Of a stretch of 64,000 bases of DNA, positions 1 to 64,000 are shown one piece after another. Position 1 is the first letter of the stretch. Every line of letters begins with the position of its first letter. The DNA is from Allobosea sp. (GTDB taxonomy: Bacteria; Pseudomonadota; Alphaproteobacteria; Rhizobiales; Beijerinckiaceae): the NCBI RefSeq assembly GCF_030695125.1, contig NZ_JAUYTP010000028.1:1-64000 (forward strand). The letters are read 5' to 3'. The position numbers and the translations under genes were made by a program. Under the pieces are notes generated by a model. That model had not been told where the DNA came from and did not search any database. It saw only the letters and a program-made list of their open reading frames with translations.

Positions 1-670
1 CGAGCGCCGCGGCGGCATGTGCGCGGCCCGGCAGCGCGGTCGCGGCGGCCAGCGCCTGCCGCGCGCTCGCCAGGGAAGGCGCCAGCCGCGCCGAGCGCGG
101 CGCGCGGCCGCTCCAGGCCTCGGCGATCGACAGGCTGGTGGCGACCGCGGCGACCGCCCGGCCCTGGATGGCGGCGGCGACCGGGGTGGCGCCGAGCGCG
201 AATCGCGACAGCGCGGTCGCGGCCGTGCCCAGGCCCACCAGCGCCGACAGGGCGCCGGTGAAGGTGGCGACGACCGGCAGGCCGGGACCGACCGGGTCGA
301 ACTCGGCATCGATCCGGGCGACGCGCAGCTCCTTGACGTCGAACTCGATGCTGGCGGGGCGAAACAGCACGCAGCGGACCGGCCCCCACCAGGGATGGAG
401 CAGCGTGGCCGGTCCGGCCTGGCGGAAGGCCGTATGCAGCGCCTTCGCCTGCTCGACATAGTCGTCGCCGATGACGAGGCCCGAGATCCGGAACGGGCCG
501 TCGAGCGGGCCGGCATCGTCATGGGTCTTCAGGTCGAGCCCGGGGAAGAGCACCTGCTGGATCCGCCGGCCGACCGAATGCTGGGCGTTGACCATCCAGA
601 AGCGCCGGCCACGCCAGGCCGCCGGCATCAGGCCGGGCAGCAGGCCGTCGGCGTCGTCGAACAGGCTCAT
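1..670 (-). CDS. DNA circularization protein N-terminal part (Mu gpN-like), partial
   Basis: The open frame starts at 670 (MSLFDDADGLL) and runs off the left edge; about 223 codons are visible. The N-terminus has the DNA circulation family pattern: a WRGRRFWMV strand, GRRIQQVLFPG, then FRISGLVIGDDYVEQAKAL and a TLLHPWWGPV motif. In Mu the equivalent protein (gpN) belongs to the tail/baseplate module and follows the tape measure gene, as here. The family name comes from a proposed role in circularizing phage DNA; a structural baseplate role is more likely in a Mu-type phage. The C-terminus is not visible. Confidence 0.85.
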   Translation of the reverse strand, partial: MSLFDDADGLLPGLMPAAWRGRRFWMVNAQHSVGRRIQQVLFPGLDLKTHDDAGPLDGPFRISGLVIGDDYVEQAKALHTAFRQAGPATLLHPWWGPVRCVLFRPASIEFDVKELRVARIDAEFDPVGPGLPVVATFTGALSALVGLGTAATALSRFALGATPVAAAIQGRAVAAVATSLSIAEAWSGRAPRSARLAPSLASARQALAAATALPGRAHAAAAL

Positions 671-698
671 CAGGCAGACCTTTCTTCGGACCGCATGG

Positions 699-2711
699 TC
701 ATGCTCTGCCCAGCATGCTGCCGCGGTTCGGCGTCACCGGCACGGCGGGGTTTTCCGACTGGACGTTGACGATGCGCGTGCCCTCGGCCGCCTCGACGAC
801 GATGCGCCCGCCGACCTGGACGTTGCTGTTGGCGGCCGGGCCGCCGGCGGTGCGGGTGAAGCCGGACTGGCCGCCGACGCCCCACGGCGCCGAGGTGGGA
901 TTGAAGCCGTCCATGGTGCCGGGGACGGATGTGCCGCCGGGGGCTGCGGGCTTGCTGCCGCCGAGCCAGTTGGGCAGCGTCGGCCATTTGATGACATTGG
1001 ACAGGTCGATGCTGCCGATCGCCGCCAGGATGCGAGCGGGAATGCCCTGGATCCAGCCGAGCAACTCGCCGAACTTCGTCGTCATGCCGTCCCACAGGCT
1101 CTGGATGGCGGCCATGCCGGCCTGCTGCAGCGTGGACGCCAGCGGCGCGAAGGTCGCGACGATATAGGCCGGGAACTGCTGGAAGGAGGTGACGATCTCG
1201 GCCAGCTTGGCGGCGATCGCCGCCGTCACGCTGTCCCACAGCGCCGTGATCTGCGGAGCGACCGTCGACCAGTTCAGCCAGAGATAGGTGGCCGCGGCCG
1301 CCAGCGCGGCAAAACCGGCAACCGCGGCGCCGATCGGCGTGGCCAGCAGCAGCAGCGGAGACAGGATCAGGCCGAGCGTGCCGACCAGGGCCGAGAGCAC
1401 CGGCGTCAGCACCGCGATGCCGGCGCCCAGCGCCAGCAGCCCGCCGGTCCAGGACAGCACGCCGTCGATCAGGCCCGGCCATTTGGCGTCGATCGCCGAG
1501 ACCCATTGCAGCAGCGAGGTCAGCGCCCGGTTGGCCGCCGGCAGGTTGGAGGCGAAGGCGATTCCGATGCGGCGCATCGCCTGCGTGCCCAGCTCGCCGA
1601 ACATCTGGAGGCTCTGGGCGAGCCCGCGCATGCGGCTGGAGAAGTCGTTGGCGATGACGTCGACGCCGGACGCCGCGATCTCCTTCCGGAACGCCAGATA
1701 CTTCTCGCGGTTCTGCAGGAAGGGCAGGACGAAGCCGAGCACCTGCATGTCCGCATACAGCTTGCCGACCTTGGTGCCGGCGAGCAGCGTCTTGATCTGC
1801 TCCTCGCGCTGCTTGTCGCTGATGCCGGCCTTCTTCATGATCTTGTCGATCTCGGCCTGCTGCGGCGCGAGCTTGCTGGACATCTTCTCCAGCACGGCCT
1901 CGATCGGGTTGATGCCCTTGGCGGCGGCGTCCGTCATCACGCCGGTGACGTCGACCTTCAGCTCCTTCTCGAACTTCTTGATCGCCTCGGGCGCGTTGAT
2001 CTTGGTCAGGAAGTTGGTGAGGTTCGTCGCCGCTTCCGAGGGGTTTGCCGTACCGAGCATGGCGATCTGCAGGGAGGCGCCCAGCGTCTCGACCGCCTCC
2101 ATCCCAGTGATGCCGAACTTCGCCATCTGCGCGGTCAGGCCCGGAAACTCGGCCGCCATGTTCTTGAACTCGAAGCGGCCGAGCTTGCCGGCGGTGACGA
2201 GCTTGGCGAGCGCCGCTTCCATCTGGTCGGGGGCGACCTTCAGCGCGTCGCTCAGCGCGAACGCCGTCTTGGCGGTGTCCTCGATCGTGGCGTTGGCGGC
2301 GGTGGCGACGCGGCCGATCGTCGGCATCAGCTTGTCGATCAGCCCGGCATCCATGCCCGAGGCGACCAGCGTCTGCGCGCCCTTGGCGAGATCCATCGAG
2401 CGCTGGCCGGTCTCCAGGGCGAGCTTCTCATAGCGCTTGCCGATGTCGCCGATCATGGTCTCTACCGCGCCGCCGGTCTTGCCCGCGGTGATGGCGATGT
2501 CGCGCAGCTGCGCGTCCCAGGCGGCCGCCTGCTGGATCGGCGCCATGAAGGACAGGGCGGCGAGCGCCGAGCCGATCAGCCCGATGCGCCGGCCGAGATC
2601 CCCGATGCGGTTGGCGACGCCGGCGATGCCCCGCGTCATGCCCCGCAGCGGCGCCGTCAGCCGGTCGACCAGCTGGACGAGGACGGAGACCTTCATGTCG
2701 CGATTGGCCAT
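699..2711 (-). CDS. Phage tail tape measure protein
   Basis: This 670-residue protein sets tail length and is ejected with the DNA in tailed phages. It has a charged N-terminus (MANRDMKVSVLVQLVDRL), long Ala-rich helical stretches, and a hydrophobic membrane-like segment near residues 400-470 (LLALGAGIAVLTPVLSAL and following), typical of TP901/Mu gp42-type tape measures. It lies just downstream of the tail chaperone and its frameshift extension, the conserved position. Mu gp42 is of comparable length. Assigned by position, composition and length; the family diverges quickly in sequence. Confidence 0.88.
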   Translation of the reverse strand: MANRDMKVSVLVQLVDRLTAPLRGMTRGIAGVANRIGDLGRRIGLIGSALAALSFMAPIQQAAAWDAQLRDIAITAGKTGGAVETMIGDIGKRYEKLALETGQRSMDLAKGAQTLVASGMDAGLIDKLMPTIGRVATAANATIEDTAKTAFALSDALKVAPDQMEAALAKLVTAGKLGRFEFKNMAAEFPGLTAQMAKFGITGMEAVETLGASLQIAMLGTANPSEAATNLTNFLTKINAPEAIKKFEKELKVDVTGVMTDAAAKGINPIEAVLEKMSSKLAPQQAEIDKIMKKAGISDKQREEQIKTLLAGTKVGKLYADMQVLGFVLPFLQNREKYLAFRKEIAASGVDVIANDFSSRMRGLAQSLQMFGELGTQAMRRIGIAFASNLPAANRALTSLLQWVSAIDAKWPGLIDGVLSWTGGLLALGAGIAVLTPVLSALVGTLGLILSPLLLLATPIGAAVAGFAALAAAATYLWLNWSTVAPQITALWDSVTAAIAAKLAEIVTSFQQFPAYIVATFAPLASTLQQAGMAAIQSLWDGMTTKFGELLGWIQGIPARILAAIGSIDLSNVIKWPTLPNWLGGSKPAAPGGTSVPGTMDGFNPTSAPWGVGGQSGFTRTAGGPAANSNVQVGGRIVVEAAEGTRIVNVQSENPAVPVTPNRGSMLGRA

Positions 2712-2733
2712 CGTCTTTCGTCCTCGCCGGGTC

Positions 2734-2919
2734 TCAGCTCCTGGCGGCCTCGGCCGCCTCTTTCGCCCGGCGCTCCAGCTCGGCTGAGATGTTGAACCAC
2801 CAGCGCAGTTCGGGGAGCGTCAGCCTTTCAGCCCGGTCGAAGCCGCCGCCATAGTAGCGGGCGACGGAGCCGACGATCAGGTGCCAGTCGTCGGGCCACT
2901 CACTCGTTGAGAAACGAGA
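2734..2919 (-). CDS. Frameshift-accessed C-terminal extension of the tail assembly chaperone (GpE/gp41'-like)
   Basis: An open frame without a usable start codon runs from 2919 to a TGA at 2734-2736. It reads ...EWPDDWHLIVGSVARYYGG and then a helical EL-rich part with LRWWFN. It is in the +1 (equivalently -2) frame relative to the chaperone gene ending at 2900, and the two frames overlap only at 2900-2919. Tailed phages, Mu included, commonly make a minor, longer chaperone by programmed frameshifting just before the tape measure gene. The sequence UUU-C (2914-2911) would let tRNA-Phe slip forward one base. Expression as a fusion is inferred. Confidence 0.65.
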   Translation of the reverse strand, partial: SRFSTSEWPDDWHLIVGSVARYYGGGFDRAERLTLPELRWWFNISAELERRAKEAAEAARS

Positions 2920-3322
2920 TCACGGCGGTGGCGGCCGTGACGTCCTTTGCCTTGAGCTGGTCGAACAGCGCGTCCATGCGCTGGGTCGAGATCTTCGCGG
3001 CGCGCGCCATCGCCACGATCGTCTGCTTCTCGGCCGGCGCCTGGGCGACGAGGCGCAGGTCGAGCCCGGTCATCTCGTGGAAGACGATCTCGTCGTAGCG
3101 CTCTTCCTTGGTTCCGCGCGCATTCTTCACCGTCAGCGTCACCGGCACGAGCAGCGGCAGCGTGATGGTGCCGTCCTCGTTGCGGACCGCGCGGGCGGGC
3201 AGCTTCGTCTTCTTGTCCTCGCCCTCGTCCTCGATGACGACGGCCGCGCCGGTCGCCGCCTGGGCGCCAGTGGCCTCGTCCTCGGTCTCGTCGATCACGA
3301 GCGTGCTGGGCTGCGGCTTCAC
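2900..3322 (-). CDS. Tail assembly chaperone (Mu gp41-like)
   Basis: A 140-residue protein. The start is taken as GTG at 3322 (VKPQPSTLVIDE), which overlaps the tail tube stop as GTGA, instead of the longer Arg-rich upstream extension that is the wrong frame of the tube gene. An acidic, low-complexity N-terminus (about residues 1-45) precedes a domain with VTLTVKNARGTKEERYDEIVFHEMTG, similar in style to Mu gp41 and P2-type chaperones. It lies between the tail tube and tape measure genes. It would bind the tape measure protein during tail assembly and is not expected in the virion. A frameshift near its stop likely adds the 2734-2919 extension. Confidence 0.8.
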   Translation of the reverse strand: MKPQPSTLVIDETEDEATGAQAATGAAVVIEDEGEDKKTKLPARAVRNEDGTITLPLLVPVTLTVKNARGTKEERYDEIVFHEMTGLDLRLVAQAPAEKQTIVAMARAAKISTQRMDALFDQLKAKDVTAATAVISFLNE

Positions 3323-3681
3323 GAGACGATCTCCTCGTAGTCGCCGGCCATCCATTTGAGCGGGATCTTTCCGCCCTCGCCGCCGGTCATCTCGCGGTTG
3401 TCGGTCAGGAAGGCGTCGGGGAAGGTGTAGGTCTGGCCGGTGTCGCACTGGACCTGCAGCTCTCCCTCTTCCGACGTGTAGAGGTCGGACATGCGCTGGC
3501 CGCGTTCGAGGTTGGTGACCGCTTCGATCTCCGAAGCCTCAAACTCCTGGGCGCGGCCGACCTTGCGGCCATAGACCACGCCGTTGTTCTTCATCCCGCC
3601 GAGCTTGAGCTTGGCGCCCTTCTCGACCGGGACGTTTCGTCCTTTCCAGACGATGTCGATGACACCGAGCGTCTGCGTCAC
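3319..3681 (-). CDS. Tail tube protein (Mu gp40-like)
   Basis: A 120-residue protein starting with GTG at 3681 after an AAAGGAG ribosome binding site. It matches the Mu-like tail tube family in length and pattern (GVIDIVWKGRNVPVEKGAKL, then GRKVGRAQEFEASEIEA and the C-terminal KWMAGDYEEI). It forms the inner tube of the contractile tail, inside the sheath encoded just upstream. The 47-base gap to the sheath gene holds a TTCAA-N6-TTGAA dyad directly next to the ribosome binding site. Confidence 0.85.
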   Translation of the reverse strand: MTQTLGVIDIVWKGRNVPVEKGAKLKLGGMKNNGVVYGRKVGRAQEFEASEIEAVTNLERGQRMSDLYTSEEGELQVQCDTGQTYTFPDAFLTDNREMTGGEGGKIPLKWMAGDYEEIVS

Positions 3682-3692
3682 GGGAAGCTCCT

Positions 3693-3708
3693 TTCAAGGC
3701 GCGTTGAA
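3693..3708 (-). promoter_or_regulatory. TTCAA-N6-TTGAA dyad abutting the tail tube ribosome binding site
   Basis: On the minus strand the leader of the tail tube gene reads TTCAA, six bases, TTGAAAGGAG, then the GTG start. The same arrangement precedes the start at 6672. It could form a small hairpin next to the ribosome binding site or be a protein-binding dyad. Role unknown. Confidence 0.4.
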
Positions 3709-3728
3709 GCGCCGGTTGAGACGGCCTA

Positions 3729-5189
3729 TCAGACCTCGAATTCCAGCCGCGACATCAGGTTCATCAGGTTGCCGATGACGATGACGGGCTGCTGGCTGTT
3801 CATGCGGTTGCGGTTGCTGACGTCGCGCTCGAAGACGCTGCGCGCGACCGTCTCGCTCGCCTTCTCGATCCAGGCCTGGCGCTCGTAGAGCTTGCAGCGC
3901 GCGCCCCAGCTGCCATGCATCCGGCGCGGCGTCGCCACCGCGTCGTTGTTGTTTGCGGCGACGCTGTCGTCGTCGGCGAGCTTGTGGCGCGGATAGACCT
4001 GGGTGACGTAGGCCGCCCAGTCGTAGCGGATCCGCGACATCGTCGCGGGGATCGTGATGTCGAGCCAGGCGTCGTCGAGCACGCCGAGCGAGGTCTGCTT
4101 GTAGGTCGTGATCACGCGCTCCAGCACCACGGTGCCGTCGTCCAGGCGCAACCAGGTCGAGATGCCTGCGCGCAGCAGGAGGTCGCGCTCGGTCTCGTCG
4201 AAGCAATCGACCTCGTCGGGCGCGGTCAGCCCCGGCAGTTCGAGCGAGCGCAGCTGGCGTGCAGGATCGTTGGTCAGGTGGAACATCGCGACGCCACCGG
4301 CTTTGGCCGCCCATTCCCAGGGCGCGTCATAGGCCCGCTTGGCGCCGATGATCGAGATAAGCGGCGAGTTGGTCAGGCCGCCCTTGGTGGTGAGCTGGCC
4401 ATAGGTGCCGCGCGAGCCGACGAAGGCGCGTCCGTCCTTCTTGCCCATGGCGGTGAAGCGGGTGGCGAGCTCGTCCTGCAGGAGCTCCAGATTGGCTGCA
4501 TCGTCCCAGGCAACGACGAAGTCGGTGAACCAGTCGTTGACGATCGCATCCAGCGCGTCCTGCAGGTCGGGATTGCCGGTGCCGGCGGTGCCGTCGGCGA
4601 TCGCGATGGCGAGCGTGCCCGGCAGCACGTCCTCGGGCGTCTTGGCGGTGCGGACGTCGATATGGTTGCCAACCTCGCCGGCATGCTTGGCCGTCAGCGT
4701 CACGACGCCGACCGCTGCGGTCGCGACGACCGGCATGTCGGCATCGGCGTTGATGGCGGCAATCGCGGCCGCCGCATGCTGCGTCGGGGTCATCGACGCC
4801 GTCGCCTTGTAGCGGACGCGACGGTTCTTGACGTAGATCGGGATAGTCCCGCCGCCGGCGCCGGTGAAGGTCAGCGTCTTGGTCGCCTTGACGCCGGCGC
4901 CGTCATCGGCGAGCGCGAGCGCGAAGACCTGGTTCGTCTTGTTGGCCTTCTTCCAGGCCCGGACCATCTGCTGGCCGACCGAGCCCGCGCCAAACAGCAC
5001 GGTGGCGTCCTCGGGCCGGGTGATCTCGTATTTCTGGCCGACGATTGCGGTCCCGCTCGCCAGCTTCTGCGTGATGATGATGGCCTTGGCGGGGAACGGG
5101 ATCAGGCCTCGGCGGCGATAGTTCGGATGCACCTCGACATAGGTGCCAGGCGTGCGCCAGTCATACGGGATCTGGTCGAAATTGATCAT
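3729..5189 (-). CDS. Contractile tail sheath protein (Mu gp39/L-like)
   Basis: A 486-residue protein that forms the contractile tail sheath, so the particle is a myovirus. The N-terminus (MINFDQIPYDWRTPGTYVEV) and the central FGAGSVGQQMVRAWKKANKTN region match Mu-like sheath proteins, and the C-terminal part carries VLERVITTYKQTSLGVLDDAWLDI, the strand region sheaths share. Mu gp39 is about the same length. It sits between the DUF2635 gene and the tail tube gene exactly as in Mu. Confidence 0.92.
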   Translation of the reverse strand: MINFDQIPYDWRTPGTYVEVHPNYRRRGLIPFPAKAIIITQKLASGTAIVGQKYEITRPEDATVLFGAGSVGQQMVRAWKKANKTNQVFALALADDGAGVKATKTLTFTGAGGGTIPIYVKNRRVRYKATASMTPTQHAAAAIAAINADADMPVVATAAVGVVTLTAKHAGEVGNHIDVRTAKTPEDVLPGTLAIAIADGTAGTGNPDLQDALDAIVNDWFTDFVVAWDDAANLELLQDELATRFTAMGKKDGRAFVGSRGTYGQLTTKGGLTNSPLISIIGAKRAYDAPWEWAAKAGGVAMFHLTNDPARQLRSLELPGLTAPDEVDCFDETERDLLLRAGISTWLRLDDGTVVLERVITTYKQTSLGVLDDAWLDITIPATMSRIRYDWAAYVTQVYPRHKLADDDSVAANNNDAVATPRRMHGSWGARCKLYERQAWIEKASETVARSVFERDVSNRNRMNSQQPVIVIGNLMNLMSRLEFEV

Positions 5190-5201
5190 CGCGGCCGCTC
5201 C

Positions 5202-5390
5202 TTACTTGGTTTCGCCCGGCGCTTTGGCCGGCTTGTCGGGCTTGGCCACGACGAGATCGCCATCGGCGAGGCGGCGGCGGATGAACCGGGTGTTCTCGGC
5301 ATAGGCGCCCTCCGTCGGCCAGATCTCGCCGGTGTCCTCCTGGCGAACGGTCCGGCCCTCGGCGGCTTTCAGGAACTTGCGGTCGCTCAT
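5202..5390 (-). CDS. DUF2635 protein (Mu gp38-like)
   Basis: A 62-residue basic protein. The pattern LKAAEGRTVRQEDTG...FIRRRLADGDLVV is the signature of DUF2635, always found just before the sheath gene in Mu-like phages. Function unknown; tail assembly is inferred from position. Its start overlaps the stop of the upstream gp37-like gene (ATGA). Confidence 0.85.
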   Translation of the reverse strand: MSDRKFLKAAEGRTVRQEDTGEIWPTEGAYAENTRFIRRRLADGDLVVAKPDKPAKAPGETK

Positions 5391-5965
5391 GTGGGCCTCA
5401 CATCGTAGGGACCGTCGACGGCCTGGCCGGACGGCCAGGGTTCGAAGGTCGAGAGCATGGAGAGGAAGTCCGGCGCGGCGGCGTAATCGCCGGTGACGTC
5501 GCCGACGACGATCGTCGAGGCGAGGTCGAGCGTGGCGATCGCCATGTTCGCGTCGCTGTAGCCCTCGGCATAGGCCTGGGCGCAGGCCGTCACCGAGAAG
5601 GTGCCGAGATCTGGCTTCGTGAAGCCGTTCAGCAGCGCGATCGCGCCCGACATCGCCGGGAACAGGCCGGGGCCTCTGGCGTCGCCCATGAAGCGCTTGC
5701 CGGCGTCGAGCGGGTGCTTGACGACGATCGTGAGCCGCAGGCCCAGATTACCCTGGAAGCGCCGGCCGACCTTCTGGTCGGTCGGGTTGAACTGGCGCCA
5801 GCCCAGCGCGAGCAGCGGCGTCTTCCGCACGATCGCCTTGAACTCGTCGGCCGACATCGGGTCGGCGACGATGTGAAAGTCCCATTTCGCGGGCAGGAAG
5901 AACGTCTGCAGCCGCGCCTGGACGGCAGCAAAAGCCGCACCGACGGGATCGAGCGCGGCGGTCAC
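5387..5965 (-). CDS. Mu gp37-like tail protein
   Basis: A 192-residue protein; the start is GTG at 5965, overlapping the stop of the gp36-like gene (GTGA). It has the Mu gp37 layout: LDPVGAAFAAVQARLQTFF, a FKAIVRKTPLLALGWR strand, and RRFQGNLGLRLTIVVKH. The family is placed among head-tail connector or tail completion proteins by position, not by experiment in this phage. Longer translations starting near 6415 belong to another gene's frame. Confidence 0.8.
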   Translation of the reverse strand: MTAALDPVGAAFAAVQARLQTFFLPAKWDFHIVADPMSADEFKAIVRKTPLLALGWRQFNPTDQKVGRRFQGNLGLRLTIVVKHPLDAGKRFMGDARGPGLFPAMSGAIALLNGFTKPDLGTFSVTACAQAYAEGYSDANMAIATLDLASTIVVGDVTGDYAAAPDFLSMLSTFEPWPSGQAVDGPYDVRPT

Positions 5966-6387
5966 AGCCCGTCCTCCCCGTGGCGGCCATACATGCGCTG
6001 GCGGTCCTGCGTCATCGCGGCCGAGGTCGCGACGATCGGCGTGGTGCCCTCCAGCGTGACGCTGCCGTCGGCGATCTTGGCGAGCCAGGCGATGGTGTCT
6101 TTGCGGCCTTCCTTGACCTGGTCGGGCGGCTCGCGATCGCCGCCGACGCTCAGCTCGTAGCGAGCCAGGATGCAGGAGGCCCGCGTGATGACCTGGGGGA
6201 CGGGCGAGAGCGGAACGCCGTGGCGCTTGCGCAGATAGCTGTCGATGATGGCGTCGGCATCGGCGATCGCCTGCGCCACGGGGGCAGCGTTCACCGTCTC
6301 CGGCAGATCGCCGTCGACGGAGGAGAGCCGCAGCATCTCCGTCTCGCCGAAGCGGCCGATCATGTCCTGGGCGGTGGCGTAGGGCAT
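5962..6387 (-). CDS. DUF1320 protein (Mu gp36-like head-tail connector)
   Basis: A 141-residue protein, taken from the internal start MPYATAQDMIGRFGE at 6387 because DUF1320 members begin there (an upstream ATG at 6420 is also possible). It shows the family pattern: ...AIADADAIIDSYLRKRHGVPL, VITRASCILARYEL and a C-terminal KDTIAWLAKIADG helix. Likely a connector or neck component, based on the family's place after the capsid gene. It is followed with overlap by the gp37-like gene. Confidence 0.85.
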   Translation of the reverse strand: MPYATAQDMIGRFGETEMLRLSSVDGDLPETVNAAPVAQAIADADAIIDSYLRKRHGVPLSPVPQVITRASCILARYELSVGGDREPPDQVKEGRKDTIAWLAKIADGSVTLEGTTPIVATSAAMTQDRQRMYGRHGEDGL

Positions 6388-6495
6388 CGTTGTTCCTGCC
6401 GGTGATGAAGGGCATCCCACCCTTCGGACGGTCCCACCCGCCTGTGCCCGGATCCGCCGGGGCGTCTCGTCTCAGTCGGCCTTGTCGGCGGCGAG

Positions 6496-6672
6496 CTACT
6501 TGGCCGGCTCTTTCGCGGGCTCCTTGGCGGGCTTGCCCTCGCCGAGCACGCCGGCGTCGACCAGGGCCTGCGCCTCGGCCTCATCGAGCGTGATCGCGGG
6601 CTTGCCCGCCGGGCCATATTCGGTGCCGTCATGCAGCAGGTTGGACAGGACGGGGTAGGTCTGCTTGGCCAT
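6496..6672 (-). CDS. Small Mu gp35-position protein
   Basis: A 58-residue protein (MAKQTYPVLSNLLHDG...) with an AAGGA ribosome binding site. The middle (ITLDEAEAQALVDAGVL) resembles the short gp35/FluMu-type proteins between capsid and gp36 in Mu-like phages: a mini-domain listing acceptable lower-limit residues, then a LDEAEA helix. The tail ends in repeated KPAKEPAK units. Function unknown. A TTCAA-N6-TTGAA dyad lies 13 bases upstream of the start. Confidence 0.75.
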   Translation of the reverse strand: MAKQTYPVLSNLLHDGTEYGPAGKPAITLDEAEAQALVDAGVLGEGKPAKEPAKEPAK

Positions 6673-6684
6673 GGTCGTGGTCCT

Positions 6685-6700
6685 TTCAAAGCCGCTTGAA
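6685..6700 (-). promoter_or_regulatory. Second TTCAA-N6-TTGAA leader dyad
   Basis: On the minus strand this reads TTCAA, six bases, TTGAAAGGA, followed after a short spacer by the ATG at 6672. Layout and distance to the start match the dyad at 3693-3708. Confidence 0.4.
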
Positions 6701-6714
6701 GGCGCTCTCCGAAA

Positions 6715-6735
6715 CCCCGCGCCGGGTGCGCGGGG
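6715..6735 (-). terminator. Hairpin downstream of the capsid gene
   Basis: A perfect 8-bp GC stem (CCCCGCGC/GCGCGGGG) with a 5-base loop. In the direction of capsid transcription it is followed by TTTC, so it can act as a weak intrinsic terminator or protect the 3' end of the capsid mRNA. Confidence 0.5.
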
Positions 6736-6761
6736 CTGTGCGGTAAGGCCGGCGCCGCGCC

Positions 6762-7724
6762 TCAGGCGACGGCGTTCTGGATGAAGTAGGCGACGGCCGG
6801 CGCCGCGATGATCTCGCGGACGCGCTCGCCGACGCGGATCGCCGCGCCACCCTGCAGGCCGATATTGCTGTCGGGGATGCGCCCGGCGATGCGGGAGCCG
6901 TACTGGGCGGTGTAGCCGAAGGTCATGCCGGCATCGGGGCCGGCGACGCCGTTCTGGTACATCAGCGAGATGTGCTTGCCCCAGACCCGGTTCATCGTCG
7001 CCGCCTGGCCCTTGCGGGCGGTGTTGACGAAGGACGAGCCGACCAGGACCTCCTGCAGCTCGAACAGCTCGGCGACCTGCTCGCGCGTGGCGTTGCCGCG
7101 GTTGAGGTTGCCGCCCTTGACGGCGTTGACGATGTGGGGGTGCGAGCGCAGCCGCGTCCAGGCGAGCTGGCCAATGACCATCTTGTTGGGGCGCATCACC
7201 AGCGTGGCGTCGAGCGCGCCGTTGATCACGCCGATCGGGTCCGAATTGGCGATGTCGGAGAACTGCGACGTCCCCGACAGCGTGACCCGGTTGGCGGCGG
7301 CATAGGTGTTGAGGTTGAAGACGGTCGCGGCGACGCGGATCTCGCGGTCGAGCAGCACCAGGTCGGTCAGGACCTCGGTCGCCCGCGCCTCGGGGTCATA
7401 GGTCGAGAAGCCGGCCTCGCGCTGCTGGCGCGCCGCGTCGACGTCGGAATTGGGCACGAGATCGTCCAGGCCGTAATCGAGCACGGACGAGTCTTCCTCG
7501 GTCGCGCCGACCTCGATCTGGTTGGGGCGGCCCTTGCGGCCGACCAGCGTCGAGGGGACGGTGAAGGAATCCTCGACCGGGAACTTCAGCCATTTGAACT
7601 TCTCGCCGCCGACCGGCACGCGCGGCAGCACCATGTCGGCGATCAGGTTGACGTCGGGATTGGAGAACTTGATCGCGATCGCCGAGAGCGCGGCATCGAC
7701 GACGAAGGGGCGGGTGGTCGACAT
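6762..7724 (-). CDS. Major capsid protein
   Basis: A 320-residue protein starting MSTTRPFVVDAALSAIAIKF. Position (after protease/scaffold and a small cement-like gene) and features (LIADMVLPRVPVG, an acidic EDSSVLDYGLDDLVPN loop, VLTDLVLLDREIRVA helix, a C-terminal GERVREIIAAPAVAYFI strand) point to an HK97-fold major capsid protein. It seems closer to the non-gpT capsid group of tailed phages than to Mu gpT; that choice is inference. It is flanked by GC hairpins on both sides. Confidence 0.85.
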   Translation of the reverse strand: MSTTRPFVVDAALSAIAIKFSNPDVNLIADMVLPRVPVGGEKFKWLKFPVEDSFTVPSTLVGRKGRPNQIEVGATEEDSSVLDYGLDDLVPNSDVDAARQQREAGFSTYDPEARATEVLTDLVLLDREIRVAATVFNLNTYAAANRVTLSGTSQFSDIANSDPIGVINGALDATLVMRPNKMVIGQLAWTRLRSHPHIVNAVKGGNLNRGNATREQVAELFELQEVLVGSSFVNTARKGQAATMNRVWGKHISLMYQNGVAGPDAGMTFGYTAQYGSRIAGRIPDSNIGLQGGAAIRVGERVREIIAAPAVAYFIQNAVA

Positions 7725-7777
7725 GGGTGGCTCCAGAGTTGTCTCGAGGCGAAGCGTCGATCGGAGGATGTGGGGCC

Positions 7778-7798
7778 GGGGCGCCGGGCGGGCGCCCC
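7778..7798. other. GC hairpin between cement-like and capsid genes
   Basis: A perfect 8-bp stem GGGGCGCC/GGCGCCCC with a 5-base loop in the 82-base gap between the capsid start (7724) and the upstream gene stop (7807). There is no T-tract. It may tune transcript stability around the capsid gene. Confidence 0.35.
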
Positions 7799-7806
7799 GT
7801 TCAGGG

Positions 7807-8181
7807 TCAGCCCTGCATCAGGCAGGGCTGGACGAGCGCGGGAATGATGTCGCCGGCGACGCCCGATTCGAGCGCGAACGCGCCGATGCGGTTGTTGACG
7901 CCGGCGGAAGGAGCCGCCACGACCGCCGCGCCGGCGGCGTCCGAGGTCAGCGGCTGGCCGCGCGTCACCGTGCCGCCGAGCAGGATCTCGGTGATGCCGG
8001 CATGGACGACGTCGACCCGGCCGCCCGAGGCGCCGTCGAGCTTCTCGAACACGCCCAGGATCAGCGTCGTCGGGCCGGTGGCCTCGATCATGGCGCCGTC
8101 GGACGCGCCGGCGACGGCGAAGCGGCGGGCGCGGATCGCCGCACCGGCCACATAGGTCTTGATCAGCGTCGGCGAGTTCAT
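7807..8181 (-). CDS. DUF2190-like capsid decoration (cement) protein
   Basis: A 124-residue protein taken from MNSPTLIKTYVAGAAI at 8181, near the stop of the protease/scaffold gene. Short beta-strand pattern with AIRARRFAVAG, GVFEKLDGASGGRVDVVHAG and a late VTRGQPLTSDAAGAAV segment fits small capsid cement proteins of the DUF2190 type, which sit between scaffold and capsid genes. Assignment is by pattern and position; no catalytic role is expected. Confidence 0.7.
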   Translation of the reverse strand: MNSPTLIKTYVAGAAIRARRFAVAGASDGAMIEATGPTTLILGVFEKLDGASGGRVDVVHAGITEILLGGTVTRGQPLTSDAAGAAVVAAPSAGVNNRIGAFALESGVAGDIIPALVQPCLMQG

Positions 8182-8182
8182 C

Positions 8183-8857
8183 TCAGCGTCTCCCGGTGAC
8201 ATGCAGGATCGCGTCGGTGGACGAGATCACGGTTCCGTTCTTCTTCTGCTCGGCGATGTGCCGGTCGGCCGCGGCGATGACCTCGGCGGTGGTCGCGTGG
8301 AGCGAGAGCGCGCCGTCGGGCGGCGGCCGGCGCACGCCGCCGTCATGGATCGAGGGCAGCGCATCGACCTCCTTCTCGACGCCGGCGGGGTCCTTCTGGT
8401 GGCGGGCGACATAATGGTCGCGCATCGCCAGCAGCGGCTTGCCGCTGCGGATCGCGCCGTCGATGAAGGCCTCGGCCTTGTCGCGGGAGGTCGACTGCTC
8501 GAGCGCCGTCAGCCGGCTCTGCAGGGAGATGTTGGTCTGGCGCAGCTCGGCGGCGTCGCTGTCGCCGCGCGCCTGGAGGTGGGTCTCCAGATCCTTGGGC
8601 GACAGCTTGGCGAGATCGAGCCCAGCCGATTTGAAGTGAACCGAGATCGCGCCGAGCTTCGCGGCGTCGGCCGCCAGCGTCGTCACATGCGACACGAGGT
8701 CGAGCTGGCGAGCGTCGCCCTTCAGCCCCGCCGCATCGAGCAGCTTGTCCTGGGCGGCCGCGATCGCGGCGTGGCTGGTGACGGCGGTCAGCACGGCGTC
8801 TTCGGCCGCATCGGCCTTGAGGCCCAGCGCCGTGCGCAGCTTTGCGAGGAAATCCAT
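8183..8857 (-). CDS. Possible separate scaffold protein from an internal start (Mu gpZ-like)
   Basis: In frame inside the protease gene, ATG at 8857 (MDFLAKLRTALGL) follows an AAGGA box with an 8-base spacer. It would give a 224-residue, mostly helical scaffold equal to the C-terminal part of the protease. Mu uses the same nested layout for its I and Z genes. Independent synthesis is inferred from the ribosome binding site and the domain boundary. Confidence 0.55.
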   Translation of the reverse strand: MDFLAKLRTALGLKADAAEDAVLTAVTSHAAIAAAQDKLLDAAGLKGDARQLDLVSHVTTLAADAAKLGAISVHFKSAGLDLAKLSPKDLETHLQARGDSDAAELRQTNISLQSRLTALEQSTSRDKAEAFIDGAIRSGKPLLAMRDHYVARHQKDPAGVEKEVDALPSIHDGGVRRPPPDGALSLHATTAEVIAAADRHIAEQKKNGTVISSTDAILHVTGRR

Positions 8858-9313
8858 GTCGGGCGTCCTTGAATGAAGGGTGGTCAGGGTGAGGTTGGGA
8901 TCGTTGGTCAGCGCCGCGCGCAGGATCCTCACGACCTTGCCGCCGGCCGTCTCGCTGACGAAGACCGGCGAGATCCCGCGATATTCATGCTCCTCGACCA
9001 GGCGCTTGCCGGTCGCGGTCCAGTCGACCCGGCCCCAGAGCCCGTCGTCGCGCAGCTGCATCTCGACGATCCAGCCGCGCGCCGGCGCCGGGCGCCCCTC
9101 GGGCGCGGCCTTGTCGGTCGAATGGTTCTCGTCGATCGGCAGCTTCCCGGCGGCCATCGAGGCGGTGATGACGGCGGCTGCGTCCTGCAGCGTGAAGGGC
9201 CCGCGCCCGTCCACTCCGGAAAAAGTCCCGGCCGGCGTCAGGTGGACCCATTCGGGCGCCTGTCCGGCCGGGATCTGGAAGTGAAGGGAGGAAATCGTCG
9301 TCATCCCCGCCAA
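8183..9313 (-). CDS. Mu I-like prohead protease with C-terminal scaffold domain
   Basis: A 376-residue protein (M4 is an equally good start). Residues about 1-145 match the Mu-like prohead protease: strand-rich start, LPIDENHSTDKAAPEGRPAPARGWI with a conserved His-Ser, LWGRVDWTATGKRLVEEHEYRGISPVF. Residues after about 150 form a helical, Gln/Lys-rich region with LEQSTSRDKAEAFIDGAI, as in scaffolding domains. The protease processes the head and is itself degraded. A second start at Met153 with its own ribosome binding site could make the scaffold alone, as Mu does for gpZ. Confidence 0.85.
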   Translation of the reverse strand: MAGMTTISSLHFQIPAGQAPEWVHLTPAGTFSGVDGRGPFTLQDAAAVITASMAAGKLPIDENHSTDKAAPEGRPAPARGWIVEMQLRDDGLWGRVDWTATGKRLVEEHEYRGISPVFVSETAGGKVVRILRAALTNDPNLTLTTLHSRTPDMDFLAKLRTALGLKADAAEDAVLTAVTSHAAIAAAQDKLLDAAGLKGDARQLDLVSHVTTLAADAAKLGAISVHFKSAGLDLAKLSPKDLETHLQARGDSDAAELRQTNISLQSRLTALEQSTSRDKAEAFIDGAIRSGKPLLAMRDHYVARHQKDPAGVEKEVDALPSIHDGGVRRPPPDGALSLHATTAEVIAAADRHIAEQKKNGTVISSTDAILHVTGRR

Positions 9314-9406
9314 TCTGGCGGGAGCGGCGCGCCGCAGACAGGCCCCGATCTCAGGGCCTCAGGGCATGGCGTGGGGGGGTCGGGGTCGCCGGCGGGGCGA
9401 AGCGCT

Positions 9407-9943
9407 TCAGCGCCGGCCACCCGATGATGCCCCGGAACCGACCGCGCGATCAAGGGCGCCCTCGACGACGTCCAGGATCATGACCTGGTCGTCGCGGGAG
9501 ATGCCGAGATAGGGCCGCGCGGGAATGGTCACCGACGCGGTCTTGATCAGCCGGCCGCCCATCCGGAAGGCGAGCTTGCCGCCGCCCTTGGCCGTGATCA
9601 CGCCGCCATACTGGTGGATGGCGCCGTAGATCTTGTTGGTGCCGACCTCGACCTGGTCGCGGCCGGCGCGCCGCGTGATCGAGCCCTGCAGGCCGCCGCG
9701 CATGCCGCTCTCGCGCAGGATGCCGGGCCCGCGCTTGGCCGAAGCGTAGAGCGGGTTCAGCGCCGCGAAGGCCGCGCCTTCGGGGTCCTGGCCGGCATCC
9801 ATCCGGTCCTGCGTGCTCGCGACCAGCCCGGTGCCGATCGCGCCCATGATCGGCGTCGTGTCGGCGATCGCGCGCTCGAGCCGGCCGAAGGCGGCCCGCG
9901 CGTCGCTCCAGTCCATCCGGGTGATGAGGACGGCGCCGCTCAT
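9407..9943 (-). CDS. Virion morphogenesis protein (Mu gpG / phage_tail_S-like)
   Basis: A 178-residue protein starting MSGAVLITRMDWSDARAAF at 9943; the start overlaps the gpF-like stop (ATGA). It matches the Mu gpG / P2 gpS-type morphogenesis family: GLVASTQDRMDAGQDPEGAAFAALNPLYA, ILRESGMRGGLQGSI, IYGAIHQYGG and the C-terminal IPARPYLGIS. Members help complete tails or join them to heads. Longer translations beginning at 9985 are unlikely because of the overlap rule seen throughout the operon. Confidence 0.85.
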   Translation of the reverse strand: MSGAVLITRMDWSDARAAFGRLERAIADTTPIMGAIGTGLVASTQDRMDAGQDPEGAAFAALNPLYASAKRGPGILRESGMRGGLQGSITRRAGRDQVEVGTNKIYGAIHQYGGVITAKGGGKLAFRMGGRLIKTASVTIPARPYLGISRDDQVMILDVVEGALDRAVGSGASSGGRR

Positions 9944-10668
9944 CCGCCAAGCCCGGGAACGGCGCCGGGGCTTGCGTTCTTCCACACCTTGCCGGGATTG
10001 TAGTCGAAGCCGGGATCGACGCCCTCGCTGCCCTTCAGGACCTCGCCGGTGCGCTTGTTGACGGTCGTGGTCGGGATCCGCTCCGGCGCGATGTCGACGC
10101 CGGTCCGGCCCTGGCGGCGCAGGCCGCCTTCTGAGACCGGCCGCACCCGGCAGCCGCAGCCCCAGCCATTGGGCGGATAGGCCCAGTCCCAGAAGGAATC
10201 GTCCGCGCGCAGCACGGTGCCGTTCCAGGCGAGATGCTGCTTGCGCGGGTGCCGGGCGCCGGAGTGGACATATTGCCAGTACGGGAAGGCGGCCAGCGTC
10301 TCGGGTTCCGTCTGCTGGACATAGCGCCCGGCCGAATAGGCCATCGAGAGATTGGTCTCGTAGATCACCCGCGCCCGCCAGCCCGGCTTGCCGACATGCT
10401 CCCAGCCATGCTTCTCGACGATCGCGTCGAAGCCCCGGCGGAACTCACTGAGCGTCGTGCCGGATTCGAGCGCGCGCATCACCTCGCGCCGGAAATCCTC
10501 GACCAGCGCATCGGTGGTGGCGCCGGCGACGGTGAAGGCCTTGGCGTTGGCCTTCTGCCAGACATCGGTCCAGGTCGTGGAGGTGACGGAGAGCTTCTCG
10601 CGCAGATAGGCGATGGCCTCGTCGAAGGGCAGATCGAGCGCGCGGGTGACGGTGGCGAAGTCGGTCAT
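9940..10668 (-). CDS. Minor head protein (Mu gpF-like, SPP1 gp7 family)
   Basis: A 242-residue protein of the phage Mu F family. It shows FDEAIAYLREKLSVTSTTWTDVW, a helical middle, the VIYETNLSMAYSAGRY helix and the C-terminal motif HSGARHPRKQHLAWNG...FWDWAYPPNGWGCGCRV with its conserved Cys pair. Members are minor head components between portal and scaffold genes, linked with DNA ejection or head assembly. The 150 bases between it and the portal gene hold no gene; they carry a CCGTTT-TTC-AAACGG palindrome near 10755-10769. Confidence 0.88.
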   Translation of the reverse strand: MTDFATVTRALDLPFDEAIAYLREKLSVTSTTWTDVWQKANAKAFTVAGATTDALVEDFRREVMRALESGTTLSEFRRGFDAIVEKHGWEHVGKPGWRARVIYETNLSMAYSAGRYVQQTEPETLAAFPYWQYVHSGARHPRKQHLAWNGTVLRADDSFWDWAYPPNGWGCGCRVRPVSEGGLRRQGRTGVDIAPERIPTTTVNKRTGEVLKGSEGVDPGFDYNPGKVWKNASPGAVPGLGG

Positions 10669-10818
10669 CGCGCCCTCCAGGGGCCGAGCCTCAGGGAAGC
10701 CCGTACAGGCCCGCGAGCGGCCGCCGCCCCCATGCTGCGGAAAATTCCTTGAAACCGTTTTTCAAACGGCGGGAGCGCGCGCAGGCGGCGTTCGCCCGCG
10801 TGGGCTCGCTGCCCGGCG

Positions 10819-12468
10819 TCACCCGGCATCGCGCTCGCCGCCCAGCTCGTCGAGAAGCGCCGCCCGGCCGCTGAGATGGGCGAGCGCCAGGCCCCGCCCC
10901 ATCGCGTCGGCCAGCGCCCTGGGATCGAGGTTCATCCGCGACAGCCGGTCGGCGAGATCGTTGAGGTCGGCGGCTGCATCGAACGCCGCGCGGATCTGCG
11001 CGGTCAGCCCGCCCATCGCGCCGGCGGCGTCCTGCGCGAGCGCGGCGGTCAGCCCCTCGACCAGGTCGGGCTCGGGCGCGCTGGCATGGCGCGAGACGAG
11101 CTGGCGCATCAGGTCGAGCCCGGCCGGCGCGGCGGGCTTGGGCGCCGCGCCCAGTCCCGGCAAGGCGGGCTCGGGGGGCGGCGCAGGCTCGGGGGGCGGC
11201 GGCCGCCCGCCGATGATCTCGGGCTCCAGCCCGTCGGTCGTCTTGGCGGCAGGCTCCGAGAAGCCGAGCCGGTCGCGCATCTGGCTGGCCTCCACCCGCA
11301 GCCCGAGCGGGCCGAGCTTGTGCAGGGCGTCGACGACGTCCTTCAGCGGCACCTCGTCGGGCCGGCCGATCTTGAACTCGGGATAGGCCTGCTGCGGCCC
11401 GAAATTGAAGGCGATGATCTGGCGCACGAGCTGGCGCTTGATCGTGGTCGAGAGCATCCGCGCATCCGAGCGCTCGATGTCCTCCTGGACGAGGCGGTGC
11501 TCCTGGGCGACCGCATGCCCGCCGGAGACGGCATCCGTCGTCGTGGTCTGGCCGAGCACGAGCTTGGAGACCTGGCGGTCGAGCCAGTCGCAGCGGCGCT
11601 CATAGGCCTCGGCACCCTTGGCGGTGTCCTTGAGGCCGACGAACTCGATCTCCATGCCCTTGGGGATGATCGCCGCCGCGTCGCCGGCGATGTCGAAGAC
11701 GGCGCGCGCCAGCACGGCCTTGTCGGCGTCGGTGGCGCTGGTGTCGTAGCGGCCGACCCGCATCGGCGCGCCGTAGTTCTGGACGAAGACCTGCCAGTCC
11801 CTGCTGGTGAAGGCCTTCATCATCCACGACCAGGCCGCGACCCGCGCCAGCCCCGAGCGGATGGTGAGCCCGCTCTTGGCCTTGTGGCGGTGGACCATGA
11901 ACTTGTGCGGCGAGAGCGGCTGGCCGGTCGCGCCCTCGCGCAGCAGCGGCGTCTCGCCGTCGGCGCGGTCGAAGGTGAACCAGCGCTGCGGCCGGAAGTG
12001 CAGCGCCGCGGGCACGACCATGCGCGGCGTCGTCGACCATTCGATCTCGATGACGGAGAAGCCCTTGCCGATCGCGTCCAGCGCATCGAACAGCACGTCG
12101 TCGAGCACGCCCTCCTTCAGCCAGTCGCGGATGAAATCGGCATGGGCGACATGCTGCGCGTCGTCGCTGGCCGCCTCGACGGTCTGCGGCAGCTGCGTCA
12201 CCGAACGCCGGCGCGTGCCGAGCACGGCGAGGTAGTGCGGGTCGCGCTCCTCGATGTCCTCGGCCAGCTCGAGCCAGGCCTGCGGCTCGCCCATGGCGGC
12301 GGCGCGATGGATCGCCGCCAGCCGCCAGGGCGTCAGGCCGTCGACATGCTGCACCGACGTCGCCTGCCGGTAGCCGTAGAGCTGGGGGGCCGCGACGGGA
12401 TCGCCGAAGAGATGGTCGAGATCGACCCGCTCGCCATCGGGGCCGAGGATCTTGGAAAGCCGCGGCAT
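10819..12468 (-). CDS. Portal protein (Mu gp29-like, DUF935)
   Basis: A 549-residue protein with ATG at 12468, which shares one base with the terminase stop (TGATG). It shows the Mu gp29 layout: GYRQATSVQHVDGLTPWRLAAI, helices with the AWLELAEDIEERDPHYLAVLGTRRRSV segment, MVHRHKAKSG, and the YGAPMRVGRYD motif. The C-terminus has a Pro-rich linker (about residues 410-440) and then a helical tail. It forms the dodecameric DNA channel at one head vertex and docks the terminase. Confidence 0.9.
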   Translation of the reverse strand: MPRLSKILGPDGERVDLDHLFGDPVAAPQLYGYRQATSVQHVDGLTPWRLAAIHRAAAMGEPQAWLELAEDIEERDPHYLAVLGTRRRSVTQLPQTVEAASDDAQHVAHADFIRDWLKEGVLDDVLFDALDAIGKGFSVIEIEWSTTPRMVVPAALHFRPQRWFTFDRADGETPLLREGATGQPLSPHKFMVHRHKAKSGLTIRSGLARVAAWSWMMKAFTSRDWQVFVQNYGAPMRVGRYDTSATDADKAVLARAVFDIAGDAAAIIPKGMEIEFVGLKDTAKGAEAYERRCDWLDRQVSKLVLGQTTTTDAVSGGHAVAQEHRLVQEDIERSDARMLSTTIKRQLVRQIIAFNFGPQQAYPEFKIGRPDEVPLKDVVDALHKLGPLGLRVEASQMRDRLGFSEPAAKTTDGLEPEIIGGRPPPPEPAPPPEPALPGLGAAPKPAAPAGLDLMRQLVSRHASAPEPDLVEGLTAALAQDAAGAMGGLTAQIRAAFDAAADLNDLADRLSRMNLDPRALADAMGRGLALAHLSGRAALLDELGGERDAG

Positions 12469-14111
12469 CACAGGCGTCCTCGCAGAGAGGGAAGGAAGGC
12501 GCCCTGGGAGGCGTCGGCAAACGGGCTCATCCCCGCCTCCGCGCCGCCGGCGGGCCCGACGGGGGTGTAGCCATAGCTGGCGATCGGCTGGCGCGTGGCG
12601 CTGTAGGCCAGCACGATGGCGATGCCGGCGTCGCCATGGCGGGTTCCCCCGGCGGCGGCGGCTGTGCGCAGGCTGGGCAGCGTCGCGATGCCCCGCACGA
12701 TCTTGAAGGCGCGCAGATCCGCCGCGATCTCGGCGTCGCGCGGCACGCTGATCATGTCGTCCTCGAAGGCCGCCTTCACCGGCGGCATCTCGACGCGATA
12801 CCACTCGGTCGAGAACTTCACCCCGACCATGGCCTCGCCGAAGCGCTGCGTGCCCGATTCCGCCAGGCTCGCGCCGAGCCCCGTGGCGTCGGTGCGGCCG
12901 CCGATGAAGCGCGGCAGGCCGCGCACCACCGCGTCGCGGATCTGCTCCTGCTGCTGGAACGGCACGCGGGCGAGCTCGACGAGGAAGGGCACGGTGCGGC
13001 GCATCGTCCGGCCGATCTGCATGGGGCAGATCACCGACAGGTCGCGATAGCGGCCGATGTCCATGCCGAAGCCGGACTGCAGGGCGGGGTCGAGCGTGGT
13101 TCGCATGACCGGCGCCAGCTCGTCCTCGATCCAGCGCTGTACCTCGGCGCGGCGGACATGCTCGGCCTCCATGGTGAAGCTGTCGGGAAAGGAGAGCCGC
13201 AGCACCGGCGCGTCATGCATCCGCGCCTCGATCAGCGGGCCCGGCAGCCAGGCGCCGGAACCCTGGCTGGGGATGCAGTAGAGTTCCTCGTCGGCGGCCT
13301 CGCGATAATCGGCGATCAGCTTCTCGCGCCAGTCGGCCTCCTTCTCCGCCGACCACTCCCCGTGCTTGTGGGCGTTGATCAGGCACATGCGCTCGAACAG
13401 GCCGTCGCGCAGCGCGTCGTCGAGGTCGAAGCGCACCAGGCCGTAATTCGCGCGGCCGGCGCGGATGTCGGTGATGACCTGGTTGAAGGCGTTGTCGGCG
13501 CCGTTGTGGGTCGAGATCACCAGGACCTTGCCGCCCCACATCAGGAACGCCATGGCGGCCTTGAGCAGCTCGGGCAGGTTGTCGACGAAGGCGGCCTCGT
13601 CGAGGATCGCGAAGCCCTGGCGGCCACGCAGGCTGCGCGGCTTCGAGGACAGCGCCACGATCGAGAAGCCCGAGGCGAAGTCGATCTTCAGTGCCTTGAT
13701 GCCGTTGTCGGAGCCGTCGTCGAACAGGGTCTCGCCGATGCCGCTGCAGACATGCTCGAGCAGCTGCGCCCAGTTGGCGGCCGCGTCGATGAACTCCTTC
13801 GCCATGTCGTGGCTGGTGCCCATGTAGAGCGTGTCCATGCCGCCGCCGCTGCGGGGCGCGGCCGAGCGCAGCACGGCGTCGGCCGCCGCGCCCCAGGTGG
13901 CGCCGGTGCGGCGGGACTTCTCGACGAAGACGACGTCGTACTGCTCGCAGGCGATCGCGATCGCGCGCTGGTAGCCGAGCAGCGGCGCGGCCTTCCGCCA
14001 GTCGGCCGAGGTGGCGCGGCCCTGGCGGTTGCGGATCGCGAGCCATTCGTCCCGCGTCGGCCGGGCGGCGACGTCGCTCGCCGCCGCCATCAGTATCCCG
14101 GCCTCAGCCAT
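12468..14111 (-). CDS. Terminase large subunit (Mu gp28-like)
   Basis: A 547-residue packaging motor with start taken at 14111 (MAEAGILMAA; an ATG at 14123 is also possible). The ATPase part has a Walker A variant KSRRTGAT at about 65-72 and Walker B ILDEAAF at about 169-175, then VISTHNG as motif III. The nuclease part begins near GFGMDIGRYRDLSVI with the acidic residue expected of the RNase H-like fold. It cuts and threads DNA into the head; Mu-like phages package headful DNA from integrated copies. Confidence 0.9.
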   Translation of the reverse strand: MAEAGILMAAASDVAARPTRDEWLAIRNRQGRATSADWRKAAPLLGYQRAIAIACEQYDVVFVEKSRRTGATWGAAADAVLRSAAPRSGGGMDTLYMGTSHDMAKEFIDAAANWAQLLEHVCSGIGETLFDDGSDNGIKALKIDFASGFSIVALSSKPRSLRGRQGFAILDEAAFVDNLPELLKAAMAFLMWGGKVLVISTHNGADNAFNQVITDIRAGRANYGLVRFDLDDALRDGLFERMCLINAHKHGEWSAEKEADWREKLIADYREAADEELYCIPSQGSGAWLPGPLIEARMHDAPVLRLSFPDSFTMEAEHVRRAEVQRWIEDELAPVMRTTLDPALQSGFGMDIGRYRDLSVICPMQIGRTMRRTVPFLVELARVPFQQQEQIRDAVVRGLPRFIGGRTDATGLGASLAESGTQRFGEAMVGVKFSTEWYRVEMPPVKAAFEDDMISVPRDAEIAADLRAFKIVRGIATLPSLRTAAAAGGTRHGDAGIAIVLAYSATRQPIASYGYTPVGPAGGAEAGMSPFADASQGAFLPSLRGRL

Positions 14112-14676
14112 CGCGCTGGCCAAACAGCATGGCCTTGAAGGCCTGTTGAAGCTCCGGCGTCAGGGCGCCCGAGCCGCCATGCTTGGCGACGGCGGCCTCG
14201 GCCTCCTTCAGCGCGGCCGCGCGGGCCTTGTCGGCGGCGCGCTTCTCGATCGTGATGGTGCGGGCGACGTCGTCCTTCGAGGCCTTGCCGAGATGGTCCA
14301 GCGCCTTGGCGATCAGCATGACCTGCATCGGCTCCAGCGTGACGGGCTCGCCGTCCTCGCTCTGGGTCGAGAGCATGTCGAAGACGGCCTGGTGCATCAG
14401 CTCGATGTTGAGGCGGGTCGCCTTGTCGGGCTGCGCGTCGCCGAGCCGCCGGACGATGACGTCGGCGACGGCGCGGCTCTTGCGCAGGCGATCGGCGATC
14501 GCGTCGGCCTTCTGGAGATGGCGGTGCAGCGCCGTGCGCGAGGGCAGCGCGGCAACGTCGAGCTCGCGCAGCTTGCTGATGATCTCGTCGAGCGTGCGGC
14601 CCTGGTCGCGCAGGCGCCCGATCCAGTCGCGGACCTCGGGCTCCATCCGGTCGATCGAGGAAGGGCGCCTGGCCAT
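14104..14676 (-). CDS. Terminase small subunit-like protein (Mu gp27-like, DUF3486)
   Basis: A 190-residue protein of the DUF3486 family: RRPSSIDRMEPEVRDWIGRLRDQGRTLDEI, the HTH-like LPSRTALHRHLQK helix, and a long helical C-terminus ending LTPELQQAFKAMLFGQ. It precedes gp28 in Mu-type phages and is the presumed DNA-recognition subunit. Its stop overlaps the start of the large subunit, so translation is probably coupled. Confidence 0.85.
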   Translation of the reverse strand: MARRPSSIDRMEPEVRDWIGRLRDQGRTLDEIISKLRELDVAALPSRTALHRHLQKADAIADRLRKSRAVADVIVRRLGDAQPDKATRLNIELMHQAVFDMLSTQSEDGEPVTLEPMQVMLIAKALDHLGKASKDDVARTITIEKRAADKARAAALKEAEAAVAKHGGSGALTPELQQAFKAMLFGQRDG

Positions 14677-14984
14677 CAGAATTTCGGCGAGGGCTGGTCG
14701 ACGATCGGGTGCGGGCGGCCGCCGGCGACGTCCTGGCCGAGCCGGGTCAGCGTGGCCACCACGATCGTCTTCTGGCCGTGGCGCTCCTCGTCGCGCTGGA
14801 TCAGGGCGTGCTGCTCGAGCATCACCAGATCGGCGGCGATCGTGTCGTCATAGACGCTGTGGCGCATCTGCCGGACGGCCTTGGTCAGCATGTTGGCCGA
14901 GAGCGCGTAGCCGTCCTGCTCGGAGAGCAGGCGCAGGATGACGAGGCGGCGGTCCCGGGCGAAGGTTTCGGCGAGCGAACTCAT
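14676..14984 (-). CDS. VpaChn25_0724-type small phage protein (Mu gp26-position)
   Basis: A 102-residue protein beginning MSSLAETFARDRRLVILRLLSEQDGYALS. The pattern, with a following VYDDTIAADLVMLEQHALI helix pair and a beta wing, looks like a winged-helix fold. Equivalent genes sit just before gp27 in Mu-like phages. Function is not established; a DNA-binding role near packaging initiation is inference. Confidence 0.7.
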   Translation of the reverse strand: MSSLAETFARDRRLVILRLLSEQDGYALSANMLTKAVRQMRHSVYDDTIAADLVMLEQHALIQRDEERHGQKTIVVATLTRLGQDVAGGRPHPIVDQPSPKF

Positions 14985-14994
14985 GGGCGCGTCC

Positions 14995-15408
14995 TCACGG
15001 GCTCTTCTCCAGCATGTGCTTCAGGATCAGGCCGAGCGTGGTGTCGATCTTGGTCACCGTCTTCTCGACGCCGCGGATCGTCTCGACGGAGGTGGCGACC
15101 TCCTTCTCGACCCGGCCGATGCGCTCGCCCAGCGCCTGGACCTCCTGGCGGTTGGGCAGCTGTCTGAGATCGCCCTCGATCTTGGCGACGCGCGTCTCGA
15201 TCTGGCGCTCGTTGGCGACGACACGGTCCGACAGGTTCGCGATCGAGCCCTGCAGCACCTTGGTCTGGTCGTCGTGCTGCTGCTTGGTCGGGAACTGGCT
15301 GCGCAGATAGAACATGCCGACCAGCCCGGCCGTGCCCAGCGGGATCGACAGGATCCACCAGATGTCCTTGATCAGGGTGACCACATGGGTCCAGTCGAAG
15401 GCGTTCAC
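14995..15408 (-). CDS. DUF2730 membrane-anchored coiled-coil protein (Mu gp25-like)
   Basis: A 137-residue protein with a transmembrane segment near residues 15-35 (WWILSIPLGTAGLVGMFYL) followed by a long coiled coil (about 45-130) with repeated heptads and ending HMLEKSP. DUF2730 proteins lie between lysis and packaging genes in Mu-like phages. A lysis or envelope role is inferred. Confidence 0.75.
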   Translation of the reverse strand: MNAFDWTHVVTLIKDIWWILSIPLGTAGLVGMFYLRSQFPTKQQHDDQTKVLQGSIANLSDRVVANERQIETRVAKIEGDLRQLPNRQEVQALGERIGRVEKEVATSVETIRGVEKTVTKIDTTLGLILKHMLEKSP

Positions 15409-15424
15409 GGCATAAGCTCCGGCG

Positions 15425-15967
15425 TCAGTCGGCGGTCTGCATCGGCGCGCCCTGCAGCGTCCCGGCCGGCCCGCCCGCCGGCAGCAGCGACCAGCCCTTG
15501 AGGTCGCTGACGGGCGCCGCCTGCTTCAGCTTGGCCAGCGCCAGGTTGATCAGGCGCGGATCGGCGGGGTTCAGGCCGAAATGCGCGACCGCATCGGCGG
15601 CGCCGGCCTGGGCGTGGCCGATGGTCGTGGCCAGCAGGCGCTGCTCGACCTCGGCGGGGGGCAGGCGCTCGCCCGCCCAGCTCCTCAGCCGGGCATAGGC
15701 GGCCTCGGCGCCGGTGGTCAGGGCCTGGTGGAGGGTGCGGCGGTGGCGCTCCTCCAGGTCCATCCTGAACCAGCGCCGGAAGCCCGCCGCGACCAGGCCG
15801 ACGATCCCCAGGATCGTCCATTCCATCGCCATGTCCCACCAGGGCTTCAGGAGATCGAGCCAGCCGGGCGCGACCGCCTCGGCGGCAGAGGCGGGGGCGG
15901 CGCCGGCGATGAAGGCGAGAGGGAGACAGGCGACGACGAGGCCGGCAAAGACGATGCGAGGAAACAT
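15425..15967 (-). CDS. Secreted or membrane protein in the lysis region, function unknown
   Basis: A 180-residue protein beginning MFPRIVFAGLVVACLPLAFI, a signal-like hydrophobic start ending in an Ala-rich site (PASAAEA). A second hydrophobic stretch (EWTILGIVGLVAAGFRRWF) near residue 55 may cross the membrane. The rest is Ala/Leu/Arg-rich helix. Next to endolysin and gp25-like genes, it is a candidate for holin or another lysis factor. I do not recognize a family. Confidence 0.6.
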   Translation of the reverse strand: MFPRIVFAGLVVACLPLAFIAGAAPASAAEAVAPGWLDLLKPWWDMAMEWTILGIVGLVAAGFRRWFRMDLEERHRRTLHQALTTGAEAAYARLRSWAGERLPPAEVEQRLLATTIGHAQAGAADAVAHFGLNPADPRLINLALAKLKQAAPVSDLKGWSLLPAGGPAGTLQGAPMQTAD

Positions 15968-15981
15968 GGGGGGACCTTCTC

Positions 15982-16392
15982 TCAAGTGCCGCTCGGGGGA
16001 ACCCAGATGCAGGGCGGGCGCCCGCCGGGCACGATCAGCGCGCCCGACAGCGACCCGCCGCTGCGGCAGACATGGAAGCGGCCATCCGGCGAGGGCCGGG
16101 CCGCGGCGTAGGGGACGATGGTGCCGTCGGAGAGCCGCCAGCCGCCGGGGCCGGCGACCGGGTCGGGCTCCCTGGCGTCGCGGCCGGTGCCGGTCGGCCA
16201 GCAGTCGCGGTCGGAGCAGCATTCCCAGGGGTAGAATTCATGGGCGCGGGCCGGCGAGAGCCAGATGACGAGCGCAGCGGCCATCACGAGGATGGCCACG
16301 AGCCAGAGCGGGGGAGCGCCGCACCCATCGCGATCATCGGCCGCCAGCTTGTCGGCAGCATCCTGCAGGAAGGAGCGATTGTCCTCGCCCAT
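15982..16392 (-). CDS. Cys-rich single-pass exported protein next to the endolysin
   Basis: A 136-residue protein. A cytoplasmic start (residues 1-28) precedes one transmembrane stretch (LWLVAILVMAAALVIWLS) and a periplasmic domain with HEFYPWECCSDRDCWP and several more Cys, pattern typical of a conserved Hyphomicrobiales protein of unknown role. The Cys suggest disulfides in the periplasm. The position just downstream of the endolysin makes a spanin-like or lysis-control role possible, but no motif proves it. Confidence 0.6.
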   Translation of the reverse strand: MGEDNRSFLQDAADKLAADDRDGCGAPPLWLVAILVMAAALVIWLSPARAHEFYPWECCSDRDCWPTGTGRDAREPDPVAGPGGWRLSDGTIVPYAAARPSPDGRFHVCRSGGSLSGALIVPGGRPPCIWVPPSGT

Positions 16393-16395
16393 CGC

Positions 16396-17070
16396 TCAGG
16401 CCTCCCGCGCGGAGGCTTTGGCTGCAGCCTTGCGGATGGTCTCCGCCAGCGCCACCGTCACGATGTCGGTTTCCTTGCCCGTCAGCGTCGCGGAGGCGGC
16501 CTGCACGGCGGCGCGGGTCCGGGGGCCGAAATCGCCGTCGGGCTTGCCGGCCGAGAAGCCGAGCCGGTTGAGGTTGTCCTGCAGCGCCTTGACGGCATCG
16601 CCCCTGGAGCCCGGCACCAGGGTCGCCAGCTCGCGCGGCGTCGGCTGCGGCATCGGCGCATCCTTGACCGAATGAACGCCGGGATATGTCGCCCAGGGCA
16701 GCTGGAAGTGCGGCCCGTCGAAGAAGCTCGCCCAGTCGCCGCCCCATTCCAGCGGCACGCCCATCTCGCGGGCGGCGCGTTTGAACGCATCGGCGATCCG
16801 GTGATAGAGCGGCACCTCCCAGGAGACCCGCCCGCCGATCATCGCGACGACATCGATGGCGTGGCCGAGGCCGTTGGGCGCGGCGATGTGGCGCGACTTC
16901 AGCGTCCGCGAGGCGCCCTTCCTCACCAGCTCGCGCTGACGCGACAGGGTGCGCAGGCCCTCGGTGATCTGGAAGGGCTGCGCCGTGATCTCGGCGGCCC
17001 GCTTCACGACCTTGACGAGATCGGGGTGGACGCCTTCGAGGCGCTTCAGCGAAGCCTGGGTGAGCTGCAT
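16396..17070 (-). CDS. Endolysin: M15-type peptidase with C-terminal peptidoglycan-binding domain
   Basis: A 224-residue lysin. Residues 1-125 form an M15/CwlK-like peptidase that cuts peptide cross-links, with GLRTLSRQRELV, SRHIAAPNGLGHAIDV (His61 or His70 and Asp73 as zinc ligands) and WASFFDGPHFQLP (His121). Residues about 150-190 are a PG_binding_1 repeat (LVPGSRGDAVKALQDNL, GDFGPRTRAAV). No signal peptide is seen, so a holin would be needed for export. It is the first gene after the Mor-family gene, at the start of the lysis/late block. Confidence 0.9.
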   Translation of the reverse strand: MQLTQASLKRLEGVHPDLVKVVKRAAEITAQPFQITEGLRTLSRQRELVRKGASRTLKSRHIAAPNGLGHAIDVVAMIGGRVSWEVPLYHRIADAFKRAAREMGVPLEWGGDWASFFDGPHFQLPWATYPGVHSVKDAPMPQPTPRELATLVPGSRGDAVKALQDNLNRLGFSAGKPDGDFGPRTRAAVQAASATLTGKETDIVTVALAETIRKAAAKASAREA

Positions 17071-17167
17071 GGCGGATCTCCGGGGGGGACGCCGGACGCG
17101 TGGTCCGGAGGTTCGGCCGAAGATGCGCGGATGGGGCTGGAGCCAACAGGCCCCGAGACCGGGGCCT
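17071..17167 (-). promoter_or_regulatory. Gap between early/middle and lysis/late blocks, with hairpin
   Basis: The 96-base gap between the Mor-like gene and the endolysin is the expected site of a Mor-activated promoter. At 17148-17167 a perfect 8-bp stem AGGCCCCG/CGGGGCCT with a 4-base loop overlaps the Mor stop and could terminate early transcripts, although there is no T-tract. No clear -10/-35 was recognized. Confidence 0.4.
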
Positions 17168-17538
17168 CAGCCCGTTCCGGCGAAGAGATCGAGCTGGGTG
17201 GAGGCCGGGCGCCCGTGGCGCTTGACGATGTCGTCGACCGTCGTCTCCGAACAGCCGGCGCGCAGCGCGATCTTCGGCCGGCTCAACCCCATCGCCTTGT
17301 AGCAGAGAACACGCCACTGCCGGCCGACGGGGAGCTTGATCCGGGTCCCGCCGTATTTCCTGCGCATCGCGGCCGCCGCGTCAAGCCCCACGATCTCCGC
17401 CAGCACCCGGCCCTCATCCGCTTCGGAGCAATAGACCCGCGTGCCGCCCTTGGCTTCCAGCAGGCGCAGCGCCGCCTCCTCGCCGATCAGATCGACGAGC
17501 GCGGCCACGTCCTCGGTCGCGGGCGGCAGCCTGTTCAT
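17167..17538 (-). CDS. Mor transcription activator family protein
   Basis: A 123-residue Mor/C-type activator. The N-terminal helix (DVAALVDLIGEEAALRLLEAKGG) fits the dimerization part. The C-terminal RKYGGTRIKLPVGRQWRVL and HTH CYKAMGLSRPKIALRAGCSETTVDDIVKRH are typical. In Mu, Mor turns on the middle promoter after the early block, and C the late promoters; only one such gene is seen here, so it may do both. Likely target: the gap just downstream (17071-17166). Confidence 0.88.
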   Translation of the reverse strand: MNRLPPATEDVAALVDLIGEEAALRLLEAKGGTRVYCSEADEGRVLAEIVGLDAAAAMRRKYGGTRIKLPVGRQWRVLCYKAMGLSRPKIALRAGCSETTVDDIVKRHGRPASTQLDLFAGTG

Positions 17539-17777
17539 CGGCGCGGGCGCCTCCGCCCGGCGACCATGTCGGCATCGAGCACGGTGACCAGCGCGTCGTC
17601 CTTGACGACGTAGCGCAGGCCGTCGGCGATGATGACGTAGTCGACGATGCCGGCGCGCTGCGCCCCCAGCCGCGCCCGCTCCAGCGAATGCGCCAGCGTG
17701 AGCCTGAGCGCCTCGATCTCGGCGGCGCCGGAGCGGTCGAGGAAACGCACCAGGGCATGGTCGGTGATCTTCAGCAT
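17535..17777 (-). CDS. Conserved phage protein of unknown function
   Basis: An 80-residue protein (MLKITDHALVRFLDRSGAAEIEALRLTLAHSLERA...) ending VVKDDALVTVLDADMVAGRRRPRR. The N-terminal 'DHALVRFLDR' and the strand VDYVIIADGLRYVV recall short phage proteins found beside gemA and mor. No function known. The stop overlaps the Mor-like start, and its start overlaps the GemA stop, so the three are co-translated. Confidence 0.65.
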   Translation of the reverse strand: MLKITDHALVRFLDRSGAAEIEALRLTLAHSLERARLGAQRAGIVDYVIIADGLRYVVKDDALVTVLDADMVAGRRRPRR

Positions 17778-18184
17778 GACGCGTCCGTTTCGCTGGTTTG
17801 GTTCACCCGGCGGTTCCAGGCCTTGAGCTGCTCGATCGCCTCGCGCGCCTGGGTCGGCTTGAGGAACTCCGGCGCCGAGACCTCGAAGCGGCGCTTGACC
17901 CAGGCCCGCAGCGCCTCGCGGTCCAGATGGCCGGCATGAAGCGCGCCCCAGAGCGCGTAGATCTTGCGGATGTCGGCGCGCTCGGCCGGCGGGCGCTTCG
18001 ACTCGCGGGGCGCCCAGCCCAGCCGCCTGAACTCGGCGATGACGGCTGCCGCCGCCCGGTCCGACAGATCCTTCGCGCTCCCGACCTTGCCGACGCGCTG
18101 CAGCAAAGCGCGGTACTCCGCCTCCTGGAGCCCGAGCTCCTTGCGGGCGATGTGGATCTTGGCGAGCATGGCGGGGTGGCTCAT
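17771..18184 (-). CDS. gemA: GemA-like regulatory protein (Mu gp16, DUF1018)
   Basis: A 137-residue DUF1018 protein: MLAKIHIARKELGLQEAEYRALLQRVGKVGSAKDLSDRAAAAVIAEFRRLGW is the family core, and the C-terminal half carries REALRAWVKRRFEVSAPEFLKPTQAREAIEQLKAW. Mu GemA affects host supercoiling and gene expression in the semi-essential early region. It overlaps the gene on either side, which suggests a tightly coupled early operon. Confidence 0.85.
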   Translation of the reverse strand: MSHPAMLAKIHIARKELGLQEAEYRALLQRVGKVGSAKDLSDRAAAAVIAEFRRLGWAPRESKRPPAERADIRKIYALWGALHAGHLDREALRAWVKRRFEVSAPEFLKPTQAREAIEQLKAWNRRVNQTSETDASC

Positions 18185-18405
18185 CGCGTCATCCTCGCCA
18201 GGCCTGCGACCAGCTTCACGCGCTGGCAGGTGAGCTGCTTCAAACGGGTTTCAACGATCGTCGAACGGCGCGGCTTGACGCTGGCGATGACCGCCTTCAG
18301 CCGCTCGCGCTCGGCATCGAGCTTCGCCAGCTCGCCGCGCAGCAGCAGCGCCGAGATGGCGCCGGCGTCGGACGGGGCTGGGCGGTGAGCGCGCGGCATC
18401 ATCAC
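18181..18405 (-). CDS. Small coiled-coil protein, unknown
   Basis: A 74-residue basic protein with a probable coiled coil at about residues 20-60 (LLLRGELAKLDAERERLKAVIASVK) and RLKQLTCQRVKLVAGL at the C-terminus. Its start overlaps the stop of the adenine methyltransferase-like gene and its stop overlaps GemA. No family recognized. Confidence 0.6.
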   Translation of the reverse strand: MMMPRAHRPAPSDAGAISALLLRGELAKLDAERERLKAVIASVKPRRSTIVETRLKQLTCQRVKLVAGLARMTR

Positions 18406-19076
18406 GCTCCGGCCTCGAACAGCGGGGCCGCCACCGGCTTGGCGAAGCGGGCGGCGTCATCGGGCCTGGTCAGCGCCTTGCGCTGTCCGGGCGGGATCCA
18501 GAGCGGTGGGCGCGGATCGGCGCCGCGCTTCCAGCAGACCCAGCAATAGTCGGTGGCGGTGGAGCCCCTGGGCTTCCACTCGCCGCGGTGCATCGGCACG
18601 CGCTCGACATAATAGGCGATGACGAAGGGGGCATGTTCGCGGAAGAGATCGTCGCGCTCGCCCGAATGCAGCCACTGCGTCCTGACGAGCAGGGCGACGC
18701 CACGCCGGGCGAGCGACAGCGCCATGCGGGCGAACTCGACGGCGCGGTTGAAGGGCGGGTTCGTGAAGATCCAGTCGCAGGCGCCGCGATTGGGGCCGGC
18801 TTCGGTGAAGTCGAAGACCTCGCCATAGCCATAGGGGTGGATGTCGCTGGCGATCGTCAGCGGATAGGCCTCGCGCAGCGGCTCGGCCATGTGCCCCTCG
18901 CCGCAGGCCGGCTCCAGGACGATGTCGTCCGTCCGCACGCCGAGGACCGGATAGGCGACATGGGCGATGAAGGCCCGCGTCGCCCAGGGCGGCGTCGGGA
19001 AGAAGTCGAGGGAGTCGTGCGGCTCGGAACGCTGCGCCGCAACGGCCGGCGAGAAGGCGAAGCTGGGCTGGGTCAT
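18402..19076 (-). CDS. Probable adenine-type DNA methyltransferase
   Basis: A 224-residue class I methyltransferase. The SAM loop LEPACGEG is at about 54-61 and the catalytic TNPPF at about 105-109, the (D/N/S)PP(Y/F) motif of N6-adenine or N4-cytosine amino methyltransferases. It ends with an ARRGVALLVRTQWLHSGERDDLF segment and a Trp-rich region. Target sequence unknown. It may protect phage DNA from host restriction or modify host regulation. No partner restriction gene is nearby, so this is an orphan. Confidence 0.8.
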   Translation of the reverse strand: MTQPSFAFSPAVAAQRSEPHDSLDFFPTPPWATRAFIAHVAYPVLGVRTDDIVLEPACGEGHMAEPLREAYPLTIASDIHPYGYGEVFDFTEAGPNRGACDWIFTNPPFNRAVEFARMALSLARRGVALLVRTQWLHSGERDDLFREHAPFVIAYYVERVPMHRGEWKPRGSTATDYCWVCWKRGADPRPPLWIPPGQRKALTRPDDAARFAKPVAAPLFEAGA

Positions 19077-19747
19077 GCCGTCACCTCGAAAAGCTCGCGC
19101 TGGAATGGCGCCAGGCCGTCCAGGTCACCCCACTGTCCGGCCATGGCCTCCGCGATGCCGACGAAGAAGCGTGAACGCTCCCGCGCCCGATCAGGGTTCC
19201 AGCCTGACGAACGGTGGACCGTCGACCAGGCCTTGTGTTCGGCCGTTCCTGGCGCCGGCGGATTGAGCCGATTGGTCGGCCGAAGTTCAGGAAGTCGGCG
19301 CAGATACAGCCCCGTGCCCTTGAACACCGGCTCGCCGAACCACCACGGCTGGACGATCTGAGCCGGGCGCGCATAGTCGACGATGCGCGCTTTGGCATGC
19401 CGATGCATGATCGGGTTCTCGACGCAGATGCGCTCGATCGGCGCGTTCCAGAATGTCGAAAACAGGGCCGCGCCCTCGTCCAGCTCGGCCCACATGTCCT
19501 CGCGGCTGCGACCCGGCGGGGGCTTAGCGAGCCAGCGCACACCGGAGTTGCAGAGCCGCGTGCAAGGCGGGTGGGCAACGATCAGCAGATCCCAGCCGTC
19601 ACCGAGCAGATCGCGGGCGTCTCCGACGACATGACGATTGCTGCCGTCCTCGGCCGGCGCCAGGTCGCAAGACCACGCATCATGTCCGAGCGCGGCAAAG
19701 GCGCGGCGCACGATTCCCGACCGTTCGCAGGCGACGAGCACCCTCAT
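19073..19747 (-). CDS. C5-cytosine methyltransferase-like protein, short form
   Basis: A 224-residue protein starting MRVLVACERSGIVRRAFAALGHDAWSCD at 19747 (ATGA overlap with the gene upstream). It keeps the C5 methyltransferase motif IV-like loop HPPCTRLCNSG (Cys62 as possible nucleophile) and a motif VI-like VENP. It is shorter than complete enzymes and the target-recognition domain is not obvious. A related phage family annotated as cytosine methyltransferases has the same layout. Activity is uncertain. Confidence 0.7.
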   Translation of the reverse strand: MRVLVACERSGIVRRAFAALGHDAWSCDLAPAEDGSNRHVVGDARDLLGDGWDLLIVAHPPCTRLCNSGVRWLAKPPPGRSREDMWAELDEGAALFSTFWNAPIERICVENPIMHRHAKARIVDYARPAQIVQPWWFGEPVFKGTGLYLRRLPELRPTNRLNPPAPGTAEHKAWSTVHRSSGWNPDRARERSRFFVGIAEAMAGQWGDLDGLAPFQRELFEVTA

Positions 19748-20073
19748 GTCCCTGTCTCCCGGGCGACGAACGCCTCGACGGCGCGGCTGATCAGCTCGGC
19801 GCGCGGGGCGCCGGTGCGCTCCTCGAGGCGGGCGAGGCCGGCCTCGGCCTTGCGGCCGAACTCGCTGGTCAGCGCCAGGCCGCGGGCATGGTTTGGGATC
19901 CGGCGCAGATGGCCGCGCTCGACCAGGGCATCGACCAGCCGGGCGACGTTGCTCTTCGAGGCCATGCCCAGCTGCAGGCACATTTCGTCATAGGTCGGCG
20001 GCACGCCCGACTGCGCCAGCCGCTCGCGGATGACGCGCAGGCAATCGGCCTGGCGGGGCGTGAGGCCCATCAT
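19744..20073 (-). CDS. LexA-type winged-helix DNA-binding protein without protease domain
   Basis: A 109-residue protein starting MMGLTPRQADCLRVIRERL. It contains a LexA N-terminal-like winged helix (GVPPTYDEMCLQLGMASKSNVARLVDALVERGHLRRIPNHARG), and ends with a helical region (AELISRAVEAFVARE), with no S24 peptidase domain. It may be a phage regulator that does not respond to RecA cleavage. The start at 20073 is set by ATGA overlap with the gene upstream. Confidence 0.75.
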   Translation of the reverse strand: MMGLTPRQADCLRVIRERLAQSGVPPTYDEMCLQLGMASKSNVARLVDALVERGHLRRIPNHARGLALTSEFGRKAEAGLARLEERTGAPRAELISRAVEAFVARETGT

Positions 20074-20354
20074 GGCGCGGGCGCTCCGGTGGCGGCGAGC
20101 GTGGCCTTCGCCCATTCCAGCGCGGCCCGGCGCAGCTCGGCCGGCAGCTTCAGGAAGGCGCGGATCTCGTCGGCGTTGCGGTTGAGCGTCTCCATCGTCC
20201 GCACGGCGGCCTCCAGCCGCTCCAGGCCGTGCTCGGCGATGGCGGGCTTGCGCAGCTCGCGGATCGCGGCGCCGTTCAGGAGGCTGCGCTGGCGCACGAC
20301 CGAGAACCGGACCTCCTCGATCTGCTGCACGAGCGGGATGGAGGGCGCGGTCAT
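20070..20354 (-). CDS. Hypothetical early phage protein
   Basis: A 94-residue, mostly helical protein (MTAPSIPLVQQIEEVRFSVV...). It has KPAIAEHGLERLEAAVRTMETLNRNADEIRAFL in the middle. Both ends overlap neighbouring genes by four bases. No family recognized. Confidence 0.6.
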   Translation of the reverse strand: MTAPSIPLVQQIEEVRFSVVRQRSLLNGAAIRELRKPAIAEHGLERLEAAVRTMETLNRNADEIRAFLKLPAELRRAALEWAKATLAATGAPAP

Positions 20355-20764
20355 GGGCGCGGCTCCCAGCAGATCATCACGCCCTCGAACGCCATGTCGG
20401 GGTCGGCCGCCTGTTCATGGGCTGCTTTCCAGAACGCCTGCATGTCGTCCCAGTGGAGGAAGCCGTCAGCGCGGGCGAAATCGTCCAGCATGGCGGCCGT
20501 GCCGAAGGCCTCGCCGGTGTCGAGCAGCTGGACATAACCGCGGGCGATCCACAGTCGCACCGGCCGGACAGTCGTGCAGAGCTGGTCGGGAACGATGCGG
20601 GCGCAGTGCTTGGTCCGCATGCCCTGGTAGAGCTGCAGCAGCTCGCCGGGCCTCGCATGGCGCTTGCGCGGGGCGCGGATGGTCTGGCGCTTGACGATGC
20701 CGGTCGCCGGGTGGCCGCTGGCGATGGCCTCCGCGAAGCGCTTGTTGAAGGAATAGGCGACCAT
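20351..20764 (-). CDS. ASCH/EVE-like domain protein
   Basis: A 137-residue protein beginning MVAYSFNKRFAEAIASG. The segment IVKRQTIRAPRKRHARPGELLQLYQGMRTKHC resembles the ASCH fold, where a basic KRQTIR-like motif and a following 'PG..LQLY.G.RT..C' strand are shared with YqfB-type proteins that act on nucleotides or bind RNA. It ends with WDDMQAFWKAAH and a C-terminal GVMICWE strand. A modified-base or RNA-binding role is inferred; the partner is not known. Confidence 0.7.
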   Translation of the reverse strand: MVAYSFNKRFAEAIASGHPATGIVKRQTIRAPRKRHARPGELLQLYQGMRTKHCARIVPDQLCTTVRPVRLWIARGYVQLLDTGEAFGTAAMLDDFARADGFLHWDDMQAFWKAAHEQAADPDMAFEGVMICWEPRP

Positions 20765-20970
20765 CAGCCCGCGCCTCCGAACAGGCTGTCGCGCTGCGCC
20801 TGGTCGCGCAGATGCTCGGCGATCGCCTGCATCAGCGCGATCTCCTCGCTGGCCTTGGCCTGGCTCATTTTGCCGACGCTGACGCGGTGGGCGTAGACGC
20901 GCCGGCGGAACGCGACCTCGCGCTCGGCGGCCGCGGCGAGACGATCGAAGGTGAAGCGGGGCGCGGTCAT
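20764..20970 (-). CDS. Conserved small phage protein
   Basis: A 68-residue helical protein (MTAPRFTFDRLAAAAEREVAFRRRVYAHRV...SQAKASEEIALMQAIAEHL). The 'EREVAFRRRVY' and 'K..EEIALM.AI' pattern recurs in alphaproteobacterial phage early regions. No function known. It overlaps the ParB-like gene stop and starts at the ASCH gene side by a single base. Confidence 0.65.
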   Translation of the reverse strand: MTAPRFTFDRLAAAAEREVAFRRRVYAHRVSVGKMSQAKASEEIALMQAIAEHLRDQAQRDSLFGGAG

Positions 20971-21821
20971 ACCGGCACCTTGATCAGGCCGGGCTTCGCG
21001 AGCCCGAGGCGGGGAGACAGCCGGCGGACGAGGGCGTTGGCGATCGACTCGTTCGGCTCGCGGTCATCTCGCGCGGCCTTGTCCGCTTCGCGGATCAGCA
21101 CGATGTCGCCGATCGCCGCGATGAAGGCGGCCGGCTCCCGCCCCTGGATCAACCACATCGCGGCCAGGCGGCCGACGGATTTGACGATCGGAGCCGTCAG
21201 CCCCCCCCTGACGGCGTTCTTGGTCTCGGTGACGGCGCGCAACCCGACAATGGTGGGCTCGGCGCCATATTCCTGGATCAGGTCGCGCAGCGCGCCGATC
21301 GCCATGGTCTGGCCCGGCGCCTGCTTCAGCTCGGGCACCGGATAGGCCAGCACCTTCGCCCCGCCCGCCTTGGCGACGCGCTCGACCTCGCGGGCCATCG
21401 CGTCGCCGGCCGCGACCGCAGCCTTGTGCATCGCCATGCTGTGAACGCGGGTGACGGTGCCGTTGACGGCGGTGAAGGCCTTCGCCTGCTCGCCGGGCGC
21501 CGCCATGATGACCTGGCAGGGCACGGACGCATGGCCGACGAGCAGGGCGGCGGTCGCCCGATGCTGGCCATCGACGACGGCATAGCGGCCGCCCGCGATC
21601 GGCGCGACGATCACCGGCGAGAAGTAGCGCCAGTCAAACAGCTCGGCGATGCGCTTCACGTTGCGCCGCCCCTGGGCGGTGATGTCGCGCTGATAGGCGG
21701 GGTCGACGACCAGGGTGGCGATGTCGAGCCACTGCAGCTGGGGAGCCGGCCCGCACGCGTCGACGTGGCGGCGCGGGACGTCGGCGGCGAAGTCGTCGAT
21801 CGAGATGGGGCGCAGGCTCAT
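20967..21821 (-). CDS. ParB/Srx-like nuclease-domain protein
   Basis: A 284-residue protein starting MSLRPISIDDFAADVP at 21821. The ParB core is LQWLDIATLVVDPAYQRDITAQGRRNVKRIAELFDWRYFSPVIVAP...YAVVDGQHRATAALLVG, the GQHR box of the ParB/sulfiredoxin fold, which binds CTP or cleaves DNA in some members. The C-terminal half is helical. No ParA is nearby, so plasmid-type partition is unlikely and a DNA-processing role is more probable. Confidence 0.8.
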   Translation of the reverse strand: MSLRPISIDDFAADVPRRHVDACGPAPQLQWLDIATLVVDPAYQRDITAQGRRNVKRIAELFDWRYFSPVIVAPIAGGRYAVVDGQHRATAALLVGHASVPCQVIMAAPGEQAKAFTAVNGTVTRVHSMAMHKAAVAAGDAMAREVERVAKAGGAKVLAYPVPELKQAPGQTMAIGALRDLIQEYGAEPTIVGLRAVTETKNAVRGGLTAPIVKSVGRLAAMWLIQGREPAAFIAAIGDIVLIREADKAARDDREPNESIANALVRRLSPRLGLAKPGLIKVPV

Positions 21822-22078
21822 CCGAAGATCTCCGTCAGCTCGGGTTGGGTTTCGGGCTCGGGCGCGCGGCGCTGGACGGTGAAGTCCTGCGGTGGCCCCG
21901 AGGCGCGGGGCGTGCGCTGGTAGACGACCAGGCGGTGGCCCAGGCAGTAGCTGGTCGGGAAGCTCACGGCCGCGCCGCAGACGCGGCGGCCGCCGAAGAG
22001 GTCGCGCCGATCGCCGGTGTCGTCGCAGACGATCCAGCGGCACTGCCCGGAGCGGGCCTTGGAGAGGAGGACGCTCAT
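21818..22078 (-). CDS. GcrA C-terminus-like Cys-motif protein
   Basis: An 86-residue protein starting MSVLLSKARSGQCRWIVCDDTG at 22078. The CRW...RRVCGAAVSFPTSYCLGH spacing resembles the conserved Cys/His tail of GcrA, the alphaproteobacterial regulator that acts at GANTC-methylated promoters. The N-terminal DNA-binding part of GcrA is absent. It may compete with or mimic host GcrA at RNA polymerase; that is a hypothesis. The start is set by position upstream of the ParB-like overlap. Confidence 0.6.
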   Translation of the reverse strand: MSVLLSKARSGQCRWIVCDDTGDRRDLFGGRRVCGAAVSFPTSYCLGHRLVVYQRTPRASGPPQDFTVQRRAPEPETQPELTEIFG

Positions 22079-22079
22079 G

Positions 22080-22307
22080 TCAGGCAGCCTCCGCATCGAG
22101 CGCGGTGGCGAGCTGGCACAGGAGCGCGCGCCCGCCCTCATCCAGATACTGCCGGAAGAACGTCATCTCGTGATCGGAAAGGAGGTAGCCGTTCGCCTCC
22201 TGGACGGACGCGACCTCGTTGATCAGGTCAGCGAAGTCGCTGCCGGCTCCGGCCAATTCGACGGCAATGACGGCCGTCTCGATGTCCACCATGAGGGTGC
22301 TTGCCAT
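22080..22307 (-). CDS. Hypothetical early phage protein
   Basis: A 75-residue acidic helical protein (MASTLMVDIETAVIAVELAGAG...), with HEMTFFRQYLDEGGRALLCQLATALDAEAA at the end. No family recognized. It lies one base from the GcrA-like gene and shortly after DUF3164. Confidence 0.55.
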   Translation of the reverse strand: MASTLMVDIETAVIAVELAGAGSDFADLINEVASVQEANGYLLSDHEMTFFRQYLDEGGRALLCQLATALDAEAA

Positions 22308-22315
22308 GTCACACC

Positions 22316-22969
22316 TCACGCGGCCGCGAGGTCGATGACGACCGGCTCGAAGCGATCCTGCGGCCGGGCGCGCTTGTAGAAGCGGACGTATTCCTTGGTG
22401 CCGGTGACGCGGATGGCGTCGCGGATCGCGACCATGCCGCGCTTCCAGCGCTCGTCCTCGATGTCCATGCGCAGCAGCGAGAACAGCTCGGCCTTGTTGA
22501 TCTGGCCGGCCTTCTCGACGTTGAAGACGCGGTTCACCAGCGCGCGGATCTCGGGGCGGCTCTCGGCGCCCCACTCGACGAGGCACTCGTCGATCAGCTT
22601 CTTGGCTTCCTGGAGCTGCGGCCCGAACTCGATCTGGTCGGCGATCTGGACCTGGACCTTGTAGAGCCCGTCATAGCTCTGGAAGGTGACGTTGCCCTTC
22701 TCGCCGCCGGCGCGCGCGCCGTACTCCTGCTCCAGCAAGGCCTGGAAGGCGTTGAGATCGGCGAAGGTGTGCGCCTTGAAGCGGGCGATCTGGGCCGCGA
22801 GTTCGACCGCGAAGCCGGTGACTTTGCGGACCGTCTCGTCCTCCAGCTTGTCGGCCGGCTTGACCAGCTCGATCGGCATGAGAGCGCCCTTGGCGTTGCG
22901 CATATAGGACTTGCCGTCGATCTCGACGGTGGCCGTGGCGATGGCGGGCGTGGCGGTGTCAGGCTGCAT
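22316..22969 (-). CDS. DUF3164 protein
   Basis: A 217-residue DUF3164 protein, a regular member of Mu-like early regions, starting MQPDTATPAIATATVEIDGKSY at 22969. It shows MRNAKGALMPIELVKPADKLEDETV, a helical stretch (FAVELAAQIARFKAHTFADLNAFQALLEQEYG), the GNVTFQSYDGLYKVQV strands and a C-terminal KEYVRFYKR. Function unknown; the constant position near transposase genes suggests a role in replication or DNA handling. Confidence 0.8.
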   Translation of the reverse strand: MQPDTATPAIATATVEIDGKSYMRNAKGALMPIELVKPADKLEDETVRKVTGFAVELAAQIARFKAHTFADLNAFQALLEQEYGARAGGEKGNVTFQSYDGLYKVQVQIADQIEFGPQLQEAKKLIDECLVEWGAESRPEIRALVNRVFNVEKAGQINKAELFSLLRMDIEDERWKRGMVAIRDAIRVTGTKEYVRFYKRARPQDRFEPVVIDLAAA

Positions 22970-23459
22970 GATGGCTCTCCTGGAGTGCGGGTTCTGAAGG
23001 GTCGGGTTCGGTGGGGGCGGTGAGCGAAACGACGAGCTGGGCCATGGCGATGACCTCGCTGACACTGACGCGCACGGCCTCGCGCTGGGGCGACCAGAGG
23101 ATCCGGCGCGCGGTGGCGAGCGGATCGACCGGCTGCGCCAGCCTGATCGCGGCGTTGTTTTCGGCGGCGTGGAGCGTCGCCAGCAGGGCGTCGGTGGCGG
23201 CGCGATAATCGGGGTCGCAGGCGCGCTGCGCCTCGGCCTGGCGGATGCCGTGGCCGACGGTGGAGTGGTTGCGGTTCGTGGCCTCGCCGATCGCCGGCAT
23301 GCTGAGCAGGGTCAGCTTCGAGGCCAGCCACCAGACGGTGAAGCGCGCCTCGACGACGTCGGGCTGGCGGCGCTCCGAGAGGATCTCGCGCTTGGTCACC
23401 GTCGTCGCCAGTTCGACGGCGGCGAGGATCGCGGCGAGCGACGTCAGGCGCTCGCTCAT
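22959..23459 (-). CDS. DnaA domain IV-like DNA-binding protein
   Basis: A 166-residue protein starting MSERLTSLAAILAAVELATTVTKREIL at 23459. Residues about 28-80 resemble DnaA domain IV: VVEARFTVWWLASKLTLLSMPAIGEATNRNHSTVGHGIRQAEAQR, with the NHSTV(GH) turn that reads the DnaA box. The AAA domain is missing, so it cannot be an initiator by itself. The C-terminal part is helical and Ala-rich. It could recruit, block or mimic host DnaA at phage or host sites. Confidence 0.75.
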   Translation of the reverse strand: MSERLTSLAAILAAVELATTVTKREILSERRQPDVVEARFTVWWLASKLTLLSMPAIGEATNRNHSTVGHGIRQAEAQRACDPDYRAATDALLATLHAAENNAAIRLAQPVDPLATARRILWSPQREAVRVSVSEVIAMAQLVVSLTAPTEPDPSEPALQESHHAA

Positions 23460-23743
23460 GACGCCGCTCCCGTCGCGGCGTGCGGCCGCAGCGCGAGGTC
23501 GCGCAGGGCATGCTCCAGGTTGAGCAGGAAGCGGCCGTCCCGGCCGGCGTCGCGCGGCAAGGCGCTCTGGCGCTTCACCTGGCCGGCCAGGTGGCGGAGA
23601 TCCATGTCGAGGCCGAAGCCGGTCGGACTCTCGATCCGGCTGAGGATGGCGTCGGCGCGCTCGTCGAGCGTCGGGCCGTCGAGCGCGCGGCGCAGGCCGG
23701 AGCTGGCCGCGATCTGGCGCTGCTGGTCGAGGAGCCGGCTCAT
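23456..23743 (-). CDS. Hypothetical early phage protein
   Basis: A 95-residue protein (MSRLLDQQRQIAASSGLRRALDG...) with FLLNLEHALRDLALRP near the C-terminus. Helical; overlaps the DnaA-like gene (ATGA) and the next gene upstream. No family recognized. Confidence 0.55.
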   Translation of the reverse strand: MSRLLDQQRQIAASSGLRRALDGPTLDERADAILSRIESPTGFGLDMDLRHLAGQVKRQSALPRDAGRDGRFLLNLEHALRDLALRPHAATGAAS

Positions 23744-24198
23744 GCCGCGTCTCCGCCTTCGCCCTGACAGTGGTCGCCCTGGCAGTCCTGCCGCGAGATC
23801 GCGGGACGCGGCACCACCGGGAAGGTGACGACGTTACTTTCGCCGATCGGCGCCGAGAGCTGGGCGAGGCCACGGTCGTGGCCCTCGTCCTCGCGGTCGA
23901 GCTGCGCCTGCAGGGCGCGCTGATGGCGCTTCAACGCCTTTTGAAGCGCGGGCGGGGCCTTGGCGCTCGCGACCAGGTCGAGATCGCGCGCCACCGCCTC
24001 GAGGTCGTCGGCGACCGTGGCGCGGACCTCCAACGCGTCGGCCTTCTCGGCCATGACGTTGAGCGCGACATAGAGCTCGCGGCAGGCGTCGATCGAGGGG
24101 CGCATGTGCGAGCCGACATATTTGCGCATCAGGTCGCGCAGCTCGCGCAGATCAGCCGACAGGGCCTTCGGGGCCAGGGTCTGGTTCGGGGTTTCCAT
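23740..24198 (-). CDS. Hypothetical coiled-coil protein
   Basis: A 152-residue protein starting METPNQTLAPKALSADLRELRDLM at 24198; longer upstream translations are out of character. A probable coiled coil spans about residues 50-110 (ADALEVRATVADDLEAVARDLDL...). Two Cys and a His occur in the C-terminal CQGDHCQGEGGDAA. No family recognized. Confidence 0.6.
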   Translation of the reverse strand: METPNQTLAPKALSADLRELRDLMRKYVGSHMRPSIDACRELYVALNVMAEKADALEVRATVADDLEAVARDLDLVASAKAPPALQKALKRHQRALQAQLDREDEGHDRGLAQLSAPIGESNVVTFPVVPRPAISRQDCQGDHCQGEGGDAA

Positions 24199-24202
24199 GA
24201 GA

Positions 24203-24418
24203 TCAGCGCTCCCCCTGCAGGTGGCGCCGATGCGCCGCCAGCTCGTCGCGCTCGATCGAGGCGAAGCCGAACAGCCCGACCAGCCCGAGCAGAACGCCGC
24301 CGAGCAGGAAGAAGACGTAGATCTCGGCATGGACGACATAGGCGCGCATCGCCCCGGCGCCGAAGGGCCCGAGCATCGCCATGGTCGCGAAAATCAGTTT
24401 GAAGCCGGAGGAGATCAT
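24203..24418 (-). CDS. Small membrane protein, unknown
   Basis: A 71-residue protein with two hydrophobic segments (about residues 6-24 and 33-52, VFFLLGGVLLGLVGLFGF) and a basic C-terminus. It sits among cytoplasmic early genes, so it may act at the membrane in exclusion or host take-over. No family recognized. Confidence 0.55.
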   Translation of the reverse strand: MISSGFKLIFATMAMLGPFGAGAMRAYVVHAEIYVFFLLGGVLLGLVGLFGFASIERDELAAHRRHLQGER

Positions 24419-24816
24419 CAGGCGGAGTCCTTCTGCTGGCGGTTGGGGCAGGTCTTGCAGGCGTGGGAGAGCCGGGCGCGGGTCGAGTTCGTGGCGGCGA
24501 AGGGCGTCGCCTGCTCGCGGAAGCAGCGGTCCCGGCCGATGTCGCCGAGGATCGGGCAGAGCACCGTCTCGCCCATCAGGGCGCCGCGGATGGTGGCCAG
24601 CACCTTGGCGACGTCGCCGGGGTATTTGTTGCCGAGCACATGGCTGATGACGGCGTCGGAGTAGCCGAGGCGTTTGGCGACGGCGCGCGAGGTCTGCGCC
24701 TTGCAGGCCTGCGCCAGGACGATGATCTCGGCCGGGGCGTTCTCCCCCCAGGCGCGCATGGCCTTGGCCAGCGCGTCGAGCTTGCCGGCCGAGCCGGGGA
24801 CGGGTCCGCGGTTCAT
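24418..24816 (-). CDS. Helix-turn-helix protein with C-terminal Cys cluster
   Basis: A 132-residue protein starting MNRGPVPGSAGKLDALAKAM at 24816 (ATGA overlap with the gene upstream). The middle carries an HTH (QTSRAVAKRLGYSDAVISHVLGNKYPGD). The C-terminus has CPILGDIGRDRCFREQATPFAATNS...CKTCPN, a possible zinc site. Comparable genes sit in the early region of Mu-like phages next to the transposition genes. It is a probable regulator. Confidence 0.7.
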   Translation of the reverse strand: MNRGPVPGSAGKLDALAKAMRAWGENAPAEIIVLAQACKAQTSRAVAKRLGYSDAVISHVLGNKYPGDVAKVLATIRGALMGETVLCPILGDIGRDRCFREQATPFAATNSTRARLSHACKTCPNRQQKDSA

Positions 24817-25418
24817 GCCGCCCATCCCTTGGTCTGCGCGCCGTTAAGGTTAACGACCTCGTCGTTGTTGCGATCGACCACGGCCTGCTGGCGATGCCTC
24901 ACGATGGGGGCATAGGGGCCGGTGTTCATGCGGCGCAGCAGCTGGTAGTGCCCGACCGTCCCGGCGCGCCCGATCAGGGCGACATAGCCGGCGCGGCGCA
25001 GCCACCAGAGATAGTTCTGAGCCACCGCGTCGCTGATCGGGGCCTCCTCGGTCGAGGCGGCGCAGGCGAGTTCGCGGATGGTGAAGCTCTGGAGCGCGCG
25101 CATGGCCCGCCAGAGCTGCTGGCGGCGGATGGCCTGCTCATTGTGCAGACGGCTCAGCTTCGGCGCCGCGGCGCCCTGACGGAGAAGGCGATAGGTCTTC
25201 TCGCAACGGCCGCCCCAGTACCGCGTCGCGGCGAGATCGACATGGCCGTCGGCGAGCAGGGCCAGGACATAGTTGGTCACGGCCGGGCGGGTGACGCCGC
25301 CGGTCCAGCCGAAGACCTGGCTGACCGTGAACAGGCCGTCATGCTCGGCGGCGACCTTGCGGATCATCGCCCAGTAGTGCCTGCCGCCGCTGAGGGGCCC
25401 CGATTGTCCCTGTTTCAT
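24813..25418 (-). CDS. Hypothetical phage protein with winged-helix character
   Basis: A 201-residue protein (MKQGQSGPLSGGRHYWAMIRKVAAEHDG...). It shows FTVSQVFGWTGGVTRPAVTNYVLALLADGHV and, later, FTIRELACAASTEEAPISDAVAQNYLWWLRRAGYV, two regions that look like successive winged helices, so it probably binds DNA. It shares a base with the MuB-like stop and follows it in the same operon. Confidence 0.6.
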   Translation of the reverse strand: MKQGQSGPLSGGRHYWAMIRKVAAEHDGLFTVSQVFGWTGGVTRPAVTNYVLALLADGHVDLAATRYWGGRCEKTYRLLRQGAAAPKLSRLHNEQAIRRQQLWRAMRALQSFTIRELACAASTEEAPISDAVAQNYLWWLRRAGYVALIGRAGTVGHYQLLRRMNTGPYAPIVRHRQQAVVDRNNDEVVNLNGAQTKGWAA

Positions 25419-26194
25419 CAGGCGCTCCTGCGGGCGGAGCGCGCCGGCGGCGTGCCGGTGAAGAATTCGGGGACGAGGCCGCCGGCCTCCAGCGCCTGGA
25501 GCCCGCGCGTGGCGGCGAACTCCCGGGCCTTGTAGAGGTTGGTGACGATGCGCCGCGCGCGGCCGTCCGAGGCCCGGCGCATGGCGTCCAGCGTGGCGTC
25601 GTCGATCGAAAGCGCGGGGCAGAACATCGCCGCGAGCTTGCGGGTGTCCTCCAGGTCGCAGGGCTGGGCGGCGACCCAGTCGAGCACGCGGTTGTGGACG
25701 CGCTCGATCTTCATCAGTTTCTGCGGCAGCAGCTCCTCGCCGATCAGCACGATCGGCAGCTGCGCGCCCTCCTGGATCTCGCGAACCAGCTCGATCATGC
25801 CCTTGTCGACGAGCTTGTCGGCCTCGTCGATGAAGAGCGGCGGGTGGTTGGGCTCGGCCAGGCGGATGATCGCCTGCTCGGTCAGGTCGGCGACCGTGCC
25901 CTTGGGCTCGCGGACGCCGAGTTCCTTCAGGATGGCGCGGACCAGCGTCTTCTTGGTCCAGCTGTCGCCGATCTCGATGCGCGGGCCGCCGGTCTTGTTC
26001 TGGGCGAAGACGGCCGAATAGGTCTTGCCATAGCCGGAGAAGCCATGGACCACGCCGAAGCCCGGCATGTGCGAGCCGCGGTCGTTGAGCCGCTGCACCA
26101 GCCCGACCATGGCGACGACGTTCTTCAGCAGGGCCAGCGAGGCCGGACGCTGGAAGCCGTCTGTCTTGATTTCAGGTGTCGTGACGTTCATCAT
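25418..26194 (-). CDS. MuB/TniB-like AAA ATPase transposition protein
   Basis: A 258-residue AAA+ ATPase that would deliver target DNA to the transposase and regulate target choice. Walker A GFSGYGKT at about 51-58, Walker B PLFIDEAD at about 119-126, sensor region LIGEELLP, and an arginine-rich lid (RRASDGRARRIVTNLY). It lacks the N-terminal HTH extension of Mu MuB (312 aa) and is closer to IstB/TniB-size proteins. Start at 26194 or 26191 (tandem ATGs) after a GAGG box. It follows the transposase after a 56-base gap. Confidence 0.88.
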   Translation of the reverse strand: MMNVTTPEIKTDGFQRPASLALLKNVVAMVGLVQRLNDRGSHMPGFGVVHGFSGYGKTYSAVFAQNKTGGPRIEIGDSWTKKTLVRAILKELGVREPKGTVADLTEQAIIRLAEPNHPPLFIDEADKLVDKGMIELVREIQEGAQLPIVLIGEELLPQKLMKIERVHNRVLDWVAAQPCDLEDTRKLAAMFCPALSIDDATLDAMRRASDGRARRIVTNLYKAREFAATRGLQALEAGGLVPEFFTGTPPARSARRSA

Positions 26195-26216
26195 GTCCCT
26201 CGCAATCACTTCGATG

Positions 26217-26243
26217 GCCCCGCTTCGGCGGGGCTCTTTTTTT
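26217..26243 (+). terminator. Intrinsic terminator between transposase and MuB-like genes, oriented against them
   Basis: On the plus strand a perfect 7-bp stem GCCCCGC/GCGGGGC with a TTCG loop is followed by TCTTTTTTT. Both flanking genes are on the minus strand, where the hairpin has only an upstream A-tract. It would stop plus-strand (antisense) transcription coming from the left, not the operon itself. Confidence 0.7.
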
Positions 26244-26250
26244 GGTCGGC

Positions 26251-28455
26251 CTAACGCAACGCCGCCTCGCCAAATTCCTCGTAGAGCCCGTCCAGCCCGC
26301 GCTTCTCGCTGCTGCCGGCGAAGCCGCCATAGAAGGCCGCCTGCTCGGGCGTGACCGGCTCTCCGGCCTCCAGCCGCGCATGCAGCTCGAGCCAGCGGCG
26401 GTAGCGCTGCTGGGGCGTCTCGCGATCGCGCAGGGGGCGGACATTGGATGGGCGTGGCGCCTGATGCGGCGGCGCGGGCGCGGCCTGCTCGGCCTCGAGC
26501 TGCGCCATCAGGGCCGCATCGCTGGCCGACAGCGGCGCCGCCATCGGCGCCTCGCCCCGGCGCATCGCCGCAATCTCCAGGCCGGCATCGAGCGCCGGCG
26601 TCGAGTGGATCTCGGAGCGCGCCGGGAAGGCGACGAGGTTGCCTGAGGCCTGCGCGGCCTGGGCGAGCCGGTGGTCGAGCACGGTGCGGTCGGTGACGCG
26701 CTTGGCTCGCACCATCGCCTTGGCCTGTGCCACCTGCTCCTCGACCATGCGGGCCTGCAGGGCCGCGCGCTCGGCCTGCAGCGCGGCCGGGTCGATGCCG
26801 GCGAGCTGGGCGTTGACCGCCTTGCCGAGCGGGCGGTCGCAGGCCTCGTCGGCAAAGAGCCAGATCGTGCCCTTGTCGGCGGGGTCGAGCGTGACGAAGA
26901 CGCGCTCGCCGGGAAGGATTCCCATCGGCTGGTAGTGGAACTCGCCGATGCGGACGCCCTGCTTGGACACGGTGCGGTAGCCGTCGCCGGAAGGCGCCTG
27001 CATCAGCAGGACGGCGAGCGCTTCCGCGTCGACGGTGCGGATCATGCGGGTCGAGGAGGCGGCGCGGGCGAACGGCGTCATCCTGCCGATGCCGCCATGC
27101 TCGTGATGGGCGTAGATGCCGTCCGCCCACTGGTCGCAGATGGCCTGGAGATCCTCGCCGGTCATGGTGACGTTGAAGGCGTCGTTGTCCTGGCCGAGGC
27201 GCTGGGAGAAGGCCTTGCGGCCCTCGATCTTCTTGCGCTGGGCGACGTCGTGCCCGACGAAGCCGGTCAGCATGCGCGCGCAATCGGTCTGGAAGGTGCG
27301 GATGTTGCGCTCGACCACACCCTTCTCCCAGGGCGAGAAGGCGTTGGAGCGGATCGCCTCGATGCCGAGACGGTCGAACAGGCGGACCGTGGCCCGCGCC
27401 ACGAAGTCCGAGCCGTTGTCGGTCTTCACCGCGTCGGGCACGCCCCAGGCGAGGATCGCCTTGCGCATCAGCATCTGCACGGCGATCGAGCGCGGGGTCT
27501 TCGACACGAACAGGCTGATGCGGCGCGACCAGATGTCGATGCAGACATAGATCGAATGGCGGCCGTCGATGCAGAGCGCATCGACCGGCGAGGCGTCGAT
27601 CTGCCAGAGCGCGTTGAGATGCGGCGCCATATGCGCGTAGGAGCCCGAGACCCGCATCTTCGAGCGGAAGCCGTCGGGATCCATCATCCTGAGCAGGCCG
27701 GCGGCGCATTCCTGGCGCCAGGCCTTCATCCGGATCTCGAAGGCGCGCAGGCCCGGCAGCGGCAGCCCGGCCGCCGCCAGCCGCGCGCCGAACTCGCCCT
27801 TGACCGCGGCGAAGATGTGCCGGGCCGTGTAGAGGTCGTTCATCGAATGGACGGCGAGCGCGAAATGCTTGATCTCGCCGTCGAAGGCGGCATCCAGCAC
27901 GCCCTGGCCGCGCCGGCCGGCGCCCTTGTCGACCGCCAGCCGCGCCGTCCCGCCCTCGCGGGAGGCCGACAGCCAGCGCAGGACGGTGCGGGTCGAGAGG
28001 CGGCCGACGATGGCCGCAGCCCAGGCGGGTGTCTCGATGCGGCCGAGATTGTAGAGATCGACGAAGGTGGCGACCGCGACCGTCTGTTTCAGCCCCGACA
28101 TCCGGATGAAGCCCCTGAGCGCGCCCAGCACGGCGAGCCGCGCGTCGAGCTGCAGCGTCGCGGCCCGGCCCGTGCCGGCGGCGGGCTCGGGCGCCGCCTG
28201 GATCGCCTCGGCCGCGGCCTGGTTCGCGTCGGCCGCGCCTTCGGCCTGCGCGCCGAGATAGGCCACGCGGGCGGCGATCGGCAGCAGGCTGACATGATAC
28301 TCGACCCCGCCACCGCGACCGGCCCGGGGCCGGCAGAGCGCGGCAAAGCGCGCCCAGTCCTCGCGCTCGGCGAGCAGGTTGATGTTGCGCTTGGTCGCCG
28401 GCAGGCCGGGCAGCGCGAGGTCGGCGAGTTCGGCGGAGGTGAGCCACATTTTCAT
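26251..28455 (-). CDS. MuA/TniA-like DDE transposase
   Basis: A 734-residue transposase starting MKMWLTSAELADLALPGLPATKRNINLLAE, the Mu-type N-terminal DNA-binding helix set. The catalytic RNase H core has Asp287 (QIDASPVD), Asp346 (KTDNGSDF) and Glu382 (EKGVVERN), with exactly 35 residues between the last two (D,D-35-E). A Mu C-terminal beta-barrel-like region follows (GERVFVTLDPADKGTIWLFAD), then a long Ala/Gln-rich helical tail, which in MuA contacts MuB and ClpX. It carries out replicative transposition and integration. Longer upstream extensions in this frame are not protein-like. Confidence 0.93.
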   Translation of the reverse strand: MKMWLTSAELADLALPGLPATKRNINLLAEREDWARFAALCRPRAGRGGGVEYHVSLLPIAARVAYLGAQAEGAADANQAAAEAIQAAPEPAAGTGRAATLQLDARLAVLGALRGFIRMSGLKQTVAVATFVDLYNLGRIETPAWAAAIVGRLSTRTVLRWLSASREGGTARLAVDKGAGRRGQGVLDAAFDGEIKHFALAVHSMNDLYTARHIFAAVKGEFGARLAAAGLPLPGLRAFEIRMKAWRQECAAGLLRMMDPDGFRSKMRVSGSYAHMAPHLNALWQIDASPVDALCIDGRHSIYVCIDIWSRRISLFVSKTPRSIAVQMLMRKAILAWGVPDAVKTDNGSDFVARATVRLFDRLGIEAIRSNAFSPWEKGVVERNIRTFQTDCARMLTGFVGHDVAQRKKIEGRKAFSQRLGQDNDAFNVTMTGEDLQAICDQWADGIYAHHEHGGIGRMTPFARAASSTRMIRTVDAEALAVLLMQAPSGDGYRTVSKQGVRIGEFHYQPMGILPGERVFVTLDPADKGTIWLFADEACDRPLGKAVNAQLAGIDPAALQAERAALQARMVEEQVAQAKAMVRAKRVTDRTVLDHRLAQAAQASGNLVAFPARSEIHSTPALDAGLEIAAMRRGEAPMAAPLSASDAALMAQLEAEQAAPAPPHQAPRPSNVRPLRDRETPQQRYRRWLELHARLEAGEPVTPEQAAFYGGFAGSSEKRGLDGLYEEFGEAALR

Positions 28456-28569
28456 GGGCGGACCTCGATGGGGCGACGCGCGGCGGGGCCGGCTGGGGGG
28501 CTGTTTGCCCCGCCGCGCGCTCCTCCTCCATGATGGGAGATGCGAACCACCCCACCGGAGGAAGCGGGA

Positions 28570-28815
28570 ATGACGGACGAGCAGGAATTTCGCCTGAACG
28601 GGGAAATCGCGGCGATAAAGGCGACCCTGGCGATCACCTTGGCCGTGTTGAGCGAGGAGCCGCGCGGCCGCGAAATGGTCGCGACCATCAAGGAGAACGC
28701 CCTCGACTGGGCCCACAAAGTGCGCGGGCAAATGAGGCCGCATCCGCTCAGCGACATAGGCGACAAGGCTACGATCGAAGCGTTGCACTTCATGCTGTCC
28801 GGCCTCGAACCTTGA
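28570..28815 (+). CDS. Small plus-strand gene inside the minus-strand early region
   Basis: An 81-residue protein (MTDEQEFRLNGEIAAIKATLAI...) with a clear GGAGGA box 7-8 bases before ATG. Balanced composition, with helices (TLAITLAVLSEEPRGREMVATIKENAL) and a C-terminal KATIEALHFMLSGL. It faces the transposase start and its last 26 bases overlap the end of the convergent gene at 28790. Probably an accessory (moron-type) gene with its own promoter in 28456-28569. No family recognized. Confidence 0.65.
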   Translation: MTDEQEFRLNGEIAAIKATLAITLAVLSEEPRGREMVATIKENALDWAHKVRGQMRPHPLSDIGDKATIEALHFMLSGLEP

Positions 28816-29134
28816 GGACGGATGAGTTCAGCGCGGCTTGCTGAACTTGGCGCGTTTGGGCGAGAAGCGTTGCAGCGTCAGAAGAGCCGGCTACGAGGCC
28901 ATCGCGCGCCTCCGTCAGGCGGTCGCGGAAGGCATAGCCAAGCCAGATCAGGGCGGTTGAAAGGTCCCGCTCCGGCAGCGCCTGAATGATCGCAGCCGCA
29001 AGCAGTTGGTCGACCTGGTCGAAGTCGAAATTCTCGATCTCCACCCAGTCCTGAAACGGAGGAATATCGCCATTTACTGTCGCTAGGACGACATCCAGGC
29101 GGGCTCTCAGGGTTTTGGTCGGGATCGCACTCAT
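28790..29134 (-). CDS. Hypothetical early phage protein
   Basis: A 114-residue acidic protein (MSAIPTKTLRARLDVVLATVNGDIPPFQDW...). It has DFDQVDQLLAAAIIQALPERDLSTALIWLGYAFRDRL in the centre. Its start overlaps the ParB-like stop (ATGA), and its end overlaps the convergent plus-strand gene by 26 bases. No family recognized. Confidence 0.6.
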   Translation of the reverse strand: MSAIPTKTLRARLDVVLATVNGDIPPFQDWVEIENFDFDQVDQLLAAAIIQALPERDLSTALIWLGYAFRDRLTEARDGLVAGSSDAATLLAQTRQVQQAALNSSVLKVRGRTA

Positions 29135-30012
29135 GCCGCACCGCCCTTCTTGGCGCGGGCGGGCTTCTGCGCGGCATCGGCGGCCGCGACCTTGGCCTGG
29201 ACCATGACCAGCGCGTCGCGCAGCTGGCCGGGCGACATCCGCGCCAGCAGGGCCTCCAGCTTGACGAGCGGCCCATCCTCGGCCCGCACGGCGCCGCCGG
29301 CGGGCACGAAGCCCGCGCTGACGCGGGCCTTGGCGACGTTGGAGGCCCGGCCCTCGGCGATCTCGCGGGCGACCGTGACCTGATCGGCCGGATCGAGCGC
29401 CGCGAGAGCCTGCAGCTGCGCCTGGTTGTCGGCGAGCTTCGTGCCCCGGATCAGGGCGACGGCGTCGGGGGAAAGAGCGGCAGCGAGGGAGCAAGCGAGC
29501 TGAACCGAACGCTCGCTCAGGCCGGTGGCTCTGGCTGCGTCCTTCGAGAAGCGAGCAAAAGTCGCAATGTTTGCGACTTTTCCTTTTTCGGTCTTCGGCT
29601 TCTTCGCCTTGCCGTGTCCGGCATCGGGATTGAGGGTTTCGTAGACGCGCTTGCGCTCGGCGAGGAAGAAGGCGCGATCGAGCGGGCTCAGCTCCTCGCG
29701 GGCCAGGTTCTCGTCGATCTCGATCATGCGCGCTTCGTCGTCGGAGCACTCGACGAGGACGGCGGCGATGTGCTCGCGTTCGAGCAGCGCCGTGGCGGCG
29801 CAGCGGCGGCCGCCTGCGACCAGTTTCAGCCCGTTGCCGGACGGGTGGACGCGCACCACGATCGGCTGGATCTGGCCGATCTCGCTGATCGAGGCGGCCG
29901 TCAGCTGCGCGTTCTCGGGGGTGACGGGGCGCAGGCGGTCGCTGACATCGATCGTGGCCAGCTCGGCCATGAACAGCGGCGACCCGGCCGTGAGGGCGGC
30001 GAGGAGGTTCAT
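29131..30012 (-). CDS. ParB-like protein in the immediate early operon
   Basis: A 293-residue ParB-domain protein starting MNLLAALTAGSPLF. It has the KorB/ParB boxes: LTAASISEIGQIQPIVVRVHP, LVAGGRRCAATALLERE, and IEIDENLAREELSPLDRAFFLAERKRVYE, then an HTH (FSKDAARATGLSERSVQLACSL). It sits between Ner-like and transposase genes. Without a ParA partner, a role in regulation or in phage DNA handling is more likely than segregation. Confidence 0.8.
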   Translation of the reverse strand: MNLLAALTAGSPLFMAELATIDVSDRLRPVTPENAQLTAASISEIGQIQPIVVRVHPSGNGLKLVAGGRRCAATALLEREHIAAVLVECSDDEARMIEIDENLAREELSPLDRAFFLAERKRVYETLNPDAGHGKAKKPKTEKGKVANIATFARFSKDAARATGLSERSVQLACSLAAALSPDAVALIRGTKLADNQAQLQALAALDPADQVTVAREIAEGRASNVAKARVSAGFVPAGGAVRAEDGPLVKLEALLARMSPGQLRDALVMVQAKVAAADAAQKPARAKKGGAA

Positions 30013-30263
30013 CAGGCGGCCCTCGACTTGATGCGCGCGCGACCGCGGCGGACGAGACGCTCCCCAGAAGCCGACCACCTGTCGGGCCAAAGGACATGCA
30101 GCGGGATGTTGAGCGCCTTGGAGAAGGCCCTCTCGGCGCCGAGCTGAGGCCGCTTGAAGGCGGCGCGAAGGGCGACGTCGGTCACGCCATAGGCCTCCGC
30201 GATCGACGGCAAAAAGCGGAACCGTGACTTCCGAACGGCGGCTAGGATGTCTGCTTCGTGCAT
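30012..30263 (-). CDS. Ner/Nlp-like DNA-binding regulator
   Basis: An 83-residue helix-turn-helix protein: MHEADILAAVRKSRFRFLPSIAEAYGVTDVALRAAFKRPQLGAERAFSKALNIPLHVLWPDRW is the full Ner/Nlp signature, including the WP.RW end. Mu Ner dampens early transcription and repressor synthesis during lytic growth. It is the first gene of the early operon, divergent from the repressor, as in Mu. Confidence 0.88.
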   Translation of the reverse strand: MHEADILAAVRKSRFRFLPSIAEAYGVTDVALRAAFKRPQLGAERAFSKALNIPLHVLWPDRWSASGERLVRRGRARIKSRAA

Positions 30264-30357
30264 GCTGGCTATCCGATTGGCGGCTGGAGCCGCGGTCTGT
30301 TAACCTTTGGAGTAACGAACGCTACCGTAACTATCTTTTTGGACGTATGCAAGCGCC
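30264..30357. promoter_or_regulatory. Divergent control region between ner-like and repressor genes
   Basis: A 94-bp AT-richer gap contains repeated GTAAC-like half-sites (GTTAAC at 30299, AGTAACG near 30311, CGTAACT near 30326) on alternating strands. This is the expected location of early and repressor promoters and of operators for both regulators. Exact promoters were not assigned. Confidence 0.6.
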
Positions 30358-31065
30358 ATGTCGATGCAATCGGAAAATGATGACGCCGAAGAGCTTGATT
30401 CCGGGCTCCTGGAGCGCTTTTCAGACGTTCTCGACGGGCTGGGATCGTTGAACGCGGCCTCCGAATTGACCGGGAACTCCGCTCAGCAGATTTCCAAATG
30501 GAAAAAGGGCAAGGCCAAGCTGCCTTTTCGGCAAGCGGCGATTCTGGCCAAGGCTGCCGGTCGCTCGGTCGACTGGTTGGCGTTCGGCGGCGCGCCCGAT
30601 GCCGGCGATGGCGCTTTGGCCCATCGGCATGCAGACGATGATCACGACCACGATGTCGTCTGGGTGCCGCTGCTCGACGTCATCGCCTCGGCCGGCCCCG
30701 GCTATGAGAACGCCCGGCCGTTCGAGCTCTCGAAGCTGCCGTTCCCCCGGGCCTGGCTGCAGCGGATGGGGCTGCCCGAGCAGCACGCCCGGTTCCTCGG
30801 AAGCCGCGGCGACAGCATGGAGCCGACGATCATGGACGGCGCGATCGTCCTCGTGGACATCCGGTCGCGGCATGCCCGCACCGATGGCATTTATGTGCTG
30901 ATCGACGGGCCGAATGTCAGGATCAAGCGAATTGCGGTCGGCTGGCAGAACGCGGTCGTGCTGATCAGCGACAATGAGAGATATGCTTCCGAGACGCTGG
31001 CGCCGCCCGATGCCGAGGCGTTGCGCGTGGCGGGCAAGGTGGTTTGGGCCGGTGGTGAAATTTAG
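30358..31065 (+). CDS. S24/LexA-type prophage repressor
   Basis: A 235-residue lysogeny repressor. Residues about 15-75 form an HTH (LNAASELTGNSAQQISKWKKGKAKL) and residues about 100-230 a LexA/UmuD-type peptidase with Ser153 (GDSMEPTIMDG) and Lys190 (NVRIKRIA), and a possible Ala112-Gly113 cleavage site. RecA-stimulated self-cleavage would make the prophage SOS-inducible, unlike Mu itself. The linker at about 89-99 is unusually rich in His and Asp. It is divergent from ner. Confidence 0.88.
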   Translation: MSMQSENDDAEELDSGLLERFSDVLDGLGSLNAASELTGNSAQQISKWKKGKAKLPFRQAAILAKAAGRSVDWLAFGGAPDAGDGALAHRHADDDHDHDVVWVPLLDVIASAGPGYENARPFELSKLPFPRAWLQRMGLPEQHARFLGSRGDSMEPTIMDGAIVLVDIRSRHARTDGIYVLIDGPNVRIKRIAVGWQNAVVLISDNERYASETLAPPDAEALRVAGKVVWAGGEI

Positions 31066-31075
31066 GGAGGATGCC

Positions 31076-31789
31076 ATGCGGAAAGCTGGCGGAATTATTG
31101 CTTTGATTGCTGGCGTTTTTGCAGTCATTGCCGCCATATTCACTTTATTGATCGGCGGTACCGCGTCTGCTTTCGAGGCCAAGGGTGCCGATACAGTGGT
31201 TATGCTTGGATGGGGCGGGGTTGCTTTCTCGTTTTTGACGATTGTTCTGGGCGCCGTCTGCATCACGGCGACGTCGCGGTGGCCTGCATTTCTTTTAATC
31301 GTCTGTTCTTTGGCGGGCGCTGTCCTGGGGGGAACCTTGGTAGCCATCTTCATGGCACTGGCGCTGGCTGGCGGTGTTCTCGGGGTCTTCGGAAAAGGAG
31401 CGGCACCAGCTGCCGCCGTTGTCGCGCTCGCAGTGGCTTTGGGCGCGGGCAGCGCCGAGCGCGCCGTCGCCCAGTCGAGGACAGTCGATGTGATCGATTT
31501 CCTCGTCGACCGCGACGACATGGTCGGGCAATCCGTCACGATAACGGGTTGCCGCTTCGGGGCCGCCACAGACAGCCAGGTCCTGTGCTCGGCGGGCGCT
31601 CAGGGAAGCGTCTCGATCGAGTCCAAAACACTCAACCGGGAAGATTTGCGTAGGGCGCTTCGCCAATGCAGTGATTTCACCGCCTTTGCGTCGGTTGCAT
31701 GCGGAGGCAGTGTCACCGGCACGGTCACGAAAGGCCCTTTTGGTTTTCGTTTGACGAAGGCCGCCATCGGGTGGCGGCCTTCGCCTTGA
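31076..31789 (+). CDS. Multi-pass membrane protein with C-terminal exported domain, accessory
   Basis: A 237-residue protein starting at 31076 after GGGAGG. The first 145 residues are mostly hydrophobic: segments near 5-28 (IIALIAGVFAVIAAIFTLLIGG), 40-62, 68-85, 87-105 and an Ala-rich 109-130. The last 100 residues look like an exported OB-like domain (VDVIDFLVDRDDMVGQSVTITGCRF...). GC is lower than in neighbours at its 5' end. Located downstream of the repressor and likely expressed in the lysogen, it could be an exclusion factor. No family recognized. Confidence 0.6.
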   Translation: MRKAGGIIALIAGVFAVIAAIFTLLIGGTASAFEAKGADTVVMLGWGGVAFSFLTIVLGAVCITATSRWPAFLLIVCSLAGAVLGGTLVAIFMALALAGGVLGVFGKGAAPAAAVVALAVALGAGSAERAVAQSRTVDVIDFLVDRDDMVGQSVTITGCRFGAATDSQVLCSAGAQGSVSIESKTLNREDLRRALRQCSDFTAFASVACGGSVTGTVTKGPFGFRLTKAAIGWRPSP

Positions 31790-31793
31790 GCTT

Positions 31794-32138
31794 TCAAGCC
31801 GCCTTGAAATCAGCCGCGCCGAGATCCCAGGAATCGGCCTCGCTATCGTCGGCGGCGGCCATCGCGTCGACCTCGGCCGAGACCAGGCCGTGGCGGGCGA
31901 GGATGACGCCGTCCTCCCAGTCGCCCGTCTTCGGGTCGCCGGTGCGCCGGAAGGCGACGACGCCGGCGCGGATCGGCCTGTAGCGCTCGAACAGGCGCAT
32001 CGCATGGTCGTGGTCGCGGGCCTCCATCGCGGGCTCGGCGCTGATCTTGGTCCTGGAGCCCTTCACGGCGGCGAAGGTCTGGACGACGAAATAGGTCAGG
32101 TTCTCGACGGTCTCTCTTTGCGGGCGGGCCTTACTCAT
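31794..32138 (-). CDS. Hypothetical accessory protein
   Basis: A 114-residue protein starting MSKARPQRETVENLTYFVVQTF at 32138. It contains KGSRTKISAEPAMEARDHDHAMRLFERYRPIRAGVVAFRRTGDPKTGDWEDG, a pattern I have no family for. It converges on the membrane-protein gene with a 4-base gap; a hairpin (GAAGGCCGCC/GGCGGCCTTC, 31756-31782) in the end of that gene may serve as terminator. Confidence 0.6.
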   Translation of the reverse strand: MSKARPQRETVENLTYFVVQTFAAVKGSRTKISAEPAMEARDHDHAMRLFERYRPIRAGVVAFRRTGDPKTGDWEDGVILARHGLVSAEVDAMAAADDSEADSWDLGAADFKAA

Positions 32139-32142
32139 GACG

Positions 32143-32249
32143 ACGCTCTCCTGTTTGCGCCCCGATCTCAACGCCGGGGCTGGAAACAGATTGACGCCGA
32201 CCGGAGAACGAAACAAGAACGCGACTGACGCGGCGAGTCAGGAGAGCGT
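32143..32249. repeat. 11-bp inverted repeat holding the ribosome binding sites of two divergent genes
   Basis: ACGCTCTCCTG at 32143-32153 and its exact complement CAGGAGAGCGT at 32239-32249 face outward, each just ahead of the start of a divergent gene (32138 minus, 32255 plus). Each copy supplies the GGAG box of its gene. Confidence 0.7.
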
Positions 32250-32254
32250 GGCTG

Positions 32255-32599
32255 ATGGGCAGGCGAAAAGGCGAGAGGACGGACCGGCATCGCGACCGGT
32301 CGCATCCCTTCCAGGTCGAGATGGTGACGCCGCTCGGGAGCGCGATGTCCATCCTGTACCGCTGGGCCTCGGCGCACAGCCACGAGACGACCGGCGGCAT
32401 GCAGACCATGCGCTGGTGCTTCTGCCGGCCGGAGATCGCCGATGCCTTCGCCACGGACTTCGGCGGAAAGCGCATCGACCTGCCTGTCGACCTCGACTAT
32501 CTCCATATCGACCGGCCCGACGCCCGCGAGCTGGAGCGGCGCGCGCTGGCGATGCGCACGGGGATCGCGATGATGACCGGCGGGAAGGAGGCTTGGTGA
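32255..32599 (+). CDS. Hypothetical accessory protein near the prophage end
   Basis: A 114-residue protein (MGRRKGERTDRHRDRSHPFQVEMVTPLGSAM...). It has MRWCFCRPEIADAFATDFGGKRIDL in the middle and a helical ARELERRALAMRTGIAMMTGG end. GGAG box upstream; its stop overlaps the next start (GTGA). No family recognized. Confidence 0.6.
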   Translation: MGRRKGERTDRHRDRSHPFQVEMVTPLGSAMSILYRWASAHSHETTGGMQTMRWCFCRPEIADAFATDFGGKRIDLPVDLDYLHIDRPDARELERRALAMRTGIAMMTGGKEAW

Positions 32600-32718
32600 A
32601 CGACGACGATCCGTTCGACCCGCCGCCGAGCCGTCATGGCCTGCTTGTCGCCGCCATCCTGATGCTGGCGGTCGCGATCTTCTGCTGGTCGTTCATCGCG
32701 GGCTGGAGGCCCTGGTGA
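32596..32718 (+). CDS. 40-residue single-pass membrane peptide
   Basis: VNDDDPFDPPPSRHGLLVAA... starts at a GTG preceded by a consensus AAGGAGG and overlaps the upstream stop as GTGA. One transmembrane helix (about residues 15-33) with a short Trp-rich end. Translation signals are strong; function unknown. Confidence 0.55.
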   Translation: MNDDDPFDPPPSRHGLLVAAILMLAVAIFCWSFIAGWRPW

Positions 32719-33082
32719 GCCCATTTTCGCATCCCACTTCCCAAATCGGCCAACCACCGGCCTGAGGCGCGATTCGGTCGATTTTTCACCGACTTAGGCA
32801 AAGTGGGATGCTCGGCCGGCGCACTGGCGAAAATCGTCCCACTTCGAGAGGCCGGCCAGACGATATTTCAACGACTTAGCGGCGGCCCCGATTTCCGGCT
32901 TTCGGGTTTCCCGGCTTTCGGGCCCCATTTTCAACGAACAATCAAATGGCAATGAAAACTGCCACCAGCCTTGTCGACGCCCGGACAGCCCTTTGAGATC
33001 GCACGATTTTCCGGCTGATCCCGCCTAATCCCGGATAATCCCGCCTACGCCCTGCCATTGCCATGTGATTGTTCGTTTCACA
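32719..33082. repeat. Prophage end region (attL-type) with multiple repeats; no gene
   Basis: These 364 bases hold no gene. A 22-bp element with core GAACAATCA lies at 32933-32954 and, with one mismatch and inverted, at 33056-33077, next to the terminal TG/CA. A related TTTCA-(A/C)CGA-CTTAG element occurs at 32784-32797 and 32866-32879. A CCCACTT element occurs at 32733-32739, 32801-32807 (inverted) and 32838-32844. CCGGCTTTCGGG is doubled near 32895-32922 and ATCCCGCCTA near 33019-33047. This fits transposase-binding sites at a Mu-type end. Confidence 0.7.
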
Positions 33083-33253
33083 GATACGTTTCTCGCGACG
33101 CCCGGCTGCGACAAGAGGTTCGCCACCTGCCAGGCCAAATTCGGCAATGGAATCAACTTCCGCGGCTTCCCGCACATCCCCGGTAACGATTTCATCATCG
33201 GCGGTGTCAAACCTGGCGATGGCGGTCTCGACGGCGGGAGCCTGTTTCGATGA
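33083..33253 (+). pseudogene. 3' remnant of GTA gene g13-like DUF2163 protein, interrupted by the prophage
   Basis: The reading frame across 33083-33253 ends ...GCDKRFATCQAKFGNGINFRGFPHIPGNDF..., the C-terminal signature of the DUF2163 protein of alphaproteobacterial gene transfer agents. About 56 codons remain; the rest is replaced by the prophage end. Its TGA overlaps the g14-like ATG exactly as in an intact GTA cluster. The ATG at 33065 is phage DNA and unlikely to be a native start. Confidence 0.85.
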
Positions 33254-33693
33254 ACGCGCCTCTCAACCGCGCCGCCATCGTCGAGGCCGCCACGCTGTGG
33301 CTGGGTACGCCCTATCATCACCAGGCCTCGCTTCGCGGGGTCGGATGCGACTGCCTCGGCCTCGTCCGCGGCGTCTGGCGCGATCTCTGCGGGGACGAGC
33401 CCGAGATACCGCCGCCCTATTCGCCGAGTTGGGCGGAGAGCCTCGGCATGGAGACGCTAGCGGCAGCGGCGCTGCGCCATTTGGTGCCAGTCGCGCCGGG
33501 GCGGGAGCAGCCCGGCGACGTGCTGCTGTTCCGCTGGCGGGCGCATCTGCCGGCCAAGCACTGCGCCATTCTGAGTGCGCCGGACCGGATCATCCACGCC
33601 CATGACGGCGCGCAGGTCGCCGAGGTCGCCTTCTCGCTTTGGTGGCGGCGGCATCAGAGCCACGCCTTTTCCTTTCCCGGAGTGACCGACTGA
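33250..33693 (+). CDS. GTA g14-like NlpC/P60 cell-wall hydrolase
   Basis: A 147-residue NlpC/P60-family protein. The catalytic Cys is in GVGCDCLGLVRG (Cys35) and the His in AKHCAIL (His104). In GTA clusters this gene lies between the DUF2163 gene and the large g15 tail protein, as here, and helps the particle cross the peptidoglycan. Start overlaps g13's stop (ATGA), and its stop overlaps g15's start (TGATG). It seems intact but lost its upstream operon to the prophage. Confidence 0.88.
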   Translation: MNAPLNRAAIVEAATLWLGTPYHHQASLRGVGCDCLGLVRGVWRDLCGDEPEIPPPYSPSWAESLGMETLAAAALRHLVPVAPGREQPGDVLLFRWRAHLPAKHCAILSAPDRIIHAHDGAQVAEVAFSLWWRRHQSHAFSFPGVTD

Positions 33694-36600
33694 TGGCGAC
33701 GCTTCTTCTGCAGGTCGCGGGCAGCGCGCTCGGCACGGCGCTGGGCGGCCCGATCGGCGCGGTGATCGGCCAGGCGATCGGCGGCATCGCCGGGGCGCAG
33801 ATCGACCAATCCCTGCTCGGCGGCGGCGCCGGCACGAAGACGGTCGAAGGGCCGCGCCTGACCGAGATCGACGGGCTCGCCTCCAGCGAGGGCGCCGCGA
33901 TCCCGCGCGTTTATGGCCGCGCCCGGATCGGCGGACAATTGATCTGGGCGACGCGCTTCGAGGAGGAGATCAAGGTCACGGTGACGCGCTCCAAGAGCGG
34001 CGGCAAGGGCAGCCCGAAGCAGAAAACCGTCGAGACGACCTATAGCTACTTCGCCAATCTCGCGATCGGCCTCTGCGAGGGGCGGATCGCCTTCGTCCGG
34101 CGCATCTGGGTCGATGGCCGCGAGCTCGACGTCACCACCGTCACCCTGCGCGTCCACCAGGGAGACGAGACGCAGGATCTCGATCCGCTGATCGCAGCCA
34201 AGGAGGCGGGCGCGGCGCCGGCCTATCGCAGCCTCGCCTATGTCGTGTTCGAGCGCTTTCCCCTGGGCGACTATGGCAACCGCGTGCCGCAGTTCGCCTT
34301 CGAGGTCGTACGCGCCGTCGAAGGGCTCGGCGGCATGATCCGGGCTGTGACGCTGATCCCGGGCGCCAGCGAATTCGTCTATGAGACGCGCAGCATCAGC
34401 CACGAACCCGAGCCCGGTGTCACCGAGAGCCTGAGCCGACACCAGCTCTATGGCGGCGCCGATGTCGACACCGCACTCGGCCACCTCGTCGCGCTGTGCC
34501 CGGACCTGCGCCGCGTCGCGCTGGTCGTGGCCTGGTTCGGCGACGATCTGCGGGCGGGCTCCTGCACCCTGTCGCCGCGCGTCGAGCTCGCCCAAAAACC
34601 GACGACCGGGGCCGAATGGGCGGTGGCGGGGCTTTCCCGCGCAACGGCGCGCGTCGTCAGCGAGGTTGAAGGCCGCCCGGCCTTCGGCGGGACGCCGTCG
34701 GACGAGAGCGTGATCCGCCTGATCCGGCGCCTGCGCGACGATTATGGCCTGGAGGTCGTGCTCTATCCCTTCGTGATGATGGACATCCCCGCCGGCAACA
34801 CGCTGGCCGATCCGGTAACGGGGTCGATCGGCCAGCCGCGCTACCCCTGGCGCGGCCGCATCACCTGCGACCCGGCTCCCGGCAGCCCGGGCAGCGTCGA
34901 CGGCACGTCCACGGCTGAGACGCAGATCGCGGCGCTGCTGGGCACGGTGTCCGCTTCGGACATATCGCTGGCCGGCGAGCAGATCGCTTGCGCCAAGCCC
35001 GATGAGTGGAGCTATAGCCGTTTCGTCCTGCACCATGCCGCGCTCGCGCAGGCGGCCGGCGGGGTCGCCGGCTTCGTGCTCGGCTCGGAACTGCCCGGCC
35101 TGACGCGGGTGCGCGGTGCGGCGGGCTATCCGATGGTCGATGGGCTCGTCGATCTCGCCGCGGAGGTCGCGACGCTGCTGCCCTCGGCCACCCTGACCTA
35201 TGCCGCCGACTGGACCGAATACGGCGCCCATGTCCGCAATGGCGGGCAGGACGTGACCTTTCCGCTCGACGCGCTCTGGGCCTCGCCGGCGATCGGCGCA
35301 ATCGGCATCGATTTCTATCCGCCGCTCTCCGACTGGCGCGACACCACCGACCACGCCGACACCGCCCTCGCCAGTGGGCCTGCTGATCTCGGCTATCTCC
35401 GCGGTCGCCTGAATTCCGGCGAGGCGCACGGCTGGTATTATGCCGATGCGAACGGCAGGCTCGCGCAGACGCGCCTGCCGATTACCGATGGTGATTATGG
35501 CAAGCCCTGGATATTCCGCCCCAAGGATCTCGTCGGCTGGTGGAGCAATACCCATGTCGAGCGCCTCGGCGGCGTCGAGACCGGCGCGACCGCCTTCGTG
35601 CCTGGGGCCAAGCCGATCTGGCTGACCGAGATCGGCATCCCCGCCGTCGACAAGGGCGCCAACGCGCCAAACGTCTTTCCCGACGCGAAGTCCGCCGAGA
35701 GCGGATATCCCTATTTCTCCAGCGGGGCGCGCGACGATCTGGTCCAGACGCGCGGGCTTGAGGCGATCATCTCCGGCTTCGACCCCGCGCGCGAGGGTTT
35801 CGAGGCCGCGCGCAACCCGGTCCATCCGGGCACCGGCATCCGCATGGTCGATCCGGCCCATATTTTCGTCTGGAGCTTTGATGCCCGGCCGTTCCCGGCC
35901 TTTCCCGATCTCGGCGGCATCTGGGCCGACGGCGCTGCCTACGACACCGGCCACTGGATCAACGGCCGCATCGAGGGCGCCCCGGTCGATCGGCTGCTGC
36001 GCCGGGTCTTGGCCGATTTCGGCCTGCCGGCGGCCGATTTGATCGCGGTCGACGGCTTCCTCGACGGCTATGTTCTCGACCGGCCGCTCTCGGCCCGGCA
36101 GGCGCTCGAGCCGCTCGGGCAGGCCTTCGGGTTCGACGCGACGATGAGTGCGGGTCGCTTGGTCTTTCGGGGCCGCGCGGGCGATGTTGCGCGCCGCCTG
36201 AGCGCGGACGATCTCGTGGCCGACCGCGACGGCAACCCGTTTGCGCTGCGCCGGGGGCAGGAAAGCGAGCTTCCGCTCGAGCTGCGGCTGGGCTTTGCCG
36301 ACGCCGAGAGCGACTATCGCACCGCCGCAGCCCGCTCGCGGCGGCTGGCCGGTGCGGCCCGCCGCGAGATTGGGGTCGAAACCGCCATCGTGACCCGCCC
36401 GGCGGAGGGCCAGCGCCTCGCCGATCAGCGTCTCCAGGAGGTCTGGGCGGGCCGCGAGACACTGGACCTCGAACTGTCGCCGCGCTGCCTCGATCTCGAA
36501 CCCGGCGATGTCGTCACCCTGCCGATCGACGGCGCGGAACGGCTCTTTCGGCTGACGCGCATCGATGACGGCCCGAGCCGCAAGGCGAGCGCGCGTGCCG

Positions 36601-37610
36601 TCGAGCCGGCGATCTACCGCAGCAGCGGTGTGCCGAGCCTGCCGCGGCCGCCGCGAACCGCCCCTGCCTTGCCGGGCCGCCCGCTGGTCGTCCCGCTGTC
36701 CCTGCCGATCGTGCGGACACAGCCGCCGCCGCTTCTGTCGCTGGCGGCGTTCGCGCAGCCCTGGCCTGGCGCGCTGGCGGTCTGGCAGGCCGATGGCGCC
36801 GGGCAGTTCGACCTGCTGCGCCTGATCGAGGCGCCCTCGATCGTCGGCGAGACGCTGACCGTCCTGCCACCCGGCCCGGTCTGGCGCAGCGATGTCCGTT
36901 CAGTGCTCGATGTCCGCCTGCGCGGCGGCAGCCTGTCCTCCGTCCCCGCCGAGGCGGCGCTGGCGGGCGCCAACGCCCTGGCGCTGATCGACGCCGACGG
37001 CACGGTGGAGATCGTGACAGCCGCGCAAGCCGAACTGATCGGCCCGCGGCACTTCCGGCTGTCGGGTCTGCTGCGCGGCCTCGGCGGCTCGGAAGCGGCG
37101 GCGGCGCGCAGCCTGCCGGCGGGCTCACGTGTGGTGGTGCTGGACGGGGCCGCCGTGACGCTCAGCGACGATCTCGCCGATCTCGGACAGCAGCGGCGCT
37201 ATCGCATCGGTCCCGTGCAGCGCGATCTCGGCGATCCGTCGATGGCCGAGATCGTCGCGACCGCCGGCGTCGCCGCGCTGCGGCCGCTGTCCCCGGTGCA
37301 TCCCAGAGCGCTCCGGACCGCCGACAGCGTTGCGCTCAGCTGGATCCGGCGCACCCGCATCGATGGCGATTCCTGGGAGCTCGCCGAGGTGCCGCTGGGC
37401 GAGGAGACGGAGCGCTATGAGGTCGCGATCCGGACGGGTGCGGCGCAATGGCGGAAAACCACCACCACGACGCCGGCCTGGACCTATCCAGCGGCGCTGG
37501 AACTGGCGGATTTCGGTGCGGCCCAGGCCGAAATCGAGATTGTGATCGCCCAGATCAGCGCCGTGGCCGGCCCCGGCGATGAATGGCTTGGACGCATCCC
37601 GGTCCGCTGA
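33693..37610 (+). CDS. GTA g15-like host-recognition/baseplate protein with TIM-barrel domain
   Basis: A 1305-residue protein, the same size as R. capsulatus GTA g15 (rcc01698). An Ala/Gly-rich start (MATLLLQVAGSALGTALGG) is followed by beta structure (IPRVYGRARIGGQLIWATRFEEE), a TIM-barrel-like domain (about residues 450-750; AADWTEYG, IGIDFYPPLSDWR, WLTEIGIPAVDKG) and a phage tail_3-type C-terminal half. It is host GTA, not prophage: the prophage end lies upstream. No frameshift or stop is seen. Confidence 0.88.
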   Translation: MATLLLQVAGSALGTALGGPIGAVIGQAIGGIAGAQIDQSLLGGGAGTKTVEGPRLTEIDGLASSEGAAIPRVYGRARIGGQLIWATRFEEEIKVTVTRSKSGGKGSPKQKTVETTYSYFANLAIGLCEGRIAFVRRIWVDGRELDVTTVTLRVHQGDETQDLDPLIAAKEAGAAPAYRSLAYVVFERFPLGDYGNRVPQFAFEVVRAVEGLGGMIRAVTLIPGASEFVYETRSISHEPEPGVTESLSRHQLYGGADVDTALGHLVALCPDLRRVALVVAWFGDDLRAGSCTLSPRVELAQKPTTGAEWAVAGLSRATARVVSEVEGRPAFGGTPSDESVIRLIRRLRDDYGLEVVLYPFVMMDIPAGNTLADPVTGSIGQPRYPWRGRITCDPAPGSPGSVDGTSTAETQIAALLGTVSASDISLAGEQIACAKPDEWSYSRFVLHHAALAQAAGGVAGFVLGSELPGLTRVRGAAGYPMVDGLVDLAAEVATLLPSATLTYAADWTEYGAHVRNGGQDVTFPLDALWASPAIGAIGIDFYPPLSDWRDTTDHADTALASGPADLGYLRGRLNSGEAHGWYYADANGRLAQTRLPITDGDYGKPWIFRPKDLVGWWSNTHVERLGGVETGATAFVPGAKPIWLTEIGIPAVDKGANAPNVFPDAKSAESGYPYFSSGARDDLVQTRGLEAIISGFDPAREGFEAARNPVHPGTGIRMVDPAHIFVWSFDARPFPAFPDLGGIWADGAAYDTGHWINGRIEGAPVDRLLRRVLADFGLPAADLIAVDGFLDGYVLDRPLSARQALEPLGQAFGFDATMSAGRLVFRGRAGDVARRLSADDLVADRDGNPFALRRGQESELPLELRLGFADAESDYRTAAARSRRLAGAARREIGVETAIVTRPAEGQRLADQRLQEVWAGRETLDLELSPRCLDLEPGDVVTLPIDGAERLFRLTRIDDGPSRKASARAVEPAIYRSSGVPSLPRPPRTAPALPGRPLVVPLSLPIVRTQPPPLLSLAAFAQPWPGALAVWQADGAGQFDLLRLIEAPSIVGETLTVLPPGPVWRSDVRSVLDVRLRGGSLSSVPAEAALAGANALALIDADGTVEIVTAAQAELIGPRHFRLSGLLRGLGGSEAAAARSLPAGSRVVVLDGAAVTLSDDLADLGQQRRYRIGPVQRDLGDPSMAEIVATAGVAALRPLSPVHPRALRTADSVALSWIRRTRIDGDSWELAEVPLGEETERYEVAIRTGAAQWRKTTTTTPAWTYPAALELADFGAAQAEIEIVIAQISAVAGPGDEWLGRIPVR

Positions 37611-37664
37611 CATATTGTCGGCGTGGCAGCATTCATGGCGCGTTCATGCATGCGGGATTAGCCG

Positions 37665-37985
37665 ATGTCGATCATGCCCGTCGAAACGCTCTTTGCCTTG
37701 TCGCTCCTGGTCGCCCCGCTGCCGATCGTGACGATCGACAGCCAGGACCCCATGTCCTGCCTGTCGGCCGACGAAACGCGCGACATGGTCGCCGACGGGC
37801 GGGTGATCCAGCCGGCGCTGGCCTCGCGCCATGCCCGCCAGGCGGCGCCCGGCGAAGTCGTGCGCATCCGGCTCTGTCGGCAGGGTGACGACTATGTTTA
37901 TGTGGTGACGACGCTGAAGCGCGATGGTCGCGTCGCCCGCGTGACGCTCGAGGGCCAGTCGGGCAAGGTCGGCACGATTCGCTGA
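37665..37985 (+). CDS. Small secreted protein upstream of feuP (FeuN/PepSY-like)
   Basis: A 106-residue protein with a hydrophobic start (METLFALSLLVAPLPIVTIDS region) and a periplasmic domain with MSCLSADETRDMVADGRVI and VVRIRLCRQGDDYVYVVTTLKRDGRVARVTL, a PepSY-like strand pattern. In Sinorhizobium a small periplasmic protein (FeuN) restrains the FeuQ kinase and is encoded just upstream of feuP. Position and fold suggest the same role here; sequence identity to FeuN was not checked. Confidence 0.7.
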   Translation: MSIMPVETLFALSLLVAPLPIVTIDSQDPMSCLSADETRDMVADGRVIQPALASRHARQAAPGEVVRIRLCRQGDDYVYVVTTLKRDGRVARVTLEGQSGKVGTIR

Positions 37986-38024
37986 TCGCCTCAGCCATAA
38001 CACCGCCAACAGGAGCTGCCCGCC

Positions 38025-38693
38025 GTGAGATTGCTCGTCGTCGAGGACGACAAGGACCTCAACCGCCAGATCGTCACCGCGCTGGAGAATGCCGGCTATG
38101 CCGTCGACAAGGCCTTCGATGGTGAGGAGGGCCTGTATCTCGGCGAGACCGAGCCCTATGACGCGGTCATTCTCGATCTCGGCCTGCCCAAGGTCGACGG
38201 CGTTGCCGTGCTGCAGGGCTGGCGCCGCGCCGGGAAGACGATGCCGGTCCTGATCCTGACCGCGCGCGACCGCTGGAGCGACAAGGTCGGCGGCTTCGAT
38301 GCCGGCGCCGACGACTACGTCACCAAGCCGTTTCATGTCGAGGAGCTGCTGGCGCGGGTGCGGGCCCTGCTGCGCCGCGCCGCCGGGCATGCGACCTCCG
38401 AGCTGGTCTGCGGTCCCGTCAGGCTCGACACGCGTGCGAGCCGCGTCGTCGTCGACGGCAACCCGGTCAAGCTGACCTCGCATGAATACCGGCTGCTGGC
38501 CTATCTGATGCACCATCAGGGCCGGGTCGTCTCCCGCACCGAGCTTGTCGAGCACCTCTACGACCAGGATTTCGACCGCGACTCGAACACGATCGAGGTC
38601 TTCGTCGGGCGCCTGCGCAAGAAGCTCGGGGTCGAGGTGATCGAGACCGTGCGCGGCCTCGGCTATATCTGCGCCGCTCCCGCCAAGGTCTGA
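38025..38693 (+). CDS. feuP: OmpR-family response regulator FeuP
   Basis: A 222-residue regulator with GTG start after AGGAG. The receiver has Asp8/Asp9, phosphoacceptor Asp51 (ILDLGLP) and TKP near residue 100; the C-terminal winged helix has LTSHEYRLLAYLMHHQGRVVSRTELVEHLYDQDFDRDSNTIEVFVGRLRKKLG. The DRDSNTIEVFVGRLRKKLGVE and VRGLGY patterns match rhizobial FeuP, which controls osmoadaptation/cyclic glucan export genes and envelope functions. Kinase partner follows at once. Confidence 0.85.
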   Translation: MRLLVVEDDKDLNRQIVTALENAGYAVDKAFDGEEGLYLGETEPYDAVILDLGLPKVDGVAVLQGWRRAGKTMPVLILTARDRWSDKVGGFDAGADDYVTKPFHVEELLARVRALLRRAAGHATSELVCGPVRLDTRASRVVVDGNPVKLTSHEYRLLAYLMHHQGRVVSRTELVEHLYDQDFDRDSNTIEVFVGRLRKKLGVEVIETVRGLGYICAAPAKV

Positions 38694-38702
38694 TGGCGAC
38701 CG

Positions 38703-40079
38703 ATGCCTTTCCGGTCGCATCGCTACTCGCTCGGCGCGCGGCTCTTCATCTCGGCGGCGGTCTGCTGCGCGCTCGTGCTGATGCTGGCGGGCTTCGGCCT
38801 GACCACCTTCTACCGCCGCTCGGCTGAGCGCGGCTTCGACGAGCGGCTCAGTGTCTACATCAAGGAACTGATCGCCGATCTCGCCGCCCCGCCGGAGACC
38901 GAGAGGCAGGCCATCGGCGACCTCGGCGAGCCGCGCTTCGACCTGCCGCTGTCGGGCTGGTACTGGCAGATCATCCGCCTCGATGGCGAGCGGCCGAGCA
39001 TTCGTGCCTCGCGCTCGCTCGTCGGCGGGCAACTGCCCAAGCTCCTCGACCAGCCGATCGCTCCCAATGCGCGCGGCATCCGCGAAAGCTACATTTCCGG
39101 TCCCGACGATCGCTCCCTGCGGATCCTCGAGCGCGAGATCGATGTCGGCGAGGATGGGCGCTTCACGGTCGCGGTTGCGGCCCCCTCCGACGAGATCGAC
39201 GCCGATATCCGCGATTTCCGCCTCGCCTTGACCATGACCTTCCTGCTGCTGGGGCTCGCCCTCGTCGCCTCCACCATCGTGCAGGTCCGCTTCGGCCTGC
39301 GCCCCCTGGTGCGCCTGGGCGCCGCCGTCGGGATGGTGCGCACCGGCGAGACGCCGCGCATCGTCGGCGAGTATCCGCCCGATCTTGCGCCGCTGGCGGG
39401 CGAACTGAACCTCCTCATCGACGCCAACCACGAAATCCTCGATCGCGCCCGCACGCAGGTCGGCAATCTCGCCCACGCCCTCAAGACCCCGCTCAGCGTG
39501 ATGATGAACGAGGCCGAAGCCGGCGAGGGCCCGTTGCCGCAGACCGTCAAGACGCAGGCCGCGATCATGCGCGACCAGGTTCAGTACTATCTCGACCGGG
39601 CCCGGGCCGCGGCGCTGTCGGGCGCACTGGGCGGCGTCACCGAGGTTGCGCCTTCCCTCGACGCCCTGATCCGGACCTTCACCAAGATCTCGCAGGGCAA
39701 GGGCATCGTCGGTGGGCATGATGTGCCGGCGAGTCTGCGGTTCCGCGGCGACAGGCAGGATCTTGAGGAAATGCTTGGCAATCTGCTCGACAACGCCTTC
39801 AAATGGGCCGATGCGACGGTCACGGTTTCGTTGGAGAAGACGCCGGGCGACAAGCCGGGCCGGATGGTTCTGCTGATCGACGACGATGGGCCCGGCCTGC
39901 CCGACGACGCGCAGGCCGACGTGCTCAAGCGCGGGCGGCGCCTCGACGAGGCGACGCCCGGTTCGGGACTGGGGTTGTCGATCGTGGTCGATCTCGCCAA
40001 GCTCTATGGCGGAGAATTGTCCCTGCGCCGCTCGCCGCTGGGGGGGCTGCAGGCTCGCCTCGCCCTGCCGTCGGTCTGA
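38703..40079 (+). CDS. feuQ: Sensor histidine kinase FeuQ
   Basis: A 458-residue membrane kinase. Transmembrane segments near 12-35 and 175-195 bracket a periplasmic sensor (about 36-174). HAMP-like region, then the H-box NLAHALKTPLSV with His258, and an ATPase domain with N box (LLDNAFKWAD), DDDGPGLPDD and GSGLGLSIV. It phosphorylates FeuP; the small protein encoded two genes upstream may inhibit it in the periplasm. Confidence 0.85.
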   Translation: MPFRSHRYSLGARLFISAAVCCALVLMLAGFGLTTFYRRSAERGFDERLSVYIKELIADLAAPPETERQAIGDLGEPRFDLPLSGWYWQIIRLDGERPSIRASRSLVGGQLPKLLDQPIAPNARGIRESYISGPDDRSLRILEREIDVGEDGRFTVAVAAPSDEIDADIRDFRLALTMTFLLLGLALVASTIVQVRFGLRPLVRLGAAVGMVRTGETPRIVGEYPPDLAPLAGELNLLIDANHEILDRARTQVGNLAHALKTPLSVMMNEAEAGEGPLPQTVKTQAAIMRDQVQYYLDRARAAALSGALGGVTEVAPSLDALIRTFTKISQGKGIVGGHDVPASLRFRGDRQDLEEMLGNLLDNAFKWADATVTVSLEKTPGDKPGRMVLLIDDDGPGLPDDAQADVLKRGRRLDEATPGSGLGLSIVVDLAKLYGGELSLRRSPLGGLQARLALPSV

Positions 40080-40156
40080 CCAAAGATGCGTGCGCGTGAC
40101 CCTTTGTCGCCATATTCGGACATGAAGCGGAGCCGATCTTTGGCTAAGAGCTTTGC

Positions 40157-41260
40157 ATGCTGATCTGGATTATCTTTGCGGCTTTGACGGGGGCGGCGGT
40201 TTTCGCCCTGCTCTGGCCGCTCGGCCGCGACCGGGCCACCGCCTTCGCCGATGGCGCCGACGCGACCAGCCTGTACCGCTCGCAGCTCGGTGAGATCGAG
40301 CGGGACATGGCGCGCCGGCTGATCGGGCCGGTCGAGGCGGAGTCCGCGCGCGCCGAAGCGGCGCGGCGGTTGCTGCGGTCGTCGAGCGACGAAGTCGGGC
40401 CGTCGGGCGAGACCGAAGCCTCGCTGCGCCGACGCCGCGCCAGTTCGGCGCTCGCGCTGTCGTGCGTGCCGCTGCTCGCGCTTCTGGTCTATGGCGCCTA
40501 TGGCTCGCCGGGCAATCCCGACCAGCCGCTCTCGGCCCGCCTCCAGGCTGACCCGGCGCGGCAGGATTTCGCCCTGGCCCTGGCGCGCATCGAGACGCAT
40601 CTCGCCGCCAACCCGTCCGACGGAAAGGGCTGGTCCGTCATCGCGCCGGTCTACCTGCGCCAGGCCCGCTACGACGAGGCCGCAAACGCCTTCGCCGCGG
40701 CGATCCGTCATGGCGAGGCGAGTTCCGAGGCGCATGCGGGGCTCGGCGAGGCGCGTTCGCTCGCTGCCGGTGGAGTCGTCACGGCCGCGGCCCGCGACAG
40801 CATGGTCGAGGCGCTCCGCCTCGACCCGAAGAACCCGCGCGCCCGCTTCTTCCTCGCCATCGGCAAGGAGCAGGATGGCGATGCGCCGGGTGCGATCCTG
40901 GCCCTGCGCGCGCTGCTGGAAGACGCCGGGCCCGACATGCCCTGGACTCAGGCCGTCAGGCAGCGTCTGGCCCGCCTCGAGGCCGAGGCCGCCGGCGGCG
41001 GCGTCGCCGCCTTGCCGCCGGCCGAGCAGCAGGCGGCGATCCGCGCCATGGTCGACGGCCTGGCCGAGCGCCTGAAGGCCGGGGGCGGCACGCTGCCCGA
41101 ATGGACGCGCCTGATCCGTTCGCAGGTCGTGCTCGGCGACAGGGCGGCCGCTCGCGCTGCGCTCGTCACCGCACGGGATCGCCTGTCGCAGGAAGCGGCG
41201 GCACGCGCCGCGCTGGACGCACTCGCCGTCGAACTCGCGCTCAAGGAGACCGCGCCGTGA
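40157..41260 (+). CDS. ccmI: Cytochrome c biogenesis protein CcmI (CycH)
   Basis: A 367-residue protein that holds apocytochrome c for heme ligation. It has two membrane segments (residues 1-20 and about 95-112), a cytoplasmic loop with [19 protein letters not shown], and a periplasmic TPR-type domain ([26 protein letters not shown]...). First gene of ccmI-E-F-H, the rhizobial cycHJKL order. Confidence 0.9.
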
Positions 41261-41787
41261 CCGCTGTCGAACCCGCGCGGCCCATGGTCGCCAAGCGCCG
41301 GATGACCCGCAAGCAGCGGCGCCTCGTGCTGATCGGTGCGGCTGGCGGCGTGCTCTGCCTGGCCGCCGGCCTCGTCCTGTTCGCGCTGCGCGATACGATC
41401 GTGTTCTTCTACGGTCCCACCGAGATCGCCGAGAAGGGCGTGGCTCCCGGCACGCGCATGCGCCTGGGTGGCCTGGTCGAGGAGGGCTCCGTGGCTCGCG
41501 GACCCGGCCAGCGTGTCGCCTTCACGATCACCGACAGCCGTACCGCGATGAAGGTGACTTATGAGGGCCTGCTGCCCGACCTGTTTCGCGAGGGCCAGGG
41601 TGTCGTCACCGAGGGCGTCTTCCAGGGTGGCAACCAGTTCCGCGCCGACACCGTCCTCGCCAAGCATGACGAGAATTACATGCCCCGCGAGGTGGCCGAC
41701 ACGCTGAAAAAGCAGGGCCATTGGCAGCCCGGTGAAGCCGGCGCATCCGCGCCGCAGGCCAAGCCAGCCCCGCAGGCTTCCCCTTGA
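41257..41787 (+). CDS. ccmE: Heme chaperone CcmE (CycJ)
   Basis: A 176-residue protein; GTG start at 41257 overlaps the ccmI stop (GTGA) and has an AAGGAG box. Signal anchor at about 22-44, then the OB-fold with [22 protein letters not shown], and the heme-binding motif [10 protein letters not shown] with His137 (covalent heme ligand) and Tyr141. Passes heme from CcmC to the CcmF/H complex. Pro/Ala-rich C-terminal tail. Confidence 0.92.
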
Positions 41788-41794
41788 GGCGCTC

Positions 41795-43780
41795 ATGATC
41801 GTCGAAATCGGCCATTTCGCACTCGCTCTCGCGCTGGGCGTCGCCGTCGTGCAGTCGCTCGTGCCGCTCTGGGGCGTCGCGCGCCATGACCGGGCGCTGG
41901 CGAGCGTCGGGTCGGCGGCGGCCATCACCTGCTTCCTGCTCGTGTCGGTGTCCTTCACCGCGCTGGTCATTTCCTATGTGCGCTCGGACTTCTCGGTCGA
42001 GAATGTCGTCGCCAATTCTCACTCCGCACAGCCGCTGATCTACAAACTCACCTCCGTCTGGGGCAATCACGAAGGCTCCATGCTGCTCTGGGTGCTGATC
42101 CTGACGCTGTTTGGCGCTCTGGTCGCGCTCTCGCGTCGCTCCTTGCCGTTGCGGCTGCGCGCCGGCACGCTGGCGGTCCAGGGCATGGTCACGGTCGCCT
42201 TCCTGGCCTTCACCCTGCTGACGTCGAACCCTTTCCGCCGGATGATCCCGGCCCCGGCAGAGGGCCAGGATCTCAACCCGATCCTCCAGGATCTCGGCCT
42301 CGCGATTCATCCGCCGCTGCTCTATGTCGGCTATGTCGGGTTCTCGATCACCTATGCCTTTGCCGTCGCGGCTCTGATCGACGGGCGCATCGACGCGGTC
42401 TGGGCCCGGGCCGTGCGGCCCTGGACGCTGCTCGCCTGGGTCTTCCTGACGCTGGGCATCGCGATGGGCTCCTACTGGGCCTATTACGAGCTGGGCTGGG
42501 GCGGCTGGTGGTTCTGGGACCCGGTCGAGAACGCCTCGCTGATGCCCTGGCTGGCCGGCACCGCGCTGATCCACTCCACGGTGGTGATGGAGAAGCGCGA
42601 CGCGCTCAAGGTCTGGACGATCCTGCTCGCGATCCTGACTTTCTCGCTCTCGCTGCTGGGGACCTTCATCGTCCGCTCCGGCGTGCTGACCTCGGTGCAC
42701 TCCTTCGCGACCGACCCGGCCCGCGGGCTTTTCATCCTGATGATCCTGGTCTTCTTCGTCGGCGGTTCACTGGCCCTGTTCGCCTGGCGTGCGCCGCTGC
42801 TGCGTCAGGGCGGCCTGTTCGCGCCGGTCTCTCGCGAAGGTGCGCTCGTCGTCAACAACGTCTTCATCGCGACCGCCTGCGCGACGGTCTTCATCGGCAC
42901 GCTCTATCCGCTCGTGCTCGAGATGGTGACCGGCGACAAGATCTCGGTCGGTCCGCCCTTCTTCAACGCCACCTTCATTCCCGTGCTGGTGCCGCTACTG
43001 CTGGTGCTGCCCTTGGGCCAGTCGCTCGCCTGGAAGCGCGGCGATCTGCTTGGCGCGGCGCAGCGGAATTTCGCCGCCTTCGGTCTGGGGATCTTGGTGG
43101 CGCTGGCGACGATCGCGATGACCTGGGGCGGTCCCGTGCTGGCCCCGCTCGGGATCGGGCTCGGCGTCTTCCTGGTGGCCGGGGCCTTCTTCGATCTCGG
43201 CGAGCGGATCGTCACCCGGGCCAGCGGCTGGTCGGCTGTGCTGTCCCGCGCCAAGGGGCTGCCGCGTTCGGCCTGGGGCACGGCGCTCGCCCATGCCGGC
43301 GTCGGGCTGAGCGTGATCGGTATTGCCGCCGTCGCCTGGAGCACGGAAGGGATCGGCGTGCTGAAGCCCGGCGAGCGCCTGACCAGCGGCCGCTACACCG
43401 TCGTGCTGGAATCGATCCTGCCCCGCAAGGGGCCGAATTTCACGGCCGAGGTCGCGCGTTTCCAGGTCTTCTCGGGCAACCGCGAACTGGCGCCGATGGA
43501 GGCGGCCAAGCGGATCTACACAGCCCGGGCGATGCCGACCACGGAGGCCGGCATCCGGACCGACGGCTTGAGCCAGGCCTATGTCGCGCTCGGCGAACCG
43601 CAGGGCGATGGCGCCATCGCGGTCAGGCTCTATGACAAGCCGCTGATCCTGCTGATCTGGATCGGCGCGATCGTGATGTCGCTGGGCGGGGCGCTGTCGC
43701 TGACCGACCGGCGCTTCCGGCTGGGCGCGCCGCGTCGCAGCGCGCCGGCCCAGTCCGCAGCCGTGCAGCCGGCGGAGTGA
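41795..43780 (+). CDS. ccmF: Heme lyase subunit CcmF (CycK)
   Basis: A 661-residue multi-pass membrane protein with the tryptophan-rich heme-binding motif GWGGWWFWDPVENASLMPWL at about 235-254 and conserved His residues (NHEGSMLLW, HPPLLYVGY). It ligates heme to the CXXCH motifs of apocytochromes with CcmH and CcmI. It starts at 41795; the longer upstream reading is out of character. The gene overlaps ccmH. Confidence 0.93.
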   Translation: MIVEIGHFALALALGVAVVQSLVPLWGVARHDRALASVGSAAAITCFLLVSVSFTALVISYVRSDFSVENVVANSHSAQPLIYKLTSVWGNHEGSMLLWVLILTLFGALVALSRRSLPLRLRAGTLAVQGMVTVAFLAFTLLTSNPFRRMIPAPAEGQDLNPILQDLGLAIHPPLLYVGYVGFSITYAFAVAALIDGRIDAVWARAVRPWTLLAWVFLTLGIAMGSYWAYYELGWGGWWFWDPVENASLMPWLAGTALIHSTVVMEKRDALKVWTILLAILTFSLSLLGTFIVRSGVLTSVHSFATDPARGLFILMILVFFVGGSLALFAWRAPLLRQGGLFAPVSREGALVVNNVFIATACATVFIGTLYPLVLEMVTGDKISVGPPFFNATFIPVLVPLLLVLPLGQSLAWKRGDLLGAAQRNFAAFGLGILVALATIAMTWGGPVLAPLGIGLGVFLVAGAFFDLGERIVTRASGWSAVLSRAKGLPRSAWGTALAHAGVGLSVIGIAAVAWSTEGIGVLKPGERLTSGRYTVVLESILPRKGPNFTAEVARFQVFSGNRELAPMEAAKRIYTARAMPTTEAGIRTDGLSQAYVALGEPQGDGAIAVRLYDKPLILLIWIGAIVMSLGGALSLTDRRFRLGAPRRSAPAQSAAVQPAE

Positions 43781-44280
43781 ACGCGATGCGCCGCGCCGCC
43801 TCGTCTCGCCGGCTCCTGTCACGCCTGCTTCTGGCCGTCCTGCTCAGTGCCGCCTCGATCGCGCCGGCGGCGGCCGTCCAGCCTGGCGAGATCCTGCCCG
43901 ATGCGGCGATGGAGCAGCGCGCCCGCGCGATCTCCTCGGAGCTGCGCTGCCTCGTCTGCCAGAACCAGTCGATCGACGATTCCGACGCGCCGCTCGCCAA
44001 GGATCTGCGCGTGCTGGTGCGCGAGCGGCTCGTCGCCGGTGACAGCGACACCGCCGTGCGCGATTTCGTCGTCGCCCGCTACGGCGATTTCGTCCTGCTG
44101 CGGCCCCCGTTCAACGTCAGGACGGTGATGCTCTGGGTCGCGCCCTTCCTGATCCTGCTGGCGGCGCTGGGGTTCATGTGGCGCCGGGGCCGGGCGATGC
44201 CTGCGCCGTCGAGCGCCGCCCCGCTATCGGAGGAGGAGCGCCGGCGGCTCGCGCGCCTGCTGGGCGACGAGGCTCCCTGA
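43777..44280 (+). CDS. ccmH: Cytochrome c maturation thiol protein CcmH (CycL)
   Basis: A 167-residue protein with a signal peptide (about 1-33), the redox motif LRCLVCQNQS (Cys58, Cys61), helices typical of CcmH, and one C-terminal transmembrane segment near 120-138. It reduces the apocytochrome CXXCH cysteines. Start is GTG at 43777 (GTGA overlap) or ATG nine bases on. No ccmG lies here, as usual in rhizobia. Confidence 0.92.
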   Translation: MNAMRRAASSRRLLSRLLLAVLLSAASIAPAAAVQPGEILPDAAMEQRARAISSELRCLVCQNQSIDDSDAPLAKDLRVLVRERLVAGDSDTAVRDFVVARYGDFVLLRPPFNVRTVMLWVAPFLILLAALGFMWRRGRAMPAPSSAAPLSEEERRRLARLLGDEAP

Positions 44281-44319
44281 ACCCAGGCTGTCCTGAACCC
44301 AAGCTGCCGCCTCGGAAAC

Positions 44320-44339
44320 ATTTCGTTACCTTACGAAAT
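44320..44339. promoter_or_regulatory. Perfect dyad ATTTCGT-N6-ACGAAAT upstream of degP
   Basis: Two 7-base arms, ATTTCGT and ACGAAAT, flank six bases, about 95 bases before the degP start and 40 after the ccmH stop. A likely operator for a dimeric regulator; the regulator is unknown. Confidence 0.5.
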
Positions 44340-44433
44340 CGTCATCTTCGGGCGAAATCGGCGTAAGGCGGCGCCCGCCATGGTCCTCGTCACGAGCAGG
44401 GAAGGCCCTGCCGCTGATTTCGAGGTTCTCGCC

Positions 44434-45618
44434 ATGACGACCCAGACCACCCCCTCCCGGTCCATCCTGAAGCGCGCCGCGCTGCTCGCCGGTGCGGCCA
44501 CCCTCGGCATCGGCCTTGCGGCCGGCCTCGCCGACGGCGCCCTGAAGTTCGACCACCCCGCTTTTGCCCAGCCGATCCAGCTCTCGGGCGTCCAGACCCA
44601 GCTTCCCTCCTTCGCCGACATGGTCGAGAAGGTGAAGCCCGCCGTCGTCTCCGTCCGCGTCAAGCAGAAGATCGACGGCGCGCAGGACGACGACGGCCAG
44701 GGCAGCCTCGACGATCTGCCGCCCGGCCTGCGCCGCTTCTTCGAGCAGCAGATGCCGCGCGGCGCCAATCCCGGCCGGCCGCAGCCGCGCCAGGGCATGT
44801 CGCAGGGCTCGGGCTTCTTCGTCAGCCAGGACGGCTATGTGGTGACCAACAACCACGTCGTCGACAAGGCCGCCGAGGTCCAGCTGGTCACCGACGACGG
44901 CAAAACGCTGAACGCCAAGGTCATCGGCACCGATCCGCGCACCGATCTCGCCTTGCTCAAGGTCACCGAGAGCGGCAGCTACCCATTCGTGCAGCTCGCT
45001 CCGGGCAAGCCGCGCATCGGCGACTGGGTGCTGGCGGTCGGCAACCCCTTCGGTTTGGGCGGCACGGTCACGGCCGGCATCGTCTCGGCGCAGGGCCGCG
45101 ACATCGGCTCGGGTCCCTATGACGACTTCCTGCAGATCGACGCGGCCGTGAACCGCGGCAATTCGGGCGGGCCGACCTTTAACCAGAAGGGCGAGGTCGT
45201 GGGCGTCAACACCGCGATCTTCTCGCCCTCGGGCGGGAATGTCGGCATCGCCTTCGCGGTTCCCGCCTCGACGGTCGAGCAGGTCGTCGCGGCGCTGAAG
45301 AAGGACGGCAAGGTCTCGCGCGGCTTCATCGGCGTCCAGATCCAGCCGGTCACCAGCGAGGTGGCCGACGCGATCGGCCTGAAGGAGCCCCACGGCGCCC
45401 TCGTCGCCGCCGCCGAGAAGGACGGCCCCGCCGCCAAGGCCGGTATCCGGCGCGGCGATACGATCCTCTCGGTCGATGGCCAGGTGATCAAGGATGCCCG
45501 CGATCTGTCTCGCAAGATCGCGACCTACGCACCGGGCTCCAAGGCCAAGATCACGGTCTGGCGCGACGGCAAGGAGCGCGAGATCAGCTTCGAGGTCGGC
45601 CGCCAGCCGGCTGCCTGA
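44434..45618 (+). CDS. degP: DegP/HtrA-family periplasmic serine protease with one PDZ domain
   Basis: A 394-residue protein. Hydrophobic export signal (about 12-34), catalytic triad His141 (TNNHVVD), Asp171 (RTDLALLK) and Ser244 (RGNSGGP), then a single PDZ domain (about 305-390; GFIGVQIQPV, AAKAGIRRGDTILSVDG). Classical DegP has two PDZ domains and about 470 residues, so it is closer to DegS/short HtrA in layout. ATG at 44434 has a GAGG box; a start at 44380 is possible. Envelope quality control. Confidence 0.88.
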   Translation: MTTQTTPSRSILKRAALLAGAATLGIGLAAGLADGALKFDHPAFAQPIQLSGVQTQLPSFADMVEKVKPAVVSVRVKQKIDGAQDDDGQGSLDDLPPGLRRFFEQQMPRGANPGRPQPRQGMSQGSGFFVSQDGYVVTNNHVVDKAAEVQLVTDDGKTLNAKVIGTDPRTDLALLKVTESGSYPFVQLAPGKPRIGDWVLAVGNPFGLGGTVTAGIVSAQGRDIGSGPYDDFLQIDAAVNRGNSGGPTFNQKGEVVGVNTAIFSPSGGNVGIAFAVPASTVEQVVAALKKDGKVSRGFIGVQIQPVTSEVADAIGLKEPHGALVAAAEKDGPAAKAGIRRGDTILSVDGQVIKDARDLSRKIATYAPGSKAKITVWRDGKEREISFEVGRQPAA

Positions 45619-45731
45619 TCTCGAACCTCACAGCCGGGATGCCGCCCCTCTCGGGTCGGCGTCGCGGACAAGGCAAGGCGCGTGTTCTTCCGGCAGCAGT
45701 CGCCCCCACGCCGGGAGGCCAGCCTTCACCG

Positions 45732-45768
45732 CGGCAGGCCGGATGCGTATCGTCCGGCCTGCCGTTTT
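45732..45768 (+). terminator. Intrinsic terminator after degP
   Basis: A perfect 12-bp stem CGGCAGGCCGGA/TCCGGCCTGCCG with a 9-base loop is followed by TTTT. It separates the ccm-degP unit from the regulator/kinase pair. Confidence 0.8.
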
Positions 45769-45794
45769 CGCGTCGAATGGGCTAGGGTCACGTC

Positions 45795-46478
45795 ATGAGA
45801 CTGCTGATCGTCGAAGATGATGCTGAGGCCGCGGCCTATCTGACCAAGGCCTTCCGCGAGGCCGGCCATGTCGCCGATCATGCCGGGGACGGGCTCGAAG
45901 GCTATGCGATGGCCGAGGGCGGCGGCTATGACGTGCTCGTCGTCGACCGCATGCTGCCGCGTCTCGACGGCCTCTCGCTGATCCGCTCGCTGCGCGAGCA
46001 GAAGGATGCGACGCCCGCCCTGATCCTCTCTGCCCTGGCCCAGGTCGACGACCGCGTGAAGGGCCTTCGCGCCGGCGGCGACGACTACCTGCCCAAGCCC
46101 TACGCCTTTTCCGAACTGCTCGCCCGCGTCGAGGTTCTCGCCCGCCGCCGCGGCGCGCCAGCCTCCGAGCCCACGACCTACCGCGTCGGCGATCTCGATC
46201 TCGACCGCCTGGCCCATCGCGTCACCCGCGGGGGCACCGAGATCTTGCTGCAGCCGCGCGAATTCCGGCTGCTCGAATATCTGATGAAGCATGCCGGCCA
46301 GGTGGTCACCCGCACCATGCTGCTGGAACATGTCTGGGATTATCATTTTGACCCCCAGACCAACGTCATCGACGTGCATGTCAGCCGGCTGCGCGCCAAG
46401 GTCGACAAGGGCTTCGAGCATCCGATGATCCACACCATCCGCGGCGCGGGATACATGGTCCGTGACACGCAACGCTGA
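45795..46478 (+). CDS. OmpR-family response regulator (degP-glnE locus)
   Basis: A 227-residue regulator. Asp51 (VVDRMLPRLDG) is the phosphoacceptor, Lys101 in LPKPYAFSELLARV the conserved Lys; winged-helix C-terminus with LQPREFRLLEYLMKHAGQVVTRTMLLEHVWDYHFDPQTNVIDVHVSRLRAKVD. Of the TctD/CopR-like group; targets unknown. The pair conserved between degP and glnE in rhizobia. The kinase start lies inside its last codons. Confidence 0.85.
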   Translation: MRLLIVEDDAEAAAYLTKAFREAGHVADHAGDGLEGYAMAEGGGYDVLVVDRMLPRLDGLSLIRSLREQKDATPALILSALAQVDDRVKGLRAGGDDYLPKPYAFSELLARVEVLARRRGAPASEPTTYRVGDLDLDRLAHRVTRGGTEILLQPREFRLLEYLMKHAGQVVTRTMLLEHVWDYHFDPQTNVIDVHVSRLRAKVDKGFEHPMIHTIRGAGYMVRDTQR

Positions 46479-48006
46479 TCCCGCGGCGGGCGCGTCGCCG
46501 CGGCCCGCACAGCGCTTTTTGCCGAACCTGTTCCGGACGACGGCGTTCAAGCTGACGGCGGTCTATCTCGTCGTCTTCGCGCTTTTTGCCGGTGTATTGC
46601 TCGGCTATGTCGCCTGGAACGCCAAGCGCCTGCTCGACGACCAGATCCGCTCGACCATCGACGCCGAGATCCAGGGGCTGGCGGAGCAGCAGCGGCTCGG
46701 CGGCATCAGGCGGCTGGTCAATGTCATCGAGCGGCGCTCGGGGGCGCCGGGCGCCTCGCTCTATCTCGTCACCAGCCCGATCGGCGAGCGCATCGCCGGC
46801 AATGTCGAGGCGCTGCCGCCCGGCACGCTCGATCGTCCCGGCGAGGCCGAGATCGAATATGCCCGCTCCAGCGATCTGGTCGACAGGCCGAGCCGGGCCA
46901 TCGTGCGCATCTTCATGCTGCCGAACGGGTTCCGCCTGCTGGTCGGCCGCGATGTCGAGGAGCGCGAACGGCTTGGCATTGTCATCCGCCGCGCCGCGGG
47001 GTGGTCCCTGCTCGTGGTCTTCGTGCTCGGCTGCCTGGCGAGCTGGTTCGTGGCGCGGCGCGTGCTCAAGCGCATCGACGACATGACCGGCACCGCCCAG
47101 TCGATCATGGCCGGGGACCTCAAGGGCCGTCTCGCCATCTCGGGCACGGGCGACGAGCTCGACCGGCTCGCCCTCAACCTCAATGCCATGCTGGAGCGGA
47201 TCGGCGAGCTGATGGCCGGCATGCAGCAGGTTTCCGACAACATCGCCCATGACCTCAAGACGCCGCTGACGCGCTTGCGCAACCGCGCCGAGGAGGCGCT
47301 GCGCACGGCGAGTTCGCCCGACGAGTTGCGCGCCGCGCTCGACGGTTCGATCGACGAGGCCGACAACCTGATCCGCGTCTTCAATGCGCTCCTGATGATC
47401 GCGCGGCTCGAGACGGGCCGCATCCAGGACAGCATGGACCAGGTCGATCTCTCCGAGATCGTCTCCGGCATGGCCGAGCTCTACGAGCCGCTGGCCGAGG
47501 AGGCGGGGCTATCGCTCGTCACCCAGGTCGAGCCCGGACTGCGCGTCGCGGGTAACCGCGAACTGATCGGCCAGGCGCTGGCGAACCTCATCGACAACGC
47601 GCTGAAATACGGCGAGCCGGCCAAAGGCGGCCGGGCCGTGGTGACGGTATCCGCCCAGCGTGGCGAGGGCGACGTCCTGCTGTCGGTCGCCGACCATGGC
47701 GCCGGCATTCCCGAGGAGGACCGCGCCCGCGTTCTCGACCGCTTCGTCCGGCTCGATGCCAGCCGCAGCAAGCCGGGTTTCGGCCTGGGGCTGTCGCTTG
47801 CCGCCGGTGTCGTGCGCCTGCATGGCGGCCAGTTGCGGCTGGAGGACAATGCACCGGGCCTGCGCGTCGTCATCGCCCTGCCGGCCGCGCTGCCGAAGGC
47901 CGCCGATCCCGCGGCGAACGAACCCAAGCCTGTGGACATGATGGCCTCCACAGCACGTCCCGGCTCGACAGGCGCCCCGAACCCTGTTGGCGTCCCTTCG
48001 CTCTGA
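46462..48006 (+). CDS. Sensor histidine kinase (partner of the adjacent regulator)
   Basis: A 514-residue membrane kinase with GTG start overlapping the regulator by 17 bases. Two transmembrane segments (about 30-52 and 180-199), HAMP (about 200-250), H-box NIAHDLKTPLTR with His263, and an ATPase with LIDNALKYGEP, VADHGAGIPEEDRARV and GFGLGLSLA. The C-terminal 40 residues are Pro-rich and low complexity. Signal unknown; envelope stress is plausible beside degP. Confidence 0.85.
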   Translation: MTRNADPAAGASPRPAQRFLPNLFRTTAFKLTAVYLVVFALFAGVLLGYVAWNAKRLLDDQIRSTIDAEIQGLAEQQRLGGIRRLVNVIERRSGAPGASLYLVTSPIGERIAGNVEALPPGTLDRPGEAEIEYARSSDLVDRPSRAIVRIFMLPNGFRLLVGRDVEERERLGIVIRRAAGWSLLVVFVLGCLASWFVARRVLKRIDDMTGTAQSIMAGDLKGRLAISGTGDELDRLALNLNAMLERIGELMAGMQQVSDNIAHDLKTPLTRLRNRAEEALRTASSPDELRAALDGSIDEADNLIRVFNALLMIARLETGRIQDSMDQVDLSEIVSGMAELYEPLAEEAGLSLVTQVEPGLRVAGNRELIGQALANLIDNALKYGEPAKGGRAVVTVSAQRGEGDVLLSVADHGAGIPEEDRARVLDRFVRLDASRSKPGFGLGLSLAAGVVRLHGGQLRLEDNAPGLRVVIALPAALPKAADPAANEPKPVDMMASTARPGSTGAPNPVGVPSL

Positions 48007-48019
48007 AGGGGGACGCGGC

Positions 48020-50974
48020 ATGACAGGACGGCTCTGTGACAGGCTGGTGGCAGCGCCGGTTCTCCCGGCGCGCGCCCGTGCCGCGAGCGTCATCGCCAGG
48101 GACCTGATCGAGCGCCTGCATGACGAGGCGGCAGCCCAGGCTCTGGCCGCGCATCTCGCCGAGCATCCCCGCTCCGCCGCGCTCGTGGCCGGCATCGTCG
48201 CCCATGCGCCCTTTCTCACCCAGATCATGCGGCAGGACCCTGCCGCGCTGCTGGCCTGTCTCACGCAGGATCCCGAGGCGCATCGCGACGCGCTGCTCGC
48301 TGACATCGCCGAGCGGGGCGCGGCGGCGACCGATACCGCCGAGCTGATGCGCCTGCTGCGCCGCTTCCGGCGGACGATGGCGCTCCTGATCGCGCTGGCC
48401 GATATCGGCGGCGTCTGGAGCGTCGAGACCGTCACGGCGGCGCTCACCGCCACTGCCGACAGCGCGGTGAAACTCGCCAGCGAGCATGTCCTGCGCCAGG
48501 CCGCCGATCTCGGCCGCATCCGCCTGGAAAACCCGGCCGCGCCGGGGGAGGGCTCCGGCCTCGTCGTGCTCGCGCTCGGCAAGCACGGCGCGGGCGAGCT
48601 GAACTACTCCTCGGACATCGACATCGTCGTCTTCTTCGATCCCGAGGCGGCCGAAATCGCCGGCGTCGCCGAGCCGACGAGCTTCTACGTCAAGCTGACC
48701 CAGCAGATCGCCCGTATCATCCAGGAGCGCACGCCCGACGGCTACGTCTTCCGCGTCGATCTGCGCCTGCGGCCGGACCCCGCCTCCACACATGTCGCGG
48801 TGCCCTTGCCCTCGGCCTATGCCTATTACGAGACGGTGGGCCAGAACTGGGAACGCGCGGCGATGATCAAGGCGCGCCCCGTGGCGGGCGATCTCGCGCT
48901 GGGTCAGCGCTTCCTGAAGGACCTCGCCCCCTTCATCTGGCGCAAATATTTCGACTTCGCCGCGATCGCCGACATCCACGCGATGAAGCGGCAGATCCAG
49001 ACCGTGAAGGGCCATGAGACCATCGCGGTCGCCGGTCATAATGTGAAGCTCGGGCGCGGCGGCATCCGCGAGATCGAGTTCTTCGTGCAGACGCAGCAGC
49101 TCGTCTTCGGCGGGCGGCGCACAACCCTGCGCGGCCCGCGCACCATCGAGATGCTCGCCGAACTGACCAGCGAGGGCTGGATCACGCCGCAGGCGCGCGA
49201 CGAACTGGCGGAATCCTATCGCTGGCTTCGCACGATCGAGCACCGCCTGCAGATGCGCCATGACGAACAGACGCAGACGCTGCCGAAAGCGGCCGCCGAT
49301 CTGGAGGCCTTCGCGCGCTTCTGCGGCTACCCCTCGACCGCGGCCTTCGGCAAGGCGCTGACCGCCCATGCCAGGCGCGTCGAGGGTCATTACGCGCTGC
49401 TCTTCGAGGAGGGGCCGAGCCTCGCCAGCGAGGCCGGCACGCTCAGCTTCACCGGGGTGGAACTCGATCCCGACACGCTGGAGACGCTGCAGAAGCTCGG
49501 CTTCCGCACGCCGAAGATCGCCGCCGAGACGGTGCGCGGCTGGCATTTCGGCCGCCGCGCCGCCGTCACCAGCACGCGCGCCCGGGAGGTTCTGACCGAG
49601 CTGACCCCGGCGCTGCTGGTCGCACTCGGCCGCACCGCCGATCCCGACGGCGCGCTCGCCCATCTCGACAATGCCTTCGTGCGGATGCCGGCGGCGGTCG
49701 AACTCCTGACCCTGCTGCGATCGCAGGATTCGCTGCTGACCCTCTTCGCCGACATTCTCGGCAGTGCGCCGCGTCTGGCGAAGGTGGCGGAGATCCATCC
49801 CCATGTCCTCGACGGTGTGATCGACCCCGCCTTCGGCCAGGCCACGCTCGATTGCGATGCGCTGACCCGCCGCATCCGCAGCGTCGTCGGCTCGCCCCCG
49901 CCCAGCGTCGAGGACGGGCTCGACCGTCTGCGCGACGCGGCGCGGCAGGAGAACTTCCTGGTCGGCGCGCGACTGCTCTCGGGCGTCTATCCGGCGCTGG
50001 GAGCAGCCCAGGCCTACTGCGCGGTCGCGGAAGCCTGCCTGCGCGTCGCCTTCGCCGACACGCGCGCGGCGTTTGCCGCCGATCACGGCGTTATCGAGGG
50101 CGCCCAGAGCGTGGTCATCGGGCTTGGCCGGCTCGGCGCCGGCGAGCTGACGCCGTCGTCCGATCTCGATGTGATGCTGCTCTACGATCGGCCCGAGGAG
50201 GCGGAAGCCAGCAACGGCCGACGCAGCCTCGATCCCGTGACCTGGCATGTGCGCTTCACCCAGCGCCTCGTCGCGGCGATGACGGTCCCGACGCGGCGCG
50301 GCGCGCTCTACCAGGTCGACATGCGGCTGCGCCCGTCGGGCAACAAGAGCCCGGCCGCGACCCAGTTTTCCGGCTTCGAGGCCTATCATGGCGGGGAGGC
50401 CGAGATCTGGGAGGAGATGGCTTTGACCCGCGCCCGCGTCGTCGCCGGCGACCCCGAACTGGGGCAACGGGCCGAAGCCTCGATCCGGGCGATCCTGACC
50501 CGTCGGCGCAAGCCCGCGAAGGTCGCCGCCGCGGTCGCGCAGATGCGGGCGCTGATCGCGCAGGAGAAGGGCGAGACGAACGCCTGGGATCTCAAGCTCG
50601 CGCTCGGCGGGCTGACCGATCTCGATTTCCTCGCCCAGTTCCTCGTGCTAGCCCATGCCAGCGATCATCCCGGCCTGCTGGTGCGCGACACGGCCTCCGT
50701 CTTCGCGGCGGCGAGGGAGGCCGGCCTTCTCGCCGACGTCGATGCGGCGGCACTGGGGGAGGCGGCGAGCTTGATCGGCGATGTTCAGCTCTGGCAGCGC
50801 TTCACCGTCGAGGAGGCGTTCGATCCGGCCGCCGTCCCAGCCCGCGTGATGAAGCGCATCGCCACCGCCGTCGGCCGCCCGGACGCCAAGGTGCTGAAAG
50901 CGGAGCTCGACGAGGTCAGAACCGGCGTCCGCGCCATCTTCACCCGCATCCTGACGGCCGCCCGTTCCGCGTGA
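48020..50974 (+). CDS. glnE: Glutamine synthetase adenylyltransferase/deadenylase GlnE
   Basis: A 984-residue bifunctional enzyme that adenylylates (inactivates) and deadenylylates GlnA according to PII and glutamine. Two nucleotidyltransferase domains are visible: GKHGAGELNYSSDIDIVVFFD in the first half and GLGRLGAGELTPSSDLDVMLLYD in the second, each with the G-[GS]-x9-DxD pattern, separated by a helical linker. Start at 48020 (GGGGGA box); an in-frame ATG at 47987 overlaps the kinase. Confidence 0.93.
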   Translation: MTGRLCDRLVAAPVLPARARAASVIARDLIERLHDEAAAQALAAHLAEHPRSAALVAGIVAHAPFLTQIMRQDPAALLACLTQDPEAHRDALLADIAERGAAATDTAELMRLLRRFRRTMALLIALADIGGVWSVETVTAALTATADSAVKLASEHVLRQAADLGRIRLENPAAPGEGSGLVVLALGKHGAGELNYSSDIDIVVFFDPEAAEIAGVAEPTSFYVKLTQQIARIIQERTPDGYVFRVDLRLRPDPASTHVAVPLPSAYAYYETVGQNWERAAMIKARPVAGDLALGQRFLKDLAPFIWRKYFDFAAIADIHAMKRQIQTVKGHETIAVAGHNVKLGRGGIREIEFFVQTQQLVFGGRRTTLRGPRTIEMLAELTSEGWITPQARDELAESYRWLRTIEHRLQMRHDEQTQTLPKAAADLEAFARFCGYPSTAAFGKALTAHARRVEGHYALLFEEGPSLASEAGTLSFTGVELDPDTLETLQKLGFRTPKIAAETVRGWHFGRRAAVTSTRAREVLTELTPALLVALGRTADPDGALAHLDNAFVRMPAAVELLTLLRSQDSLLTLFADILGSAPRLAKVAEIHPHVLDGVIDPAFGQATLDCDALTRRIRSVVGSPPPSVEDGLDRLRDAARQENFLVGARLLSGVYPALGAAQAYCAVAEACLRVAFADTRAAFAADHGVIEGAQSVVIGLGRLGAGELTPSSDLDVMLLYDRPEEAEASNGRRSLDPVTWHVRFTQRLVAAMTVPTRRGALYQVDMRLRPSGNKSPAATQFSGFEAYHGGEAEIWEEMALTRARVVAGDPELGQRAEASIRAILTRRRKPAKVAAAVAQMRALIAQEKGETNAWDLKLALGGLTDLDFLAQFLVLAHASDHPGLLVRDTASVFAAAREAGLLADVDAAALGEAASLIGDVQLWQRFTVEEAFDPAAVPARVMKRIATAVGRPDAKVLKAELDEVRTGVRAIFTRILTAARSA

Positions 50975-51001
50975 CCGCGAAAGGACCGTTGGCGCGGGTG
51001 C

Positions 51002-53296
<2,295 letters not shown>

Positions 53297-53508
53297 GCCC
53301 GTCCCCCTTCGGATACCTTGCCGTCAGTAGATCGGGAGACGTGCCGCATCCCCGCGAATCACTTTTAGTTGAATCCGTGGGGCCTGATTTGTCTAGCCTT
53401 GAGTTGAATCTACGGTGTCGAATTCATCCCTGGGTTGTATCGCTCGCGTGATTGAATCTTGTGCGGGTAATGAAACGTTAACCTTCTCGACAGGTCGTCG
53501 TTAACCTT
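53297..53508 (-). promoter_or_regulatory. GANTC-rich leader of the PleC-like kinase gene
   Basis: This 212-bp gap is AT-richer than its flanks. GAATC occurs at 53356-53360, 53371-53375, 53406-53410 and 53454-53458, with two more at 53248 and 53253 in the first codons of the kinase. Three of them are in the same TTGAATC context. GANTC is the CcrM methylation site in alphaproteobacteria, and methylated promoters are bound by GcrA. Cell-cycle control of the kinase is inferred. The pepN end supplies no obvious terminator. Confidence 0.6.
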
Positions 53509-56154
53509 TCAGGCCAGTGTGCGTTCGGCGATGTCGGCGACGTCGCGCGACAGGTTCGGGGTGTTGGCGACCATGGCCAGTTTCGCCTCTGCCAGCGCCC
53601 GGCGGCCGGGCTCGAGCATGCGCCAGCTCTTGAACGAGGCGAGCAGACGCGAGGCGACCTGCGGATTGGTGCGGTCGAGCGCGATCACGATATCGGCCAG
53701 GAAGGCGTAGCCCTCGCCGTCGGTGCGGTTGAACTGGGTGAGGTTGGCGGCAAAGCCGCCGATCAGCCCCCGAACCCGGTTGGGGTTGCCGAGCGAGAAC
53801 GCCGGATGCTGCATCAGGCCCCGGACGCGGTCGAGTGTGCCGCTTTCGGGGATCAGCGCCTGCGCCATCAGCCATTTGTCGAGCACCAGCGGTTCGGCTG
53901 CATAGGTTCTGGCGAAGCGCGCGATCAACTCCTCGCGGGCCTCGCCGGGGATCAGCGTCATCGCGGCGAGCGCCGCCAGCCGGTCGGTCAGGTTGTCGCT
54001 GCCCGCGAACTGGGCTTCGGCCAGGCGGGCGCCGGTCTCGGGCGAGGCCAGTGCGAGGAGGCCCAGCGCCTCGTTGCGCAGGGCGCGCCGGCCGGCCGAG
54101 GCCGCGTCGGGGCTATAGCGCGCCGCTCCCGTCAGGGTGTCGCGCAGCGCCAGAAGCTGCGGCGCGATCAGCCGGCCGATCTCGGTGGAGAGCCCGCGAT
54201 GGGCGGCGTGGATCGCGTCGGGATCGACGTCGCGGCCGATCTCGCGGGCGATATCGCCCTGGCTGGGCAGCCGCAGCACCTGCGCCGCGAAAGCCGGGTC
54301 GGCGGGCGCCTGGCTGTGCAGGAACCCGTCGAGGACCTCTGCCAGCGCGCCGGCCGTCGAAAGCAGCGCGCCGCGCCGCGCCGGATCGCGGCCGGCCTCG
54401 ATCAGGGCCCGGCTGGCGACGGTCTGCCAGGCCTGCCAGCGGTTGAACGGGTCGCTGTCGGCGGAGAACAGCCGCAGCAGTTCGGCGTCGCCGAGATCGA
54501 GTTCGAGGCGCACCGGCGCCGAAAAGCCGCGCAGCAGCGAAGGGGTCGGCGCCTCCTCGATCTCGCTGAAGGTCACCGAGAGCGAGGCCTCGTCGAACAC
54601 GATCAGTCCGTCGCCGGCATAGGCGGCCGAGGTCGTCTTGAGCGGCAGGTCGCCGTTTGCCCCGACGAGGCCGAGCGCGACCGGCAGCACGACAGTCTGC
54701 TTGTCGGGCTGGCCCGGCGTCGGCGCCGTCGTCTGGGCGAGGTCGAGCGTGTAGGTCGAGGCGGCCGCGTCATAGCGGCCCGACGCGACGATGGTCGGCG
54801 TGCCCGCCTGCTCGTACCAGCGTGCGAAATGCGTCAGGTCGTGGCCCGAGGTCTCCGCGAAGCAGGCGAGGAAATCCTCGATCGTCGCCGCCGTTCCGTC
54901 GCAGCGCTCGAAATAGAGGTCCATGCCGGCGCGGAAGGCGGCCTCGCCCACCAGGAGCTTGAGCATGCGGATCACCTCCGCGCCCTTCTCGTAGACGGTC
55001 GGCGTGTAGAAGTTGTTGATCTCCTTGTAGGCGCGCGGCCGCACGGGATGCGCCAGCGGCCCCGCATCCTCGGAGAACTGGGTCGTGCGCAGGGTCCGCA
55101 CATCGGCGATGCGCTTCACCGGGCGCGAGCGCTCGTCGGCCGAGAATTCCTGGTCGCGGAAGACGGTGAGGCCCTCCTTCAGGCAGAGCTGGAACCAGTC
55201 GCGGCAGGTGATGCGGTTGCCGGTCCAGTTGTGGAAATACTCATGCGCGATGATCGCCTCGATCGAGGCATAGTCGCCATCGCTCGCGGTCTGCGGGTCG
55301 GCCAGCACGTATTTGTCATTGAAGATGTTGAGGCCCTTGTTCTCCATCGCGCCCATGTTGAAGTCCGAGACGGCGACGACGTTGAACATGTCGAGATCGT
55401 AGTTGCGGCCGAAGACGCGCTCGTCCCAGCGCATGCAGCGCACCAGGCAGTCCATCGCCCAGCCGGCGCGGTCGGCCTTGCCGGGCTCGACATAGACGGC
55501 GAGCTCCACCGGGCGACCCTCGGCCGTCACATAGCTCTGGCGGACATGGTCGAGCGCGCCGCCGACCAGCGCGAAGAGATAGGCGGGCTTGGGGTGGGGA
55601 TCGTGCCAGACGGCGAAATGGCGTTCGCCGCCGGGCACCTCGCCGGAGGCGACGAGGTTGCCGTTGGAGAGCAGCACCGGCGCGATCAGCTTCCTGGCTT
55701 CCAGCCGCACCGTGTAGACCGACATCACGTCGGGCCGATCCAGGAAATAGCTGATCCGGCGAAAGCCGTCCGCCTCGCACTGGGTGCAATAGACATGGGA
55801 GGAGAGGTAGAGCCCCATCAGCTTGGTGTTGGCCGAGGGGTTGATCTCGGTGTCGATCATCAGCGTGAAGCGGCGTGCGGGCGGCGCATGCAGCGTCAGC
55901 TGTTGCGGGGTGGCGCTGTAGGCCGCCTCGTCGATCAGCAGGCCGTCGAGCCGCAGCGCCACCAGCTTCAGCTCGTCGCCGTCGAGGATGAGCGGCGCGC
56001 CCGGGCGGCCGGCCGGGTTCGGCCGCAGGCCGAGCTGCGCGCGGATGCGCGTCTTGGTCGGATGCAGGCTGATGTCGAGATCGACCGTGTCGATCAGCCA
56101 GTCCGAGGGGCGGTAATCCTCGAGGCGGATCAGCGGATTGTCTTCGGAGCGCAT
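53509..56154 (-). CDS. pepN: Aminopeptidase N (PepN), M1 family
   Basis: An 881-residue cytosolic zinc aminopeptidase. Conserved GAMEN motif at 268-272, zinc site HEYFHNWTGNR (His304, His308) with Glu327 (KEGLTV), catalytic Glu305. N-terminal beta domain with VYCTQCEADGFRRISYFLDRPDVMS. Length fits the E. coli PepN class. Removes N-terminal residues from peptides. No odd features. Confidence 0.95.
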   Translation of the reverse strand: MRSEDNPLIRLEDYRPSDWLIDTVDLDISLHPTKTRIRAQLGLRPNPAGRPGAPLILDGDELKLVALRLDGLLIDEAAYSATPQQLTLHAPPARRFTLMIDTEINPSANTKLMGLYLSSHVYCTQCEADGFRRISYFLDRPDVMSVYTVRLEARKLIAPVLLSNGNLVASGEVPGGERHFAVWHDPHPKPAYLFALVGGALDHVRQSYVTAEGRPVELAVYVEPGKADRAGWAMDCLVRCMRWDERVFGRNYDLDMFNVVAVSDFNMGAMENKGLNIFNDKYVLADPQTASDGDYASIEAIIAHEYFHNWTGNRITCRDWFQLCLKEGLTVFRDQEFSADERSRPVKRIADVRTLRTTQFSEDAGPLAHPVRPRAYKEINNFYTPTVYEKGAEVIRMLKLLVGEAAFRAGMDLYFERCDGTAATIEDFLACFAETSGHDLTHFARWYEQAGTPTIVASGRYDAAASTYTLDLAQTTAPTPGQPDKQTVVLPVALGLVGANGDLPLKTTSAAYAGDGLIVFDEASLSVTFSEIEEAPTPSLLRGFSAPVRLELDLGDAELLRLFSADSDPFNRWQAWQTVASRALIEAGRDPARRGALLSTAGALAEVLDGFLHSQAPADPAFAAQVLRLPSQGDIAREIGRDVDPDAIHAAHRGLSTEIGRLIAPQLLALRDTLTGAARYSPDAASAGRRALRNEALGLLALASPETGARLAEAQFAGSDNLTDRLAALAAMTLIPGEAREELIARFARTYAAEPLVLDKWLMAQALIPESGTLDRVRGLMQHPAFSLGNPNRVRGLIGGFAANLTQFNRTDGEGYAFLADIVIALDRTNPQVASRLLASFKSWRMLEPGRRALAEAKLAMVANTPNLSRDVADIAERTLA

Positions 56155-56254
56155 GACGGACTCTGGAAAAGCAGACGAAAAGATCGTGACAGGCTAGCGG
56201 GCGTCGGTTGTCTGTAGCTCGCCGGCCGATGGGCTGAAAGGGACGCGATTGTCG

Positions 56255-57700
56255 CTAGCGCGCGACGTCCGCGATCGTCGGCTCGGCATGGCTGACCAGC
56301 CGGCAGACCTGCGGCCGCGCGATCCGGACCGCCCGTTCGATCTGGTCGACGGCGGCGTGGACCGAGGCGACGTCGAGCGTGGGGTCGACGCGGCAATGGT
56401 AGTTGACCACCAGGCCGTTCAGGGTCTGGCGAACCCTGACATTGTGGATGTCGTGGATCGGTCCATCGAGCTTCGCGGTCTCGGTGGCCAGCGCCTTGCC
56501 GATATCCTCGACCGTGTCCCAGGCGGCGTCGTGGCCGGCCGGCGCGCCGGTTTCCATCGGCTCGATATGCGTCTCGACCTCGGTCTCGCCGCCGAACTCG
56601 TCGCGGATCGCCGCCTCCAGCCGCGTCGCGATCTCATGCGCCTGGCCCAGCGGCAGCCTGGCCTCGACCTCCATGTCGAGGCTGACCGAGAGCCGGGGTC
56701 CGATGGTGTGGACCGAGACGTGATGCACCGGGATCTTGAGCTTCAGCGCGATCAGCAGGACGCGCTCGAGCGCCGTCTCGTCGTCGACCTGCACCGGGTC
56801 GGTCGTCACTGCGATCTCGGCGCCGGGCTCGATGCGCTGCAACTCGCTCGCCAGCACCTCGCGGATCGTCGCGACCCGCTCCAGCGGCAGGGTGCGCGAT
56901 ACGTTGATGCCGATCTCGCCGAGCACGCGGCCGCCCGTCGGCCGGACCTTGAGCCAGTTCACGCCGACAACGCCGGGAACCGCCTCGGCGGCCTCGCGCA
57001 GGCGTTCGCTGACCCCCTTGGGCGCTGCATCGAGCAGCGTGTCGATGGTGCGCCGGCCCAGCCGGTAGGCCGACAGCGCCGTGAAGGCGGCAATCGAGAA
57101 GGCCGCCACCGTGTCGGCCCGCGCGATGCCGTACCAGACTCCGATCAGCCCCAGCAGCACCAGCGTGGAGCCGACGAAATCGGTGGAAAAATGCGTCGCC
57201 TCAGCCGCCAGCGCCTCGGATCCGGTTTCCTTCGCCACGCGCGTCAGCGAGCGCCAGCGGATGGCGTCCACGATCATCGACATGAGCATGATGCCGATGA
57301 CGATCGGGGTGACCTGGACGTGATCGATCAGGCCCGTCCAAAGCCGGTTGCCGGCCTCCCACAGGATCGCGCCGGCCAGCGTGAACAGGATCGCGGTCTC
57401 GACCAGCGCGGCCAGAGCCTCGACCTTGCCATGGCCGTAATGATGCTCGTCATCGGCCGGCTTGTCCGACACGCGCACGGCAAACCAGGTGAACAGCGTC
57501 GAGCCGATGTCGATCAGGCCCTGGAGCGCGTCCGTGAGCAAGGCCAGCGAGCCCGACAGGATCGCGCCGATGAACTTCGCGCCGGTCAACAGCAGCGTCG
57601 CCATCACAGAAAGCAATGCGGCGCGCTGCTTGATCTGCGCCATCTGGGCCGGGGTGGCGCGAATAGGGGCGTCGCCGCGGCCGTCCTGCATCGTGCTCAT
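56255..57700 (-). CDS. CDF-family cation efflux transporter with extended C-terminus
   Basis: A 481-residue cation diffusion facilitator, start at 57700 (MSTMQDGRGD) after an AGGA box. Six membrane helices (about residues 20-215) contain the metal-site motifs (LLTDALQGLIDI and HFSTDFVGS). Known CDFs end with one ZT_dimer domain; here about 260 residues follow and appear to hold three tandem copies of the ferredoxin-like pattern (about 225-290, 300-370, 385-470), the last with several His and one Cys. Substrate (Zn, Co, Ni or Mn) is not evident. Confidence 0.85.
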   Translation of the reverse strand: MSTMQDGRGDAPIRATPAQMAQIKQRAALLSVMATLLLTGAKFIGAILSGSLALLTDALQGLIDIGSTLFTWFAVRVSDKPADDEHHYGHGKVEALAALVETAILFTLAGAILWEAGNRLWTGLIDHVQVTPIVIGIMLMSMIVDAIRWRSLTRVAKETGSEALAAEATHFSTDFVGSTLVLLGLIGVWYGIARADTVAAFSIAAFTALSAYRLGRRTIDTLLDAAPKGVSERLREAAEAVPGVVGVNWLKVRPTGGRVLGEIGINVSRTLPLERVATIREVLASELQRIEPGAEIAVTTDPVQVDDETALERVLLIALKLKIPVHHVSVHTIGPRLSVSLDMEVEARLPLGQAHEIATRLEAAIRDEFGGETEVETHIEPMETGAPAGHDAAWDTVEDIGKALATETAKLDGPIHDIHNVRVRQTLNGLVVNYHCRVDPTLDVASVHAAVDQIERAVRIARPQVCRLVSHAEPTIADVAR

Positions 57701-57909
57701 GGCCTGTCCTGCGATTGGGTCGACGTGGGAAGCGTGGCGTCGTCCGAAGACCGGCCCCACTTTCGGCGTCATGCTCATGCGTCTTGGAACTGTGTTCGTG
57801 AGCGGCGATGCTTTCGCCCGATTCAGCGGTAGGATCAACCCGGTCCCGACCGACGGACCCCGCCATCACGAGCCCGGCTCCTCAAGGCCGGCCAGAGAGG
57901 ACTACCGAC

Positions 57910-58359
57910 ATGCGCTATCTCCACACCATGGTCCGCGTCACCGATCTCGACGCCGCGCTCGATTTCTACGTGACCAAGTTCGGCCTGGTCGAGACGCGCC
58001 GGATCGAGTCCGAGAAGGGCCGTTTCACGCTGGTGTTTCTGGCGGCGCCCGACGATCTCGACGCCGTCAAGGCGACCGGGTCGCGTGGCCGGCCGACGCT
58101 GGAGCTGACCTACAACTGGGATCCCGAAACCTACACGGGCGGGCGCAACTTCGGCCATCTCGCCTATGAAGTGGACGACATCTACGCCACCTGCGAGGCG
58201 CTGATGAAGGCCGGGGTCACGATCAACCGTCCGCCGCGCGACGGCAACATGGCCTTCATCCGCTCGCCCGACAACATCTCGATCGAACTGCTCCAGAAGG
58301 GCGATGCGAAGCCCCCGGCGGAACCCTGGGCGAGCATGGCCAACACCGGGGTCTGGTGA
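57910..58359 (+). CDS. gloA: Lactoylglutathione lyase (glyoxalase I)
   Basis: A 149-residue Ni/Zn enzyme that converts the methylglyoxal-glutathione adduct to S-lactoylglutathione. Metal ligands His5, Glu65 (LELTYN), His83 (FGHLAYEV) and Glu126 (ISIELLQ) are all present in canonical spacing. Start at 57910; the upstream ORF extension is not protein-like. It is divergent from the CDF transporter across about 210 bp. Confidence 0.92.
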
Positions 58360-58404
58360 GCCCGGATAGTGGCGGCTGACGCTCATCTGTGAGAGGGTCA
58401 CGGC

Positions 58405-58569
58405 ATGAATCTTGAAGAACCGATTTTCGTCGATGATCCCGCCATACTCGACTCCGTCGCGCGCTTGGCCGAGCTTTGCGCGTGCTCGGAGGAGGAGGCG
58501 ATCGGTATTGCAGTCCGGGCGGAGTTGGCCATCCTCGGCAAGGCCGCTGCGGGGCTCGACGAGGCCTGA
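58405..58569 (+). CDS. Small protein translationally coupled to the PfkB-like kinase
   Basis: A 54-residue acidic protein, MNLEEPIFVDDPAILDSVARLAEL, with a helical C-terminus ending LGKAAAGLDEA. Its TGA shares a base with the kinase ATG (TGATG). No ribosome binding site of note (GAGAGG is weak). It resembles short Rv0623/VapB-type antitoxins in style but no toxin is adjacent. Function unknown. Confidence 0.5.
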   Translation: MNLEEPIFVDDPAILDSVARLAELCACSEEEAIGIAVRAELAILGKAAAGLDEA

Positions 58570-59462
58570 TGACCGGCGTCTTCTGTCTCGGCATCTCGAC
58601 GCTGGATTATGTCTACAGCGTCGAGAGCCTTCCCACCCGCGGCGAGAAATACCGCTCGAAGGGGCTCGCCGTGGTCGGCGGTGGCTGCGCCGGCAACGCC
58701 TCAGTCGCGATCGCCCGGCTCGGTGGTCGCTGCTGGCTGGCGACGCGCCTGGCCGATGATCTCACGGGAGACCAGATCGTCGCCGATCTGGCGGGCGAGG
58801 GTGTCGATACGCGCTTCGCCTGCCGCTTTCCCGATCTGCGCTCGCCGGTTTCGGCAATACTCGTCGATGCGCAGGGCGAGCGCATGATCATTTCCTATTC
58901 GGACCCGCAGATGCCGGAGGAGGCCGATTGGCTTCCGCGCGAGCTGCCGCAGGGCGTCGGCGCCGTGCTCGCGGACACGCGCTGGGGTGAGGGCGCGCTC
59001 GCCGCGCTGCAGTTGGCGCGGGCGGCCGGTGTGCCCGGCGTTCTCGACGGCGACCGCAAGCCGCCCCATCCCGATCTGGTCACCACCGCGAGCCATGTCG
59101 CCTTCAGCGCGCAGGCGCTGGCCGAACTGTCGGGAGAGGCCGATCCGCGGGTCGGGCTCGCGCGGCTGGCGCAGGGCGTTCCGACCTGGCTCGCCGTCAC
59201 GCTCGGCAAGGACGGCGTGCTCTTTGTCGAAGATGGCACGGTCGTTCACCTGCCGGCCTTCGCAGTCGACACCGTCGATACGCTGGGCGCGGGCGATGTC
59301 TGGCACGGCGCCTTCACGCTGGCGCTGGCGGAAGGGCAGGGCGCGCGCGCCGCGATCCGCTTCGCCTCCGCCGCGGCCGCGATCAAATGCACCCGCTTCG
59401 GCGGGCGCTCCGGCGCACCGCGGCGCGCGGAGGTGATGGCCTTCCTGGACGCCGCCGGCTGA
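58569..59462 (+). CDS. PfkB-family sugar/nucleoside kinase
   Basis: A 297-residue ribokinase-fold enzyme. Motif 1 VVGGGCAGNASVAIARLGG at about residues 37-55 and the catalytic motif 2 DTLGAGDVWHGAF near 239-251, with the Asp base. Substrate is not determinable; its neighbours (a 54-residue protein and urease genes) give no clue. Confidence 0.8.
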   Translation: MTGVFCLGISTLDYVYSVESLPTRGEKYRSKGLAVVGGGCAGNASVAIARLGGRCWLATRLADDLTGDQIVADLAGEGVDTRFACRFPDLRSPVSAILVDAQGERMIISYSDPQMPEEADWLPRELPQGVGAVLADTRWGEGALAALQLARAAGVPGVLDGDRKPPHPDLVTTASHVAFSAQALAELSGEADPRVGLARLAQGVPTWLAVTLGKDGVLFVEDGTVVHLPAFAVDTVDTLGAGDVWHGAFTLALAEGQGARAAIRFASAAAAIKCTRFGGRSGAPRRAEVMAFLDAAG

Positions 59463-59577
59463 TCGGCGGTTCGCGCAGGAGGAATGCCTTAAATTGAGGC
59501 AGACCGAGACGCGCAGGCTCTTGCCCGATAAACGGACGCGCGGAAGATAGGTGTCGTTCCTCGTGTCGGGATTGTCC

Positions 59578-60432
59578 ATGTACGCGCCGCCCGTTCCGGC
59601 AGCCCATGAGCCGCTGCTTCCGGCCTATGTCCGTGCGTCAGGCGGCGTGCGCCTGCGCTTCGGGCGGGTCGGCGGGCAGACCCACCGCCTCGACGTCGCC
59701 GAGTCGGGCGGCTACCGCGCCCGTTTCCCGACGACCTTCGACGCGACCAGCGAAGCCGTGCTGATCAACACCGGCGGCGGCATGGCCGGCGGTGACGCGA
59801 TGAGCGTCGAGATCGAACTCGGGCCCGGCAGCGATGCGATCGTCACCACCCAGGCGGCGGAAAAGATCTACCGCAGCCAGGGCGCCGACACCCGCATCGA
59901 CACCCGGTTGTCGGTGGCTTCCGGGGCGAGCCTCGCCTGGCTGCCGCAGGAAACGATCCTGTTTTCCGGCGCGAGACTGGCCCGCCATCTCGCCCTCGAT
60001 CTCGCCCCCGATGCCCGGCTGGTCGCTTGCGAAAGCGTCTTTTTCGGGCGCAGCGCGATGGGCGAGACGATGCAGCGCGGCGCCTTGCGGGACCGCTGGC
60101 GCATCCGCCGCGGGGGAAAGCTCGTCTTCGCCGAAGATGTCCGGCTGGAGGGCGCGATCGCGGAGCGGTTGGCGCGACCGGCGATCGGCGCCGGCGCCCG
60201 CGCCGCCGCCACGATCGTCGCGGCCGGTCCGGATCTGGCCGAGCGGTTGGAGCAGATCCGGGCGCTGGCGGCCGGCGAACTCCAGGGCGCGGTCGAGATC
60301 GGCGCCGGGATCGTCTCCGATCTGCTCCTGATCCGCCTGCTCTCGCCCGATGCCCAGGCGCTGCGTCGCGTGCTCGTCACGCTGCTGCGGCATCTGACCG
60401 GCCGTGCGCTGCCGCGCACCTGGTCAACTTGA
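59578..60432 (+). CDS. ureD: Urease accessory protein UreD (UreH)
   Basis: A 284-residue urease maturation factor. ATG at 59578 is used; GTG at 59551 with GGAAG upstream is an alternative. It shows GGVRLRFGRVGGQTHRLDVAESGGYRARFP, LINTGGGMAGGD and TTQAAEKIYRSQG, the UreD signature, then QETILFSGARL. With UreF/UreG it delivers nickel to apo-urease. It opens the urease operon. Confidence 0.92.
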   Translation: MYAPPVPAAHEPLLPAYVRASGGVRLRFGRVGGQTHRLDVAESGGYRARFPTTFDATSEAVLINTGGGMAGGDAMSVEIELGPGSDAIVTTQAAEKIYRSQGADTRIDTRLSVASGASLAWLPQETILFSGARLARHLALDLAPDARLVACESVFFGRSAMGETMQRGALRDRWRIRRGGKLVFAEDVRLEGAIAERLARPAIGAGARAAATIVAAGPDLAERLEQIRALAAGELQGAVEIGAGIVSDLLLIRLLSPDAQALRRVLVTLLRHLTGRALPRTWST

Positions 60433-60442
60433 GGAGAGCATC

Positions 60443-60772
60443 ATGCTGGCGATCCAGGGTCTGAAATGCATCTATGACACCGGCGCGCGGGGCTGGGCGA
60501 TCGAACTGGCGCTGAGCGGCGAGGGCGAGGACGCGGTGCGCCGCTTCGACGTCGACGGACCCGACGACGCCGAAATGCTGATCGAGGCGTTCGAGGATTC
60601 CACCTCAAGCGCTTTCGATCCGGCCACCGGCGAGATCGTCTTCGCCTATGAATACGCCGATTTCGGCGTCGAGGACGAAGACGAAGAAGACGAGGACGCC
60701 GAGGATGAGGAGGCCGGTGACGAGGCTTCCGAGGACGGCTCCGACGAGGACGAAGAGAAGGGCAAGAAATGA
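60443..60772 (+). CDS. Acidic-tailed protein inside the urease operon
   Basis: A 109-residue protein with GAGGAG box and start at 60443 ([26 protein letters not shown]). The last about 45 residues are almost all Asp/Glu ([21 protein letters not shown]...), unlike any standard urease subunit. Its end overlaps the start of ureAB (ATGA). An acidic tail could hold Ni2+ or other cations or interact with the maturation complex. No family recognized. Confidence 0.65.
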
Positions 60773-61389
60773 ATCTGACGCCGCGCGAAAAGGACAAGCT
60801 GCTCGTCGCCATGGCCGCCATCGTGGCCCGCAGACGACTTGAGCGCGGCGTCAAGCTGAACTACCCCGAGGCCGTCGCGCTGATCACCGACTTCGTCGTC
60901 GAGGGTGCGCGCGACGGCCGATCCGTCGCCGACCTGATGCAGGCCGGCGCCCATGTGGTGCGCGCCGACCAGGTCATGGACGGCATCGCCGCCTTGATCC
61001 ACGACGTCCAGGTCGAGGCGACCTTTCCCGACGGCACCAAGCTCGTCACGGTCCATGAGCCGATCCGCGGCGCTTCTGATGCGATGAAGCCCGGCGAGGT
61101 CACGACCCTGCCGGGGGACCTGATCATGAACGAGGGACGTGAAAGCCTGTCGCTGAGCGTCTCCAATACCGGCGACCGGCCGATCCAGATCGGCTCGCAT
61201 TACCATTTCTTCGAGGCCAACCCGGCGCTGCGCTTCGAGCGCGACAAGGCGCGCGGCTTCCGCCTCGACATCCCTGCCGGAACGGCGGTGCGCTTCGAGC
61301 CGGGCCAGACCCGCGAGGTCAGGCTGGTGGCGCTCGCCGGCAAGCGCGAGGTCTATGGTTTCCGCCAGGAGGTGATGGGGAAATTGTGA
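60769..61389 (+). CDS. ureAB: Urease gamma-beta fusion (UreAB)
   Basis: A 206-residue protein. Residues 1-100 are UreA ([70 protein letters not shown]), and 101-206 UreB ([74 protein letters not shown]). Gamma and beta subunits are separate in most alphaproteobacteria but fused in some lineages (and in Helicobacter-type UreA). No separate ureA or ureB is present. Confidence 0.93.
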
Positions 61390-61440
61390 AGCTCCTTACT
61401 TTCTGGTAATGTAAGGCGCCTTCGCAATGGAGTATGCGTC

Positions 61441-61722
61441 ATGGTGCTCAAGCTGACGACGACGATGACCTCGAAGGGCCAGTTCACGCTGCCTGCGGAG
61501 ATCCGGCAGGCCCTCGATCTGAGGCCCGGCGACGAGCTGCGCTTTGAACTGACGGATGACAAGCAACTCAACGTTGCTCCGAGACGCCGGCGAAGCATTC
61601 GCGAGTTGCGCGCCACCTTGCCTCCGCTGACCTTGGGGCGGGATCTGACGCAGGCAGATATTGACGATGCCGTCGCTGCAGCGATGGACGAGCAGGAACA
61701 GCGCGTTCGGTCGGGCAACTGA
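61441..61722 (+). CDS. AbrB/VapB-type antitoxin
   Basis: A 93-residue protein with a SpoVT/AbrB domain (TTTMTSKGQFTLPAEIRQALDLRPGDELRFELTDD) and an acidic helical C-terminus (LTQADIDDAVAAAMDEQEQRV) that would wrap a toxin. It has a short gap of 51 bases after ureAB and overlaps the PIN gene by one base. It likely binds the promoter DNA just upstream and represses the pair. Confidence 0.85.
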   Translation: MVLKLTTTMTSKGQFTLPAEIRQALDLRPGDELRFELTDDKQLNVAPRRRRSIRELRATLPPLTLGRDLTQADIDDAVAAAMDEQEQRVRSGN

Positions 61723-62120
61723 TGCGCGGCATCGATACCAATATTCTGCTGCGGACGGTCGATCTAACCAATCAGGTCCAGACGGACGCAGTCGAACGAC
61801 TGCTTGATCAGGCCGTCGATGAGCCGTTGTTTGTCAATCATGTCGTTCTCAGCGAGTTCGCCTGGACACTGGAACGAACCTACAAGCGCTCACGGCAGGA
61901 GATCGTCACGCGCTTGCGTCATGTCCTCGAGGCTCCGGAATTTGTCGTCCAGCGGCCTGAACTCGTCGAACAGGCGATCGAGGCCTTCGAGAAGAGCAAG
62001 GCTCAGTTCCCTGACTGCCTGATCGGCGCGACGAATCTTGCATCCGGCTGCACGACCACACTGTCCTTCGACCGGAAGGCCGTCGCCATTTCGTCCCTGT
62101 TCTCGCCCATCCCGAACTGA
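61722..62120 (+). CDS. VapC-type PIN-domain RNase toxin
   Basis: A 132-residue PIN-domain nuclease with Asp5 (GIDTNILL), Glu45 (LSEFAW), Asp98 (FPDCLIGA) and Asp117 (SFDRKA), the four acidic residues of the active site. With the AbrB-type gene upstream it forms a type II toxin-antitoxin pair inserted between ureAB and ureC; ureC follows after 7 bases. Probable RNA-cleaving toxin. Confidence 0.88.
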
Positions 62121-62127
62121 GGCTGCC

Positions 62128-63864
62128 ATGCCCTTCAATTACCCCCGCAATGCCTATGCCGCGATGTTCGGCCCCACCACCGGCGACACGGTGCGCCTCG
62201 GCGACACCGAGCTCGTCATCAAGGTCGAGAAGGATTTCACCACCTATGGCGAGGAGGTGAAGTTCGGCGGCGGCAAGGTCATCCGCGACGGCATGGGCCA
62301 GAGCCAGGTCCGCAACGCCGACGGCGCGGTGGACACGGTCATCACCAACGCGCTGATCCTCGACCACTGGGGCATCGTCAAGGCGGACATCGGCATCCGT
62401 GCCGGGCGAATCTGCGCCATCGGCAAGGCCGGCAATCCCGACATCCAGAGCGGCTTCGGCAATTTCGACCCGACCGAGACGATCATCGTCGGCCCCGGCA
62501 CCGAGGTCATCGCCGGCGAAGGCAAGATCGTGACCGCCGGCGGCTTTGACAGCCATATCCACTACATCTGCCCGCAGCAGATCGAGGACGCGCTGATGAG
62601 CGGGCTCACCACCATGCTCGGCGGCGGCACCGGCCCCGCGCACGGCACGCTGGCGACGACCTGCACGCCCGGCCCCTGGCATCTCGGCCAGATGATCAAG
62701 GCCGCCGACGCCTTCCCGATGAACCTCGCCTTCGCCGGCAAGGGCAATGCGGCGCTGCCCGGCGCCCTGATCGAGATGGTCGAGGCCGGCGCCTGCGCGA
62801 TGAAGCTGCACGAGGACTGGGGCACGACGCCCGCCGCGATCGACAACTGCCTCTCCGTCGCCGACGACTACGACGTGCAGGTGATGATCCACACCGACAC
62901 GCTCAACGAGAGCGGCTTCGTCGAGGACACGATCGCCGCCTTCAAGGGCCGCACCATCCACGCCTTCCACACGGAAGGGGCGGGTGGCGGCCACGCACCC
63001 GACATCATGAAGGTCGCAGGCCTGCCCAACGTCCTGCCGTCATCGACCAATCCGACGCGGCCCTTCACCGTCAACACGCTCGACGAGCATCTCGACATGC
63101 TGATGGTCTGCCATCACCTGTCGCCCTCGATCCCGGAGGATCTCGCCTTCGCCGAGAGCCGCATCCGTAAGGAGACGATCGCCGCCGAGGACATCCTGCA
63201 CGATCTCGGCGCGCTCTCGATGATGTCCTCCGACAGCCAGGCCATGGGCCGCGTCGGCGAGGTCATCACCCGCACCTGGCAGACCGCGCACAAGATGAAG
63301 GTCCAGCGCGGCACGCTGGCGCAGGACGTCGGCACCGGCGCCGACAATTTCCGCGCCAAGCGCTATGTTGCGAAATACACGATCAACCCGGCCATCGCGC
63401 ATGGCATATCCCGCCATATCGGCTCGATCGCGATCGGCAAGCTCGCTGACATCGTCATCTGGTCGCCGGCCTTCTTCGCGACCAAGCCGGATCTGATCAT
63501 CAAGGGCGGCATGATCGCCGCCGCGCCGATGGGCGACCCCAACGCCTCGATCCCGACGCCGCAGCCGGTGCATTACCGCCCGATGTTTGGCGCCTTCGGC
63601 AAGGCCGTGACCTCGACCTCGCTGGTCTTCGTCTCGCAGGCGGCGATGGCCAACGGCCTGCGCAACCGGCTCGGCACCGAGAAGGAGATGGTCGCGGTCG
63701 AGAACGTGCGCGGCGGCATCTCGAAGAAGAGCATGATCCACAACGACGCCACGCCCGACATCCAGATCGACCCGGAGACCTATGCGGTCGTCGCCGACGG
63801 CGAATTGCTGGTCTGCGAGCCCGCAAAGGAACTGCCGCTGGCCCAGCGGTATTTCCTGTTCTGA
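62128..63864 (+). CDS. ureC: Urease alpha subunit UreC
   Basis: A 578-residue catalytic subunit. Nickel ligands His143 and His145 (DSHIHY), carbamylated Lys226 ([10 protein letters not shown]), His255 (IHTDT), His281 (HAFHTEGAG) and Asp369 (SSDSQAM) are all present, as are the mobile-flap Cys328 and His329 (MVCHHL). Hydrolyzes urea to ammonia and carbamate; assembled with UreAB. Start [11 protein letters not shown] at 62128. It is separated from ureAB by the toxin-antitoxin pair. Confidence 0.96.
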
Positions 63865-63937
63865 GCGAGACGGATCGCGGGCGGAACAGCCTGCGCGGGC
63901 CCGGCGTTTTGTCCCTGCCAGAACAGGGAGGTTCGCC

Positions 63938-64000
63938 ATGGCCGACGACACCAAAGCTGCAGGACAACAGCCCGAAGCGCTCGCCACCTTCGCCGCCACT
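63938..64000 (+). CDS. Start of an unknown gene, cut by the window end
   Basis: ATG at 63938 after AGGGAGG opens a frame MADDTKAAGQQPEALATFAAT that continues beyond 64000. Only 21 codons are visible. It may be the next gene of the urease operon or an unrelated gene. No call possible. Confidence 0.5.
   Translation, partial: MADDTKAAGQQPEALATFAAT

Follow-up and report, generated by a model that had tools for sequence, protein, structure and literature searches.

A Mu-like prophage is inserted in g13 of the host gene transfer agent (GTA) cluster, at a recurrent site rather than by a random Mu event, a point missed by the initial annotation. Judged from sequence comparisons, the sites used by phages of this clade follow the AAA protein B and above all the product of the gene directly after it, here called Q, far more than the transposase A, and we propose on the strength of that correlation that Q is a target selector. 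The additions to the earlier reading are the recurring landing sites, two site classes within the GTA cluster, and a candidate selector apparently encoded in the window (the whole 64,000-nucleotide stretch of DNA that was analyzed).

Within a 5.13-Mb assembly of 87 contigs, the window is contig C51, and the prophage extends over C32:1-649, C69 (7,564 bp), and window positions 1 to 33082, about 41.3 kb if these contigs abut, in an order based on a single gene running from C51 into C69. It codes for the DDE transposase (phrog_310) and AAA transposition protein (phrog_296) of Mu-like phages, has TG...CA ends with a 5-bp duplication (GATAC here, CAACG in the TND4EK4 relative), and carries a full set of head and contractile-tail genes by PHROGs assignment, made gene by gene outside the baseplate and fiber part on C69. 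A Mu-like prophage inside g13 ending at 33082|33083, as initially annotated, is borne out by both junctions. The phage end on the window reads ...TTGCCATGTGATTGTTCGTTTCACA, and the opposite boundary is at 649|650 of contig C32, where the g13 frame passes into phage DNA beginning TGTAGCGCGAACAATCAAATGGCAAC; the suggested 5-bp target duplication is present at both, the C32 copy standing as the complement (Table 1). Genome-wide, the end repeat CGAACAATCAMATGGCAA (at most one mismatch) has four copies, every one of them at an end of this prophage, and the repressor-side terminus recurs in L029-L032 with different flanking DNA. The transposase is single copy in the genome, save for one weak match on C79, and the C32 and C51 ends have no exact overlap of at least 20 bases. 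Named phage relatives come from Bosea (transposase identity 73%) and Camelimonas and from a MAG labeled Methylobacterium, which makes the host probably Bosea-type; the Bosea sp. TND4EK4 prophage may be defective, since there is an in-frame stop within its transposase stretch (L029:8001-10325).

Table 1. Coordinates of the features discussed (window positions unless a genome and contig are given)
Feature	Coordinates	Strand	Evidence or remark
Mu-like prophage, C51 share	1..33082		PHROGs: tape measure, sheath, head, protease, portal, terminase, transposase, repressor
Q, tandem winged-helix, proposed target selector	24813..25418	-	phrog_2030 E 8e-35; AlphaFold; identity follows target
B, MuB/TniB-like AAA ATPase, start not fixed	25418..26245	-	AAA_22, weak TniB; phrog_296 DNA transposition protein E 2.8e-52
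A, DDE transposase	26251..28788	-	phrog_310 E 1.6e-101
Lysogeny repressor (HTH, S24 peptidase)	30358..31065	+	phrog_4; Peptidase_S24
Phage terminus, repressor side	33058..33082		ends CA at 33081-33082; inverted repeat of other terminus
Target duplication GATAC	33083..33087		second copy at G000:C32:650-654
Host GTA g13, 3' part (last 56 codons + stop)	33083..33253	+	Phage_BR0599 E 6e-16; sole copy
GTA g14, NlpC/P60 peptidase	33250..33693	+	TIGR02219 / phage_NlpC_fam E 6.5e-57
GTA g15 (megatron homologue)	33693..37610	+	GTA_TIM E 3.9e-117, Phage-tail_3, Rcc01698_C
g13 5' part, codons 1-238	G000:C32:650-1365	minus	PF09931 E 1.4e-57
59-kb element in g5	G003:C43:15290-74729 (L053-L056)		large serine recombinase at one end
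23-kb element in g5	G017:C13:8433-31281 (L057-L058)		large serine recombinase at one end

From position 33083 the window had been read as the last 56 residues of g13 followed by g14 and g15, and the family matches agree. The rest of the cluster lies past the other prophage end on C32, where the 5' part of g13 is preceded by terminase, portal, protease, capsid, and tail genes g2 to g12, and RcGTA-type head-tail genes g1 to g15 are present in order (g1 is named from its position before the large terminase, with no Pfam match and one weak PHROG; g11 likewise has no Pfam match). A second g13 was sought in the genome and is absent, leaving just the two pieces. Relatives without the prophage have an uninterrupted gene: the joined flanks align straight across the site in all 19 same-genus loci fetched through a g14 search, and an intact g13 query against 397 genomes of the order gave 251 matches; among the stronger ones, those listed, only this genome's g13 is shortened. 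In the genus, 59 of 67 genomes have a g15 match and 58 of 67 a capsid gene match, and where the fetched stretches extend to the cluster flanks these are a HerA/lysine-decarboxylase-like pair on one side and a response regulator/kinase pair on the other. GTA segments have dN/dS values of 0.00 to 0.28 in three pairwise comparisons, i.e., the cluster is vertically conserved under purifying selection, and no relaxation is seen on this host's branch when sister G019 is the reference (69N:276S versus 74N:278S, P = 0.78; g3 lacks a sister sequence). Relaxed selection after insertion was considered and rejected, as the dN/dS analysis gives no sign of it; with purifying selection and no relaxation, the insertion is probably recent and the cluster would have been kept until recently.

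The initial annotation also proposed that the phage has disabled the GTA. The genetic part of this stands, in that g13 is split, has no second copy, and lies in an otherwise open cluster; since RcGTA g13 is the baseplate hub (PMC7296036), loss of GTA particles in the lysogen is, by analogy, very likely. If the RcGTA numbering carries over, the break would fall near the end of the oligosaccharide-binding domain and sever the clip domain and the second half of the ion-binding domain (PMC7296036). The host cluster resembles RcGTA in the families and order of g2 to g15, its conserved locus, and purifying selection, and differs in being known from genes alone and in two trypsin-like protease genes that are antisense within the cluster, between g5 and g6 (L002:5072-6792, + strand). 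All 10 relatives compared, including one of another genus, have this antisense pair in the same position. A Caulobacter system controlling GTA release includes trypsin-like proteins (PMC13236601), and a link of the antisense genes to release control is only a guess by that analogy.

Scanning IMG/VR with both phage ends, alongside scans with the transposase and g13, made 19 insertions of this phage clade readable; 16 were reached from the phage side, and 6 of those 16 lie inside a GTA cluster or at its beginning. The g13 set comprises four events in four different hosts (this prophage, L094, L083, and L105, the last found through g13), all within 5 bp of one another and in both orientations (L083 is reversed), with duplications ending 5, 7, 10, and 10 nucleotides, respectively, past one shared glycine codon. 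Four further events are at the cluster start, inside or just before g1: L084 and L087 are 2 bp apart in opposite orientations within a stable hairpin ∼50 bp before g1, whereas the G003 insertion is at about codon 3 of g1 and that of L085/L092 at about codon 51. The G005 phage, nearly identical to that of L084, shares its insertion base and adds no event to the count. Neither a promoter nor a terminator turned up in scans of the region before g1, where the stable hairpin is the one supported feature. Hosts of the g13 class are 79 to 83% identical to this host at the locus, and the g1-class hosts L087 (88%) and L092 (91%) are closer, so host kinship does not explain site choice. In a genome scan, one (L032) of four loci with a readable end is at a GTA, and among 78 loci with more distant Mu-like phages those with GTA genes alongside are L187, L186, and L191, all already known, and L205, with one g15-like match. 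In the L087 host the large terminase match past the Mu-like insertion (L087:3249) breaks off at residue 470 of 506; the next 3.6 kb contain no other GTA gene, which makes a second break likely.

Other phages of the clade use other places. Upstream of serC, L078/L079 and L089/L093 coincide to ∼1 bp in opposite orientations, L030 of Camelimonas lactis is also inserted upstream of serC, and the serC leader RF00517 starts 43, 41, and 59 bp from the serC-class insertions. L091 and L088 are five and ten bases 3' of the stop codon of a cell-wall hydrolase gene, L086 and L090 are near one small hypothetical gene at different bases, and L029/L047, L031, and L082 are single-site events. L082 is beside another phage end, 5 bp from the apparent end of a like phage (L082:1600-1660), i.e., tandem copies. 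No common 5-bp target motif was evident by eye among the duplications or flank-end 5-mers (e.g., GATAC, CGCGC, GCCGC, CGTAG, and CAACG), and no hairpins were found at a fixed distance from the target sites. Phage-target homology as a guide was rejected, the longest shared word (14 nucleotides, at the g13 target) being equaled or beaten by 32 of 60 random host stretches.

A gene-by-gene comparison singled out Q, whose identity is 80 and 84% in L076 and L081, both g13 phages, and 28 to 38% in six phages located elsewhere, with transposase identities in the same phages of 55 to 79% throughout. The transposase tree separates the g13 phages (this one with L076 and L029, and L081 with L085), and the B tree groups them, with the long-branched L078 also falling among them. 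Label permutation (20,000 shuffles) used 13 phages in seven target classes, with g1 and pre-g1 insertions pooled (up to ∼200 bp apart) and with L094/L179, L105/L181, L088/L182, and L086/L189 paired by contig name; L183, whose link to the g1 copy is unproven, and L185, which has no host gene, were omitted. Comparison of same-target versus other pairs gave Q identities of 0.72 versus 0.33, reached in 0/20,000 shuffles and still in 0/20,000 after regression on A, whereas A sorts weakly (0.72 versus 0.64, 357/20,000). Phages with like A and unlike targets include L186/L189 (A 90%, Q N-part 18%), L180/L182 (80% and 19%), and L030/L031 (86% and 51%). Against this sorting, the serC-class Q pair has only 33% N-part identity, and one member is 40% identical to the Q of a phage inserted elsewhere. 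For L182 and L189, Q identity is 55% despite different sites. The insertion and its duplication, the recurrent sites, and the sorting of Q and B with target are direct observations.

Q matches no family of Pfam or NCBIfam, and its AlphaFold model (27 sequences; mean pLDDT 82.8, pTM 0.57) has two winged helices, the first with its recognition helix assigned to residues 44 to 56. Foldseek against PDB gave no match at E ≤0.001, and its best rows include ESCRT-II subunits, YceH, and MukE, which we take to be tandem winged-helix proteins. A rule for the predicted recognition helix was set from the first phages (GVTRPA.TNY for g13, YP.IAEW for g1/pre-g1, and HRKT.E.Y for serC), and both contigs examined after it was fixed (L181 and L191) fit: the L105 contig carries the g13 helix, and the L087 contig, with its junction on the same locus, carries the g1 helix. 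A G003 contig also has the g1 helix and was excluded from the test, its link to the g1-inserted copy being unproven. Every viral contig recovered with a Q of the g13 type (three: L179, L181, and L187) is in g13. A further scan with Q added no phage of this type, its only matches being two known contigs and a relative at 37%. The two GTA-directed Q types (g13 and g1) are 14 to 20% identical in the N-part.

Matches to Q are present in 122 phage records, 117 of them Pseudomonas phages, and in plasmids there is one 29% match. In the D3112-group phages Ab30 and 2P1, as here, a phrog_2030 homologue lies directly after B; the two are 96% identical in Q, as the selector model wants, and share hotspots with insertions in both orientations, those of Ab30 being 55 to 61 bp from a 35-bp motif (PMC5977238). 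Hairpins or the host are suggested there as the cause of the hotspots. HW12 insertion is reported as almost random, and the prediction that its Q would be unlike those of Ab30 and 2P1 failed (97 to 98% identical), which the selector model would not foresee unless the host strain matters. In the Mu clade, according to a Tn7 survey (PMC10293859), MuB shares an operon with a conserved gene.

Related phages with a matching, putatively DNA-binding protein lie within a few letters of one spot, and the g13 insertion thus looks aimed rather than accidental. We consider it probable that it was guided by a targeting module of B and Q, with the site chosen and not random. A temperate Mu-like phage would have transposed into g13, duplicating GATAC and parting codons 1 to 238 from the last 56; Q would bind a sequence in or near the site and place B there, and A would insert within ∼10 bp in either orientation. 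The same Q type would then lead to the same spot, a second type to the start of the GTA cluster, and others to serC, the 3' side of the hydrolase gene, and further sites. Being conserved yet dispensable, the GTA cluster may serve as a shared landing site, at the cost of the host's GTA. DNA binding by Q, recruitment of B by Q, GTA loss, and a benefit to the phage are what we infer. The broader version, to which we give about an even chance, is that B and Q form an exchangeable module in which the Q recognition helix sets the landing place, and that two dissimilar Q types separately settled on GTAs (the g13 hub; g1 and its leader), which are switched off on lysogenization.

Targeting could also exist but be governed by B without Q, by the two jointly, or by a host DNA-binding protein at these sites, with Q a transcription regulator traveling with B. 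We regard this as unlikely, while noting that B also sorts with target (0.81 versus 0.57, 0/20,000 shuffles) and that, as B travels with Q, either could be the cause; PHROG 2030 is annotated as "transcriptional regulator," and MuB is the known target-capture protein (PMC5977238). However, L182 and L189 share 87% of B and are at different sites, L030 and L078 share just 50% of B and are at the same site, and a host factor alone leaves different sites in close hosts unexplained.

Mu is the textbook case of near-random transposition, and such an event could have chanced on g13, with recurrence reflecting database bias and survival of lysogens whose insertions are harmless. This we find distinctly improbable. 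It would fit the wide target ranges of Mu-like phages (PMC5977238) and the lytic growth of Citromicrobium Mu-like phages, in which co-resident prophages are favored and GTA-like genes are reported to be neutral (PMC12486242), a result that also speaks against a general Mu-versus-GTA rivalry. The excess of GTA insertions as such (6/16) has P values of 7e-12 with no bias, 5e-6 with 10-fold, 0.015 with 50-fold, and 0.16 with 100-fold IMG/VR bias, and is less safe than their tight clustering because IMG/VR favors phages sitting in phage-like DNA. Bias and survival, however, do not place four g13 insertions within 5 bp of one another in a coding gene or make the site track Q; when 8 events were placed uniformly over 16 kb, four fell within 6 bp in 0/200,000 runs. 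An assembly chimera or mixed culture, which the spread of the prophage over three contigs without end overlaps might suggest, is extremely improbable given the matching duplication and inverted repeats at both junctions, the way the two g13 parts complement each other, and the like arrangement seen in L083, L094, and L105.

The phage with its proposed B/Q module shares a DDE transposase, an AAA protein, TG...CA ends, and a 5-bp duplication with the D3112 group (Casadabanvirus) and with the Rhodobacter/Rhodovulum phages RC1/RS1, which have the best transposase identity in the phage collection (35%). Unlike these, it has a contractile tail, recurrent GTA-cluster sites, and a site that goes with the Q type. 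A transposase and an AAA protein are similarly combined in Tn7-like elements with TniQ/TnsD target selectors, along with a DNA-binding protein and a specific landing site (both of them here predicted), but the present element is a phage, inserts in both orientations, and has a Q that, without a Pfam match, has no TniQ domain. Among papers listed from one open-access library, judged by title and start of abstract, none reports prophage or Mu-like insertion in GTA genes or target selectors in Mu-like phages. If true, a phage-encoded selector would bring Tn7-like logic to Mu-like phages, with a testable recognition-helix-to-target code, and it would show mobile elements routinely landing in a prophage that the host has domesticated, with a bearing on how GTAs are lost.

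Such loss is seen in other forms, with 8 of 67 genomes of the genus lacking a g15 match and two having serine-integrase elements inside the capsid gene. In the latter, two different elements (59 kb in G003 and 23 kb in G017) are at the same GG dinucleotide of g5, with serine recombinases that are 41% identical and at opposite element ends. Relatives of these integrases (L066, L067, and L069-L074) are not beside GTA genes, and of two viral scans one gave only the G003 copy or a near-identical one and the other nothing. The cargo of the G003 element is stress and defense: besides a large DUF4011/MTES_1575/DUF3320 helicase-nuclease, it has ClpB-like and FtsH-like genes and genes for UvrD/PD-(D/E)XK nucleases. 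G003 additionally has a Mu-like phage end in g1, and G017 additionally lacks g2 to g4 and the first ∼100 codons of g5. Elsewhere, G015 (L062) is without most of g12, g13, g14, and the start of g15, G028 (L044) has g6 and g14 each in two frames, and G455 (L064) has a stop in g15, with g12 and the terminase in two pieces.
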